From Cyclina sinensis (lineage: Eukaryota > Mollusca > Bivalvia > Venerida > Veneridae): 64,000 nucleotides of DNA. A program made the translations under genes and the position numbers. The stretch lies in contig JAAONU010000013.1 in assembly GCA_012932295.1 (NCBI GenBank), forward strand, positions 9,698,821 to 9,762,820, read 5' to 3'. Below the pieces are notes generated by a model. The model was not told the DNA's origin. It made no database searches and saw only the letters and a program-made list of their open reading frames with translations. The number at the start of each line of letters is the position of its first letter. Positions within the stretch are counted from its first letter, which is position 1. Of this stretch, positions 1 through 64,000 are shown one piece after another.

Positions 1-2378
1 TTGACATATTTATTTGACCATGTTGACCTTGACTGCTGAATGGTCCTCTGCTCAAAGGTCAAAGCACCACTTTGGGGGCATTGTCATCTTACAGTGACAG
101 TTCTTGATAGGAAATAAAGTAGAATAAATAAATTAAGAGTGCTGTTTATGGAAAGCCATGGTAAAGAAGTGAGACAAGAGTTTTATAAAACATGTTCAGC
201 ATAAGAGAGATTTTGCATTTTCATGCTTTGATCTGTTTACGTTTAGTAACCATAAGATGTTATAGATGGCTTCTTATTACAAGTTTTGAGAGAAGTCTGA
301 AATGAAAAGTTGATGCGTAATTCCATGAGAGATCCATTAAGTATTGTAAGTATTTACAAGATGTATGACTCGTTTGGTCAACTCTTTTGAACACAATAAA
401 GTTATAGTAAGTTAATTACTTTCAGTTAACAACCAATTGGCAGTTATAACTTGAACAATACTTGACAGGGTTGAAAACTTCTACTATCCAAATAATGATT
501 TTAAACAGTGCATTTTATTGTTATACTCATTTTATTGCTACTTACAGAAAGGTGTTAACATACAAATAATGTCTCAATCACTAGAGAAATGTGGAATGGA
601 TTTTCCACATATTTGGACAGATAAAGAAATACTTTTTCAAACTGTACAGGTGGTATCAAGATTAGTTCAATTACTTTGACATTGTTATCATTTTAATGTT
701 ACAACAACCTACACTTTATCATAATCTTTTTTTCCTTAAGAGTTATTACCGAAAATAGGACATTCAGTTCTTTTTTTTTGATGTTTTCATTGTAGTACTT
801 TTTTTCTGAACAGTCAAATGTTATAAGAAACTGTTGGATGAAGACTCCGGCTTTTGTGATTTGAAAGTTTTTTTTGCATAGTTATTGCCCTTTGTTAAAT
901 TTTACTTAATTGTGCTTCTGTGCACAACTCATTCTACAATAGCCTCCAATGATGTTCACCAAACTTTCATAGAATGATTATTATCCAAGTGCCACAGTGC
1001 ATATTATCAGGTTTATATGATTTGATTACTTTTGGCATAATTTTTGCCCTTTGTTAAATTTTACTTAATACTGCTTCTGTGCACAACTTCTAAATTTCTA
1101 TGCAATTTTCACCAATCATTCACAGAATGATCATTATCAAGTGCCGCAGCTCATATAATCTGGCTTTTGCGATCTGATCATTTTTAGCAAAGTTATCACC
1201 TTTCATTTAATTTTACTTAATATTGCTTCTGTGTGCAACTCCTACAATTTTATACAGTGTTCAACTGGAGCATAAACGTCCGAAAGTTTAAAGGTAAGAA
1301 ACTGTTTCGAAACACTTTTTCTGTAGAAGACATGTGATGACCTATGGGTACAAAACACAAGATCAGTATCGATTGAAACACATTAGTTTTGGAAATTTAT
1401 AAATCTTACCAGCCATGCAAATAGGTAAAGGACATATAATAGTCTTACCCCTGAGTACTTTGTTTAGGTCACAAATTGCAAAAAATTTTGGCACACATGA
1501 TCAAGGTAACATCCACTTATAACCTACCATGACTGTGACCATTGCCAAGTTTCAAGGGCATTCATGTTGGTGATACATTTCTAGTTAACTAATAATAAAC
1601 TAGTAATTACTCATGAATAAAGTTTTCCCTGAAGCCAGTTTGCCTCATGAAACCAGTTTAAAGAATATACATTGATACAATAACTTGATGTAAGATTGCT
1701 TCAAGAGTCACGAGCTGTCTGTGTCAAACTCATCACTTTGGAGCTTCTCGGATGTAAAATATGGGATTGTTGTTAAAGCTTCCAGGAACTTTGATGTTTA
1801 TGACACTGACTACCTATATTAGTTGTTGCCGATCTTTTTCTCAGATTTCAGGAGATTATTGTACATAAGTTGGCACAGCAATTATAATTAAACAAAAAGA
1901 GTTTGAAGTGTAATATCCAAACCTTGAAATGTGTAGCTTTTACAAAAAATCATAAACTTAGTGCTTATGAACGACTCACGGCTGTAGCCTTGATGCTTGT
2001 ACAGTCATTTTTTATGTAATATGCAGTGTGGAATATAAATCTGTACTCAAAAGTCTTCTCATAACACATATTTCACTTTTCTAGACAAATACTTATCAAC
2101 CCGATAGACGAGACACAAATTCTTTAGAACACTATACATGTACACTGATATAGACAAACACTTGTTGCCTAAATAATCACACCAATAGATACAAATGATT
2201 TTAAGTCAGCTATATACTTGTACCTAGGCAAGTAATCATAAATCAAGTCACATATACAGACACAAATCTTATACTTGTTTCTAGATAGAAATATACAATA
2301 AAATATGTTTAAATAATCAATTTTCCTATCTAGATATACTCAAGCTGAATCTAGTATGTAGACAAATACAAATAAAAG
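1..2378. other. 3' flank of FBLN1, no gene seen
   Basis: AT-rich sequence beyond the fibulin stop codon. The first part must hold the D-form 3'UTR. Apart from the ~155-bp tandem repeat at 835-1290, I see no coding segment or RNA gene. Confidence 0.5.
835..1290 (+). repeat. Tandem repeat, about 3 copies of ~155 bp
   Basis: The block TTTGTTAAATTTTACTTAA followed by GCTTCTGTG(T/C)(G/A)CAAC recurs near 890, 1049 and 1205, spaced 153-159 bp, with decay between copies. Confidence 0.75.
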
Positions 2379-2524
2379 TCAATACTTGTGTCTAGACACA
2401 AAAAGTCTTAAATGAGCATTGTGAGCACTAAGCAACTTGTTGCCGATATAGCTTCTGTTTTCCAGCCGCAGCATGACTCGGTGATCTCTTGGACCTATGA
2501 TTGGCTTCACCAGACGAAAGGAGG
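2379..2524 (-). CDS. FBLN1: FBLN1 terminal exon, second half of D-type C-terminal domain
   Basis: 48 codons including TGA at 2379-2381. [20 protein letters not shown] then ends [13 protein letters not shown], corresponding to the vertebrate D-form ending (RPIVGPFHAVLKLEM ... NVHIFVSEYWF). Acceptor TATTTTCAG. The exon is too short and too late in the gene to be seen without joining it to 3340-3593. Confidence 0.87.
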
Positions 2525-5500
2525 CTGAAAATAAAGAGGAAAACTATGAAAATGATGTACAGATAATGGTCAACAGAAGGAGTTAATACACAATTTAATA
2601 CTCGTACATAGAAACATCATTATTTTAATTATGGACGACAGTGTAAAAATAATGCGTCAGTGGCACAGTGAATTTAGGCAGTTATGACCATGCATGAATA
2701 ACTTTATAGAAAGAAAGCTGAAAACTATCAACAGTCTAAAATGGGCTCTCTAAGTAATGTATCAGTAAAACTACAGCCAGAAATCTACCATTGAAATGTC
2801 TTGACTTTAGATCTGCTTTTGTTGTACAGAATATATTTAAAGTTCTAAGCCCCAGTTTCTCAAATATATTTAAGTACAAAAAAGTCATTAATTTAAATGA
2901 TTCTTTTTCATTTGTATTGATTCAAAGATATTCAAAGTTTTCCAGAATCAAAACTGGGTGATTTATGTATTCTTTTAAAAAGGTAATCATTTTTTTTTAC
3001 AGAAAATATGAAATTATGAAGTATATTTAAGTTACTACTCAATATTAAACTTACTACACAAATACATTTTTCTGCTAGAACTGTTAAAGTTTGCCATTTC
3101 ACAGTTTTATGACTTTAATCTGTTAAAAACAGGGGACCTCCTAGGCTAATATGTGGAAAGAAGTAATTCATGTATGAAGGGAATGATTCGATTAAAATAA
3201 AAAACTCGATCACATAAAGTTTTTCAAGAAACGCGAAGCTGTAAGTATGAATAGAACTTTGGAAGAATAAATATTTTATTTTTGTAAGCAGTTATAATTT
3301 CCTAAAATTTGTTTTCTCAATTATTGCTGTCCTAAATACCTGTATCTCCTTCCACTTGTGTGTCAAACAACAGCTCCTCATTTCCGCTGACTATATGCAG
3401 GAACATCTGGGGTATGAGGATGAAGCCCTGAGCTGTTATGTTTAGAAGAACTGCTGGCTGCTCTACTTTTGGAATTGATGGTAAAGAGAAAAACTCATAA
3501 GAAACAGACGTCGTTTCATTGTGCTGGCAAAGGATATCATACGGTGAGCAAAACTTCCGGCACAAAATCGAGTCTGACTCCACTTGGACATCACTGGCAA
3601 TATAACAGTGCATAGGTTTTTACAGACATATAATTATGCTTGTGTGTGTGTGTGTGTGTGTGTAAGGTTTTTTATGATATCTGGTATGGATTTTGACAGC
3701 ATTATAGTTATGAAGAGGAGTTTATCTAACACTTTTACTAGGTAGTTCCAATCTCAGACCCATCCTTGCTGAAAAATAGCCAATTTTCTGACAGCAAACT
3801 GCAACTCAAAACAGTAAGGTCTGCAGAGGAGCTAAAGCATATAATCATTAGTGTGAGATAACAGATTTAAACATTTGAACCAATATTCAACACAAATAGT
3901 CCACTGAATTTCCTTTTTGAAGGTAAAGTAAGAATATACTGGTAAACATAGCTATTTTCAATGATGGAGCAGATTTGTACCCCGTTTATCATAGGCAAAA
4001 CAGATCAAGAATTCTAGTCTTGTTAATGTAATTTATTATACAAAATGCATGTTTCAAACTGCTTGTAATATCTTTACAATACATAATATCAGTTGTAGTA
4101 AATATCCAAAGAGATAATTTTTTACATTTACATTTACAAATAGTGCACTTACTGATAAGAAAATACAGGTTTTGAAAATATCTTTTCCTTCACATTAAGG
4201 TATGGTAGCACTGACATTTATGGTAAGGGCAAAATTATACCAAGCTTTATGTTATTTTGTTCAGAAGTAGAGATAGCCGAGTGATACAAATATTTCCATA
4301 TATAACACGTGATTTTAATAACACAAAAACAGGAATGCTCTATACAATTAATATCACTGCTATGTTGCTTTAAGCATTCATGGTTATTGTTCAGCAAGTC
4401 ACAACATGCACTAGTCATTTACATCTGTTATGTCCTCTATGTGTTGATACACACACTTTAAAATGAATAATACATGCGTATAAAAATAGAGTAAGACAAA
4501 CAGTGAATGTACAAATATTGCTCTTCAGAATGTAAATGTACTGGTAGTCCATGAAATCTATAGCATCATTTTGTTCATTGTGTAATGTCTTTACTACCAG
4601 CAAGTGAGACATATATCTGTTTTTTTCTCTCAATTATTGCATGTAGTATTTACATGATAAAAGGAATATTTCAGAAGTATGATGATAATGGGCAAGGTTG
4701 ACGATAGTTTTGTAGTTTTGCTGTCACATGGGACCAGTAAATATGACGATAAAATAATATGAGAATCTTATCTTAATCTTTAATAAAGTGATAAAGAAGC
4801 ACAATACTGTAAATGTTAATTTTAATTTCTTTTACAGCATCAAACATGTTGCTAAAAGTAAGCTAGGTATTTCTGGATTATCCCTCGTACAAAACTAACT
4901 TCAATTTTTAAGACTGCAAGATCCTCATATGTATAAAAAAATCCTTTTGCACTTTATTTTCTGTTAACTTTTATACATCGGCCAGACCCTGTATTCTAAT
5001 TTTGATTCGATATATTTGCTTTTCATGATTCCAAAAATACATTATACATGACTTCTTCAACTTACTTTCACTTGCTTTTTGATACATTAACTTAAAGACT
5101 GGTGTGTTCTCTTTACAATGAAAGTCAATACAGTTAACATTTCTCACAATGTTTTCTAGAGTTGTGACCAATACTCTTGTGGAAGGAATGTGACCATTAC
5201 TCTTGTGGAAGGGATGTGACCAGTGACCATTACTCTTGTGGAAGGGATGTGACCATTACTCTTGTGGAAGGGATGTGACCATAACTCTTGCGGAAGGGAT
5301 GTAACCATAACTCTTGTGGAAGGGATGTGACCATTACTCCTGTGGAAGGGATGTGACCATTACTCTTGTGGAAGGGATGTGACCATTACTCTTGTGGAAG
5401 GGATGTGACCATTACTCTTGTGGAAGGGATGTGACCATAACTCTTGTGGAAGGGATGTGACCATAACTCTTGTGGAAGGGATGTGACCATAACTCTTGTT

Positions 5501-8500
5501 GAAGGGATGTGACCATTACTCTTGTGGAAAGGATGTGACCATAACTCTTGTGGAAGGGATGTGACCATTACACTTGTGGAAGGGATGTGACCATTACTCT
5601 TGTGGAAGGGAGGAATGATTATTTACACCTGTAGAAAACTTTCAATAGGATATATTTACATGAACTTAAAGAGTTTTGATCTTCACTCTGTTTAAGGGCT
5701 TTGCAATGCTTTGTACTGTAACAACATTACCTCCAATCAAAATACAGCCATACTAACTTGTTACAGTCAAAAAGCAAATTTTTTGCAAAATTCCATCTTT
5801 GAAACAAACTTATGAAAATTCTCAAACACATTTGTATGGTAACTTTTACTTTCAGAATGGCCCTCAATGCTTCTCTAAAATAAAGAAAAAATTCAGCAAA
5901 ACTTAACATTAAAACTCCATTCACACACACAACTGTTCTGTAACAATGATTTTGTTGGAATTAAAATCTACTACTTTAGGTTTCTATTTTGTTTATATGT
6001 AAATGATTTTGCAGATGTATCTGAACATCTCAATTCTCAAAGTAAGACTGGACATCAATGAAGTCCAACAGAATATGTACTTGTTTTTTTTCTTTTGTGT
6101 TACATAATCCTGTCCGAGGTTACATACAAGTAGATTTTTGAGATGGCATAGCCTGTGTATCCACTGTAAAGGTCTGTTATTTTCATGGTTAACATCAGTT
6201 CAACATCCTGCGGACCTTCAATACGATTTAACAACTGCACAACAGCATTACTTCTGCCGACATTAAGATCAAAATCAGCCCGTCTGACTGGTGTCACAGA
6301 AGAAAGCCCTGTGTATGTATTTGTTACATTGAGGTACCAGTCAAACTTCTTCTTTGTAGCATACGGTCCTGACATGGAGAACAAGTCAGTTGGGACTTTG
6401 ACATTGGTTGGGAAAGTCAGGAAGTTGTAGGAAAGAGAAAGCGGGGCCGTCAAGCATTCCTGGTCTCCTTGACGACAAGTGAAGCTGAGGCGTTTACATC
6501 GCACACTACAAAATAAAGAAATGAAAATATTAGAATCTGCTTTGAACCAAAAAGAGATAAACAAATATACTAAATTTCTCATAATAAAAGTACAAATGGA
6601 TTTTACTGAACATTAAATAATAGCATGAGGCAACAAAAACAAAACATATTGCATCAGAATAGGGTGATTTTCAGATAAGACTGAAATGAAACTAGCAAAA
6701 ATAAGACAGGAAGCCGGAATTAAAAAAAATAAGTTATTCAGAAATAATTATGAAAGGAGGTCTTTATACTGTTATATACTGAATGGTCATATTTTTTTAA
6801 AGTACCCTTGACAAAAGCTTTTTATCCCCTCCCAAAATGAAATTTACAGCAGATTTCTAAAGATTTTCATTTCCAAAGTTTCAAAAAGCAAGCTTGGGAC
6901 TACAAAAAAGCTACTTGTATCTATCTGAAGCAAAGGATTTCTCACAACTTATTTCAAACTATTTATGCTGTAAAATAAGCCATGCGTCTACAGCTTGATC
7001 AATGTGGCTTACACGCATAACAATCACAGAGATTTTCTTACCTGTTCCTACGTGGACCAAGAGCTGACCTAGAGAATCCTGAGGGGCATGTAACCCTGGG
7101 GCACCTGTGGCTCCCCCTTGTGTTAAAGCACATGACATCTTCACCACCACCACAACGATCTGTACCTTCTTGACACTCATCAATATCTAAAAACATTTGA
7201 ATGACATTTGTTCACTATTAATCAGTATATTGTTGGAACTTATGAAAGTATGAAGAGAGGTGTCTATGACTCTATGTCGCAGTCAGCTTCTTAAAACCTA
7301 GTGTATAATCCCTAAAAAAACTATTTCCAATCATCGTGTGAACATAAGCCACACTGATTTATAAATCTCCTCTAAAATCTTACTTAAATTTGTATAAAAA
7401 TGTCTTATACAGTGTATAAGCCACACACATTTTCCCCCACTGTGACATGCCAAGCAAAAAAGACCTATGATTGTGATATTATCTGGGTTTTCTTGAAAGA
7501 TATTTCAATAATTTTAATAATTTTCATGGAAGTCTCGAGAAAAAATGGCTGTGAATGAAAATCTGAAGACAAAGTATGTTATAACCATAGAGGACTGAAA
7601 TTTTATTAATTCAAACCTTCTTTTATAGAAAAATAACTTAAGAAATAAAAAAAAACCATTTAGATTCAAGATAATAGAATGTATATTTTACACTTATTTC
7701 AGGATATATTAAATACATATACAGCAATATAAACCAAAGATATAATACAGCATTTTGTTATTTGCCTGTAAAATTGATTCAAGAAGGTTAGTTGAAATGT
7801 TTACCTTGACAAGAGCGACCGTTACCCATAATCCTCCAGCCAGATGGACAAGAACACATGTAAGAACCTGGAGTATTGATACAGTTGCCTGCACACACTC
7901 CAGGACCATTGTATAGTCTGCATTCATCAATGTCTGAAAGACAGAATATTGCTTTTAGCCTTTCCTTTCAGTTTTTCTTTTCTATTCTTAATAGACATAC
8001 AAACTGACCAACCAGTCAACTGACTGATCAACCAGCTAACCAGATGACTGATTATTCTACATATTTATGGCCAACTGACTGTTCTATAGATTTATTATGG
8101 CCAACCGACTGTTTAAAAAATCTGTTATGGCCAGCTGACTGTCCTATAAATCCATTATGGCCAACTCACAGTTCTATAGATTTATTTTGGCCAAATGACC
8201 ATTCTTTAGATTCATTATGGCCAAATGACTGTTCTATAGATTTATTATGGCCAACTGACTGTTCTATAAATCTATCATGGCCAACTGACTGTTCTATAAA
8301 TTTATAATTGTTAACTGAATGTTCTATATATTTAAATTAATGATGGTCAACGGACTGTTCTAAAGATCGATCATGGTTAACTGACTGTTCTACAGAGTTA
8401 TTACGGTCAAGTTTTTTTTTTCTAAAACAAACTTTAAGGTACTTCCTTACCAATACAAGTCCTTCCATCAGCTGCCAGTTTATAGCCACTTTCACAAGTA

Positions 8501-11500
8501 CAAACGTAAGAGCCAACAAGATTTGTACAGCCCTGTGTACAGACAGTTGGGTCCTCACATTCATTTATATCTGTAATAAATGAAAATATGTATGAAAGTT
8601 ACCACACTGATTATCAGACAGTCTATTTGATATTTAATGCTCCTCAACATGTTTTCAGTAAAATATATATTTTAGTAAGGAATATGAGCTAAAATATCTT
8701 CCAAAGCACAAAGCTATCTTTCATCCCTATGAAAATAATGGGTGAAGCTTCTAACACTGTTAAGTGAAATAACTTAAACTCTTGACAATCTGACCAAATG
8801 GTATTCATGCACCAATGCCGTTCCCCCTCCAAAAGTAACACGATCATAATGAAAGCTAAGCTACTGCAACCAAGATTTTACTTAGAAATTAAAATAAATC
8901 AAAATGAAATAGAGATCATTGGCCATTCAATTTAAATGAAGGCTGAGAAGATTCCATTTATTCCATAAAACTTGATTTCAAATTGGCTTCAATCCATATG
9001 GTTCACTGACTTTGTACTTCAACTGAAACCCAAGAACTGGTGCTATGACCTAATAACAACTACCAACTCCAGACACTGTGGAGAAATTAAAAGTTTGGTA
9101 GCATTAAATAAGTAATTACCAATAGTCTAGTAATTAGTAATTGTCAGATTTCTTCACATTAAGCATTATAATTCATGTCGGGTTTGAATCTTCTACTATA
9201 ATCTTTTTCAAGTATATCTGGCAGGTCACTTTACCGATACATCTCTGGTCATCAATCTGCTCAAATCCTGGGTCACACACACATCTAAAACTTCCCGGTG
9301 TGTTTTCACAAACTGCATTACTGGGACATACATTACCATACTGACATTCATTTTTGTCTGAAAGAAAACAAGTAAATTAATAAGTAAAATGTTTTTTAAC
9401 TGAGCACTCCATGAAACGTCACAGTATATTGGTAACCAAAATTCATACACGAGTACTCACCAAAATTTTAAAAAAGTACCACTTTATTTTTTTATTGAAG
9501 AGATATTTCTAAATTGAAGAAACACTCAAACCTAATACATATAATCCAAACAGCTTTTCAAAGGTGCTAAAATTATGTGGTTAATTGACAATGGTAGCGA
9601 GGCAATCAAGACTATGACATGCTCCCGTCGATATTCCAAGAGACTGGCTGCTACTGATTGGAGAATTCCAAATGAAACTTTGTAAATTTCAAGTGAATGT
9701 TTGGTTCGGTTTCTATAAGAGAGTGAAGTGTCAAAGCAGTATCAAACTTGTTAACCACTGCTTTTCATTTATGTTTACAACAAATCATGCATATATTTGT
9801 GTGCAAAATCTAAGGTATCTGGATGCTCTGAAAATTACTAGGAAATCTTCCATTTCCTCAATCAAAAGAATGACAGAGTACATATATATTAAAATTGGTG
9901 CACATTGCCATCCCTACTTTTTTGGTTAAGACACTTTTCTTACGTAAAACATTAACCTTTCATTTTTACCCTACTTGAAAGTAGCATGTTTCAGACTTAT
10001 AATCTGTGACAATGCTATAAAGCATATTCTAGGCTAACCTCTGAATTATAACAAGCCCAAAGTATGGTTCAAACCTTAGATCTCACTGTCCAGTCATATG
10101 CCATACACCTTTAGGTCTCATACAAGATAAAGAAAATCTTACCATTACATTCAAGGCATATGGAAATATGGGAATATTCAAGAAAACTCTCAAGATTGTA
10201 AGCTTAGTTCTACTAGATATGTCAGATAAGATTGTAAGCTTAGTTCTACTAGATATGTCAGATAAGATTGTAAGCTTAGTTCTACTAGATATGTCAGATG
10301 TCACTATCTATTATTTGTATTCACTTTCTGGTAGTCCAGTCCTGTTATTGATATAAGCTTCCAAGTTAATTTTCTTCCCTTCGCCTACCATGGTTTACAT
10401 GTAACTTTCCTCAGCACTTAAGAGATTATTTCTTACCTTCACACTGTCCACTTACACTTCGCCTATACCCCTGTGGACATGAACAGATGTAACTTCCTGC
10501 TCTATTTATACATTCTGCCATACCTCTACAGTCATGTGTCCCTGCTGTACACTCGTCAATATCTGATAAACAGAAACAACATTTCCGTTAGTGCCTATAC
10601 TGTTCATGCAATATCATTTAACAAGATTAAAATTTAAATACCGGTATGAGCAAAGATCTCAGTGAGAATTTTACTGAAATTGACTATTTACATCAAACAC
10701 AAGATAAATGCAAACAAAGCTTTGAATTTCTGCTCAATTTAAACAGAGCTGAAAAAGAGAGCTTTCTAACTTGAAATACATATATATATATATTTTCACT
10801 AACTTTGCTAAACATGAAACACTGATGTTACAATGGGCAACCAGTGACTGAAACAACCTAACCACTTACTGCTGGTCAAGCCAAGTTCTGACAAGTCCCT
10901 TATGTTATAAGTCTATAAACTATGAAATGTAATGCACAACAAACGTCTATACTAACGCTTTCAAAAAGGAGAATACTAAAAAACACTCTTTTTATACAAA
11001 AGATTAACTGCTTGCAAATATTGACCAGTAATCACAGTTTTTTTCTGGTAACAACATAAAAGTTAACCTAAGGTCTGCCCTTATAACATGCAGTGTAAAC
11101 ATACCAACACAAGTTTGTCCACTTGTATCGACCTCATAGCCTGGTCTACATTGCATGGAGTTTATACACCTGTATGAACCATAGGAATTCTGGCAGGTCT
11201 GGTAACTCCTGCAAGGATTTACTCCATCCTCACATTCATTTACATCTGAAAGATAAAACATTGACTTAAATATTCTTTAAATACATTTGTAAAGAGCAGG
11301 ATAAAAAATAATCCTTTACCACAATTTTGATATTTAAACCAATCTTTAAAGCAAATGGGCTGACGATGCATAAAAAGTAAATATTTATACATATAAACTT
11401 CTGGCTGTAGATTCGAAGAACATACCTAAACTATGTTACTGTTTCATTTTTTGTTACAGAAACACATCATAATATAAAGTTTTTCACGATTTTATCAGTA

Positions 11501-14500
11501 AAACATTTAATACCCCAGTCACAGGATAGATACTTTGTTTATACAGTTAATTTTGACAATTGTAAAGTGCATTCCACAGTGGCTCAGTGGTCTAGGTTTC
11601 TGCTCCTAATTTTACTGACCTGAACGGCATGGGTTTGAATCATGTCGAAATCAAATTCTTTTTTCTTCAGTTTTCATAATATATAGAGGCATAAAATCAT
11701 GTGGTTTTTTCATAGTATATTAACTTTACTTTAATTTCAGAGAAAAACATTTTTTAGTTAAATTCTGCTAGTCAGTCGCTTTAATATAATATATATTGAA
11801 AGAACAGTAGTCAAAGGGCAGAGAACAAGACCTCCTGTTCAGGAGGTTGTCAATGACTCTACACATTCTGGACTTTAGGTTTGAGCACCGGTTTGAACCC
11901 AGGGACAAGACTTTAAGCTGATAGCTATAAGTTGTGATAACTTGTTTCCCAATTGATATAAAATAAATAATGTACATTCCACACTGTTCAGATTCTATAG
12001 TTCAATTCTTTTAAAAGTACTATTTCATTTCAAATTCATTTTTTGTACATTGTTGAAAAATGATATCGATTGCATGAACAGCCCTAATTTTTACCAGCGC
12101 TGACCTACCTACACATAGGCCACTGCTGTCAGGCCTAAATCCACTGGAACACTCAAATCTCTCACATTGGCTTGTGGCAGAATTGAATCTGAAACCATCT
12201 GGGCACCGTTTGGGATTGCACCGGAATGATCCCTCAATGTTGAAACACTCATATCCTGTCCCACAGTTGTGCGTTCTGAGAGCACATTCATCCTGATCTA
12301 AAAATGGAAAATTTCTTTAAAGCGAAAGTCAATACATACCTTAACTGACTATTTTCCAATCCCTTTTCTAACCTTTGTTCTAACATGGCCTTGTCAAGAA
12401 GTCTTGATATTAAAACACATGCATCATGATATAAAAACAATGTCCACATTTCATATTGAAGCACTTATCAAAAAAAGAAAAAGAAAAAGACTTGCCTGTT
12501 AAAACAACACAGATAATATACAAACTATTTCAGAATGTAAAACTCCCCTTTCATACTAACTGTTGATGAAGAAAATCTTTGATAAACACCTATACCTCTA
12601 CATTCCTGTGTTTGCTCATCTAGGGTCCAACCAGTGCCACATGGGGTTATGCGACGACAGGCAAATGAACCTATAGTATTTTCACACCTCTGAGAGGACG
12701 TACAGGTGTCCATTCTTCTAGCACACTCATCAATGTCTGCAATCAAAATGTAAATATAAAATACATATAAATAAAAGGACAAAATATAGAAGGCTTGGCA
12801 CAAAAATGAACCAAGTATGATTGAGTTATGTATACTTTGCACAAAGCCTTTGCTATGATGCTGGAGTTATCTTGAGAAAACTTACCATAATCTAAGTTTT
12901 GGAGTTTCCCCTTAAGTCATCAATGAAAACAAATGAATACTTAAAGAATTCAGAAGCCTATATCTAGCTTTGAGTTTATCATGACTTAAAATCCTCTTTA
13001 CTGTGTCATTTCATTTCTTAAAATCATCATGATCATACTTCCTTGAAATTAAGACAATAGTTCATATTGCAAATCAAGGAGTAGGTGCAAAAATACATGA
13101 AACAAGAGGGAGATACCATAGTCTAACACTGCAACCTCTAAGTACAATGCATGTTATCAAGGAAATAAATCAATCTTGCTTTTTTAAATGAATCATGATC
13201 ATTGAATAGGACTAAAAAGCAGAGCAAAGTGTAAAGAACATGTAACTTTCAAAAAATTTATAGTCCTTGGAACTATATTGCTAAAAGAACTATTATCACA
13301 ATGATATAAAAAGGTAAAAAAAGCTGTAGGCTATCAAAAGAAATCTTTAATATAGTTGTCACTACTGTGTAAATAACATTAAAGTATTTAAAGCAAACTC
13401 AAAGAATTTTCACTTTTCAGTACTTTCACAAGACAGCCCTTGCCTAAGTGCTTGCTTCAAGACAGCTTCTACAGCACCTGTCTCAATACAGCTTCTACAG
13501 CACCTGTCTCAATACAGCTTCTACAGCACCTGTCTCAATACAGCTTCTACAGCAGCTTCTATAGCACCTGCCTCAAGGCAGCTTCTACAGCCCTTGCCTA
13601 TGTGCTTGCTTCAAGACAGCTTCTACAGCACCTGCCTAAAGACAGCTTCTACAGCACCTGTCTCAAGACAGCTTCTACAGCACCTGTCTCAAGACAGCTT
13701 CTACAGCACCTGTCTCAAGACAGCTTCTACAGCACCTGTCACAAGACAGCTTCTACAGGAACTGCCACTAGACAGCTTCTATAGCGCCTGCCTGAAGACA
13801 GCATCTACAGCACCTGACACAAAACAGCTTTTACAGCACCTGTCACAAGACAGCTTCTACAGCACCTGCCACAAAAAAGATTCTGCTGCACCTGTCACAA
13901 GACAGCTTCTACAGCAGTTGCCATAAAACAGCTTCTACAGCACCTCCCACAATATTGCTTCCAGGCACTGAAGACTGTTTAGCAGAAGTTGCTGTAAAAG
14001 CTATCTTGTTGCAATTGCTTTAGAATCTGTCTTGTTGCAATTTCTGTATAAGCTGTTTTATGGCAACTGCTGTAGAAGCTGTCTCAGCACCTCCAACAAT
14101 ATTGCTTCTACAGCAATTGCAACAAAAAAGCTTCTAAAGCAATTACAACAAGGCAGCTTCTAAAGCAATTGCAACAAGACAGCTTATACAGCACCTCCAA
14201 CAATATTGCCTCTACAGCAATTGCAACAAAACAACTTCTAAAGCAACTGCAACAAAACAGCTTCTACAGCACCTCCCACAATATTGCTTCTACAGCAATT
14301 GCAACAAAACAGCTTCTAAAGCAATTGCAACAAGACAGCTTCTACAGCACCTCCTACAATATTGCTTCTACAGTAATTGCAACAAAACAGCTTCTAAAGC
14401 AATTGCAACAAGACAGCTTCTACAGCACCTCCCACAATATTGCTTCCAGGCACTGAAGACTGTTTAGTAGAAGTTGCTGCAGAAGCTATCTTGTTGCAAT

Positions 14501-17500
14501 TGCTTTAGAAGAAGTTGCTGTAAAAGCTATCTTGTTGCAATTGCTTTAGAATCTGTCTTGTTGCAATTCCTGTATAAGCTGTCTTATGGCAACTGCTGTA
14601 GAAGCTGTCTCAGCACCTCCAACAATATTGCCTCACCAGCAATTGGAACAAAAAAGCTTCTAAAGCAATTGCAACAAGGCAGCTTCTAGAGCAACTTCTA
14701 CTAAACAGTCTTCAGTGCCTGCAACAAGACAGCTTCTATGGTGCTTGCCACAAGGCAGCTTCTACAGCAACTGCTAAAATACAGCCCCTACAGTGCCTGC
14801 CACAAGACAGCTTCTTCAGCCTCTACAGCACCTGTCATAAGAAAATTTCTACAGAGCCTACCACAAGACAGATTCTTGAAGAACTGCCACAAAACAGCTT
14901 CTACAGCATCACCACAAGACAGCTTCTACAGTGCCTGCCATAAGACAGCATTTACACACCTGCCACAGGACAGCTTCTACAGTGTTTGCCTGAAGACAGC
15001 TTCTATAGCAATTTTGATATTACATCATATACAGTGCCTGCCACAAGACTGCTGCAACAGCACCTGCCTCAAGACAGCTTCAACAGCACCTATCACAATA
15101 CAGTTTCTACATCAATTACCACAAGACAGCTTCTATAGCCCCTGCCACAAGACAGCTTTTACAGCAATTTCCACTAGACAGCTTCTACAGCAATTGTCAG
15201 AAGACAGTTTTTACAGTCTGCCACAAGGCAGCTTCTACCAAACAAATTCAAATGGTAAAGACCTAAGTTGTTGACAAATCTTTATATAATGTAGCTTTGA
15301 ATTTCATCAAGTAAATAAGATGTGTAATCACAGAATAAGCTATAGAAAAGATATGGAGGAAAACAAGACTAATTAAGGAAAACATTTTTCTCTAAAATTT
15401 GTTTATCAACTTGTGTCCATGTATGAAGTAAATACACAGACTTATAAGGAAGTTATAGTCAATGTTAAAGTTTTCGGACAGACTGATGGCCGGATGGATG
15501 TGCAGCCAAAACTGGATAGGGGGCCTTTTCTTTTGTTATTTTCTTTTGTTTAATAGAGGGCCATTTGCCCTGTTATTCTATTGTAACGGTATGAACTCTA
15601 TTGTTCTCTTTTGTTATGTTTACAGTTAGATGGCCCCTTATTTATTTTCAGTAGTGCGGACAGACTGACAAAGTGACAGTTCAAAAACTATATGCCTCCC
15701 TTTGGGTGTATAAAAACAAATCATGAAAAACTCAACAGCTTTAGAACACAAAACAACTAGAAAAACTGCTAAAATGCTTGGAAAAAGCAGGAAGTTTTTG
15801 CATTGCCATAAAGTTCTGAAATATCATGAAGCTTAGCCACACTATAAAACACTTGCAAACTCTACAATGACTGAATAGCTTTGTCACACTATAAACACTA
15901 TGCAACTCTAAAAGGACTGAATAGCTTTGTCACACTATCAAATACTAAGCAAATCTAAAATGACTGAACAGCCACACTATATAACACTTAGCAACTCTAA
16001 AATGACTGAATAGCTTTGCCACACCTTGAAACACTTAGCAACTCTTAAATGACTGAAAAGCTTGGCCACACTATAAAACACTTAGCAACTCTAAAATGAC
16101 TGAATAGCCACACTATAAAACACTAAGCAACTCTAAAATGACTGAATAGCTTTGCCACACTATAAAACACTTAGCAACTCTAAAATGACTGAATAGCCAC
16201 ACTATAAAACACTTAGCAACTCTAAAATGACTGAATAGCCACACTATAAAACACTTAGCAACTCTAAAATGACTGAATAGCTTTGTCACACTATAAATCA
16301 CATAGGAAATCTATTATGACTGAAAAGCTTTGCCATACTATAAAACACTAAGCAACCCTAAAATGACTGAACAGCCACACTATATAACACTGAGCAACCC
16401 TTCAATGACTGAATAGCTTTGTCACACTATAAACACTATGCAACTCTAAAATGACAGAATAGCTATGCAACACTATAAAACACTAAGCAAATCTAAAATG
16501 ACTGAATAGCTTAGCCACACTATAAAACAATAGGCAACTCTAAAATGACTGAATGGCCATAATAAAACACCTAGCAATTCTAAAATGACTGAACAGCTTT
16601 GCAATACTATGAAACACCTAGCAATTCTAAAATGACTGAATAGCATGCCAGACTATATAACACTTTGCAACCCTACAATGGCTGAATAGCTTTGCCACAC
16701 TATAAAACTATAAGCAACTCTAAATGACTGAATAGCCACCCTATAAAACACCTAGCAATTCTAAAATGACTGAATAGCTTTGCCATACTATAAAACAATT
16801 AGCAAGTCTAAAATGACTGAATAGCTTTGCCACACTATATAACACTGAGCAACCCTACAATGGCTGAATAGCTTTGCTATACTATAAAACACTTAGCAAG
16901 TCTAAAATGACTGAATAGCCACCCTATAAAACACCTAGCCATTCTAAAATGACTGAATAGCTTTGCCATACCATAAAACAATTAGCAAGTCTAAAATGAC
17001 TGAATAGCTTTGCCACACTATATAACACTGAGCAACTCTACAATGGCTGAATAGCTTTGCTATACTATAAAACACTTAGCAACTCTAAAATGACTTAATA
17101 GCTTTGCCAGACTATATAACACTTAATAACCATACAATGCCTGAATAGCTTTGCCACACTATAAAACACTCAGCAACTCTGAAATGACTTAATAGCTTAG
17201 CCACACTATAAAACATGTAGCAACTCTACAATGACTGAATATCGTAGCCACACTATAAAAATTAGCAACCCTACAATGAATGAATAGCTTAGCCACACTA
17301 TAAAACACTTAGCAACCCTTACAATGGCTGAATAGCTTTGCCGCCCTATAAAACTCTTAGCAACCCTACAATGGCTGAATAGCTTTGCCACACTTTATAA
17401 CTCTTAGCAACTCTAAAATGACTGAATAGCTTAGCCACACTATAAAACAATTAGCAACTCTAAAATGACTGAATAGCCACACTATAAAACACCTAGCAAT

Positions 17501-20500
17501 TCTAAAATGACTGAACAGCTTTGCCATACTATGAAACACTTAGCAATTCTAAAATGATTGAATAGCTTTGCCAGACAATATAACACTTTGCAACCCTACA
17601 ATGGCTGAATAGCTTTGCCATACTTTAAAACTATAAGCAACTCTAAAATGACTGAATAGCCACCCTATAAAACACCTAGCAATTCTAAAATGACAAAATA
17701 GCTTTGCCATACTAAAAAACAATTAGCAAGTCTAAAATGACTGAATAGCTTTGCCACACTATATAACACTGAGCAACCCTACAATGGCTGAATAGCTTTG
17801 TTATACTATAAAACACTTAGCAAGTCTAAAATGACTGAATAGCTTTGCCAGACTATATTACACTTAATAACCATACAATGCCTGAATAGCTTTGCCACAC
17901 TATAAAACACTCAGCAACTCTTAAATGACTTAATAGCTTAGCCACACTATAAAACGTGTAGCAACCCTACAATGACTGAATAGCTTAGCCACACTATAAA
18001 ACACTTATCAACCCTACAATGACTGTATATTGTAGCCACACTATAAAAGAACTAGCAACCCTACAATGAATTAATAGCTTAGCCACACTACAAAAAACAC
18101 TTAGCAACCCTTCCAATGGCTGAATAGCTTTGCCACACTATAAAACTCTTAGCAACCCTACAATGACTGAATAGCTTTGCCACACTATAAAACACTTAGC
18201 AACCCTACAATGACTGAATATCTTTGCCACACTATAAAAGAATTAGCAACCCTACAATGAATGAATAGCTTAGCCACACTATGAGACACTTAGCAACGTT
18301 TACAATGGCTGAATAGCTTTGCCACACTATAAAACTCTTAGCAACCCTACAATGGCTGAATAGCTTTGCCACACTTTAAAACTCTTAGCAACCCTACAAT
18401 GGCTGAATAGCTTTGCCACACTATATAACTCTTAGCAACCCTACAATGACTAAACAGCTTAGCCACACTATAAAACACTTAGCAACCCTACAATGACTGA
18501 ATAGCTTAGCCACACTATAAAACACTTAGCAACTCTACAATGACTGAATAGCTTAACCACACTATAAAACACTTAGCAACCCTACAATGACTGAATAGCT
18601 TAGCCACACTATAAAACACTTAGCAACCCTACAATGACAGAATTGCTTTGCCACACTATAAAACACTTAGCAACCCTACAATGACTGAATAGCTTTGCCA
18701 CACTATAAAACACTTAGCAACCCTACAATTGCTGAATAGCTTTGCCACACTATAAAACTCTTAGCTACCCTACAATGGCTGAATAGCTTTGCCACACTAT
18801 ATCACTCTTAGCAACTCTAAAATGACTGAATAGCTTTGCAACACCTAGAAACTAAGCATTACTAAGAATAGCTTTGCAACACCTAGAAACTAAGCATTAC
18901 TAAGTAGTCTTCAACATGAAATATGGGTGAAACACTTAGCAGACTGTTGTTTAAAACTACATAGTCTCACAAATCCAAGTGAGTTGCCATAATTATGCAA
19001 TTATGCATCATCACTAACTATAAAAGCAGTTTATTTTATGCCTACCAATGAAATATAGGGAAATATCAGTGAGATAAAAGTGATAATCCACTGTTTTGTA
19101 TCAGTGAAATTACCATTTTGATAATCCACTGTTTGTGCCGGAACTACTTTTCCCCACCACGTAAATACAAGAGAATCCGCTGTATTTCAGACAGTGACAG
19201 CGAGTGAAATTTATTTACCTTGTTAAATCCAGTTATAATATTGAATTCCTGAGCCTAACTAGTTGTGAACAATGATGAAATTCACCATAAATTATTTAAA
19301 ATGTATGATTTGTTTACATAACTCACATGGACAATATCCAATATGGCTGGCTTTCAATTCAATTGATTGAATATTACTCAGTATTAATCCGCTTTTATAA
19401 TTAAAGTATGTATGGCTAAAATTCAATAAATATTGATAAACTGTGTAGAGAAAAATAAATGTTATTTGATGAAAGTGTATTCAGTTTATTTCAGCAGAAG
19501 TAAAGTTATCATATGTATCGGAGATTGTCTGCACTTTTTTTTGTGCGGAGTAACCAAAGTACACATAAACTGATTTGGGGCTCACCATGGGGAATTTATT
19601 GATGGCCCTGAGTAATAATGTCATAAAATACCCATTTTTGACGTGTTGGCATAAAATAAAAAGAACATTTGTTTGTTTTTTAGTGGAAGATGGGAATTTA
19701 TTTCATCTCGTGAACACCATATGTTTATATTTTCACTCGTGGCTGCGCCACTCGTGAAAATATCACATATGGTGTTCACTCGATGAAATAAATTCTCATC
19801 TTCCACAAAAACAAACAAATATCCTCTATATAATGTTCTACTCTATGGAAAAAAGCTTTGAAAAAAATATATACAAGCAACAAAAGAGCTAAGTGTCATT
19901 ATGTAGGAACATAATGGTAAGTCAAATAAGGAACAATGAGCTGTCAACCAACAAGCCACTATAAATGACCAGTCAGATATAACCAAATGCAAAATAGTTC
20001 TTAGTGAACTAATTTATCTAAATAAGGCATGCTGATAAAAAATATAGTGACAAAAAAAGCGACATGCTGAAACTGAAAGCTAAACAGTCAACAAAGTCTG
20101 TCTGATGTCATCCCAAAGAAAGAGAAAGAGGTGTACAGGAAAAGAGACTGAGCAAATCACTACATGTCCACTGCTCTCCATTGTTAGTTTTGACAAATGT
20201 TGAATTTCTCAAGAACTTTTCTGATTTAAGCTGGCAGAATTGTGTTAATGATTTTTTTAATATAAAAAATACCCAGTTTAATGTTATTTTCATAGCAGCA
20301 AAAGAATTTTTACCTTCGCAAACTTTTGTTGTCCTGTTTCTATGGAAACCATCATCACATTCACAGAGGTAACTGCCTCTGTGATTTCGGCATATTTCAT
20401 TTGCTCCATAACAGTTATGTGTACCAATAACACATTCATCAATATCTGTAACAGGACAGTTTATACACAACGAATAACACAATTATCTGAACTATGAACT

Positions 20501-23500
20501 CTAAAGGTAATATGAAATATCAAAAATGTGGACCTTTAAGTATTAGGCACAGGTTATAACCAACATTCTAACCTTACCCCTTTTTCTTCAAAATGTGGAG
20601 TCAGGCATATCAGCCATGGAAACAGTTCAAGCCCTGGCTGGGATTCAAACATCATACTTGCTCACCACAAAGCTACTGATAACCAAATAAGTCATTACAA
20701 AATGGCTTCACATGTAATTAAAAAGACTGAAAAGTTCAAGATGGTAATTTTTACCACTCAGAGAAATACACAATCAAAAACAACAGCCATGCATTGACAG
20801 GCATTTAAAGGAAAACAACACTTGTACTGAGCTAAGTTTAGCCATAAATGAGGTTCACTTGACACAGATATATTTGTCAATTTTAAGTAGCCACTTCCAT
20901 AAAAAGCTCCTGATGATCGCAATGTTGTGCTGGCAAGTAGCAGTTTACTATTCATGTGACATCAATACACTTCTTTTGCTGTTATTTTCACAGCAGGTTC
21001 AACTTTGTGATAAAAATATTCACCACTATAGTAAAATAAAATCTAGAAAACAAATTCTTTAAGAAAAACACTCTGATATGTTTCAGTGACAATTTGTGAA
21101 TGACATCTTCAATCAACATTTTCAAAATCAGAAGACAAGTCTAAGTATTCCAAAGTTTTGTTGCTAAGTTAAATTAAATCTGACATGCAATCTTAGGTCT
21201 GTTTTGGAAACCCCCTACACTGATATACATCTGACTTTGACATAAAAATGTGCAATATCTCATTCATTTGAATTAGATCATTTAATCATGCTTAAAAAAA
21301 TGTATAAAGAAAATATGAATTTTTCAGGGTGTAAAGTATTCCCACTTGTACTAAGCTAAATATCAAGTAAGTCTCGTACCTTCACAAAGTCCATTTACTG
21401 TGTTATATGCGAAGCCAGCTGGGCAGTCTGAAAATACAAGAAATAGGACTTTAATGGTTCTGAAGACATAAATCAAGCAAATAATGTTAACATATAGTGA
21501 ATATTTGGTAATCTTTGTTAATGCATTATAGCAACTTGCGGGCAAAAATGTCATATTGAAACCCATTCTTAGCTAAGTACAAAGTCTCAGTCTGTTCTTT
21601 CAGCTGCTGTGCAAAAATACCCTTTACCTATTAATGCACTGCATCTTATACTGCTCATTTTTGAACAGAGTTTCGTCTTCCTTTAATAGGAAATAAATTA
21701 CCTTTCATGTTTATATATCTGATTTTTCCACAATAAAATCAAAATAAAAAATGTTAAAAATCATCTCTTATACCTTGCTTTCTGATGAGTGTTGGAAAAA
21801 AAAGAGAAAATGGAAGTAGTAGGCATATATTAATACTTTTAATAACCTCTTATTGTAAAAAAATATATGATAAGAGGAACAGGCAACAAAGTTCAATTTG
21901 CCAAAGACTAAAACTAGGAATTAGATTTAACTGTTTGTCTACTGATTATCATCTTACTGTCTCTGTAACATGTGCGTCCATCCACGGCAAGCTTGTAGCC
22001 TTGACTACAGTCACACCTATATGATCCAGGCGTGTCTACACAAATCTGACTACACAGCTGATCGGAACCAAATATGGAACACTCGTCAATGTTGGTGTTT
22101 GCTTCTGGTGCATCTGTTGGTTCAACATTGTCTACAATATTAGTACAACATAACTTAATAATTTACCATTATATACTTTGGTTATGTTAATAAAACAGTC
22201 TGAACACGGACCTATCCATTGGTCAAAATGTTCTTAAGGAAGGTTCATATAAGTTACAAACATAAAAGACTTGAGTCACTTAAAATGTTCTTGTTTGTCA
22301 TTAAATTATACATTTAATCATTAAAAAGCATTAAAAACAGTGACAAGAAAGGCAATTAATTGGACAATTTATGCCTGATTTTATATTGTGGCTTTTGAAT
22401 ACTGGTAACTTGGATTTTAATTCATTCTTAACATTTTCTTAGAGGTAGGAATAAAGACTAACAGTTATAATTTACAACAAACTCTTTTTCTTAATGTTGA
22501 CAGATATTTACAAGACTTATAGTTCAATCCTAGCTTTAACAAAATATAAAGTTGTATGCAAAGTACAAAGCAATGACAAAACAAGATGGATGCTCTTGTC
22601 CATAATGGGTTATTTTGGGATGGTATCAAACAATGCTCCATTTATTCTCTTGCTAGTGAAACTTCATATACCATGCTCTATTTTACAATTAAATGACCAT
22701 AATTATGTAAAATCATCCTACTGAAATATCTGGAAAATACACGGTATGCACATCTCCTCTTGCTTGTGAAATTACATTAAGTTTGGTTGAATTGCAGCTA
22801 TTAGTTTCTGAGAATAAGCCTGAGTATGGAATGTTTTTATTGTACAATCAAAGGGTCATAACTTTGTAAAAATTATTTGACTGGAACATCATGATAATAT
22901 TTTTATCTCCTCCGGGTAGTGAAGCCTCAAAAACAAAGATAAGTTAAATTTAAGCAAATGGTTCCTGAAAAACAGTCTTGGAACAAATAGGTTCTATAAT
23001 TTAATAATCCAACGGCCATAACCATGTAAAAATTCATTTGAAAGAATTATCTGGGCAATATGTAAGGCATTTGAGAAATAACACAGATGAACAGACAGAC
23101 TGGAGACTATATGCTGCCCATCCAATTGTGTATAAAAACTGCTTTAGTATATACAACAGGGCAAATATTCTATATGTCAAGCTGTTTTATGATTATACCT
23201 GTTCCCTCATCTCCATCTAAACTGCCATCATCAACATCCCTCCCTACACAGCACTGCATGAACTTATTATCACAGGGGCTCCCTATAGCAGGTGAGGTAC
23301 ACTCCATCCCCATCTGCTTTACTGCCAGCCCCATCTGGCAACAGGAACAACACTCCTGAAAAACAAATGAGGCTCCATTACTACAGCTTGGCTGTTTATA
23401 AATACATGTATATAAATTTTTTACTGAAAGAAGGAACACCATTACAATACTGATAGAAACAAAACATTTTGTAATATATGCTTCCAGTACTCTTGCCTGC

Positions 23501-26500
23501 CTAGAGTGAAGGTAAAGAAATGTGTTTAACTATATCTAATTTAGTTTTGGAGTTGACTTTTAAGTATATTAGTAGCAAGACTGGATTTTTAATTGCCTGT
23601 GATACTTTTTCTATCTTGCACTGTTAAACTAAATGTGGTAAGGGTCAAAAGTCTGTAACTAGTAAGATACTGTAAACTGACCTTGAAAAACTACTTCAAG
23701 TTATTAATAAGAGAAGAGGCTGTTCTGATTGGTTACTGACTAATTAGTGATATGAATAGAGTCTTTTGTTATTAAATATTTGCTTACCCATGCAGGAAGT
23801 GACACAAATTGGGATATTTTTAAGCAGTCATTCATAATTATATCAAAACAAGATGTTCATAAAAGTTTAAATTTGCTTTCCAGCATTCAAGAGAAAACCA
23901 GGGTAAACACTTGATCAAAACTGAGTTTTTATGATCCATGTTTTTACTAAATAGTAGATGATTGATGAAATATAATGTGGTTAAGAAAGAACAAGAGATG
24001 TCGGAATGACATATGTATGCAGCCCCTCCCCTGAGCCCCCTCCTTTAAATTTTGAAGTTTGGAGGCTAAGTGTCAAATGTTACTCAAGTTACTGAGTGGA
24101 AACATTTTTCAAATTTAAGCTGAAGGTGACCTTGATCTCTGACCTAACGATATCTGAAATAGTGAGGTTCTTCTACTCAATAAAGACAACCACTCTACGA
24201 AGTTTGAAGGCTGTGGGTCAAACGGAACTTGAGTTATTGAGCAGAAACCATTTTCAAATTAAAGGTGATCATGACCTTGACCTTTGAATTAGTGAACCTA
24301 ATAACATTAGAGGTCTTCAACTGTATAAGATCAACCACACTATGTAGTATGAAAGGTGTAAGTCAAATGGTACTAGAGTTATTGAGCAGAAATTATTTCA
24401 AATTCAAGGTGACAGTGACCTTGATCTTTAACCTACTGGCCCAAAAAAAACAATAGACCTCTTTTTCTAAATAAGGGTAACCAATCTATAAATTTTGAAG
24501 GAAGTGGCTCAAATGGTACTCCAGTAATTGAGCAGAAACTGCTTTCCATTCAGAAGTGCCAGCAAATTTGACCTAATTACCCCAAAAACTAAAGGGGTTT
24601 TCTACTTAGTACAGGCAACTAAATGATGTTTGAAGGGGGTGGTTAAAATGGTATTTAAGTTATTGAGTGAAAATGGTTTTCAAATTCAAGGTGGCAGTGA
24701 CCTTGACCTAAAATCAGTATGTTTTTTATACTTAATAAAGGCAACCATCAGTCAAATGATACCTGAGTCAAATGATACCTGAGTTATTAAGCAGAAATCA
24801 TTTTCAAATTCAAGGTGATTGTGACCTTGACTTTTGACCTATTAACTCCCAAACAAAAGGGGGTCTTTAACTCAATAAGGGCAACCATTCTATGAAGCTT
24901 GAAGGTTGTGGGTCAAATGGTACTCAAGCTGACTATGACCTTGACTTCTGACCTACTGAAATAAAAACAACAGGGGTTTCCTACTCAATAAGGGCAACCA
25001 CTCTATGAAGTTTAAAGGCTGTGGTATATATAGTACTCCAGTTACTCCATGAGAACCATTTTCGAATTTATGGTGACTATGACCTTGCCTTTGACCTTAC
25101 GATCCCAAAAGGAGTCTACTACTCAATAAGATCAACCACATTATGAAATTTGAAGGGTTTAGGTCACATGGTACTCAGGATATTCAGATAAAAATTGAAG
25201 GTAACCATGACCTTGACCTACTGACCCCCCAAAAAAAGGGTCTTCTACTCAGTTAGGATAACCACCCTATAATGCCTGAAGGATGTAGGTCAAACAGTAT
25301 TTGTGTTATTGCGGGGACATGGTGTTCAAATTCAAGGTGACAGTGACCTTGACCTTTGACCTAATGAACCCAAAAAACAATAGGGGTGTTTTACTCTATA
25401 AGGACAACCAAACTATGAAGTTTAAAGAGTGTAGATCAAACAGTACTGTAGTTATTGAGCAGACATGGTTTTCAAATTGAAGGTGACAGTGAGCTTGACC
25501 TTTCACCTACTGACCCCAAAAACTATAGGTGTCATCTACAGGTCATGACCAAATTCCTACCAAATCTGAGGACTGAAGGGTTAAGCGATCTCTATCTATT
25601 TATCAGACATGTCTGGTCTAAGGAACGACCGATATGTGCAAAGCAATATATCCCTGTTTCTCAAAGGTGAGCATAATTTATTTTTGGTTTCTATCCTAAG
25701 GTATTCTTTCTTAAACAATTTTGGAAAAAAAAAGCATAGCAAAATACCATATCTTGACTAGTGGAAGACATCATGGCCACAACAAGTAGTGTAACTCTAT
25801 GTTAGAGTGGATGGTTAGAATGCAGCAGTTTACTGCTTGCAGCAATTGTTCTTTATACAGCTATATACCTTGTATGTGACAGCTCCTATCTGATCCTCTC
25901 TGACAGCACATCTACCACCCTCTACTAAACCATCTGTCACACCTGAAAAACACAAAAATTTTGAGGTTAGAGGCATCTGACTCTTAACTCAGAGGCCATA
26001 AGTTCAAGCCCTATCATCCTGACTGTGACATCCACAAGCCCTTAAAGTATTTACTTATCAAAACTACTGTAAGTAATCAATGAGAGTACTTGTAAAAGTT
26101 GCACTTAAAATTTTGATTACAAGGGTATTTTCAGATGTAATGTTATCGACTCTGCTATTCTGATGTAAGATGATGAAACTGAAAATTCCACACTAGGTAA
26201 TGCCCAATACTTAGGCTATATACTGACACTATAATTATTCATCTACATCAAAAATAATGATCAAAATTCAGTTTGTTCCTAAGTCTAGACATAGACACTA
26301 AATAGTTTTGAAAAGAAAAGCTGTTAAGATTAGGGGTTACAAAAAGGCACGCTGCCAACTTGGTGTATGTACACAGCAGGTATATGGAGAAATGAGCTTT
26401 TTGTATGGACACAATCAAGTTTCAAGGCTGGTGAAGAAATTCAAGAGTGGGCAAGACACACTGAAAGATGACCAAAAATATGCATGCTGGCCAACTGCAA

Positions 26501-29500
26501 CCTCAGGAAAGTTCATTAAAAAAATTTACTGGCATTGTTAATTCAGATGCATGCCTCATTTTGCGTCGGATAGCTAGCAGGGTTGGTATTTCACCTGCAA
26601 GTGTTCTAAAGTGTAAGTTAAAAATGCTTTGCATTACTGCTAGATGGACAGCACATTTTCTGACTGATGAGCAAAAGCACATTTGAGTTGTAGTCACTAG
26701 AAATCTCTTGAAACTGTACCCAAAATATGACATAAAAAGTTTTTTCCACTCATGTGACAGGGGACGAAACACTATTTTGAACCAACTTAAAGTTTAGCAA
26801 TAGAATATGAGCAACAAAAAAGGTATAGGTTTACTACCATTGCAAAAAGTCTTACAAGTGTAAAGAAGGTTATGTTCGTATTTCTTTAAATATACATGAC
26901 CCATAGCTTCAAGCTGCTGTTCTGAAGGGAAAATCCTTTACTATGGCTTTCTACAAAAACAATTATCTGTAAAAACTGAAATTGAAAAGCATATGCAATG
27001 TCCAGGTAGGGGTATACAGTACATATCACTGTTGAATGACAGTGAGCCATCAAACAAGTCTGCAATTGCACAGGACTTTTTGAAGAAAGAAGAGGTTTGT
27101 GTCATACCCCATGCCCCTTATTTGTCAGATCTAGCACCATGTGACTTTTGCTTAAAATAAAAAACATTTATCTGTTAGAAAGTAAAACTCTCGACAAGGA
27201 TTGGGGTTAGCTGTTTTCCAGTGTATGCAGGGTATACCTAAATCCAACTATAAAAATGCTTTTAAATATCCGATCAAATGATTGAAACTGTATATTTTTC
27301 AAAAGGGAGTATAGACCGTTCCAGAAATTAGTTCCTCCCTAATTACCTCTCTTGCATCCGCCATTAAGGGACTGCGCAGATCGAAGCAGTTTGATAATGC
27401 AGAGCTTTGAAAAAGTCCCATTTTTAGAGCTGTAATGTAATTGTGACGTTGCATGTTAGAGAAACAGATTCATATAAACCACATGAAGCATTTATTATCA
27501 GCAAAGATATATCCCATGGTCTTCTAAATGAAAAAAAGAATATCTGTAAACGATTTTTTGCTGACATCTCAATCTATTGAACTGTGAAATAAAGGTCTTG
27601 TGATATTCTCCGATAGATTAATTCTTTTTATTTTATCAAAATTTCACGAAAAAAAACTGCTGTTAAAAAGTACATGTTTCTATCTTAAAAAAATCTGTCC
27701 AAAAGGGTACAGTTATAAAGGTGTCATAATAATTTTGTTTTTCGTATTACAAGAAATATCCACAACAGCAATGTTAAAAATAAGAAGAAGGAAAGAAAAC
27801 GTATTATTATAAGATCAATATCTTACAAACGTGTGGCTTGCAACTGTTGTTTTCTTTCTACATGCACAAACTCACACGTACATATCAATACTTTGCAACA
27901 ACAGATTTCCCTAATGCAAGAAATAAAGAATAGAAAATAAGGCAACAAATGCTAAATTTCATACAGTCTTGAAAATCTTGTTTGTAAAGAAGAAAATGTA
28001 TTCTTAAATTTCATATAACAATCAGGAACAAATAAAGACCATGTTTTATAGCCTTCAGGCATTTTCTCAAGAGCAAATTTCGTTATTACTGTGTTTTACT
28101 GTGACTGATCAAGCAAGACCGACAATGACAATTAATGGTGACTTATCAAAACAAAGACAGTATGTCACCCCCATATTACGTAACCACATTCTTTCACCAC
28201 AGGACACCGCCAAAGACAAAAGAGATTTTGATAATAAAAGAAATGTTAAATAATGCATATTCATTGTCAAGTATTCTTTGAAACTGTTTCAAAGAATAAA
28301 ACATATTTTAGTTAAAATAGAGTGAACATGCGGTTGATGAGGGAGATGTTTAATTTTATCATTTTGTCCCATTTGTAAGCTTTCAGAATTGTTCAAATAA
28401 TTGAAATCATAGTTTCACCTTTTGAAAAGGAAAACAGTGCTTTCAATATTATTTGCGTTTTAAACATATTATATGTATTTTACACAACTCAAACTTCCAC
28501 TTTGAACAGTCCATGGTCTTTTTTCACAGTCTTTCAAGTGTTAAATATTTCAAGTTAATGATATATTCAAGTCAGGAATAAAACATACAAAAAAAGTGAT
28601 AAAAATACAATAAAATGATGTTTATTCTGCAACAAAATTCACGCAATATAAGGCAGTATGTCAGCTTGAAATGTGCTAAAGTTATCCAGATTTATACTCA
28701 TAACATCATAGTAAGGTTTAGCAGTCCTTTAATGGCGGTTGGTCAAGTGATCTTCATAATGGCTGCGGTCAATTTATCAATTATGCAACGGTCTATTATG
28801 AAGGCATGAAATAAACAAAATCAGTGTTCAGTACATACAACTGATTTACAGGACCCAATAATGTTACATCTGAAAACATCCTCGTGCTTGTCATCAAGTC
28901 ATTGAAAAAAAAAGTTTGAACTTGTGTAACTTTACATACTTAGTCACAGACAAAGCTGTGTTTCTGAATCAATGTAAAAGTATTTCAATAATATTTCAGG
29001 TGGGCAGTTCTGCTTAATTAAAGATCCTCTTTCACTTAGAAAGATAAAATAAAAATATGATCCAGATTTACATAATTACCGGTAAGTCCTATACCTATGC
29101 TTCTAACAAGTAATTATGAAAATCAGCCCTTAATCTTCATAACACCAGTGATTTAACTAACTGAATGCCAGAGGGTTAAGAGTAAAGCAAAACAGTGGAG
29201 GGGTGGGGAGGAATGGGCAGGAGTGGAAAAGGGAAATTTCAAGCAGTAATTTAATAGATAAGTTGCTTAAAACAGGTGGTTGAATGTATGATCTCTACTG
29301 TATAGATGCATTTAGTTCACCTGCTGTAGTTAGAAGTTTTGTCTGACACCTTGACATCTAGTACTAGTAATACAGATAATAGTCATTTTATATGCAATAA
29401 TCGCATTAAAATGAATCTTGTCCGGGGGGGGGGGGCCGGGGGGGGTCAGTTCAGATTTAATTGAGATAGTATGGAACAGTCTGTAAACTGGTTCTTATTA

Positions 29501-32500
29501 TATGCAAATTGACCCTTCTTCTTCATTTTGATATCAAACTGGTAAGATTACAAAATCAGATAAATAAAGGTATTCAGGGTCTTTCAACAAATAATTTTTT
29601 CTCATGTCTCTGAAGCCAGTATCCACACTCAAACAAATATCATAAAGAATTTGAATTTGTGATTTATTACTGGTATATTCTGGTGTACTGGCTTGGTTAA
29701 GGCAACATCCAAGCTTGGCCTGTCTGTAATGAGTGGCTCCCTTAGTAAGGCACAAAAACCCATGTCCCCAGCACATTGGGTAGCATGTGTTAGGGTCAGA
29801 GCAATTCTTCTTACTCAGGGTACTTCTGTTTTGTAAAGGTAAATTGTTGCAGTGCATTTGGGTTATACAAGTATTCATTTAATTATTCATTGAGTAGCAT
29901 TCCGATTTATAGAACTTTGAAAAAAATGGAATGCTCTAAATTTTAGGATACATCTATTAAAACAAGAAAATTAACAAAACTAGAGCTATCACTGAATGTG
30001 ATTAATATCCCTGAAATACCTTGTTGTCAGAGGATGAGGGGAAATATAAAAGTTTCAAACACACCTACACTTATTGGTGATCTTGCACACCAATTAAGTT
30101 TCAAATCAGTAGTCCTAGAGATTCTGAAATTGTTTGCATCACTAGATTTTGCTATGATGGGTTGTAAAACCACTGTGCATGCACTAGCATGCATGAAAAA
30201 CACTTCATGCACATCACACTTTTCAGTGAACATGCAGTTTCATATAAACAGTCCTAGAAAAATGGAAGTAGTTCGCATCACCCAATTAGGCAAGCATGAA
30301 AATGTCATACACATCTACTCTTACTGATGAGCATCCACACCAAGTTTCAAGTTAATAGTCCCAGAAATGTGGAAGTAGTTATTGTCACAAGATTTTTGCA
30401 ACACTGAACAGACATTTAAAATCTGCAATGGATGATTAAAAATCCTACATTAGTTTAATTACAGACACACCCCCTCTGTGAGATCACATTTAATCCCAAG
30501 TCTATGATTTTAATATTTTTTTTTGGAGGACCAATGCTTAACATGAAATATCTAAACTCTAGGGTTTTTGGTTTCAGACCAGAAGAATTTTTAATTTTTC
30601 ACGACTGACCGTGATTTTTTCATGCATCTTGTGAAAGGTCTACTAAACAGTGCTATATAAAAATATCTAGACTCCAAGCCATTCATTTTCCCTACTAAAC
30701 TATGCTATATTCATAATATCCAGACTCCAGGCCCTTTATTTCAGGGATTTTTGAAGTTTACCCTTGAAATGTATATTTAAACTAGAGATGTGTCCATAGA
30801 TAAGCCCCCACATTCCACTGTATTGTCACAAAAAATCCTGTACAATTACAGGTGCGTATAAACATTGTCCTTAAGATTAAGGAGTCTAAAAATGCTATAT
30901 TTTGCTTAATCAGGGGGTCATAAGTCTGCTGATCTCCAATAAATTTGCATTAAAATACCCAGGTGTGTAATTTCACATGCTGACAACTACTCTTAGAAAG
31001 TTTCATGGCTCTAGCAGTTATACTTTTGGAGTTACATGCAACACAAGTCTAAAAATGCTATATTTTGCTTAATCAGGAGGCGTAAGTCTGCTGATTTCCA
31101 ATTTATTTGCATTAAAATACCCAGGTGAATAGGTTCACATGCTGACAACTATTCTTAGAAAGTTTCATGGTTCTAGCAGTTATACTTTTGGAGTTACATG
31201 CGACACAAGTCTAAAAATGCTACTTTTTGCTTAATCAGGGGGGCATAAGTCCGCAGATCTCCAATTAATTTGCGTCAAAATACACAGGTGCATAAGTTCA
31301 CATGCTGACAACTACTTTGGGAGTTACATGCAACACAAGTCTAAAAATGCTACTTTTTGCTTAATCAGGGGGGTATATGTTCGCAGATCTCCAATAAATT
31401 TGCGTCAAAATACACAGGTGCATAAGTTCACATGCTGACAACTACTTTTGGAGTTACATGCGACACAAGTCTAAAAATGCTACTTTTTGCTTAATCAGGG
31501 GGGCATAAGTCCGCAGACCTCCAATAAATTTGCATCAAAATACACAGGTGCATAAGTTCACATGCTGACAACTACTTTTGGAGTTACATGCGACACAAGT
31601 TTAAAAATGCTACTCTTTGCTTAATCAGGGGGGCATAAGTCCGCAGATCTCCAGAAAATTTGTGTCAAAATACACAGGTGCATAAGTTCACATGCTGACA
31701 ACTACTTTTGGAGTTACATGTGACACAAGTCTAACAAGAAATGTTTGAAAAACATACATGCCCCCCAGCAGCACCTAATTGCTTGTGGTTAGGCCAAAGC
31801 GTTCTCTAGTTATTGATCAGAAATTGTTTTTAAGATCAAGGTTGCTGTGGCCTTGACCTTTGACCTAATGACCTCAAAATCAATAGGGGTCATCTACTGG
31901 TGATGACCAACCAGCATACCAAGTTTGGTGAACCTAGGTCAAAGCGTTCTCTAGTTATTGATCGGAAACCGTTTTTAAGGATGAAAGTCTCTGTGATCTT
32001 GACCTTCGACCTAATGACCTCAAAGTCAATAGGGGTCATCAACTGGTGATGACCAACCAGCATACCAAGTTTGGTGAACCTAGGTCAAAGCGTTCTCTAG
32101 TTATTGATCGAAAACCGTTTTTAGGATGAAAGTCTCTGTGATCTTGACCTTTGACCTAATGACCTCAAAGTCAATAGGGGTCATCTAATGGTGATGACCA
32201 ACCAGCAAACCAAGTGTGGTGAACCTAGGTCAAAGCGTTCTCTAGTTATTGATCTGAAACAAAGTGTCTACCGACGGACCGACCAACAGACCTACAGACC
32301 GACTGACATTTGGTAATGACCAACCAGCACACAAAGTTTGGTGAACCTAAGTCAAAGCATTCTTTAGTTATTGATTGGAAACTGTTTTTAGGATCAAGGT
32401 CCCTGTGAGCTTAACCTTTGACCTAATGACTTCAAAATCAATAGGGGTCATCTACTGGTGATGACCAACCAGCATACCAAGTTTGGTGAAATTAGGGGAT

Positions 32501-35500
32501 AGCTTTCTCTAGTTATTGATCGGAATCTGTTTTAAAGATGAAAGTCTCTGTGATCTTGACCTTTGACCTAATAACCTCAAAGTCAATAGGGGTCATTTAC
32601 TTCTGATGACCAACCAGCATACCAAGTTTGGTGAACCTAGGTCAAAATGTTCTCTAGTTATTGATCCGAAACCGTTTTTAAGGATGAAGGTCCCTGTGAG
32701 CTTGACCTTTGACCTAATGACCTCAAAATCAATAGGGGTCATCTACTTGTGATGACCAACCAGCATACCAAGTTTGGTGAACCTTAGTCAAAGCGTTCTC
32801 TAGTTATTGATCGGAAACCGTTTTTAGGATGAAAGTCTCTGTGATCTTGACCTTTGACCTAATGACCTCAAAGTCAATAGGGTCATCTACTGGTGTTGAC
32901 CAACCAGCACTAAGTTTGGTGAACCTAGGTCAAAGCGTTCTCTAGTTATTGATCGGAAACTGTTTTTAGGATGAAAGTCTGTGAGCTTGACCTTTGACCT
33001 AATGACCTCAAAGTCAATTGAAGTCATCTACTGGTAATGACCAACCAGCACACCAAGTTTGGTGAACCTAGGTCAAAGCGTTCTCTAGTTATTGATCCGA
33101 AACCGTTTTTAAGGATGAAGGTCCCTGTGAGATTGACCTTTGACCTAATGACCTCAAAATCAATAGGGGTCATCTAATGGTGATGACCAACCAGCAAACC
33201 AAGTGTGGTGAACCTAGGTCAAAGCGTTCTCTAGTTATTGATCTGAAACAAAGTGTCTACCGACGGACCGACCGACAGACCTACAGACTGACTGACATTT
33301 GCAAAACTATATGCCCCCTCATCTTCGATGGGGGGCATAAAAATGCTACTTTTTGCTTAATCAGGGGGGGCATAAGTCCGCAGACCTCCAATAAATTTTT
33401 GTCAAAATACACAGGTTCACATGCTGACAACTACTTTTCAAAAGTTTCATGGCTCTAGCAGTTAAAGGTTTGGAGTTACATGTGACACAAACCAGTCTAC
33501 ATACGGACAGTGTGCAAAAGGGACAGCAGACGGACGGACAAGGGCATAACTATAAGCACCCCCCACCCCCACCAAGTGGTGGGGGGGCATAAAAACCCTT
33601 AAGGCAGGGCCAACAGGTAACCCAGAAATTTAAATTGAACAAACTTTGTAGAAGTCTACCAGGCTCTGCTACATAATAAGTATCTAGACTCCAGGCCCTT
33701 CAGCCCAGGTAAAAAGATTTTAAAAGTTTTTTTTATGACCCCCTTCGATGGGTCTAATAGTGACACAAGGTCCAAATACTGAGCAATCTTGATCTTGATT
33801 TACTAGACATCTCTACACACTAAATTTTAGAGCTCTTGAACTAATGGTTTTTGACAATATCTTTAAAAAAATCTTTTTATATAGAATGTACAACCACCAG
33901 AGTTCTGCATGGAATGGAATCTTAACAAATTTGGTAGAACTTCATGCAAAGAACATCTCCACTGGGTTTCATCAAATTTAGACCAGTGGTTTCAGAGGAA
34001 ATGATGTTTATGGCAAGTGGAAGTGTATGACAAATGGAATGGTAACATGATAGCTCACCATGAGCCTCTGGCAACGGAACAAGATAGAATTATAATACCA
34101 ACCTCTGGTACACATTTCATCTTGTTTAGACTTGATGCAACAAACTTCCAGGACTTGGCGGCACATACGCTGGTCAGTGTCTTTTATAGCAGCAATCTCC
34201 TCATAGTAATCATCGCAGCGGTCACTCCTTTTGGCCCAGTCTGTCCCCAGCCCACAACACACATTTACAATCTGTGTCATATCAGCTGAAGAAGAAACAG
34301 TAAAGAGCAGGGATCCAGTAGCAGTGATATCAAAATATGGCAATAAAGGGCCATTACTATTAGATCTAGGCCAAAATGGTTTCAGTTAAATGTATGCCTA
34401 CACATATCTGCTGGTAATGTTACTTTTAATTCTATACTGTCTTCCAAATTGTGATTTAATAAAATTTAACAATGACTATCTTGATACTGGCTCTTTAAGT
34501 TAAGAACATCTCTAGCAATATCCATGTCAAGGTATTAATAACTGGCCAATGAATATAAATTATAACTATAACTCTGCAAGTCGGACGTGTCGCCTGACAA
34601 TAGCATACCAGTTATTTAACTTTTTTTCTATGGAATGGGGAATTTATAGGTCCCAGACAAGAATTAAGTATGAAAAATTAAACAAGAGGGCCATGATGGC
34701 CCTGGATCGCTCACCTGAGTACTTTGGCTGTAGGTTTGCTGTTAAGCAGTATTTCATTTTTTAATTGAAAATATCTAAGTGCCTTCAAACCAAATATGTA
34801 AAACATCAGTCAATAAATAAAGGCTCTATGACAGAAAGTAGAAATATCTATTATAAGCTATGGTGACCTTGACCTCGACCCAGTGACCTCAAACCCTACA
34901 CATGGGTAGAGGTCCATGCAAGGAACCTATATACTGAATATCAAAGATATTGGTCTATAAATGAAGGCTTTATGAGGTACAGTAGATAAATCTATTTTTA
35001 GCCTCCGTGACCTTTAACCTAATCTAATAATGTGAACAACCAAACAAGCTTTCTGACAAACTGCCAGGATATTTGGACTGAAACAGTAGCCTCTAGAGCC
35101 TTAACAAGATATTTCTATTTTTGGGCTCTGTGACCTAGTTTTTTACCCCAGGTGACCGATAATCGAACCTGACCTAGAAACCATCAAAATAACCTTTCTG
35201 ACATATTTCCAGAATATTTGGGCTGAAAATGTTACCTGTAGAGTGTAAACAAGGTTTTTCCAAATTTAAGCTCTGTGACCTAGTTTTTTACCCCAGATGA
35301 CCCATATTCGAAATTGGGCTAGAAATCATTCATACAACCTTTCTGACATATTTCCAGGATATTTGGGCTGAAAATGTTACCTCTAGAGTGTTAACAAGAT
35401 TTTTCCATATTCAGGCTGTGTGACCTAGTTTTTGACCCCAGATGACCCATATTCGAACTTGACCTAGAAATCATCGAAACAACCTATCTGACATATTTCC

Positions 35501-38500
35501 AGGATATTTGGGCTGAAAATGTTACCTCTAGAGTGTTTACAAGGTTTTTCCATATACAGGCTGTGTGACCTAGTTTTGGAGCCCACATGACCCATATTCC
35601 AACTTGAGCTAGAAATCATCTTAACAAGCTTTCTGACAGTTTTTCAGAAAATTTGGGCTAAAAATGTTACCTCTAGAGTGTTAACAAGGTTTTACCATAT
35701 TTGGGCTGTGTGACCTAGTTTTTGAACCCACATGACCCATATTCAAAACTGAGCTAGAAATCATCAAAACAACCTTCCTGACATATTTCCAGGATATTTT
35801 GGCTGAAACAGTAGCCTCTAGAGCCTTAACAAGATATTTCTATTTTTGGGCTCTGTGACCTAGTTTTTTACCCCAGATGACCCATATTTGAACTTGACCT
35901 AGAAACCATCGAAATAACCTTTCTGACATATTTCCAGAATATTTGGGCTGAAAATGTTACCTGTAGAGTGTAAACAAGGTTTTTCCAAATTCAAGCTCTG
36001 TGACCTAGTTTTTGACCCCAGATGACCCATATTCGAAATTGGGCTAGAAATCATCAATACAACCTTTCTGACATATTTCCAGGATATTTCGGCTGAAAAT
36101 GTTACCTCTAGAGTGTTAACAAGGTTTTTCCATATTCAGGCTGTGTGACCTAGTTTTTGACCCCAGATGACCCATATTCGAACTTGAGCTAGAAATCATG
36201 GAAACAACCTTTCTGACATATTTCCAGGATATTTGGGCTGAAAATGTTACCTCTAGAGTGTTAACAAGGTTTTTCCATATACAGGCTGTGTGACCTAGTT
36301 TTGGAGTCCACATGACCCATATTCCAACTTGAGCTAGAAATCATCTTAACAAGCTTTCTGACAGTTTTTCAGGAAATTTGGGCTAAAAATGTAGCCTCTA
36401 GAGTGTTAACAAGGTTTTACCATATTTGGGCTGTGTAACCTAGTTTTTGACCCCACATGACCCATATTCAAACTTGAGCTAGAAATCATCAAAACAACCT
36501 TTCTGACATATTTCCAGGATATTTTGGCTGAAAATGTTACCTCTAGAGTGATAAAAAGGTTTTTCCATATTTCGTCTCAGTGACCTAGTTTTTGACCCCA
36601 GATGACCCATATTCGAACCTGGGCTAGAAATAATCCAAATAACCTTTCTGACATATTACAAGGATATATGGGCTGAAAATGTTACCTCTTCAGTGTTAAC
36701 AAGGTTTTTCCATATTTGGGCTCTGTGACCTAGTTTTTGACCCCAGATGACCCATATTCGAACTTGAGCTAGAAATCATGGAAACAACCTTTCTGACAAA
36801 TTTCCAGATTATTTGGGCTGAAAATGTAGCCTCTAGAGTGTTAACAAGAATGTTCTATTTTTGGGCTCTGTGACCTAGTTTTTGACCCCAGATGACCCAT
36901 ATTTGAACTTGAGCTAGAAATCATAGAAGCAACCTTTATGACAAATTTCCAGATTATTTGGGCTAAAAACATTACCTCTAGAGTGTTAACAAGATTTTTC
37001 TATTTTTGGGCTCCTTGACCTAGTTTTTGATCCCATATGACCCATATTCGAACTCGTCCGAGTAATTACTGGGAAAAACATCCTGACCAAGTTTCGTGAC
37101 AATTGGAGCAAAAATGTGACCAGTAGAGTGTTAACGAACTAAATGTGAACGGACGACGGACGACGGACATTCATCGATCCTAATAGCTCACCCTGAGCCA
37201 GCTCAGGTGAGCTAAAAAGGGCAATACTAAAAAGTTATGCAAAAGAGAATTATATTTCTTGGGCACTGCACCTCTCCACAGTGAGTTCTATTCACCTATG
37301 AAGTTTCAAGTTGATATCTTCAATGCCTTTTGAGTTATGCCCCGGACAAGAATTAAGTATGAAAAATTAAAAAAGGGCAATAACTAAAAAGTTATGCAAA
37401 AGAGAATTATATTTCTTGGGCACTGCACCTCTCCACAATGAGATCTATTCACCTATGAAGTTTCAAGTTGATATCTCCAGTACTTTTAGAGTTATACCCC
37501 AGACAAGCATATTCACCTATGAAGTTCCAAGTTGATACCTCCAGTACTTTGAGAGTTATGCCCTTGACAAGAAAATTGGGACGCTGCCGCCGACACCGAT
37601 GAGTACACCACAAGTAACAACATGTGTCCCCTGACTATAGTCAGGTGACACAAAAACTAGGAATATGTTGTCAAAAATAAAACCAAAGAGTTCAAAATTG
37701 CAATATACCTTTGAGCGTTATCTTCATGAAAAATAATATTCATAGCATTTACCCGTAGTTTTTTAAAAAAAAAATCTTTATTATTTTATCAAATCTTTTT
37801 TATCAGTAAAAATTAAATTGTCAATATAAGTAACTGTAGAGCATTTTAGTCTTCAACTGTGAAAATGACTTTTTCAGATGCATTTACCGGTACATTATGA
37901 CCTTGACATTCCCCTAGATACATGTATGTGCAAAATTATTAAAATCTCTATAAGCATAAAAGTTATAGCCAAGTCCAGCTGAATTACACTTATGAATGTT
38001 GATGTGTAAGTATGACCTTGACTTACTCACGATCAAGGTACACATTTAAGTTAGCAAAATCAGTTAAAATCTCAAGTAAAAGTTAAAGCTCAGACAAGCT
38101 AAAATTGTTTATTACCTTTGACATCATATTATGACCTTGACCTTTGAGAAACAGACCTTGTCCTTTTGACAACTATGTCTTACAAGGTACATGATAGTTC
38201 ATATTTGAGACCCTATTTTAAAATCATTTGATGCACAGCAGACTTATACCCAAGACAATTTACACATCTTTTACATTTGATATCTCTGTGTGACCTTGAC
38301 CTTTGAGAACCACTTGGTTCTTAACTGCAACACTGTCTCACCAAGGCTCATTTTGTGCAAACATGTTTTAAAAACCCACAGACAAGCTAAATTACACATC
38401 TTTGACATTTTATATCTCAGTGTGACCTTGACCTTTGAGAAACACTTGGTTCTTAACTGCAACATTGTCTCACCAAGGCTCATTTTGTGCAAACATGTTT

Positions 38501-40199
38501 TAAACAAGAAATGTTTGTTAAACATACATGCCCCCCAGCAGCAGCTAATTGCTTGTGTTTGGGCCAAAGTGTTCGCTAGTTATTGATCAGAAACAGTTTT
38601 TAGAATCAAGGTCCCTGTGGCCTTGACCTTTGACCTAATGACCTCAAAATCAATAGGGGTCATCTACTGGTGATGACCAACCGGCATACCAAGTTTGGTG
38701 AACCTAAGTCAAAGTGTTCTCTAGTTATTGATCGGAAACCGTTTTTAGGATGAAAGTCTCTGTGAGCTTGACCTTTGACCTAATGACCTCAAAATCAATA
38801 GGGGTCATCTACTGGTGATGACCAACCAGCATACCAAGTTTGGTGAACCTAGGTCAAAGCGTTCTCTAGTTATTGATCAGAAACAGTTTTTAGGATGAAG
38901 GTCCCTGTGAGCTTGACCTTTGACCTCAAAATCAATAGGGATCATCTACTGTTGATGACCAACCAGCATACCAAGTTTGGTGAACTTAGGTTAAAGCTTT
39001 CTCTAGTTATTGATCGGAAACCGTTTTTATGATGAAGGTCCCTTTGAGCTTGACCTTTGACCTAATGACCTCAAAATCAATAGGGGTCATCTACTGGTGA
39101 TGACCAACCAGCATACCAAGTTTGGTGAACCTAGGTCAAAGCGTTCTCTAGTTATTGATCGGAAACCGTTTTTAGGATGAAGGTCCCTGTGAGCTTGACC
39201 TTTGACCTAATGACCTCAAAATCAATAGGGGTCATCTACTGTTGATGACCAACCAGCATACCAAGTTTGATGAACTTAGGTCAAAGCAATCTCTAGTTAT
39301 TGATTGGAAACGAAGTGTCTACCGACGGACCGACTGAAAGACCGACCCACCGACCGACATTTGCAAAACTATATGCCCCCTCATCTTCGATGGGAGGCAT
39401 AAAAACCACATACAAGCTAATTTACACATTTTTTAAAATTTGATATCTCAGTGTGACCTTGACCTTTGAGAAACACTTGGATCTTAACTGCTACACTGTC
39501 TCACCAAGGCTCATTTTGTGCAAACATGTTTTAAAATGCCACATACGATGACAAAGTTATGGCCCTTACAAAATCAGACTGATGTAAAAACATGCACTGA
39601 CAGACATCAAAATGCCATTCTGACAACCAAGTCGAGCTAACTGTAAGCAGACTTGCCAACAACATTAACAATGCACTTTCTTGTTGTAGACATAATGCTG
39701 TAATAACTCAGCACTTTCAGTAAATAGTAAAATCACAAAAGAAAGAAAGAAAGAAGGAGAGAAGGAAAGAGAGAAAGAAAGAAAGATCTTGATTTTTTGT
39801 TTTTGAGATCAATTTTACTTTTTTTTGCAAATGTTATGGAAAATTTTTACTACCAAAATAAAAGCCTTTCATTCAAGTTATTGCCTTTCAATTGCTTAAT
39901 ATGAAAGGTCATCAATTATCACTATCTAAAGTGGTCACCAGACACTCTAATTCTGTTAATCTTTTGAAATGCAAGATTTAAGGTTAATCAAAGTATTATC
40001 TCCAAAATTTTCTTTCAGAAAACTTTTTAATTGTATTCAGAAGTTTCTTGTGACCAATGAACAATATTTATTCTAATACTTTTATACACTGATAATCATT
40101 TTCTACTGAAAAATAAAAAAATGACTTACCCTGGACTGAACAGAGATATAAACCAACCAGGATAACTGAAGTTCCAAACATTTTTTGCATAATTTCCAT
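2379..40199 (-). CDS. FBLN1: Fibulin-1 homologue, complete gene, two alternative C-termini
   Basis: Secreted extracellular-matrix glycoprotein; in vertebrates fibulin-1 binds fibronectin, nidogen and basement-membrane partners. I assembled 15 shared exons plus alternative ends: 40130-40199, 34103-34285, 25869-25942, 23199-23355, 21958-22131, 21380-21427, 20314-20445, 12596-12736, 12109-12297, 11105-11245, 10437-10562, 9235-9357, 8451-8570, 7805-7933, 7042-7186, then either 6100-6505 (C type, 2358 nt) or 3340-3593 plus 2379-2524 (D type, 2352 nt). Both sums divide by three with no internal stop. Order: signal peptide (1 to about 24), anaphylatoxin-like modules (about 25-155), acidic linker, EGF-like modules (about 162-650) mostly opening with DIDEC-type calcium sites, then the fibulin-type C-terminal domain. 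At 785 or 783 residues it is somewhat longer than human fibulin-1 (about 700). The [22 protein letters not shown] and [10 protein letters not shown] stretches identify fibulin-1 rather than hemicentin or fibrillin. Introns total about 35 kb and hold most of the repeats in the window. Confidence 0.93.
2525..3339 (-). other. FBLN1: FBLN1 D-form last intron
   Basis: 815 bp between the two D-type exons. AT-rich with homopolymer runs; no repeat or other feature recognised. Confidence 0.7.
3340..3593 (-). CDS. FBLN1: FBLN1 alternative exon, first half of D-type C-terminal domain
   Basis: 84 codons plus split codons. [24 protein letters not shown] and [18 protein letters not shown] follow the pattern of the vertebrate fibulin-1D domain (CxxxCxPxDxxC, then SLPTF, then ITEGN). 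The entry phase equals that of the C-type exon and the exit phase (1) fits exon 2379-2524. The polypyrimidine tract before the acceptor (TTATATTGCCAG) is poor, as expected of a regulated exon. Confidence 0.85.
3640..3662 (+). repeat. (TG)n microsatellite, (CA)n in the FBLN1 transcript
   Basis: About eleven TG dinucleotides. On the transcribed strand this is a CA-repeat ending 46 nt upstream of the D-type exon acceptor at 3593. Confidence 0.9.
3663..6099. other. FBLN1: FBLN1 intron between C-type and D-type exons
   Basis: Contains the C-form 3'UTR next to 6099, the 26-bp minisatellite at 5165-5612, and otherwise AT-rich sequence without recognisable genes. Confidence 0.6.
5165..5612 (+). repeat. 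26-bp minisatellite, about 17 copies
   Basis: Unit GTGACCATTACTCTTGTGGA plus AGGGAT, varying mainly at ATT/ATA and at single substitutions; one partial copy near 5220. It is open in one minus frame only because three 26-bp units make 26 codons. Confidence 0.92.
6100..6505 (-). CDS. FBLN1: FBLN1 terminal exon, C-type C-terminal domain
   Basis: 135 codons including TAA at 6100-6102. [27 protein letters not shown] and [12 protein letters not shown] align with the start of vertebrate fibulin-1C (HENREC...LPLRITYYHLSFPTN). The end ([15 protein letters not shown]) corresponds to the conserved closing beta-strand. One NVT sequon is present. Acceptor TTTTGTAG. A single exon codes the whole domain, as in vertebrates. 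Confidence 0.92.
7042..7186 (-). CDS. FBLN1: FBLN1 exon 15: last shared EGF-like module
   Basis: Residues about 603-650: [29 protein letters not shown]. The exon ends with two extra bases (AG). Both alternative 3' exons start with T, so the same Ser codon is completed whichever C-terminus is joined. This is the branch point of the C/D choice. Confidence 0.9.
7805..7933 (-). CDS. FBLN1: FBLN1 exon 14: calcium-binding EGF-like module
   Basis: Residues about 560-602: [32 protein letters not shown]. Matches the penultimate EGF of fibulin-1; phase 1 to phase 1. Confidence 0.92.
8020..8410 (+). repeat. 30-bp minisatellite in FBLN1 intron 13
   Basis: About 12 diverged copies of a unit reading TTATGGCCAACTGACTGTTC then TATAGATTTA. 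The unit length is a multiple of three, so one frame stays open as a ten-residue [10 protein letters not shown] repeat. The array is intronic and there is no start context, so I do not call it a gene. Confidence 0.88.
8451..8570 (-). CDS. FBLN1: FBLN1 exon 13: calcium-binding EGF-like module
   Basis: Residues about 520-559: [31 protein letters not shown] 30-bp minisatellite starts within 100 bp downstream of its donor (GTAAGG). Confidence 0.92.
9235..9357 (-). CDS. FBLN1: FBLN1 exon 12: EGF-like module
   Basis: Residues about 479-519: [28 protein letters not shown]. The usual D-I-D-E start is D-K-N-E here, but the calcium-liganding positions are retained. Confidence 0.92.
10193..10301 (+). 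repeat. 36-bp tandem repeat, 3 near-identical copies
   Basis: GATTGTAAGCTTAGTTCTAC then TAGATATGTCAGATAA, starting at 10194, 10230 and 10266 with essentially no divergence, hence recent. Confidence 0.92.
10437..10562 (-). CDS. FBLN1: FBLN1 exon 11: calcium-binding EGF-like module
   Basis: Residues about 437-478: [30 protein letters not shown]. Standard six-cysteine module; phase 1 to phase 1. Confidence 0.92.
11105..11245 (-). CDS. FBLN1: FBLN1 exon 10: calcium-binding EGF-like module
   Basis: Residues about 390-436: [34 protein letters not shown]. Calcium-site consensus with Asn at the third position. Acceptor TCTTTCAG, donor GTATGT. Confidence 0.92.
11578..11645 (+). repeat. tRNA-like SINE head fragment
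   Basis: TGGCTCAGTGG fits a Pol III A box, and GGGTTTGAATC, about 45 bp later, is close to a B box. No cloverleaf with seven-base acceptor stem forms, so this is a decayed tRNA-derived head rather than a tRNA gene. Confidence 0.4.
12109..12297 (-). CDS. FBLN1: FBLN1 exon 9: EGF-like module plus extra half-module
   Basis: 63 codons (residues about 327-389): [29 protein letters not shown]...QC, then a further [13 protein letters not shown] loop. The extra two-cysteine loop resembles the free-standing exon 6 unit, as if such a unit had fused to a normal EGF exon. Confidence 0.9.
   Translation of the reverse strand: MRMNVLSERTTVGQDMSVSTLRDHSGAIPNGAQMVSDSILPQANVRDLSVPVDLGLTAVAYV
12596..12736 (-). 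CDS. FBLN1: FBLN1 exon 8: calcium-binding EGF-like module
   Basis: Residues about 280-326: [38 protein letters not shown]. The lengthened last loop (C-R-x3-PC-G-x-G) is the fibulin-type EGF variant. It is separated from exon 7 by a 7.6 kb intron full of satellite. Confidence 0.92.
13435..15235 (+). repeat. 26-bp minisatellite array with inverted blocks
   Basis: Unit CAGCTTCTACAGCACCTGTC then TCAAGA, about 65 copies with variant subfamilies (CACAATATTGCTT, CAATTGCAACAAAA). The blocks 13975-14095 and 14460-14610 run in the opposite orientation (CTGTAGAAGCTG) and closely resemble each other, so the array contains duplicated, inverted segments. Confidence 0.92.
15235..15834. other. Spacer between satellite arrays, tandem-core element remnant
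   Basis: Contains ACAGACTGATGGCCGGATGG and GTGCGGACAGACTGACA followed by a small hairpin TATGCCTCCCTTTGGGTGTATAA near 15690-15713. This resembles the terminal hairpin of the tandem-core elements seen later in the window. Confidence 0.4.
15835..18890 (+). repeat. ~3-kb array of 47-bp and 42-bp units
   Basis: About 65 units with consensus CTATAAAACACTTAGCAACC, CTACAATGACTGAATAGC, TTTGCCACA. A recurrent variant lacks five bases (TAGCCACAC instead of TAGCTTTGCCACAC), giving 42 bp; CTACAATGGCTG and CTAAAATGACTG subtypes alternate. Units at 18440-18760 are the most uniform, so expansion was probably recent there. Confidence 0.93.
19662..19824. repeat. Long imperfect palindrome (~80-bp arms), hairpin MITE-like
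   Basis: GTGGAAGATGGGAATTTATT and GTGAACACCATATG on the left are mirrored as CATATGGTGTTCAC and AATAAATTCTCATCTTCCAC on the right, around the centre TGGCTGCGCCA. A related half-site is at 42838-42905. No coding content. Confidence 0.85.
20314..20445 (-). CDS. FBLN1: FBLN1 exon 7: calcium-binding EGF-like module
   Basis: Residues about 236-279: [12 protein letters not shown], then [12 protein letters not shown] and a final Cys. Full six-cysteine EGF module with the D-x-D-E calcium site and an aromatic-Gly turn; phase 1 to phase 1. Confidence 0.92.
20446..21379 (-). other. FBLN1: FBLN1 intron 6, nothing recognised
   Basis: AT-rich intron. A degenerate B-box-like GGGATTCAAAC at 20639-20649 hints at a SINE remnant, but no boundaries can be drawn. 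Confidence 0.5.
21380..21427 (-). CDS. FBLN1: FBLN1 exon 6: 16-codon half-EGF exon
   Basis: Only 48 nt, coding [16 protein letters not shown], which is the final loop of an EGF-like module with two cysteines. Flanked by acceptor ATTTTCAG and donor GTACGA, phase 1 on both sides, so it can be skipped or included without changing frame. It is too short for simple gene finders. Confidence 0.8.
21958..22131 (-). CDS. FBLN1: FBLN1 exon 5: linker and first EGF-like module
   Basis: Residues about 162-219: a Pro/Glu/Thr linker, then [25 protein letters not shown] and DGRTC, a complete EGF-like module. Donor GTAAGA after one base; the codon completed with exon 6 is Asn. Confidence 0.88.
22132..23198 (-). 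other. FBLN1: FBLN1 intron 4, nothing recognised
   Basis: AT-rich. Short diverged stretches such as AAAGGGTCATAACTTTGTAA recall cores of the tandem-core elements, without clear termini. Confidence 0.5.
23199..23355 (-). CDS. FBLN1: FBLN1 exon 4: second anaphylatoxin-like module and acidic linker
   Basis: Residues about 110-161. ECCSCCQMG, then MECTSP, then FMQCCVG match the CC..CC...C...CC layout of the third fibulin-1 anaphylatoxin module. An acidic stretch ([13 protein letters not shown]) then leads to the EGF region. Confidence 0.88.
23991..25560 (-). mobile_element. Tandem-core (Helentron-like) element G, decayed
   Basis: The low-coordinate end reads ACAAGAGATGTCGGAATGAC: the shared ACWAGAR terminus and a hairpin (ATGTC..TGACAT). 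The core has about ten diverged ~145-bp units containing GACCTTGACCTTTGACCT and GAGTTATTGAGCAGAAA. The opposite end is not recognisable. No coding capacity. Confidence 0.6.
25869..25942 (-). CDS. FBLN1: FBLN1 exon 3: anaphylatoxin-region linker
   Basis: 24 codons (residues about 85-109) with one cysteine (GGRCAVRED), joining phase 1 to phase 0. It supplies the start of the second anaphylatoxin-like module, whose CC pairs are in the next exon. Acceptor TTTTTCAG and donor GTATAT. Confidence 0.82.
26305..27185 (+). pseudogene. Decayed mariner-type transposase
   Basis: Fragments in shifting frames follow the order of a mariner transposase. They are an N-terminal [19 protein letters not shown] (helix-turn-helix end and acidic tail), [13 protein letters not shown] (the RW..xLTxEQK motif), a GDET-like segment near 26760, and [14 protein letters not shown] near 27100-27140 (the mariner PHPPYSPDLAPCDFFL catalytic motif). 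Several stops and frameshifts interrupt it, so it cannot be active. It lies in FBLN1 intron 2. Confidence 0.8.
27314..28793. mobile_element. Non-autonomous DNA transposon with terminal inverted repeats
   Basis: The left end GACCGTT at 27314 and right end AACGGTC at 28793 are inverted repeats, each flanked by TA (27312-27313 and 28794-28795). A second conserved block (CCGCCATTAAGGGACTGC on the left; its near-complement on the right near 28710-28740) lies inside each end, so the inverted region spans some 70-100 bp. The 1.48-kb interior has no coding region. A TA target duplication suggests the Tc1/mariner group, but I cannot assign a family. Confidence 0.7.
29423..29448 (+). repeat. G-rich tract
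   Basis: CCGGGGGGGGGGGGCC followed by eight or more G. Likely assembly-sensitive; capable of G-quadruplex formation. Confidence 0.8.
29979..30420 (-). mobile_element. Tandem-core-type element terminus J, remnant
   Basis: ACTAGAGCTATCACTGAATG then TGATT shows the shared ACWAGAR terminus and a hairpin ATCAC..GTGAT. Two diverged repeat units follow (CACCAA(G)TTTCAAGTTAATAGTCC type). The other end is not found. Confidence 0.5.
30781..33591 (-). mobile_element. Tandem-core element I, interrupted by element A1
   Basis: Starts ACTAGAGATGTGTCCAT and ends with a hairpin (GCACCCCCCAC...GTGGTGGGGGGGCATA, to 33591). The core repeats GTCTAAAAATGCTACTTTTT begin near 30884, 31047, 31209, 31339, 31469 and 31599, so unit length falls from ~162 to 130 bp. 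Element A1 sits inside it between two halves of one unit. Confidence 0.7.
31734..33339 (-). mobile_element. Tandem-core element A1 (1606 bp), nested in element I
   Basis: Left end ACAAGAAATGTTTGAAAAAC with hairpin ATGTTT..AACAT; right end hairpin ATGCCCCCTCATCTTCGATG then GGGGGCATA; ATGCCCCCC recurs just inside the left end as a subterminal repeat. About ten ~146-bp units carry TTGACCTTTGACCTAATGAC and GTTCTCTAGTTATTGATC. The target unit reads through if the element is cut out between two T on the minus strand. Confidence 0.78.
34103..34285 (-). CDS. FBLN1: FBLN1 exon 2: first anaphylatoxin-like module
   Basis: Residues about 24-84. Cysteine pattern VCCGLG...RC...MCRQ...VCC is the paired-cysteine layout of the fibulin-1 N-terminal anaphylatoxin-like modules. 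Acceptor TTCTTCAG, donor GTTGGT, phase 1 to phase 1. Confidence 0.88.
34482..37652 (-). mobile_element. Tandem-core element H, interrupted by element B
   Basis: Right end hairpin GTGTCCCCTGACTATAGTCA then GGTGACACA. A matching subterminal GTGTCGCCTGAC lies near 34589. The unit GGGCAATA(A)CTAAAAAGTTAT, CACTGCACCTCTCCACA appears twice after element B. The left boundary is uncertain. Confidence 0.5.
34682..37214 (-). mobile_element. Tandem-core element B (2533 bp), nested in element H
   Basis: Left end ACAAGAGGGCCATGATGGCC with a perfect hairpin (GGGCCAT/ATGGCCC), then GCTCACCTGAG as subterminal repeat. Right end hairpin AGCTCACC...AGGTGAGCTA. About 15 units of ~145 bp: TGACCTAGTTTTTGACCCCA, GATGACCCATATTCGAACTT, GTTACCTCTAGAGTGTTAAC. 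The uninterrupted target (AAAAATTAAAAAAGGGCAAT) is preserved at 37353-37372 in the duplicated flank. Confidence 0.8.
38100..39560 (+). repeat. ~110-130-bp tandem array hosting element A2
   Basis: Units with GTGACCTTGACCTTTGAGAA, CTCACCAAGGCTCATTTTGT and GCAAACATGTTTTAAAA, at least two before and one after A2. Gives an internal view of the uninterrupted site. Confidence 0.65.
38504..39401 (-). mobile_element. Tandem-core element A2 (898 bp), second copy of family A
   Basis: Same ends as A1 (ACAAGAAATGTTTGTTAAAC at left; ATGCCCCCTCATCTTCGATG then GGAGGCATA at right). Only five core units of the TTGACCTTTGACCTAATGAC type, so the two copies differ chiefly in unit number. It is inserted in another tandem array (CACTTGGTTCTTAACTGCAA units at 38100-38500 and 39410-39600). 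Confidence 0.78.
39741..39785 (+). repeat. (GAAA)n/(GGAA)n microsatellite
   Basis: Purine-only tract of about 45 bp made of GAAA with GGA interruptions, in FBLN1 intron 1. Confidence 0.9.
40130..40199 (-). CDS. FBLN1: FBLN1 exon 1: start codon and signal peptide
   Basis: ATG at 40197-40199 opens a 23-codon segment with a hydrophobic run ([15 protein letters not shown]) typical of a secretory signal peptide. It ends in a GTAAGT donor after one extra base. That phase joins exactly to exon 2, giving Ala at the junction and a plausible cleavage near it. No coding similarity supports the exon beyond the signal-peptide character and the phase, so it is slightly less certain than the EGF exons. Confidence 0.8.
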
Positions 40200-42134
40200 T
40201 TCAAACTATATCTTTTTTCAAGAAAAAATTAAAATCGAATTGTTTCAGCCTACAGATGGTACACGCTTGAAAATTGTGTGGCTATGGGTGACATTGCTGC
40301 ACCATCAAATAATGACCTCTCTCACAAGAGGAGAGGCCCATATCATGGATTAACGGCTGAAATCTATACAGCACAAATGTTGCTTTAACAGTGTTATCAG
40401 GTATTACAAAGATAGACTAAAGTCCTCCTGAAATCTTTATAGATGAATTACACATTCTAGATAATAAGCCAGAAAAGATAATCTGACTTACGGGTAACTA
40501 AATTTAGAACCAAAAGAAAGTCTTTATTGAGATGAGCATGGTATAAATAAGGTTTTAACAAGACGAGCATGTTTTTCCATTGCTTTTGCAAAATGGAAAT
40601 GCGTTATCAGCACCCTAGAGTACATATTCATTCAGGGTTTGTATTATTTCTTCTTAAACTGGAAGTGCCATATGGGGAGGGCTGTAATGAAGTTGAAAGA
40701 ACTTGTAGCCCAATGCTTTTGCCATTTACTTGAAATGTATTAACCATGATATCAATGTATGTGAGTTTATAAATAAGAAAAAGAAATGAGCAATAAAATA
40801 TGTTCAAATTATTTTCTTTAATCTATTAACATTTCTTGTGCAATAAGCAAATAAGTAAACCTACTTTTATTCATTATCTTCTTCACTATATATAGCAAAC
40901 TCAACACCATACAGGATTGAAAACAGTGAACCCGTATTTATTTTAAAATACCAGAACAAGGCTATTCATGGTAAGTAATTCAAATAAAAAAGCAGATGTT
41001 TTTCTTTATCATGGTGACAAAAACCACCAAAACTAAATTAAAACAAACATATAAATCTTAATAATCATTAAATATAATATGTGATACATATACAATCAAA
41101 ATGCAATATAGTGACATGCAAAAGATTAAAATGACTATTTACTTTTGTAACATTCTTCCTTTGTTCTTTTTTGCTAAGTCTGAAAAACAATGATTCAATG
41201 GAAACTGATTAGGTCTGTTGCCAGTTCAAAAAATTGTATTTCAGCCATTTTTGTTGGGGGTCAGCTAACCTTTTGATAGTGTGAGCACATATAGGGAAGC
41301 ATATTCCAAAATCAACAAAACATTTTATAACAACAAGGAGAGCAAAATTTTAGAACTCAAAGTGGGCCTCGACTGACACACTTACAAAACAGAGCTGTTT
41401 TATCATTGACTAATTGCGCTCCAATATAATAAACATTTCCAGATGATAAGTGCATCAATTGGATGTCCTTTGAGTTAATCTAATAAATTGGGGTCATATA
41501 AAATTCAGGAAATATCTCAAAGCCTGATTTAGCCATTATGTAAGTGTAGATCAAAGGTTTTCTCAAGTATTGCCTTATGTTGCAATGAAAGTACTTTACT
41601 ATATGCATAAAACACTTTGTGAAAGCTGTAGTTTTTGTCAAGAAATAATTTAATGCAATACTAGTTAAAAAAAAATGTTTGTAATGAAGTCATGTTTTGG
41701 TCATCGTAAACATATCCTTGTGAAAACATAAGTGGTTTTAGATTTCCTCCAGTCCTGTCGCCCCTTCCTTTCCTCATGAAAAGAACAGTTAACCACATGA
41801 TGGCCTTGATAACTAAACTAAAAGTGCATAAAATATATATAGTGAATATCACAGATGTTTTCAACAATAATTCTGAGACAAAGTGAGTGGTTTAAGTTGT
41901 CCCATACGAACAATTTTTTTTCATTTCTTTTTAAAGATATGTGCAAAACATATCTATTGCAGACTTTGAGAGCATGTCACAATCAGGAATACTTTCCAAC
42001 TGCCACTCATTAATATTCAGTAAATTATATTCTTATCCTTAATTATTCAAACTGTTACCCCTCAACCCCTTCATGTTTTCAGCTTTATTTCTTCTTTCTT
42101 CACCTAAACAATACACCCTTTTAAAAAGCATTTT
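40200..42134. other. 5' flank of FBLN1
   Basis: The FBLN1 promoter and 5'UTR should lie in the first part (upstream on the minus strand). I see no clear TATA or initiator. The rest is AT-rich without recognised genes. Confidence 0.45.
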
Positions 42135-42235
42135 TTGTGTGGTTTAAAGCCAGTTACAACCCTTTTATGGGTCATATCACAGTGGTCAGTCCACCTAATT
42201 AGTGAATCTGGGTATACTAACAGTTTACAACAACA
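42135..42235 (-). repeat. SINE 3'-body fragment
   Basis: Reverse complement matches the tail of the SINE at 43563 (GTTTAAAGCCAGTTACAAC; GGGTCATATCACAGTGGTCA; ACTAACAGTT). No tRNA head, so 5'-truncated. Confidence 0.65.
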
Positions 42236-42837
42236 AAACCCTCCCCCCCAGCAGGTATAAGTAACTTATTGATAAAGCTACATCAAATGGTACTTGCCGA
42301 GATCTATGACAGCATGTGAGGAACCATTTTTGACCTCTGTCTCCAACAAAGAATCAGGCTGAAGTTTGATCCTATAACCCATGTGGATGGAGATAGTGTT
42401 GATTATAAAGTCAGTGAGGGGTGGGGGAAGTGAATACAAGAATACAGAACAATTTAGAATCTTATGATATATATATTCACTTACACAAAGTCTGGAAACA
42501 AAGAAATAAAAAGAAATTGAGTGGTTTAGTAACATTGTGTGGAAAAATAATATCTGTAATGATGTTATGAAAATAAAAATACTAATATTGATAATTACAG
42601 GAAATAGGCTAAAAAAGTATAGTGGTTTTAGCAAAAACACTATTCAAGACATTAGTTACAGAGATAACATTGGTCAGTTAGCATGTTAGACATATGAAAA
42701 AATTGATTCAATTATGTTTTATCTTAATTTGAAATAACTATAGCTATTTGTTTGACACAACACATCTGTGGAATAAACAAGAATAGAACTTATTAGAGTA
42801 TAGAGGATATTAAAGTTTTTTCTATAAATACGGGATT

Positions 42838-42905
42838 TATTTTCATCGAGTGGTATGAAAATAAATATTTCATGAGTGGCGATAGCCATGAGTTCAATAA
42901 AGTCA
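42838..42905. repeat. Fragment related to the 19662-19824 palindrome family
   Basis: GATTTATTTTCATCGAGTGG and ATTTCATGAGTGGCGATAGCCATGAG resemble one arm and the centre of the palindrome at 19662-19824. Confidence 0.5.
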
Positions 42906-43562
42906 ATAATGCGATAAAAGGTAATATAGAGAAAATGCTGTTTTAATAAGATTTCATTAAAAAAATTTACTATATACAGATATGGAAAAACTCCTTCACC
43001 TTTTACTTCTCTTGTTTGTTAGAGGCCAAAGGAACCATGTAACCATAACAAAGAAATTGAAATACTTGACATATGGATTTTGCCCAGATGTTTTAAACTT
43101 TTTCATGTTTATTTCATCTTTATTACTCAAAAAATAAAGGCTTTTGCCAGTTATATACCTATAAACTTTTAATTATGTCTGTATTTCAGATGCCTTCATA
43201 AAAGTCATTGTGTAATATATAAAAATGTAAAGAAAATTATAGGAAATTTATTACCTTCTAATATTTTGGCCTTACACTGTATATTATTATGACAAGTGCT
43301 AAGTCTTGCTAAATTTCAAATTTGTTTTTGCATCGTATTATTTCATTATTTTTCCTTTACGTTTATAGGAAGGTAACATGATATGTCACTTATTTTGTTC
43401 CAGTGAGAAGTATTTAAATTTTCATTTATCTTTTCAAACCATGTGCCAATCTCCCTAAGCATCTCATTCTTGTGGCTTTCAAGTAAATGTGGAATCTGTC
43501 TTCCATCATTCTCTCCAAATCCTGACAGCCTTTCCTACCTGCATGCATATCATTTTGCCAAG

Positions 43563-43812
43563 GTTTGGTTTGATTGGGGTTTTACGCCAGTTTCAACAGA
43601 TAAGGTCATATCCCAGCCGTCAGTCAACCTAACCAGTGTTCCTGGATATCCAACCAGTTTACTAAGCAATTTCTCCACAAGTGATAGACTACTTCCTCAC
43701 TTGCTTCAGAGGTGAGGGACAAATGACCTATAGACGCATTGTCTAAGATCAGTTATCACAGAGAAATTTTGTAGGCCCTGACGGGGATTGAACTGGGATT
43801 GTCAAGGTCATT
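43563..43812 (-). mobile_element. tRNA-derived SINE (V-SINE/RUDI-like)
   Basis: Reverse complement gives a B-box-like GTTCAATCC, the body GAAATTGCTTAGTAAACTGG, TTGGATATCCAGGAACACTG and CTGGGATATGACC, and a CCCCAATCAAACC tail. It is the same body as the better-preserved copy at 62315-62590; the tRNA head is eroded here. Confidence 0.8.
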
Positions 43813-44891
43813 TTGCCAAGAGATATTACCAAATGAACACCTTGATAGAAGTGACCATAATTACACACCAATGGTTTTTTTTTCAACCCAAAAGGTTATG
43901 TTAAATCAGTATTTCTTTGCTTTACAATGTGATGCAGAGAACCATATTTAACAGCTTATAGATACTATATACCTGGGTAGGGGAATGCATTTTTAGTTTT
44001 TAAAAATAACAATTGCTAACTTAATCTACAGCTGATCACTTGGGTTAATAACAAACGTGTAAGGAGATGCTAACAAAATCTAATGCTACTTTGTTAGATA
44101 CCAGTCTTTGAGTAACACATGTTAACTAAAAGACAGCTACTTATCTTACCTTTTAAACTATTCAAGACTTGCGTCTATTCAAGAAGCAGATTTTCCATTG
44201 AGCAGACAAATGATACAGATATTTTCAATTCCTTTGAAACTTAAACCCTTCTAGATATTTTTCTTACTTTACATTAACACATAAAAAGCATAAATGCTCT
44301 CTGGGGATTTAAATGAAGACAATATAACAAGGAATTTTGATTTATTATTTTATTTTTGGGAGGTACCTGCCTGATTGAAACATGTCAAGTCTCGTAAAAG
44401 AGTTCAACAGATTTTTTTTTTAGTAATAATAAGGTAGATAAATCACCTCACAAATTTAAAGTGTGTCACTCTATATATATATTCTGCATCATCAAAGACA
44501 AGACTGCAAGATGCTTGCCACAGCTCTGTCAGTCAAATAAGCTAATTAGGACATGATCACAAGCTGCATCCCATCATTGTGCAAGATTGCAGCCAATCAC
44601 TGGTGAAATAATTAATTCCCAAGATCAAGTCATATACGTTTAACTAAGTTTTAGACTTAAAAACCAACTGGCTTCATACCTGACTGACAGGTAATCATTA
44701 ACCCTTAACCTGCTTGAACCGAGTGATAAGCCTTTGCCACCAGTATAGAGCCAGGCCAGCCTGCACATCCGTGCAATCTGACCAGGCTCTATACTGTTGG
44801 TGGCTCCATTTTTTGTATTTTGATACTGATGTACATATATATGTAGCCGGGTAAAGGTATATGGTGATAAATCGATAAGGCAGAACCGTGT

Positions 44892-44964
44892 GGCTTGGTA
44901 GCTCAGTTGGTAGAGTGTCCGCCCTGTAAGCGGAAGGCCCTGGGTTCGAGTCCCGGTCGAGCCA
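44892..44964 (+). tRNA. tRNA-like gene in 5' LTR, Thr(TGT)-like with C33
   Basis: A 73-base cloverleaf: acceptor GGCTTGG / TCGAGCC (with G-T pairs), D arm GCTC/GAGT, anticodon stem TCCGC/GCGGA, T arm CTGGG-TTCGAGT-CCCGG, discriminator A. The seven-base loop CCTGTAA puts TGT at 34-36 but C, not T, at 33. A box (TAGCTCAGTTGG) and B box (GGTTCGAGTCC) are intact and TTTTT follows at 44968-44972. More probably a Pol III promoter module of the element than a working tRNA. Confidence 0.7.
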
Positions 44965-45162
44965 CGATTTTTCACCACCTGTTACATTTGGCGCCCAACG
45001 TGAATAACCTACGTTATAATTTGGCTACTGCTTCGGCACCTCGGGAATGTGTTTACAATATTCTCTGTGACTCTGAGAATTCGGGACGAATTCTAAATTT
45101 GGAGGGGGTATATGTAGCCGGGTAAAGGTATATGGTGATAAATCGATAAGGCAGAACCGTGT

Positions 45163-45235
45163 GGCTTGGTAGCTCAGTTGGTAGAGTGTCCGCCCTGTAA
45201 GCGGAAGGCCCTGGGTTTGAGTCCCGGTCGAGCCA
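45163..45235 (+). tRNA. tRNA-like gene in 3' LTR (second copy)
   Basis: Identical to the copy at 44892 except for one C-to-T change in the T loop/B box (GGTTTGAGTCC). The cloverleaf and T5 terminator are retained. Confidence 0.65.
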
Positions 45236-45761
45236 CGATTTTTCACCACCTGTTACACTGAAATCCCATAAGTTATGAATGGACTGTTTCAAATTCAAAG
45301 CTGGGCAAATCCATTACAAAAATTCAGCAGGTTAAGGGTTCACAGGTAGAAAAAGGCAGAGAAATGTGATGAGCCAAAGGTTGGTATGAGTGTTGTTCAT
45401 AAGGTCATTTGTTAGACGTCTGTTAGCACTGCACTCAAGTAGAAGTAGAAGAGGCTGCTGCCCTTTATTTTAGAAAGGCATGACCCATACAAGAGGAACT
45501 GAGGGTTAAGAATTTTAGCTATTTAATAACCACTTCACAACTCTTTACAGTATTACATGTCATAGTTTATTTTTTTATTTTTCAAGGAACATTTATTGTC
45601 ACATCTACAGATAAATCTGCAGGTTTCCAAAACAAATCTTTAGAGTAAATTTACTGTCTCGACTTTTACTAATATCATTGCACCTTTCAAATGCATTTTT
45701 AAGAAAACTCTTATCAACAAAGGGGAAGAACTATAAAGAAATCAGGTGTTATCCCAACTGA

Positions 45762-45805
45762 TCATGAGTTATCTGTCCTTCTTCTTTTTCCAGCTATCCC
45801 AGCAT
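45762..45805 (-). CDS. RAD52: RAD52 exon 11: basic C-terminal tail and stop
   Basis: 14 codons: [13 protein letters not shown] then TGA at 45762-45764. The KRRR cluster corresponds to the C-terminal nuclear localisation signal of RAD52. Possible AATAAA signals on this strand lie about 190 bp downstream (TTTATT on the plus strand near 45567). Confidence 0.85.
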
Positions 45806-48800
45806 CTGAAAGATAAAATATACAAACAATCATTACAGTCAATTAAACACACAACAAACAGAATTCATGAGACCAAATAGTTGTTTATTTACTGTCTGTT
45901 CCAACAACAAAAAAAGTGTAAAAGTTGTCTTTTGAAAACATGCTGTAGAAGATGTTAATTGTTACTTTTTATTTTTTTTTAAACATGGTTTGAATTCTGA
46001 TAAATGATAATTGATATTTTTTTAAAACAAAGCCAGCACAATTCAAAGACTTAAGAAAGTCTTTATTATTTTTGGGGAGGTTCTCAGTGTGCCTTCTTGG
46101 TCATAAAGGAAGTATTCACCTAAGGTTTTGAGATCTGTGTAAAACATAATTTTACAAAGATTCTGTTTTTATTGCTTCTGCATATGTGTGACACAGAAAT
46201 GTCAAGCACAAATAGTCAAAGCTGAACAGTTCTCAAGGGTCTCAAAACAATTCTTGAGAATGTAATTGTAGCCAAGTGTTCGAAGAACAAATGGTCAAAT
46301 GAAAGGTCACAAAAACTCTCCAACAGTGTTTCTTTTGGAACCTATCTTTTTGGTTTTGTTCTTAAAGTTGCTGACTTTAAACAAATGTATCTCTCACTGA
46401 TTGATGGTCATTGCTTTGAGCCCCACTACCAACCATTTATGTAAGAAAGTTGGCAGATTCTATGGAGAATGGAAGTCTTGTACTGGTCCTGCTACTAGGT
46501 AAAATGCTGCCAATATCACTTTGACTATTAGAGGGTGTTTAACTCAATCAAAGTTTACTCTAACTCTTTTGATCACAAACTAATACGTAACATGTGTTTA
46601 AAATAAACACAGAATTTGGAATTAAGCTTGTAACAGTTAATGAAATAGCTAACCTGAATAAACATACAAACAGAATCATACCTGAACTTGGTACATTAAA
46701 ATGGCCACCAGGATCTGGTCTCTTTTGAACCCCTACATTCCCACCTGGCAAATGATGTGGTATTCTCTGATTGGTCGACTTTGAATTGTTCTGGACTGTA
46801 CCATTATCATCAAAGTCTTGTTCCATGTCAATAGAATGGTTCCAAATTGAAAGTTCATCTGTGACAATATGTAAAAAACATCAAATTTATGTAAAATTAT
46901 GCCAACCTTATATCTATCACAAATCAAAACATAGGCCGCGATGATCCAAATACCTTTCTTCTGTTAGTATGAAATGGGCCAAAAACCTTTTCCTTAATAA
47001 CAACAGATTTTGCTATATTCATACCTTTGTAATTTAAATGTTAAATAAAGGCTTATCTAGGTTTTCATAAACCAAAACGAGAGATCTGTTTTCAGATGTA
47101 ACTAGAAATGTGCCCACAGGACACAGGTGTTCCCACCTTGGGCCTTTGTCAAAAAGAACATACATACAGACAAAGTCACAGGCAAACAGGCAAAAGCAAA
47201 TCTTATTTGCCACATGCTGTATAAGTAGGGGCATAACCATTGAACTTAAATCTAAGATTTTTTAAAATGCCCATTATTTATATTTAAAGGGCCATTATTG
47301 TGGTCATACGGTGACAAACTGTACAAAAAATCTCCAGGTGCACTACAACTCATCATGGTTAACATTCTTCGCAAGGTTTCATACTTCCATTTCAAATACT
47401 TAACCCTGAATGTGCTGAAATTTTGTAATGGATTTGCCCAGCTTTGAATTTGGAACAGTCCATTCAAAGTTTAAGGGATTTCAATATCAAAATACAAAAA
47501 TGGAGCTACCAACAGTATAGAGCCTGGTCAGACTGCACGCATGTGCAGGCTGGCCTGGTTCTATACTGGTGGCAAAGGCTAAACACTCTTGGTTCCAGCA
47601 GGTTAAGGGTTAAGGAGATATGCACAACACAAACTTTGAAATGCTGCCTTTTACCATTTCAAGGGCTATTACTGTGGTCATACTGGGATGAACTTCAAAC
47701 AAAACCCCAGTTGCACAACAACTCATCATGGTGAACATTCATGGAAGGTTTCATGATTCCACTTGAAATACTTAAGGAGCTATGTGTGACACAAACTTTA
47801 AAATGCCAACGTTAACTATTTCAATGGTTGTAACAGTGATCATATCGGGACAAGCTGCAAACAAGACCACAGGTGCACAACAACTCATCATGGTGAATAT
47901 TCATGGAAGGTTTCATTTCAAATACTTTAGGACCTACATGAGACACAAACTTTAAAATGCCCAGTTTTACTATTTCAAAGGATACTCGGATGAGCTGCAA
48001 ACAAAAACCCAGGTGCACAACAACTCATCATGGTGAATATTCATGGAAGGTTTCATTATACCATTTCAAAAACTTTAGGAGTTATGCGCAACAGAAACTT
48101 TAAAATGCCTATTTTTACATTTCAATTCAAGGGCAACGACTGTGGTCATCTTGGGATGAGCTGCAAATGATACCCAGGTGCACAACAACGTTCATGTAAG
48201 TTTTTGTGATATCATTTCAAATACTTTACAAGCTATGTGCGACACAAACTTTTAAGAGGGATGGACAGACAACAAGGGGAAATCCTATTCCCCCTCCTGA
48301 TTGGGGCATAAAAAGCTGTCTCACATCCCTAATTTGTACATACAGTTATGTGACAACTGCTCCACTTTTTTTCTTTGAAAACTGGAGCTAAATAGGGAAT
48401 TAGTTGTTTTTCCATATGTCTATATCGCCACCAAACCCCAGGCTGGGGTCAATTCTGATTCAAGGAAGATAATTTGAAAAATCTTTGTAAAGGTCACATA
48501 TAAGATGCTACATACCAAAGATCTCATTCTACAGCCTATGATTTCTGACAAGAAGATTTTCAAAAAGTTTGTATTCAAAAACCCCTGGGATGGAGCCAGT
48601 TTTGACCCCAGGGACGTAACTTGTTTGAGCCTGATGGTCTATGGAACAATACTACATACAAAATATCTAATCTCAAGGGCATTTCAGACAAGGGCATTAT
48701 CCCTTTTATAATTTTAGAAATATGCTCTGGACAAGCATTTTAAGATTAACAAAATCAAGAAATAAATTCAAAATTAGGGGCAGCTTGAGTTATTGTTCTT

Positions 48801-51800
48801 AAACACTTCTCTTTCTTCTACTCCCCTCTATCAATGTGCCACATATCAAACTAGAAATGGTTTTTGATTGAACAAAAACATATGTCTCCCCCCAGCCAGT
48901 TGCTGCAGGCAGTATTGAATCAGACGATTGTAAAATTTGACATTTAACCTCCAAGTGTGACCTTGACCTTGAGACACCACACCCTCAAAGTGGGTTCTGC
49001 ATGTCACCTTGATGAGGTGAACATCTGACCCAAGTTTCATAAAAATCCTTCAAGGGCTTTGGAAGATACAGAGTGGACATGATTTTGTGGCATTTGACAT
49101 TTAACCTTCAAGTGTGACCTTGACCTTGAGACACCACACCCGCAAAGTGGGTTCTGCATGTCACCTTGATGAGTTGAACATCTGACCCAAGTTTCATAAA
49201 AATCCTTCAAGGGCTTTGGTAGACACAGAGCGGACACGATTTTGTGACGGACAGACGGACGGACGGACAGACAACCGGGGAAAAACAATATGTCTCCCCC
49301 AATGAGGTGAACATCTGACCCAAGTTTCATAAAAATCCTTCAAGGGCTTTTGAAGATACAGAGCGGACACGAATTTGTGGCATTTGACTTTTAACCTCCA
49401 AGTGTGATTTTGACCTTGAGACACCACACCCGCGAAGTGGGTTCTGCACGTCACCTTGATGAGGTGAACATCTGACCCAAGTTTCATAAAAATCCTTCAA
49501 AGGCTTTTGAAGATACAGAGCGGACACAATTTTGTTGCATTTGACATTTAACCTCCAAGTGTGACCTTGACCTTGAGACACCATACCCGCAAAGTGGGTT
49601 CTGCACGTCGTCTTGATGAAGTGAACATCTGACCCAAGTTTCATAAAAATCCTTCAAGGGCTTTGGAAGATACAGAGCGGACACGATTTTGTGACGGACA
49701 GACGGACGGACGGACAACCAGGGGAAAAACAATATGTCTCCCCCATTTTTGGGGGGAGACATAATAAATTCTTTTAATAGTTTTAGAGATATGCTCTGGA
49801 CAAGCAAAATGTACTAAAGGAGATAATAAGAAAGCTAGACAAGGTGAGTTCATGTTCTTGTGCAATTCACTTACTATCAATGCCCTCTATCACTGTACGT
49901 AGTTTCAAGTAAATCAGTTCACTGATGCTTGACTTATTCTCTCGACAAAATCAGAGAAACATTAAAAAAATGAAATAAAGGGAGATAACTGAACAAGAGC
50001 GATCAGTGATCACATGTGTTACCTGATGATAGCCAATGAAACAGTTGTATTGAGAGGTGATTGGAAAGTTTGTTGGAATTGTAAATTGACTGTATGGATG
50101 TTTGAGTGTTTTCTGTAATGTGGAAGAAGTAAGAATTACCCAACTGATGATGCTGAACATTGTACTCTTGGAGGATACCATTATGTGCCATGGGTGGGCA
50201 CAGTTAAAAAACACAGTTTTGTGGTAGCTGAAGTATGTTTCAAGTATACTGAAACTGGTTTCTTGTATATTAGTAAAGACCAGATCCAAGGTGGTATTGT
50301 TGATAGTTGTTGGCATGTGAATTTTTTGCTGCAGCCCATATGTTTCCATGTGTGTTTCTAACTGCTGATTCCTCTGTCCTTCACAGTTGAAATCTCCCAT
50401 CATAATGACAACCCAGTTATACCTTCCAATGCAGAACTAATGTCTTTTGTAATGGTTTTCAACTTTGTATTAGGCTTTGCATATACATGTACAGAGAAGA
50501 CATGGATACCCAGTGGTTGTGTTATGTGGATGTACACTATTTCAACTTGAGTGTCAAAGTAGTCTGGACAAACTTAAAAAATAAAAATCATTAAAGGGCC
50601 ATAACTCTGATAAAAATCATTGAACTGGAAAATGTCAATGATATGCACCACTAGACTTAGTATTGATCATTCCTGTAAAGATTGGATGAAATTGTACCAG
50701 TAGGTTTTCAGAAGTAGTGCGGACAAGTTTTGTGATGGATGGACAGATGGACGGACAGATGACAGAGAAGTGATCCCTATATGTCATGGCTACTTTGTAG
50801 CATGTCGCAGTTACTTTGTAGCAGGCGACACAAAAATCATTAAGAGGCCAAAACACCTTCTGTTTTTATTCAAGGGCCATAACTCTGCCAAAAATCATTC
50901 AACCAAAAAACCCTTTAATTAAGCACAAGTACTTGAGGTACCAATCATTCCTGCAACATTTCATTCAAATTGCATTTATAGTTGTATAAGAGAAATAGTC
51001 TGGACAAACTTTAAAAATAAAAATCATTAAAGGGCTATAACTCTGACAAAAATCATTGAACTGGAAAATGCCAATGATATGCACATATAGACTTGGTACT
51101 GATCATTCCTGTAAAGTTTGGATGAATTTGCACCAATAGTTTTTGAAAAATAGCCTGGACAAGTTTTGTGATGGACGGACAGACAGGCGATGGAGAAGTG
51201 ATCCCTATATGTCGCAGCTACTGTGCAGCAGATGACACAAAAATGGAGCAAGGCAGCGTTGCAATTATTCAACATGGCACTTCAAGCATACACTCATTAT
51301 CAATACCTCAAATATCAACTAAATCCCATTTATAATTCTAGAGTTATGCTCTGGACAAGCATTATAACAGATTAACTAAGCTTAAAAATAGAAATAACTC
51401 AAAACTGGGGGCAGCTAGAGTTATGGTTCTTGAACACTGCACCTCCTGCCAATCTACTCTATTAATGTGCTAATATCAAGTAAATGCCTTTCATAGATTT
51501 AGGGATATGCCCTGGACAAACAAAATGTACCAAGGGGAGATAATGAGAAAACTAGACAAGATGAGTTATAGTTCTTGTGCACTGCACTTACTCTCAATGT
51601 CCTCTATCATCTTATGAAATCCCTCCATTGGTGTCTGAGTTATACTCTGGACAAAAGTGGACAGACAGACAAGTCGCTGACTATAATTATGCTCTTCCTT
51701 TGGGGAGCATAAAAAAATCTTGGCATTCATCTTGAAACAGACATTAGATGAAAAAGAGGTCTTTTTTACCCTTATATGTCTTTATTATCCTTATCCATAG

Positions 51801-54800
51801 AATATTGGGGTGACAAAAAAGAGATATTATTTACTCTACATGACGATCTATAACTTACCAAAATTATCTTCTGCTACAAGCCCATCATTCTGACCATTGG
51901 TAATGGATGGCACTCTACTTCCTCCCAAACTTAACTTTTGTACATTTACATTCGGGCTCGAGGTATGTGTGGGGTTGAATGCTGGTGTAGATGTTGCTAT
52001 GGGCATACCTATATCAGAATAATACTGGATCATTTCTATAAAGGAGCAGAATGTTAACTTAAAAACAAGTTTATTAGATAAAGAGGAAAAAAATGCATGT
52101 TTTCTTTCATATTTTGCTCTTCTGACACACATCATCTACACCAGAACTAAAGCAAGAACAAGATATGACAAATACCTCCGAAGGTCATATATCAGACAGT
52201 AGAGCACAAAGGATTAACTAAAATTGTCTGTCTGGTATTTTAAGTAGATTTAGGGGTATAAATCAAAATTAAATCAAGATATACTGTAAGAGTTAAAATT
52301 TGCTGCAAGTGTGTGCCATTATCATACGAATGTTCACAAATGTCTGTCTGAATGGTCACAAAAGACTAGTTTTTATGTTCACAAACTATGGTCACAAAAG
52401 ACTAGTATTTATGTTCACAAACTATTGTACATGTAGCTGTGAATAAATTATGGGTAAAATGAAATGGATAACATACATAACATCAAAAATAAATGTTGTG
52501 GAACAACTGAGCAGGTTACCCAATCACAGTTGTTATAGTTACATTTCAGCTTTGTGGGTAAACATGGTGCAAACACAATACTGATGCAACAGACATTATT
52601 TCTGATCTCATGTGTGACCTTGGCTCTGGACGCACAAAACATATTGCTGATTATATGGATATTACTAATATATAACTAATATTTTTACCAGGTAACTTCA
52701 AAGTCTTTCATGTTCAAGACATATGGAGTATTATGTAGGCACACTAATATGAATCTAGCTAGATTCAAATTAGTGTGCCTACATGAGCAGAAATTGAAGT
52801 GAACAGAAATTTTAAAGCAAATATCAATCCATTTAGACAAATTTGTCAGCCCTTATTGGCTGAGAAATATATATTTCATTCACAGATTTTCTTATTGCAA
52901 AATTTGGCACTTTTTCAGAAATCTAAACACAAATAAGATCAAACAGAAAGCTACAAGAAAGACAAGTTTTTACACAGTTGGTTTCTTGAACACTAAAGGG
53001 ATAGTCCTTGTCATCTACCACACTCCTATGCTTTTAACCACTGTCATTACCATTTCTTATATGCCATCCAGTGATAAGATCACAAGTGTAACAAGAGCTG
53101 AGAAGAGGTTACCTGAAGGTTGTACTTTCAAAAACTAAATGTAATATTGTGTGTAGGCAGTTTGGAGAAAATCCCTCCAAAAACAGGCAAGGTAGAGTTA
53201 TTGTTCTTGACACTGCACTTCCTACCAATGTGCTCTGTCAGTGTATTAAGTTTGAAGTAAATCGCTCATGTATTTTTAAAGTTATGCTTCAGACAAAATT
53301 TTTCCAGTAAATTTGATAAAGGTGAAGAACTCTAAAAGCAGGCAACATAGTGTTATCGTTCTTGCACACTGCACTTCCTACCAATACGCTCTGTCAGTGT
53401 ATTAAGTTTGAAGAAAATCCCTCTAGTACTTTTGGAGTTATGCTTAGGACAATGTTTTTCAAGTAAATCTGATAAAGAGGAATAACTCTAAAAGTAGGCA
53501 TGATGATTTAATTGTTTTAGCACAATGCACTTCCTACTAATGTGCTCTGTCAGTGTATTAAGTTTGAAGTAAAAGCCTTGTGTACTTTTGGAGTTTTGCT
53601 TCAGACAAAGTTTTTCAAGTAAATCTGATAAAGGGGAATAACTCTAAAAGTAGGCAAGGTAGAGTTATTGTTTTTGCACACTGCATTTCCTATCAATACG
53701 CTGTCAGTGTTTTAAGTAAATCCCTCAAGTACTTTTGGAGTTATGCTCTGGACAAAACTTTTTAAGTAAATCTGAAAAAGGGGAATAACTCTATGAGTTG
53801 GCAAGGCAAAGTTATTACTCTTGCATAATGCACTTCCTCCCATTGTGCTCTGCCAGTGTATGAAGTTTGAAGAAAATCGCTCGAATACTTTTCGAGTTAT
53901 GCTCCAGACAAAATTGGGATGGATGCACGGACGGACACAAGAACGCAGACCTTTTCTTATATCCCCTCCGCCTTTGGCGGATAGGGGGGGGGGGGGGGAT
54001 AAAAAAGATAAAATGAGCAAATATTAGATAAGCAGCACTGTATTTTAGAAATTTTTGTGTCATAAAGGAAAGAATTCCTTAATACCTATAATTAAACATG
54101 AAAGGTAATTTGATGAAGCCACTTGTATTTTGTCTGGATGAGCTTTCACTGGAAAAGCTCCACATCTGGAAAGTCAAGGCGAAGAAATAGTACTTTACTT
54201 TTCAAAATCATTAACAGAACCATATCTGTGAACACAGAAGAATGTTGTAGAGAAATACCAAACAAATATGTGCATTGTGAACAGAGTTAGGCCGACATGT
54301 CAATGATACAGAAAAAAAGGAGATATATTTTCCTTTGTAACTTAAATACAGAGATAAAATACTGTTACCTAGATCTTCAGCATTGAAGTCTTGTTTCTGT
54401 TTCTCCAGGATTCTTTGGAATTCGAGCTGTTTCATCTTCTGTCTCATAATGCGCTCCTGTTTTGTCAGTACCTCTGATTCTCTATGCAGCAAACAATAAA
54501 GCCAAATGATTAAAAGCCTATTTAGATAATCATCTGCATGACAGTGACGAATAACAGGAGTAGCAGATGCAGAAATGATTTTACAGACTGCAATAAGAAA
54601 AGAATAAACCCGTTTTCAATCTTTTATTGAACTTCATTTTTTTTATTTATCTTCACAAAAATGTGGTTCAGTTTAATGTTTGTGTAACTATTTTTCATTC
54701 ACTTTTTTTTTCTAAAGCTATTAGGTCAAGTCCTTTTTACCTGTTGTCTCAAGTGTCAAACTGTTAATGCAGAAGTTAATGTACTTACACTAGTTTTTCA

Positions 54801-57800
54801 GGCCCCTGACTGTTAAGCTGACCTGGGTTGCCATTGTTTAATGGTCCTGTTACAGATGACGATCTCTTCAGCTGATTACTGCCACCATCTTGAATACAGT
54901 TTTCTTTATTCTTTTGAATCATGCTTTCTGTCCTATCACTTTCATATGACATACTTTTCGACTTTTGCTGCATGTGTCTTACTGAGGTACCAGGTAATTT
55001 CAAGTTCCCACAATCCCTTGCAGTATTTTTTGCTGAGTCATTACATGTTTCAACTTCCTTTGAGTTAACACAGTTTTGTTGTAAGACATTAACAATATTT
55101 GAAGAAGAATCACTTCTTTTAACACTGTTGCGTATTTTATCAGCAGATTCAAGTCCCGACCTGCGGGCTTTTTGAATACTAGGGTCTAGAACAGAATGCT
55201 TCATATCTTCCATGTTATACTGCTCCGGTGGCTAAAAGAAAGTTTACAAATGTATTATGAAATACATGTTTCTGTAAAACATAACAAAATGCGAAAAATG
55301 CACAAGTAAAATTAGCGCACACAGCTATTACTAATTTGTATTCCTGTGGTTGTATGTATATGTACCTGGAAAACTCTTCTCAAGATTTCAACATTTTTTT
55401 AAATACAGATTCCCAATTTCCAGAAAGTACTGTCAAGTTATATCTTACTGATATAATATTTACAGTAGCATGGCTAAAACTCGTTCAAGCGAATGAACAC
55501 GAGTCATTAAACGGAAATCATAATTTTTGCAATACATCTCTTTTTCATGACAAAGTAGCTAAACCTGGACATTATATCTAGTATCTCCTTTTCAGAACAG
55601 AAATCAAGCAGGTTGAACAAACACAGAAATATAAATCTTATATTAAAATACATGGGCATATTTATAAATTACCGCAACATAAATCATAAAAAAATTCATG
55701 AGATGAAAATTTACTAACTTTCTTTGGAGCCCTATTGATACACTTTAGGTAATCTTTGTCTCCTAGACAATTTCCCATGGCATTTCCAAAACTCCTGAAA
55801 AGGAAAATCATGTGAATACATAAGACAAGTATTTAAATAGGCATACTCTAAAATTAATTGGGATACTGTATGTATTTCTTTGGCTTTTTCTGTAAACAAA
55901 GAGTTAAAAAAATCCGTTGGGCATAGTTACAGACACTAAGAAATTTAAGTGTTCATTTACAATAAACTGCTATCCAACCAAATTTTGTACTACAGTTTCT
56001 CTACATAAAGGCTAATGTTAATGAATTCAGCTAACCTGTTGTACCTGGAATTTTTTATTTCATCTGTTCAATATCAGACACATTAACATGATTTTGAAGG
56101 AAATGGAATCCTCTAAATTTTGGAAGAGTGTCATTTAAAACAAGTACAAAACTGATGTCCAGAAAAAACTATTTTACATGTACTAGTTTGTTCTATTTAA
56201 CTCTGCATTATTTAATGTTCAAGTAAATATACCAATAGATAACTGATTGACTGATCTTACTTTACTGACATACAGTGTCATGTTCTGGGTAGATGCCATA
56301 GATATCATACAATGACTGGCAATTAAACTTCACTAAAAAAGATCATTTGAATCTTTTTAACAAGTACAAACTCCTCTCAACTTTCAAACCTTATTTTCAT
56401 TAAATCTAAATAAAGAACATGACTACAATACACCTAAACAGGGCTGAAAAATGCTCAGGCATCCTTTCAATACAACATTTTATGGGAAAATGTTTTCTGC
56501 TTACCAAGTATATGACTAAACAAACACATCTTTTATTTACCTACAAGGAAACACAATACATAAACAGATTAAATTCAAATTAAGAAATCTTAAACACTTT
56601 ATACTTCAGTGCTCTCTTCAGCCCATCTGTCACTGCTTCCTTTCTTGCCTTTTCCAGAGACAATGCCTTTGACTTCATTCCTTCACTCACCCCATAACCT
56701 ATATCTTCATGATGAATACCATCCTGTCAGGTAAAACTTGTGTTATTTTTCATCGATTTTCAATCAGACCCTGAAAGATCTTACTGGGTCTTCTTGACAA
56801 GGAAAATGAAATTTTAAACATAATTTTCACCATATTTCAAGTTTTTAGCACAGTTCCTTTCGAGTAAAAGCACTATCACATTAGCAGTTCAGACAAAACT
56901 GTTCTTACAAAACTGTAAGCTGTCAGGTTAGCCCTCGGGGAGAGGTTGTTGGTTACTTAAGCAGAATGCTGCCTAGTACAAGTAACCAAGGCAAAATTAA
57001 CTTTCAGTGTATTATTATGCAAAGTTTTTAATAACCACAGTGTACCTATTCTCGTAAGAAATGAATATCCTTTAACAGTTCTTTTTGTTCACATTAATAT
57101 AAAAGCCTTTCAAACTTCTTAATAGCATTCTTCCTTTGTCCTTTAATGGTAAAAAAAATATATTTCCGGTTTATTCTTGCCAAGAAGTTGTCTCTTGTAC
57201 TTACACATAAATATATATTATATGTATAAAACTTACCTTTAGTATAACTTTGACAAAAGCACTGACTCCAACATAGTATTTTCCATTGTAGTGATCCACA
57301 AAATCTGTAACGTAACCAATGGCAAAGATTACTTCTTATCATCTGTTAAAAATTCATTAGAACAAAAAAACTTGGAGCATATTTGCTGTCTGCTTATTAC
57401 AATGTTGTTCTTTTCCTTCATCTATCACCGTTAACAAAAAGCTCAAAACAGCTAAAATTGTTCACTTGAAGTAACATTCTTCAGCGAAACCATAGTTATG
57501 GTCAAGCGGATATCTTGTTTGTATAAATTCTACCTTTGATAACTATGTCAGGAATCAATTCTTCGGCTCAGTTGTCTAGAGCATTGATTTTTCATGCTAA
57601 TCATCACGAAGTGAGCACGAGTTCCTATCACACATAGGATGGCAATTTCTAATGCAATAAATCTTTCTGTTAACCCTTAGCCAGCTAAATATATTACATG
57701 GACTTGTCCATCTTTCAATTTGGACAGATCCATTAATTGTTTACAGGGGTGCTTATTGCCAGCAGCAGGAGAAGAGTTCAGGACAAAATTTCATTAAACC

Positions 57801-59647
57801 AGAAAGAGAAGCTGCTTCTTAACGAGTCTTTAACAAATTTTAAGGGGATGCTCAACCCCTTCTTTTTGAAATATTAAATTTGTTTATATATTTTTTTTTC
57901 TGATTGCCAATCTTCATTAAAGGCTTACTTGATGCTCTGTTCAGGGCATCTGCCACCTATATATTTTAATTCTTATAACACTCAAAGTACAGACCAATTA
58001 AGCCAGTCATTATGTTAGATTTGTTTGTCTTATTTCTCTACAAAAAACAACTTTCTTAACAGGTGTGACAGAGAAGGGAATTGAATGAAATTAGCTGGTC
58101 AATTTTACAACAGAAGACTAGCACAGTGACCTGTGTAGCTTTGAGCAACAATCAATAAAGGTAAGGTTGTTTGATTATTGGGGTTTAACACCAATTTCAA
58201 CATCTAGGTTATATCTCGGCGGTCAGTCCACGTAACATAGTTTTCCTGGATAACTAACCAGTAATTACCAATTTCTCCGCGCGTAACGTAGTTTTCCTGG
58301 ATAACTAACCAGTAATTACCAATTTCTCCACGCGTGACTGACTACTGTTCCCACTTGATCTACTCTGAATCAGCGGTGAAAGACAAATGAACATTAGACA
58401 CCATGCCTGAGATCAATTGTCACGGAGAAATTTTGCCCTGCCCAGGGGTAGAACCAGGGACCCATGGATTACTAATCCAGTGCTCTACCTATTGAGTTAA
58501 GCGACGGGTTTAGTGAGGTAAGGTTGGTGGGACGGTGGTGGTTTATATAGATGAAGTTGGTGGGGTGGTGGTGATTTGTGAAGGTAAGGTTGGTGGGAAT
58601 CTGGTGGTTTTCAGCATTTAAATGTACCTTTTTTTTTTGTGGTGGGGGGGGGGGGGGGGGGGGGATCTTCCTCATTTTTTTTTTCACCTTAGTCTCGAGC
58701 CTTTACTGCTTTCTGACTGTCTGATGCAACAAAACATTCTCACCTATAGTCTGATGGGTGACAGAGTGAGACCAACCATTGAATCCAAACATCTCATTGG
58801 CCAAATTCACCAAGCGCCATCCTTCTATATATGCAAGCTGAGAGTACATACAAGAATGATTAATTTCACATGTGAGCATATCCCAAGACATATCAAATCA
58901 GGAAATGGTCTATCATCACACTGATACAAAATTTGTACAAATCTTTCGTATACCGAGGATTTTTAGTATCTTGAAAAAATAATTAACTTTTTTCTCAAGG
59001 GCAAACTATTTTGCTTGTTTGTTGCGGGAATATTAAGTCACAACTTAAATATCAAAACTATTAAAATTTGGGGTTGTAGATGTTGTTATTCATGATTGTA
59101 TTTATAATATGACTTGACTCATCTAAATGTTTTAATTTGTTGTTCTTTAACTTCGTAAGAAAACATGCGGGAGAACCTTTTGCCCTCCAGCGCCAGCCCT
59201 CTGGCTGATAAACTCAGGTCCAAGTCTCTGACGCAGGGCTGTCTGAATGCTTTCATGTTCTTCAGCAGTAAATTCAATCTAGAATGAAAAAGATTTACAT
59301 ATCTAGGATCAGTATATATCAAACATAATCTTATCAAGTAACTGAAACATGAAATAAATGCACAGGGTTTCCAACTGAAAGATCAAACTGTCTCGGGTAA
59401 AAAGAAATTCTGTTGGAAATTACCAGGACCTAAATAAAAGAAGAAACACGTGTTTTAAATATTTCCTTTTATTCTTATGATCGACACCAAAACATTCCCA
59501 TACGGTTTTATCCAAATTCACTTGATATCCGAACAATACTATACTTGAACACCAGTTCAAGAAACGGTAACTTTCTGAAAATCAATTTTAGAAAATTTAA
59601 AACTATACCTGGCCAAATTTTACGGCCTTATTTTCAATACTTGACAT
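45762..59647 (-). CDS. RAD52: DNA repair protein RAD52 homologue, complete
   Basis: RAD52 anneals RPA-coated single strands and assists RAD51 in homologous recombination, acting in the nucleus as a ring oligomer. Eleven exons: 59609-59647, 59177-59278, 58744-58837, 57237-57304, 56605-56723, 55719-55794, 54789-55231, 54369-54481, 51859-52035, 46682-46858, 45762-45805. They sum to 1452 nt: 483 residues and a stop, against 418 in human. Residues 1-166 are the conserved annealing domain ([75 protein letters not shown]). Arg40 and Lys137-Arg138 match human R55 and K152-R153. Residues 167-313 are Ser/Asn-rich and unconserved. Residues about 314-351 form a Gln/Lys-rich helix like the human segment near the RPA/RAD51-binding region. 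The tail GKRRRTDNS is a likely nuclear localisation signal. It diverges from ERC at 60204. Confidence 0.93.
45806..46681 (-). other. RAD52: RAD52 intron 10, nothing recognised
   Basis: AT-rich intron without recognisable repeats, coding sequence or RNA gene. Confidence 0.6.
46682..46858 (-). CDS. RAD52: RAD52 exon 10
   Basis: 59 codons, phase 1 to phase 1: acidic [18 protein letters not shown] then a Gly/Pro/Asn-rich stretch. Clean acceptor GTCACAG and donor GTATGA. An acidic-aromatic patch could bind a partner, but that is inference. Confidence 0.78.
47101..48310 (-). mobile_element. Tandem-core element D, hosting a MITE
   Basis: Left end ACTAGAAATGTGCCCACAGG; right end CCCCCTCCTGATTGGGGCATA. 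Core units of ~120-150 bp include GGTGCACAACAACTCATCAT, GGTGAATATTCATGGAAGGT and CACAAACTTTAAAATGCC. The MITE at 47403-47609 interrupts one unit, and the neighbouring units show the unbroken site. Confidence 0.7.
47403..47609. mobile_element. MITE, intact paralogue of the one at 44701-45339
   Basis: Ends ACCCTGAATGTGCTG and CAGCAGGTTAAGGG, with TTA on each side (47400-47402 and 47610-47612; TA or TTA target duplication cannot be told apart). Inverted relative to 44701-45339 and lacking the LTR insertion, so it preserves the pre-insertion sequence GTATTTTGATATTGAAATCC. Confidence 0.8.
48850..49763 (-). mobile_element. Tandem-core element C (914 bp), 157-bp units
   Basis: Left end ACTAGAAATGGTTTTTGATT with hairpin (GTTTTTG/CAAAAAC), then ATATGTCTCCCCCC. 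Right end hairpin TATGTCTCCCCC-ATTTTT-GGGGGGAGACATA. Five near-identical 157-bp units (TGTGACCTTGACCTTGAGAC; CATCTGACCCAAGTTTCATA), one interrupted by a second GACGGACGGACGGACAGAC end-like block at 49244-49310. Long overlapping minus-strand frames here are a product of the repeat. Confidence 0.8.
49993..50560 (-). pseudogene. EEP-type endonuclease fragment (Helitron/Helentron- or LINE-like)
   Basis: Two frames joined by a frameshift near 50420. The upstream frame contains [19 protein letters not shown]; the downstream frame contains [15 protein letters not shown] and SYHKTVF. These are the GDFN, TxLDLxF and S(D/Y)H motifs of an exonuclease-endonuclease-phosphatase domain as carried by Helentrons and non-LTR elements. 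The frame then runs into the element's terminal hairpin. No helicase or reverse transcriptase part is visible. Confidence 0.6.
49993..50832 (-). mobile_element. Tandem-core element E carrying an endonuclease fragment
   Basis: Left end ACAAGAGCGATCAGTGATCA (hairpin GATCA/TGATC); right end hairpin TGTCGC...GCGACA to 50832. Inside, on the minus strand, is a broken endonuclease-like segment ending at the hairpin. A diverged second copy of the right part lies at 51000-51240. Confidence 0.65.
51000..51715 (-). repeat. Further tandem-core element remnants
   Basis: 51000-51240 repeats the right half of element E (AAAAATCATTGAACTGGAAA; GGACGGACAGACAGGC; GTCGCAGC). 51300-51715 is another core (AGAGTTATGCTCTGGACAAGC) ending in the hairpin ATGCTCTTCCTTTGGGGAGCAT. 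Confidence 0.6.
51859..52035 (-). CDS. RAD52: RAD52 exon 9
   Basis: 59 codons, phase 1 to phase 1, open throughout: [15 protein letters not shown] ... [10 protein letters not shown]. Pro/Ser/Thr-rich with no domain seen. Assigned by splice sites (TTTATAG, GTAAGT), matching phase and position. Confidence 0.78.
52734..52783. repeat. 50-bp near-perfect palindrome
   Basis: TGTAGGCACACTAATATGAA then TCTAGCTAGATTC and AAATTAGTGTGCCTACA: arms of about 24 bp around CTAGCTAG with two mismatches. Located in RAD52 intron 8. Confidence 0.9.
53091..54001 (-). mobile_element. Tandem-core element F, 156-bp units
   Basis: Units with TGCTCTGTCAGTGTATTAAG spaced 156 bp (53235, 53391, 53547). Right end hairpin ATCCCCTCCGCC-TTT-GGCGGATAGGGG followed by a G15 run. 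The left end (ACAAGAGCTGAG at 53091) matches the shared terminus but lacks a good hairpin, so that boundary is tentative. Confidence 0.6.
54369..54481 (-). CDS. RAD52: RAD52 exon 8: Gln/Lys-rich helix
   Basis: [20 protein letters not shown] then [17 protein letters not shown]. The RQK..QL.FQ..LEKQ pattern recalls the human RRQLRQKQLQQQFRERMEKQ segment, supporting orthology beyond the catalytic core. Confidence 0.86.
54482..54788 (-). other. RAD52: RAD52 intron 7, nothing recognised
   Basis: Short AT-rich intron with a pyrimidine tract; no other feature. Confidence 0.7.
54789..55231 (-). CDS. RAD52: RAD52 exon 7: variable linker
   Basis: 147 codons, rich in Ser, Asn, Lys and Gln, beginning [17 protein letters not shown] and ending SQGPEKLV. 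No fold is visible. It carries the frame from exon 6 (phase 0) to exon 8 (phase 2). It is long compared with the vertebrate linker and accounts for much of the extra protein length. Confidence 0.85.
55719..55794 (-). CDS. RAD52: RAD52 exon 6: end of annealing domain
   Basis: K(split)[15 protein letters not shown], then [10 protein letters not shown]. This is the final helix of the annealing core. Donor GTTAGT, phase 0. Confidence 0.92.
56605..56723 (-). CDS. RAD52: RAD52 exon 5
   Basis: 39 codons: [39 protein letters not shown]. Holds Lys137-Arg138, matching the human K152/R153 DNA-contact pair. Ends phase 2 at donor GTATAA. Confidence 0.93.
57237..57304 (-). CDS. RAD52: RAD52 exon 4
   Basis: [20 protein letters not shown] then ILK, with the D completed across the junction. 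Donor GTAAGT, acceptor CGTTACAG. Confidence 0.92.
57672..57785. repeat. Degenerate copy of the ACCCTTAACC MITE
   Basis: AACCCTTAGCCAGCTAAATA, TTGTCCATCTTTCAATTTGG and ACAGATCCATTAA follow the order of one end of the MITE at 44701/47403; the rest is lost. Confidence 0.55.
58170..58500 (-). mobile_element. tRNA-derived SINE with internal duplication
   Basis: Reverse complement: tRNA-like head (AATAGGTAGAGCACTGGATT ... GGTTCTACCCC), GAAATTTTGCC-type junction, the V-SINE/RUDI-like body, and a CCCCAATAATCAAACA tail. A ~57-bp body segment (GTAACGTAGTTTTCCTGGAT) is present twice in tandem. Confidence 0.8.
58644..58664 (+). repeat. G21 homopolymer
   Basis: Uninterrupted run of 21 G (C on the RAD52 transcript), 80 nt downstream of the exon 3 donor. 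Length is probably unstable and assembly-sensitive. Confidence 0.85.
58744..58837 (-). CDS. RAD52: RAD52 exon 3
   Basis: 31 codons: [20 protein letters not shown] then [11 protein letters not shown], the most conserved RAD52 signature. A run of 21 G (C in the transcript) lies 80 nt downstream of its donor. Confidence 0.93.
59177..59278 (-). CDS. RAD52: RAD52 exon 2
   Basis: 34 codons: [20 protein letters not shown], then [13 protein letters not shown]. It contains Arg40, equivalent to human Arg55 in the DNA-binding groove. Acceptor CATTCTAG; the donor GTTCTC is weak, but frame and alignment both require it. Confidence 0.92.
59609..59647 (-). CDS. RAD52: RAD52 exon 1: start
   Basis: ATG at 59645-59647; 13 codons ending KFGQ before donor GTATAG. 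The FGQ just ahead of the annealing domain is also present in vertebrate RAD52, which supports this start. Confidence 0.85.
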
Positions 59648-60203
59648 ATTGATACACTTTTAACAACTACCAATCAATTAAGTGTACTGTCAACCGAATT
59701 TTGAAGAAAAAGTATTTCAAACCATCCGCCAGTGAATGTGTTTTTCACAAATAGGTACTTTCACGAAAAACAGGAAATGGACTTCCTAATTTATGAATGA
59801 CCTCGATGGGATGTCTGCTATTTTAATAAAATGAGACTCCGACGAATATTCTAGTGCTCCCTATTTTCGTTTTGTATATATTCGAATTATTCGATTATTT
59901 TCGCCTATGCTTGATTCAGGAGAAAGGCAACTATCTTGGACAGATGGATGTTTTTATTTTCTTCTAGAGATGGAAGAGGATGCTGATATAAAAAAGAAGA
60001 GATAATTTAATCAGTTTAGAGTTATATTTGATGGCCTACCGTTTATCTTGTTGTAAAACGGCAGATAAGTTACTGCCTAGGCAGAGATTCAGTCTTGGAT
60101 GTGTAAAGTGTGTGTGTTAATATCCATACTCTGAGGAATTGGAATTTTGAAATTTGGTTGTGAAAGGAACTGAAATTTGAAAGAAGTAAGGAAACCAGCA
60201 AAC
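59648..60203. promoter_or_regulatory. Shared divergent promoter / 5'UTR interval of RAD52 and ERC
   Basis: 556 bp separate the RAD52 and ERC start codons, so both promoters and 5'UTRs lie here unless there are further upstream non-coding exons. It contains few repeats. I see no convincing TATA box placed for either gene. Confidence 0.55.
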
Positions 60204-61193
60204 ATGTTTAAAAGAAAGAAAAAATCACCTAGTGCTAAAGACATTAGTGCCATGACTAAGAAGTCAGAGAAAACTGATGCATCACCTCAGAACTATTCGT
60301 CACTACCAAAAAGTATATATTCAGGGACAGAAAAGACACAGAGTAAGATGGGAGCTCCATCTAGATCAATGTCTGGGTCGGCAACATTGAACTTAGCATG
60401 TTCTTCAAGTTCACAAGAAATAAGAGCAAACAGTCCTCAGAGTCCACTTGATTTACCGATGGAAACTTTTCAGTCAATTACTGCATCATACAATCTAGGT
60501 AGAGGCCTAAGTGGTGAAAACATCAATACAGGCAGTAAACTGCAAGGTAGAAGCCCATACCAAAGTCCAGTACATTCTTCATATACATCCAGTCCTGCCA
60601 GCAGCAAACAGTCCACACGGCATAGATCATTAGAGAAAGGTGAATTTTCGGGGCTATTCTCTGGAGAGTCTTCACTTGAACGCCAGTTTGAAAGGCTTCA
60701 AATGCTGCTTCCATCATCTGACCAGCATCACTCAGAACTGAACGCTTCAAATACAATGCCAGTTTCTAAAGGAGAGCGTAGAACTGCTTCTATGAACTAT
60801 AGTCGTGAACGTTCTCAAGAAAGAGAGCAGTATCCCCACATGGGAGCTCGATCATTAGAAAGAGAACATTTTTATCATGTTAATAATCGGTCTAGGTCAA
60901 ATGAAAGATCAGACTTTACCTCACAGCTACAACAGACTCAGGAACAGTTTAGAAATCTAAGCCGAGACTCATTGATATTAGAATTGCAATCTCAAATTAC
61001 TGACCTTAACAAAGAATGTGCCAAAATGCAGCAAGATTTAGACTCTACCAAAGATAAATTAAGTTCTACTATGAATAGTATTAAAACATTCTGGAGTCCA
61101 GAATTGAAGAAGGAAAGATCATTGAGAAAAGAGGAGAGTGCAAAGTATAGTCTGCTAAATGAACAGTACAAGGCTACACAAGCTGAATTAAAG
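60204..61193 (+). CDS. ERC: ELKS/ERC/Bruchpilot-family protein, first coding exon (partial gene)
   Basis: ERC proteins are coiled-coil scaffolds that bind RIM, liprin-alpha and Rab6 at presynaptic active zones and secretory/cortical sites. This exon codes 330 residues. The N-terminus is basic (MFKRKKKSPSAKD). Residues about 20-230 are Ser-rich and low complexity, with RSLE/RSQER-type repeats. From about residue 235 a coiled coil begins and contains MNSIKTFWSPELKKER, the hallmark ELKS block. The ATG at 60204 is the first in frame after an upstream stop (TGA 60171-60173) and has A at -3. The exon ends AAG|GTAGTA; reading on hits a stop two codons later, so this is a splice donor. The remaining coiled-coil exons lie past 64000. 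It is head-to-head with RAD52. Confidence 0.9.
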
Positions 61194-64000
61194 GTAGTAT
61201 AAACAATGGTTCTATAATTCTTCTTGTTAAGTATACATGATTAAATACAGCTGTTAAAAGAAAGGCTTTAATTTATTGAAAATACATGTAAAGCTGTGTT
61301 TCAGAGCATTTTATTGTGTGCTTTGTAAGCCTAAGATTTTTTTCTGAGTATGAAAAATGTTCTATTGCTGCAACAAGAAACAAGCCATTGTTACACTGTT
61401 TATTGACAATCAAAAAGTTTCAATCTATCTGTTACATGTCTATGCTACATATTTTTCATTCAGGCCTAATTTGTACATGTATTTCATTAATGGTTCATCT
61501 CATATCTAAACTTATGTATTAGGTTGCCAATAATACTATGTCATAAAACTACAGATGTGCTTGTATCAAAGTCTTCAACAGATCCTCTCATTTACTGGAT
61601 GCCAGTTTTCAAGAATATCCACTGAGACAAGCATTGCTTAACAATCAATATGTTTCATCAATATATCTTAAACATTAGATCAACTGTTTTGAATGCTCCT
61701 CATGTCAAAAAACAGATGGTTTACAGCTGTGTCTGGAGAAACTTAATTTTCTTGAAAACATCAGTATCTTGGTCTGCAAGTCTTAACATCAAATTAAAGG
61801 TTATTTCTGAAGGGAACTTGACAGTGTCAAAACATTGTAATAAGAAAGACATATTTTATATCAGTTTTATGATACGTCTTGAAAAAAAAAAATCTGAAAT
61901 AAAACAGAAGCCAGACAGCTGAAGATTCTGCTCAAAATTGGTGCCTGATTTTAATAAGCCACAAGCATTACCATTTCAGCTGTATAAATCACAGGTTTCA
62001 AAAATTCTCATTATTGGTCCATTTGACTTAGAAAAGGATACCACTGTGCAAGCTTTGTCTGTATTTTAGCAGTATATTTTGATACATTTTACATAGGGCA
62101 GGTGGTAACACACAGGAGTAGTAAGCCAGGGCTCACAGGATTGATCCCCAAATTACATGTACCCACTAAAAATACTGATCATTGTCTTCCAGATGAGCCA
62201 TTAAACCAACACCCTATATATTCATGGATCCACAGCATGACTCCTAAATCTTACAACTATAGATTTTACCCACAAACATTACCATGTGCTCCTTTTTTAT
62301 ATATTATACTTGCTGGTCCGGCTAGCTCAATTAGTAGAGCATCGGATTGTCAATCTTAATGATCCCGGTTCAAACCCCATCAGGGCCGGCAAAATTTCTC
62401 CGTGATTACATATATGGATCTCAGACAATGCGTCTATAGGTCACTTGTCCCTCATCTCTGAAGCAAGTGACATGCAGAGAAATTGGTTAGTAAACTGGTT
62501 GGATACCCAGGAACACTGGTTAGACAGACTGACTGTTTGGGATATGACCTTAGCTGTTAAAACCGGCATTCGGCCCCAATAAAACCAAGAAACTTGTTAT
62601 ATACTTTTTTTGTGGTGAAAATATAACTGTACACTGTACTTCTTTGTTAAAGCATGCGAATGTGACAGGTCAGGGATCCATCATTTACTCTGACCACGTA
62701 AAAGAACCAGGAGTGTCTCTTGAATGGGATGCTTTCTGTGTCTTGCACTATTCCCCACTGCCAACATACAAATGTAACTGATTCCTTCAAGGACACGTTG
62801 GTCATTTACATGTAGGCAATCAATACAGACAATAAATGATTTCAAAAAGATAGAAACAAACTGAGAGAATATGTCAGATTGTGTATGTCATTTAAACTGG
62901 CTTTCTAAGAAAGCAGCCCATTATTTATTGAAAAGTACATAGCTGTCCCTTGGTAGGGCAATTTATTGGCATATGAAAGTGTCTGGTACAAATTGTATCT
63001 AAAGGAATCCCTTGAACCAGAACATTGAATGTAATATCTGTGTTCAAAGAATTCTTAGTAAAAAGAAATGACAGATCTTTAAATGTATAAACATTTCAAA
63101 CATCAGAAGAGAGATTATTTCATTTTATAAACTTGATCTTGTTTAAAGCCAGTTGCAGACAGTTAGATCGTTTTTTGTTTGTTTTTTTTTTCATTTAGAG
63201 AAAAATGTACCCAATTTATATGGATTGGAATCAAAATATGGTGGATAAAGTATCACAATATTTCACTGTATGATTTTGGGGACCAGTGCTTGTTCCACAT
63301 CCCTTGGGCATGTATCATCTGTGAATCATTGTTAAATGAAGTGTTTAAATAGTAATTTATATCTGCAGTTCAACATTATTTGTTCAATTCATTTGAGATA
63401 ACTGCAGTAATGATTTTGTTCTTGCATTGTATTGATTAAGTTCTGCAGTAATGAAATTTATGTATGAGTTCTGTCAACTTGTTTTACATTTTCTTATTTC
63501 ATAAGAAATACAGTCTTTTCTAACTGATGATTTAGTCATGTGATACCAATACAGTAAATAGTTATTGCTTAACCAAGGAAATCAAGGTGAAGTTTGTTTG
63601 GTTTACTTTTACTTTTGGTCTAGTAGGTATAGCTATCAGTTACCATCAGCTGCATTGTGTATGTATTCAAAGGGTTTAGTTAAGTATGGGTGTTGAGCAA
63701 CATGTATAAAGATATTTGATTAGTTTAATTGCCATGGGCTGGCAGTTAAGTGTGGGAAGTCTATAAAGTCAAGAAAGCTCTTTTATGTTTTGTCAACTTA
63801 CAATCTTTTACAATAAATTGGCATGCTGACAGATAGACTGAAGCTGTTTTTATTAATGGTGTTTGCACACAAAACAAACAAGTGGTGTTTATAAGATACA
63901 CCTGTCATTTGTACTGCAAGTTCTGTAATATTCCAGCTGTGATTGCAGCTATTCATGAGTGGTGTTCTAGTCCTCTTGTAAGTTCAGAAAAGGCACAGTG
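61194..64000 (+). other. ERC: ERC first intron (partial)
   Basis: No exon with the next conserved ERC coiled-coil block could be found before the window ends. Contains the SINE at 62315-62590 and otherwise AT-rich sequence. Confidence 0.6.
62315..62590 (+). mobile_element. tRNA-derived SINE, best-preserved copy (V-SINE/RUDI-like)
   Basis: Head GGTCCGGCTAGCTCAATTAG then TAGAGCATCGG, with A box TAGCTCAATTAG and B box GGTTCAAACCC, forms most of a cloverleaf. It is followed by GGCAAAATTTCTCCGTGATT, then the body GAAATTGGTTAGTAAACTGG, TTGGATACCCAGGAACACTG and GGGATATGACCTTAGC, and a tail CCCCAATAAAACCAAG. Shares body and tail with 43563-43812 and 58170-58500. Confidence 0.85.

Follow-up and report, generated by a model that had tools for sequence, protein, structure and literature searches.

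Two nearly identical direct repeats, each with a tRNA-like unit, lie close together in the 64-kb window studied here (the whole stretch of DNA that was analysed, 64,000 nucleotides, with a G+C content of 35.3%). Are they the two ends of a mobile element, or did a tRNA gene simply duplicate in place? The original prediction was a miniature LTR retrotransposon (TRIM) whose LTRs each hold a tRNA-like unit of the Pol III type, and this claim is supported by an empty target site, a target site duplication, a primer-binding site (PBS), a polypurine tract (PPT) and relatives in other contigs. Overall, we assign a probability of about 0.88 to the reading that the locus is a non-autonomous Helenus-type miniature LTR retrotransposon, which was put into an older hairpin repeat, presumably by Gypsy-class enzymes.

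Anatomy of the element

The direct repeats span positions 44838-44986 and 45109-45257 (149 nt each). They differ at a single position (C44947 to T45218), which is a C-to-T change at a CpG inside the B box. The LTR cores within them are 145 bp long and agree with the predicted 145-bp repeats with one difference. The element and its parts are as follows, from left to right.

44826..44829 (left) and 45258..45261 (right), plus strand: target site duplication CTGA
44830..44841, plus strand: surplus bases TGTACATATATA, 12 bp, between the left CTGA and the LTR core
44842..44986, plus strand: 5' LTR core, 145 bp, TGTAGCC...TGTTACA, one difference from the 3' core
44892..44964, plus strand: tRNA-Thr(TGT)-like unit of the 5' LTR (Rfam tRNA model and ARAGORN)
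44899-44910 and 44943-44953, plus strand: promoter boxes of the 5' LTR, A box TAGCTCAGTTGG and B box GGTTCGAGTCC
44923-44929, plus strand: anticodon loop of the 5' tRNA-like unit, CCTGTAA
44968..44972, plus strand: T5 stretch of the 5' LTR, Pol III terminator-like
44989..45002, plus strand: primer-binding site TGGCGCCCAACGTG, presumably of tRNA-Lys type
45003..45100, plus strand: non-coding interior
45101..45108, plus strand: polypurine tract GGAGGGGG
45109..45112, plus strand: TATA between the polypurine tract and the 3' LTR core
45113..45257, plus strand: 3' LTR core, 145 bp
45163..45235, plus strand: tRNA-Thr(TGT)-like unit of the 3' LTR (Rfam tRNA model and ARAGORN)
45214-45224, plus strand: B box of the 3' LTR, carrying the C-to-T change (GGTTTGAGTCC)
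45239..45243, plus strand: T5 stretch of the 3' LTR

The element has the predicted size of 428 bp, but the proposed make-up of 145 + 122 + 145 bp had to be revised to 157 + 122 + 149 bp, since the left side carries the 12 surplus bp. The PBS was expected immediately inside the LTR; it begins 2 nt inside the 5' LTR end, at 44989. Searching the window for the first ten bases of the PBS gave a single site, and for their reverse complement none; we take the PBS to match tRNA-Lys. The PPT lies before the second repeat, as predicted, and is followed by TATA and then by the LTR core. The interior comes to 122-126 bp. Among stop-to-stop frames that overlap the element, the longest (113 aa) extends out of it. 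Upstream of the tRNA-like unit, the LTR core provides only ~50 bp, and this U3 holds the motif TATATGG at 44858-44864. Beyond the two LTRs, no further copies of the element were found within the 64-kb window; the other within-window matches to it are a 26-bp match and the palindrome at the left end (see below), both with an E value of 4.1.

Other features of the window

The window also contains several tandem arrays. Two of these (31790-33249 and 38565-39311, period ~145 bp) have much the same unit, and a third array with a period of ~145 bp (35042-37054) has a different one. Open frames of up to 191 aa run over a 26/52-bp array at 13458-15238, and a 47-bp array at 15830-18844 comprises ~65 copies. 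An exon of an ERC/CAST active-zone protein is located at 60174-61202 (Pfam Cast, E 2.6e-21). In a protein search with 60204-61199, the best 120 of 451 hits were considered, and proteins as long as complete ERC were excluded by size, so that oysters and mussels may be missing. The 17 hits with the highest scores share 69-91% identity over 89-100% of the query, and the one named among them is from Dreissena polymorpha (74%). The hit that follows in score drops to 47% over 90%, and lower down short segments of high identity occur (for example 73% over 40%). Gastropods with a name are Batillaria (42% over 76%) and Lottia (68% over 22%). These hits weakly suggest that the host is a heterodont clam. 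Two minus-strand exons (6100-6612 and 20108-20482) encode a fibulin C-terminal domain and a calcium-binding EGF domain and perhaps belong to one gene. The minus-strand ORF at 49951-50436 has no Pfam match at E 0.01; it contains a GDFN motif, which we take to be a piece of a retroelement endonuclease.

Insertion into a hairpin repeat

A hairpin repeat with perfect terminal inverted repeats of 15 bp hosts the element, and the same repeat is found uninterrupted nearby.

44695..44829, plus strand: left part of the interrupted hairpin repeat, with terminal inverted repeat AACCCTTAACCTGCT at 44700-44714
45262..45340, plus strand: right part of the interrupted hairpin repeat, with terminal inverted repeat AGCAGGTTAAGGGTT at 45326-45340
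47402..47616, minus strand: uninterrupted copy of the hairpin repeat (empty site), ~2 kb away

The left flank through CTGA (up to 44829), joined to the right flank from 45262 on, aligned continuously with 47402-47616 (195/216 identities, 3 gaps). At the junction, the empty copy reads ATATTGAAATCCC versus ATACTGAAATCCC in the joined flanks, and the target spot of the empty copy is TTGA, which matches CTGA in three of four positions. Since the flanks align continuously across one CTGA, the 428 bp from 44830 to 45257 came as one insertion and CTGA was duplicated. The predicted CTGA duplication is therefore upheld by the uninterrupted repeat copy. This empty site is the strongest single result of our analysis and needs no outside data; anatomy, insertion and target duplication are all shown at this locus. 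The comparison involves one uninterrupted repeat copy, and a third match (57662-57737) covers the right half of the repeat and stops short of the junction. A chance 4-bp duplication was also considered, with 12 bp separating the left CTGA from the LTR core, and was rejected because the uninterrupted repeat copy joins at this point.

The window is rich in tandem arrays, and the two tRNA-like units, spaced 271 bp from each other, could also go back to a tRNA-Thr gene that was duplicated locally in tandem with its flanks, without any transposition. But the whole CTGA-bounded 428 bp is missing from an otherwise collinear repeat copy, the interior carries a PBS and a PPT, and the LTR boundaries are common to relatives in different flanks (see below). 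The original prediction had itself named this alternative; it was checked at this copy through the empty site, and the outcome speaks against it, so that we regard a local duplication as extremely improbable.

The hairpin repeat also has an inner 30-bp inverted repeat and occurs in three places in the 64-kb window. The second copy (47402-47616) is 90% alike, and the third (57662-57737), which consists of the right half only, 75%. Its hairpin (44726-44809 and 47500-47583) resembles mir-1253 and mir-3129 at 19-23 bits, compared to gathering scores of 103 and 90, respectively. In the available part of a published annotation, 29 'mir-1253' are given for Mercenaria and none for two oysters (PMC9679248). 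These Mercenaria entries may represent the hairpin repeat rather than miRNA genes.

tRNA-like units in the LTRs

The Rfam tRNA model scored the 5' unit with 62.5 bits and the 3' unit with 59.9 bits (gathering score 29), and ARAGORN identified both as Thr(TGT). Across the 64 kb, these two LTR units are the only tRNA calls of the Rfam model and ARAGORN. At gathering scores Rfam gave tRNA only, and 5S rRNA was not found in the LTRs. The A box is identical in both LTRs, and the B box contains GGTTC in the 5' LTR and GGTTT in the 3' LTR. Folding 44891-44975 to minimum energy gives a cloverleaf, yet shuffled sequences fold just as stably (z 0.05). Therefore, the tRNA reading is based on the covariance model and ARAGORN. 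Hence, a tRNA-like unit with A box, B box and T5 is present in each LTR as had been predicted, although the 3' B box is mutated and the energy lends the predicted cloverleaf no weight.

In working tRNAs, the position before the anticodon is nearly always U. The reading of the LTR unit as a working tRNA-Thr is disfavoured, because the anticodon loop CCTGTAA has a C before the anticodon.

Relatives in public contigs

Relatives of the element were seen as chance ORFs in public contigs. They are known from proteins alone, and 11 of them were tested by back-translation, where 'compatible' means that some codon choice yields the motif; plus-strand motifs were tested on eight and minus-strand motifs on three. 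With the plus-frame query (84 aa), 8 of 10 candidates were retained at E <= 1 (E 8.4e-5 to 0.17), three of the eight lying below 1e-3 and five above. All three candidates for the minus-frame query were retained at E <= 0.1 (E 5.9e-12 to 6.4e-9).

These relatives are compatible with the same layout. The sequence GATTTTTCANCTGTTACA, extending from the T-run to the LTR end, is compatible in 8/8 plus-frame relatives (0/300 shuffles each). The LTR end followed by two bases and the PBS is compatible in 4/11 (0/300 shuffles each), that is, in two of the eight plus-frame relatives (P0121, P0122) and two of the three minus-frame relatives (P0129, P0130); back-translation gave no PBS in the frame seen for the remaining 7/11. 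Past the LTR end, five of the other six plus-frame proteins continue into other sequence, with four different continuations, and P0128 stops at the LTR end. P0126 and P0127 share flanks and probably represent one place. This is the pattern to be expected of 3' or solo LTRs at separate sites.

P0130, located on a 319,625-bp contig, aligned with window positions 45271-44840 over 151 columns (40% identity, pairwise tblastn E 3e-27). The alignment crosses LTR, PPT, interior, PBS and LTR, and the window frame contains several stops. P0130 is also compatible with the PPT-LTR junction including TATA (1 of 300 shuffles), and we read it as a putative complete relative with two LTRs. Back-translated in its frame, it cannot yield the B box GGACTCGAACC. 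Pattern scans for family copies gave 0 matches in viral contigs and 0 in prokaryote genome contigs, as expected because the element is an animal one.

P0131 shares the tRNA-like part only and lends support to no other part of the element; we take the sequence beside this stretch to be RT-like. Such an arrangement, together with the tRNA-Thr-like head with its A and B boxes, would fit a tRNA-derived SINE pair, or an internally duplicated SINE, moved by a LINE. However, the element in the window has no 3' tail, and it has 145-bp terminal repeats, a PBS, a PPT, TG...CA ends and a 4-bp duplication. We therefore give a SINE origin hardly any credence.

The odd left end

The surplus bases 44830-44841 are absent from the empty site and therefore belong to the insert. 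The final four (TATA) recur before the 3' LTR core, where the eight bases ahead of them have no counterpart, and together with the LTR start the surplus bases form a 14-base palindrome (44832-44845). In 7/8 plus-frame relatives (P0122-P0128; P0121 is cut short and is outside this comparison), a common start lies 100 nt before the B box, and TGTAGCC at 44842 lies 101 nt before it in the window. Position 44842 was taken as the conserved LTR start because the common start of the relatives agrees to 1 nt; it is the constant spacing that counts here, since the LTR-start motif alone is weak (present in 69-126 of 300 shuffles for those seven). An ancestral 157-bp LTR that lost 8 bp in the 3' copy is disfavoured by the start spacing of the relatives and by the PPT-LTR junction of P0130. 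The surplus left-end bases may be due to a cDNA-end fill-in or be a remnant of an LTR-LTR junction.

A possible replication cycle

Pol III transcription, read-through and a Gypsy partner are what we infer from these features. Directed by the A and B boxes of the 5' LTR, Pol III would initiate close to the tRNA-like unit there. Most transcripts would end at the 5' T5 and yield a pre-tRNA-like RNA, and a minority would read through to the 3' T5 and reach a length of ~350 nt (about 44892 to 45243). The R region, present at both RNA ends, would then consist of the tRNA-like unit and the T5 (~80 nt together), with a U3 of ~50 bp and a U5 of 14 nt (44973-44986). A tRNA-Lys would prime at the PBS, the shared R would permit the strand jump, and the PPT would prime the second strand. 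Finally, a borrowed integrase of the Gypsy type would insert the copy and produce the 4-bp duplication. No autonomous partner was found among the window ORFs examined with Pfam.

Because the PBS lies downstream of the 5' T5, a full-length template can arise only by read-through in the 5' LTR. An efficient terminator at the 5' T5 would block full-length RNA, which counts against the model, as do the mutated 3' B box and the surplus left-end bases. Moreover, tRNA processing enzymes could cut the cloverleaf-like RNA ends.

The position of this T5 speaks against Pol III as the source of full-length RNA and would rather fit a TRIM of the same kind whose transcription by Pol II begins in U3 and whose tRNA-like unit is a passenger (a captured SINE head) without a role in the cycle. 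The TATATGG motif in U3, the B box mutation in the 3' LTR and the incompatibility of P0130 with an intact B box point in the same direction. But the T-run and the following LTR end are compatible in all plus-frame relatives, the LTR core before the tRNA-like unit is short, and the 5' tRNA body retains its high Rfam score. On balance, we consider Pol II transcription with a passenger tRNA unlikely and favour the Pol III cycle described above.

The LTR cores differ by one substitution in 145 sites, which corresponds to 0.0069 per site (95% range 0.0002-0.038; no rate applied). The insertion is probably young. The predicted 'recent' insertion fits this single difference, but the range is wide.

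Significance

A clean, probably young TRIM with tRNA-like LTRs and an empty target copy 2 kb away is useful for testing the role of Pol III. If the host is a heterodont clam, the molluscan range published for Helenus, as far as described in the available text, widens beyond Pteriomorphia.

LTRs like these could also matter for genome annotation. According to the available part of one study, Mercenaria mercenaria has 791 predicted tRNA-Thr, Ostrea edulis 339 and Crassostrea virginica 153. No other isotype reaches 100, apart from Ser in O. edulis (1019) and Ala in Mercenaria (465), and the authors call for a closer look at the enrichment in O. edulis (PMC9679248). As a testable proposal and not as a result, we suggest that LTRs counted as tRNA-Thr would raise such counts in bivalves. 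The link is weakened because 282 of the 339 O. edulis tRNA-Thr have the anticodon AGU (PMC9679248) and the clam element has TGT. The transposable element survey of Mercenaria, according to its available text, used LTRHarvest with the minimum distance between LTRs set to 2500, so an element of this size would be passed over (PMC8905726).

One could go further and propose that heterodont clams harbour an active Helenus lineage in which Pol III sets the transcription unit (R being the tRNA-like unit plus T-run). Two kinds of RNA would result, a pre-tRNA-like one in abundance and, more rarely, a read-through template whose two cloverleaves would need to escape tRNA processing, and copies of this lineage would explain much of the tRNA-Thr excess in clams such as Mercenaria mercenaria. 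Taken as a whole, this proposal is speculative and rather doubtful.

Comparison with known systems

The original prediction considered this kind of element little described. This view has to be abandoned, since the kind was named Helenus by Kojima (2024; PMC10886601), with bivalves among its hosts. Beyond this paper, no other paper on TRIMs with tRNA-derived LTRs was found among the best matches in the open-licence literature. The parallel to the plant element Cassandra that had been drawn at the outset is apt, as the same paper likewise sets Helenus beside Cassandra. Cassandra resembles the clam element in having a Pol III-type small RNA gene in each TRIM LTR (PMC10886601). It differs in that this is 5S rRNA, in its plant hosts and in its size of 565-860 bp, whereas the clam element has a tRNA. 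The nemertean TRIM Ajax, which contains partial 5S rRNA, has the TRIMp3 layout in common with the clam element, but is 5S-derived and makes 5-bp duplications (PMC10886601).

The biv-TRIM element is likewise a TRIM of bivalves, heterodonts included (Satovic 2019; PMC6934838). Its repeats are 202-218 bp long and its interior 77-80 bp, compared to 145 bp and 122-126 bp in the clam element. As far as its description is available, biv-TRIM is without a canonical PBS and its PPT is mostly GGGGAGA, whereas the PBS of the clam element is clear (PMC6934838). The term 'polymerase III' does not occur in the available text of the biv-TRIM paper.

Helenus (TRIMp3) comprises TRIMs with tRNA-derived LTR sequence, PBS and PPT that range from 311 to 1263 bp, with a 4-bp target duplication in animals and LTR boxes of the form TRGCY...YGG (box A) and GGTTC (box B). 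In bivalves, 51 families from five pteriomorph orders are described; seven of them can encode tRNA-Thr, and the bivalve primers include tRNA-Lys. Use of Pol III is unproven for Helenus according to the same source (Kojima 2024; PMC10886601, available text). The 428-bp clam element falls within the Helenus size range, with two LTR cores and a short non-coding interior. It conforms to box A in both LTRs and has GGTTC in the 5' LTR, GGTTT in the 3' LTR being the one deviation. PBS and PPT lie at the interior ends, and the CTGA duplication is 4 bp long. The bivalve host, the tRNA-Thr type unit and the primer class, which we take to be tRNA-Lys, are further likenesses. Two differences stand beside these, namely the surplus left-end bases (12 between CTGA and the LTR core) and the host: the molluscan hosts of Helenus in the available description are all Pteriomorphia, whereas that of the clam element looks, if only faintly, heterodont. 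Matched to Helenus by its published description, the clam element looks like a new Helenus-type member.
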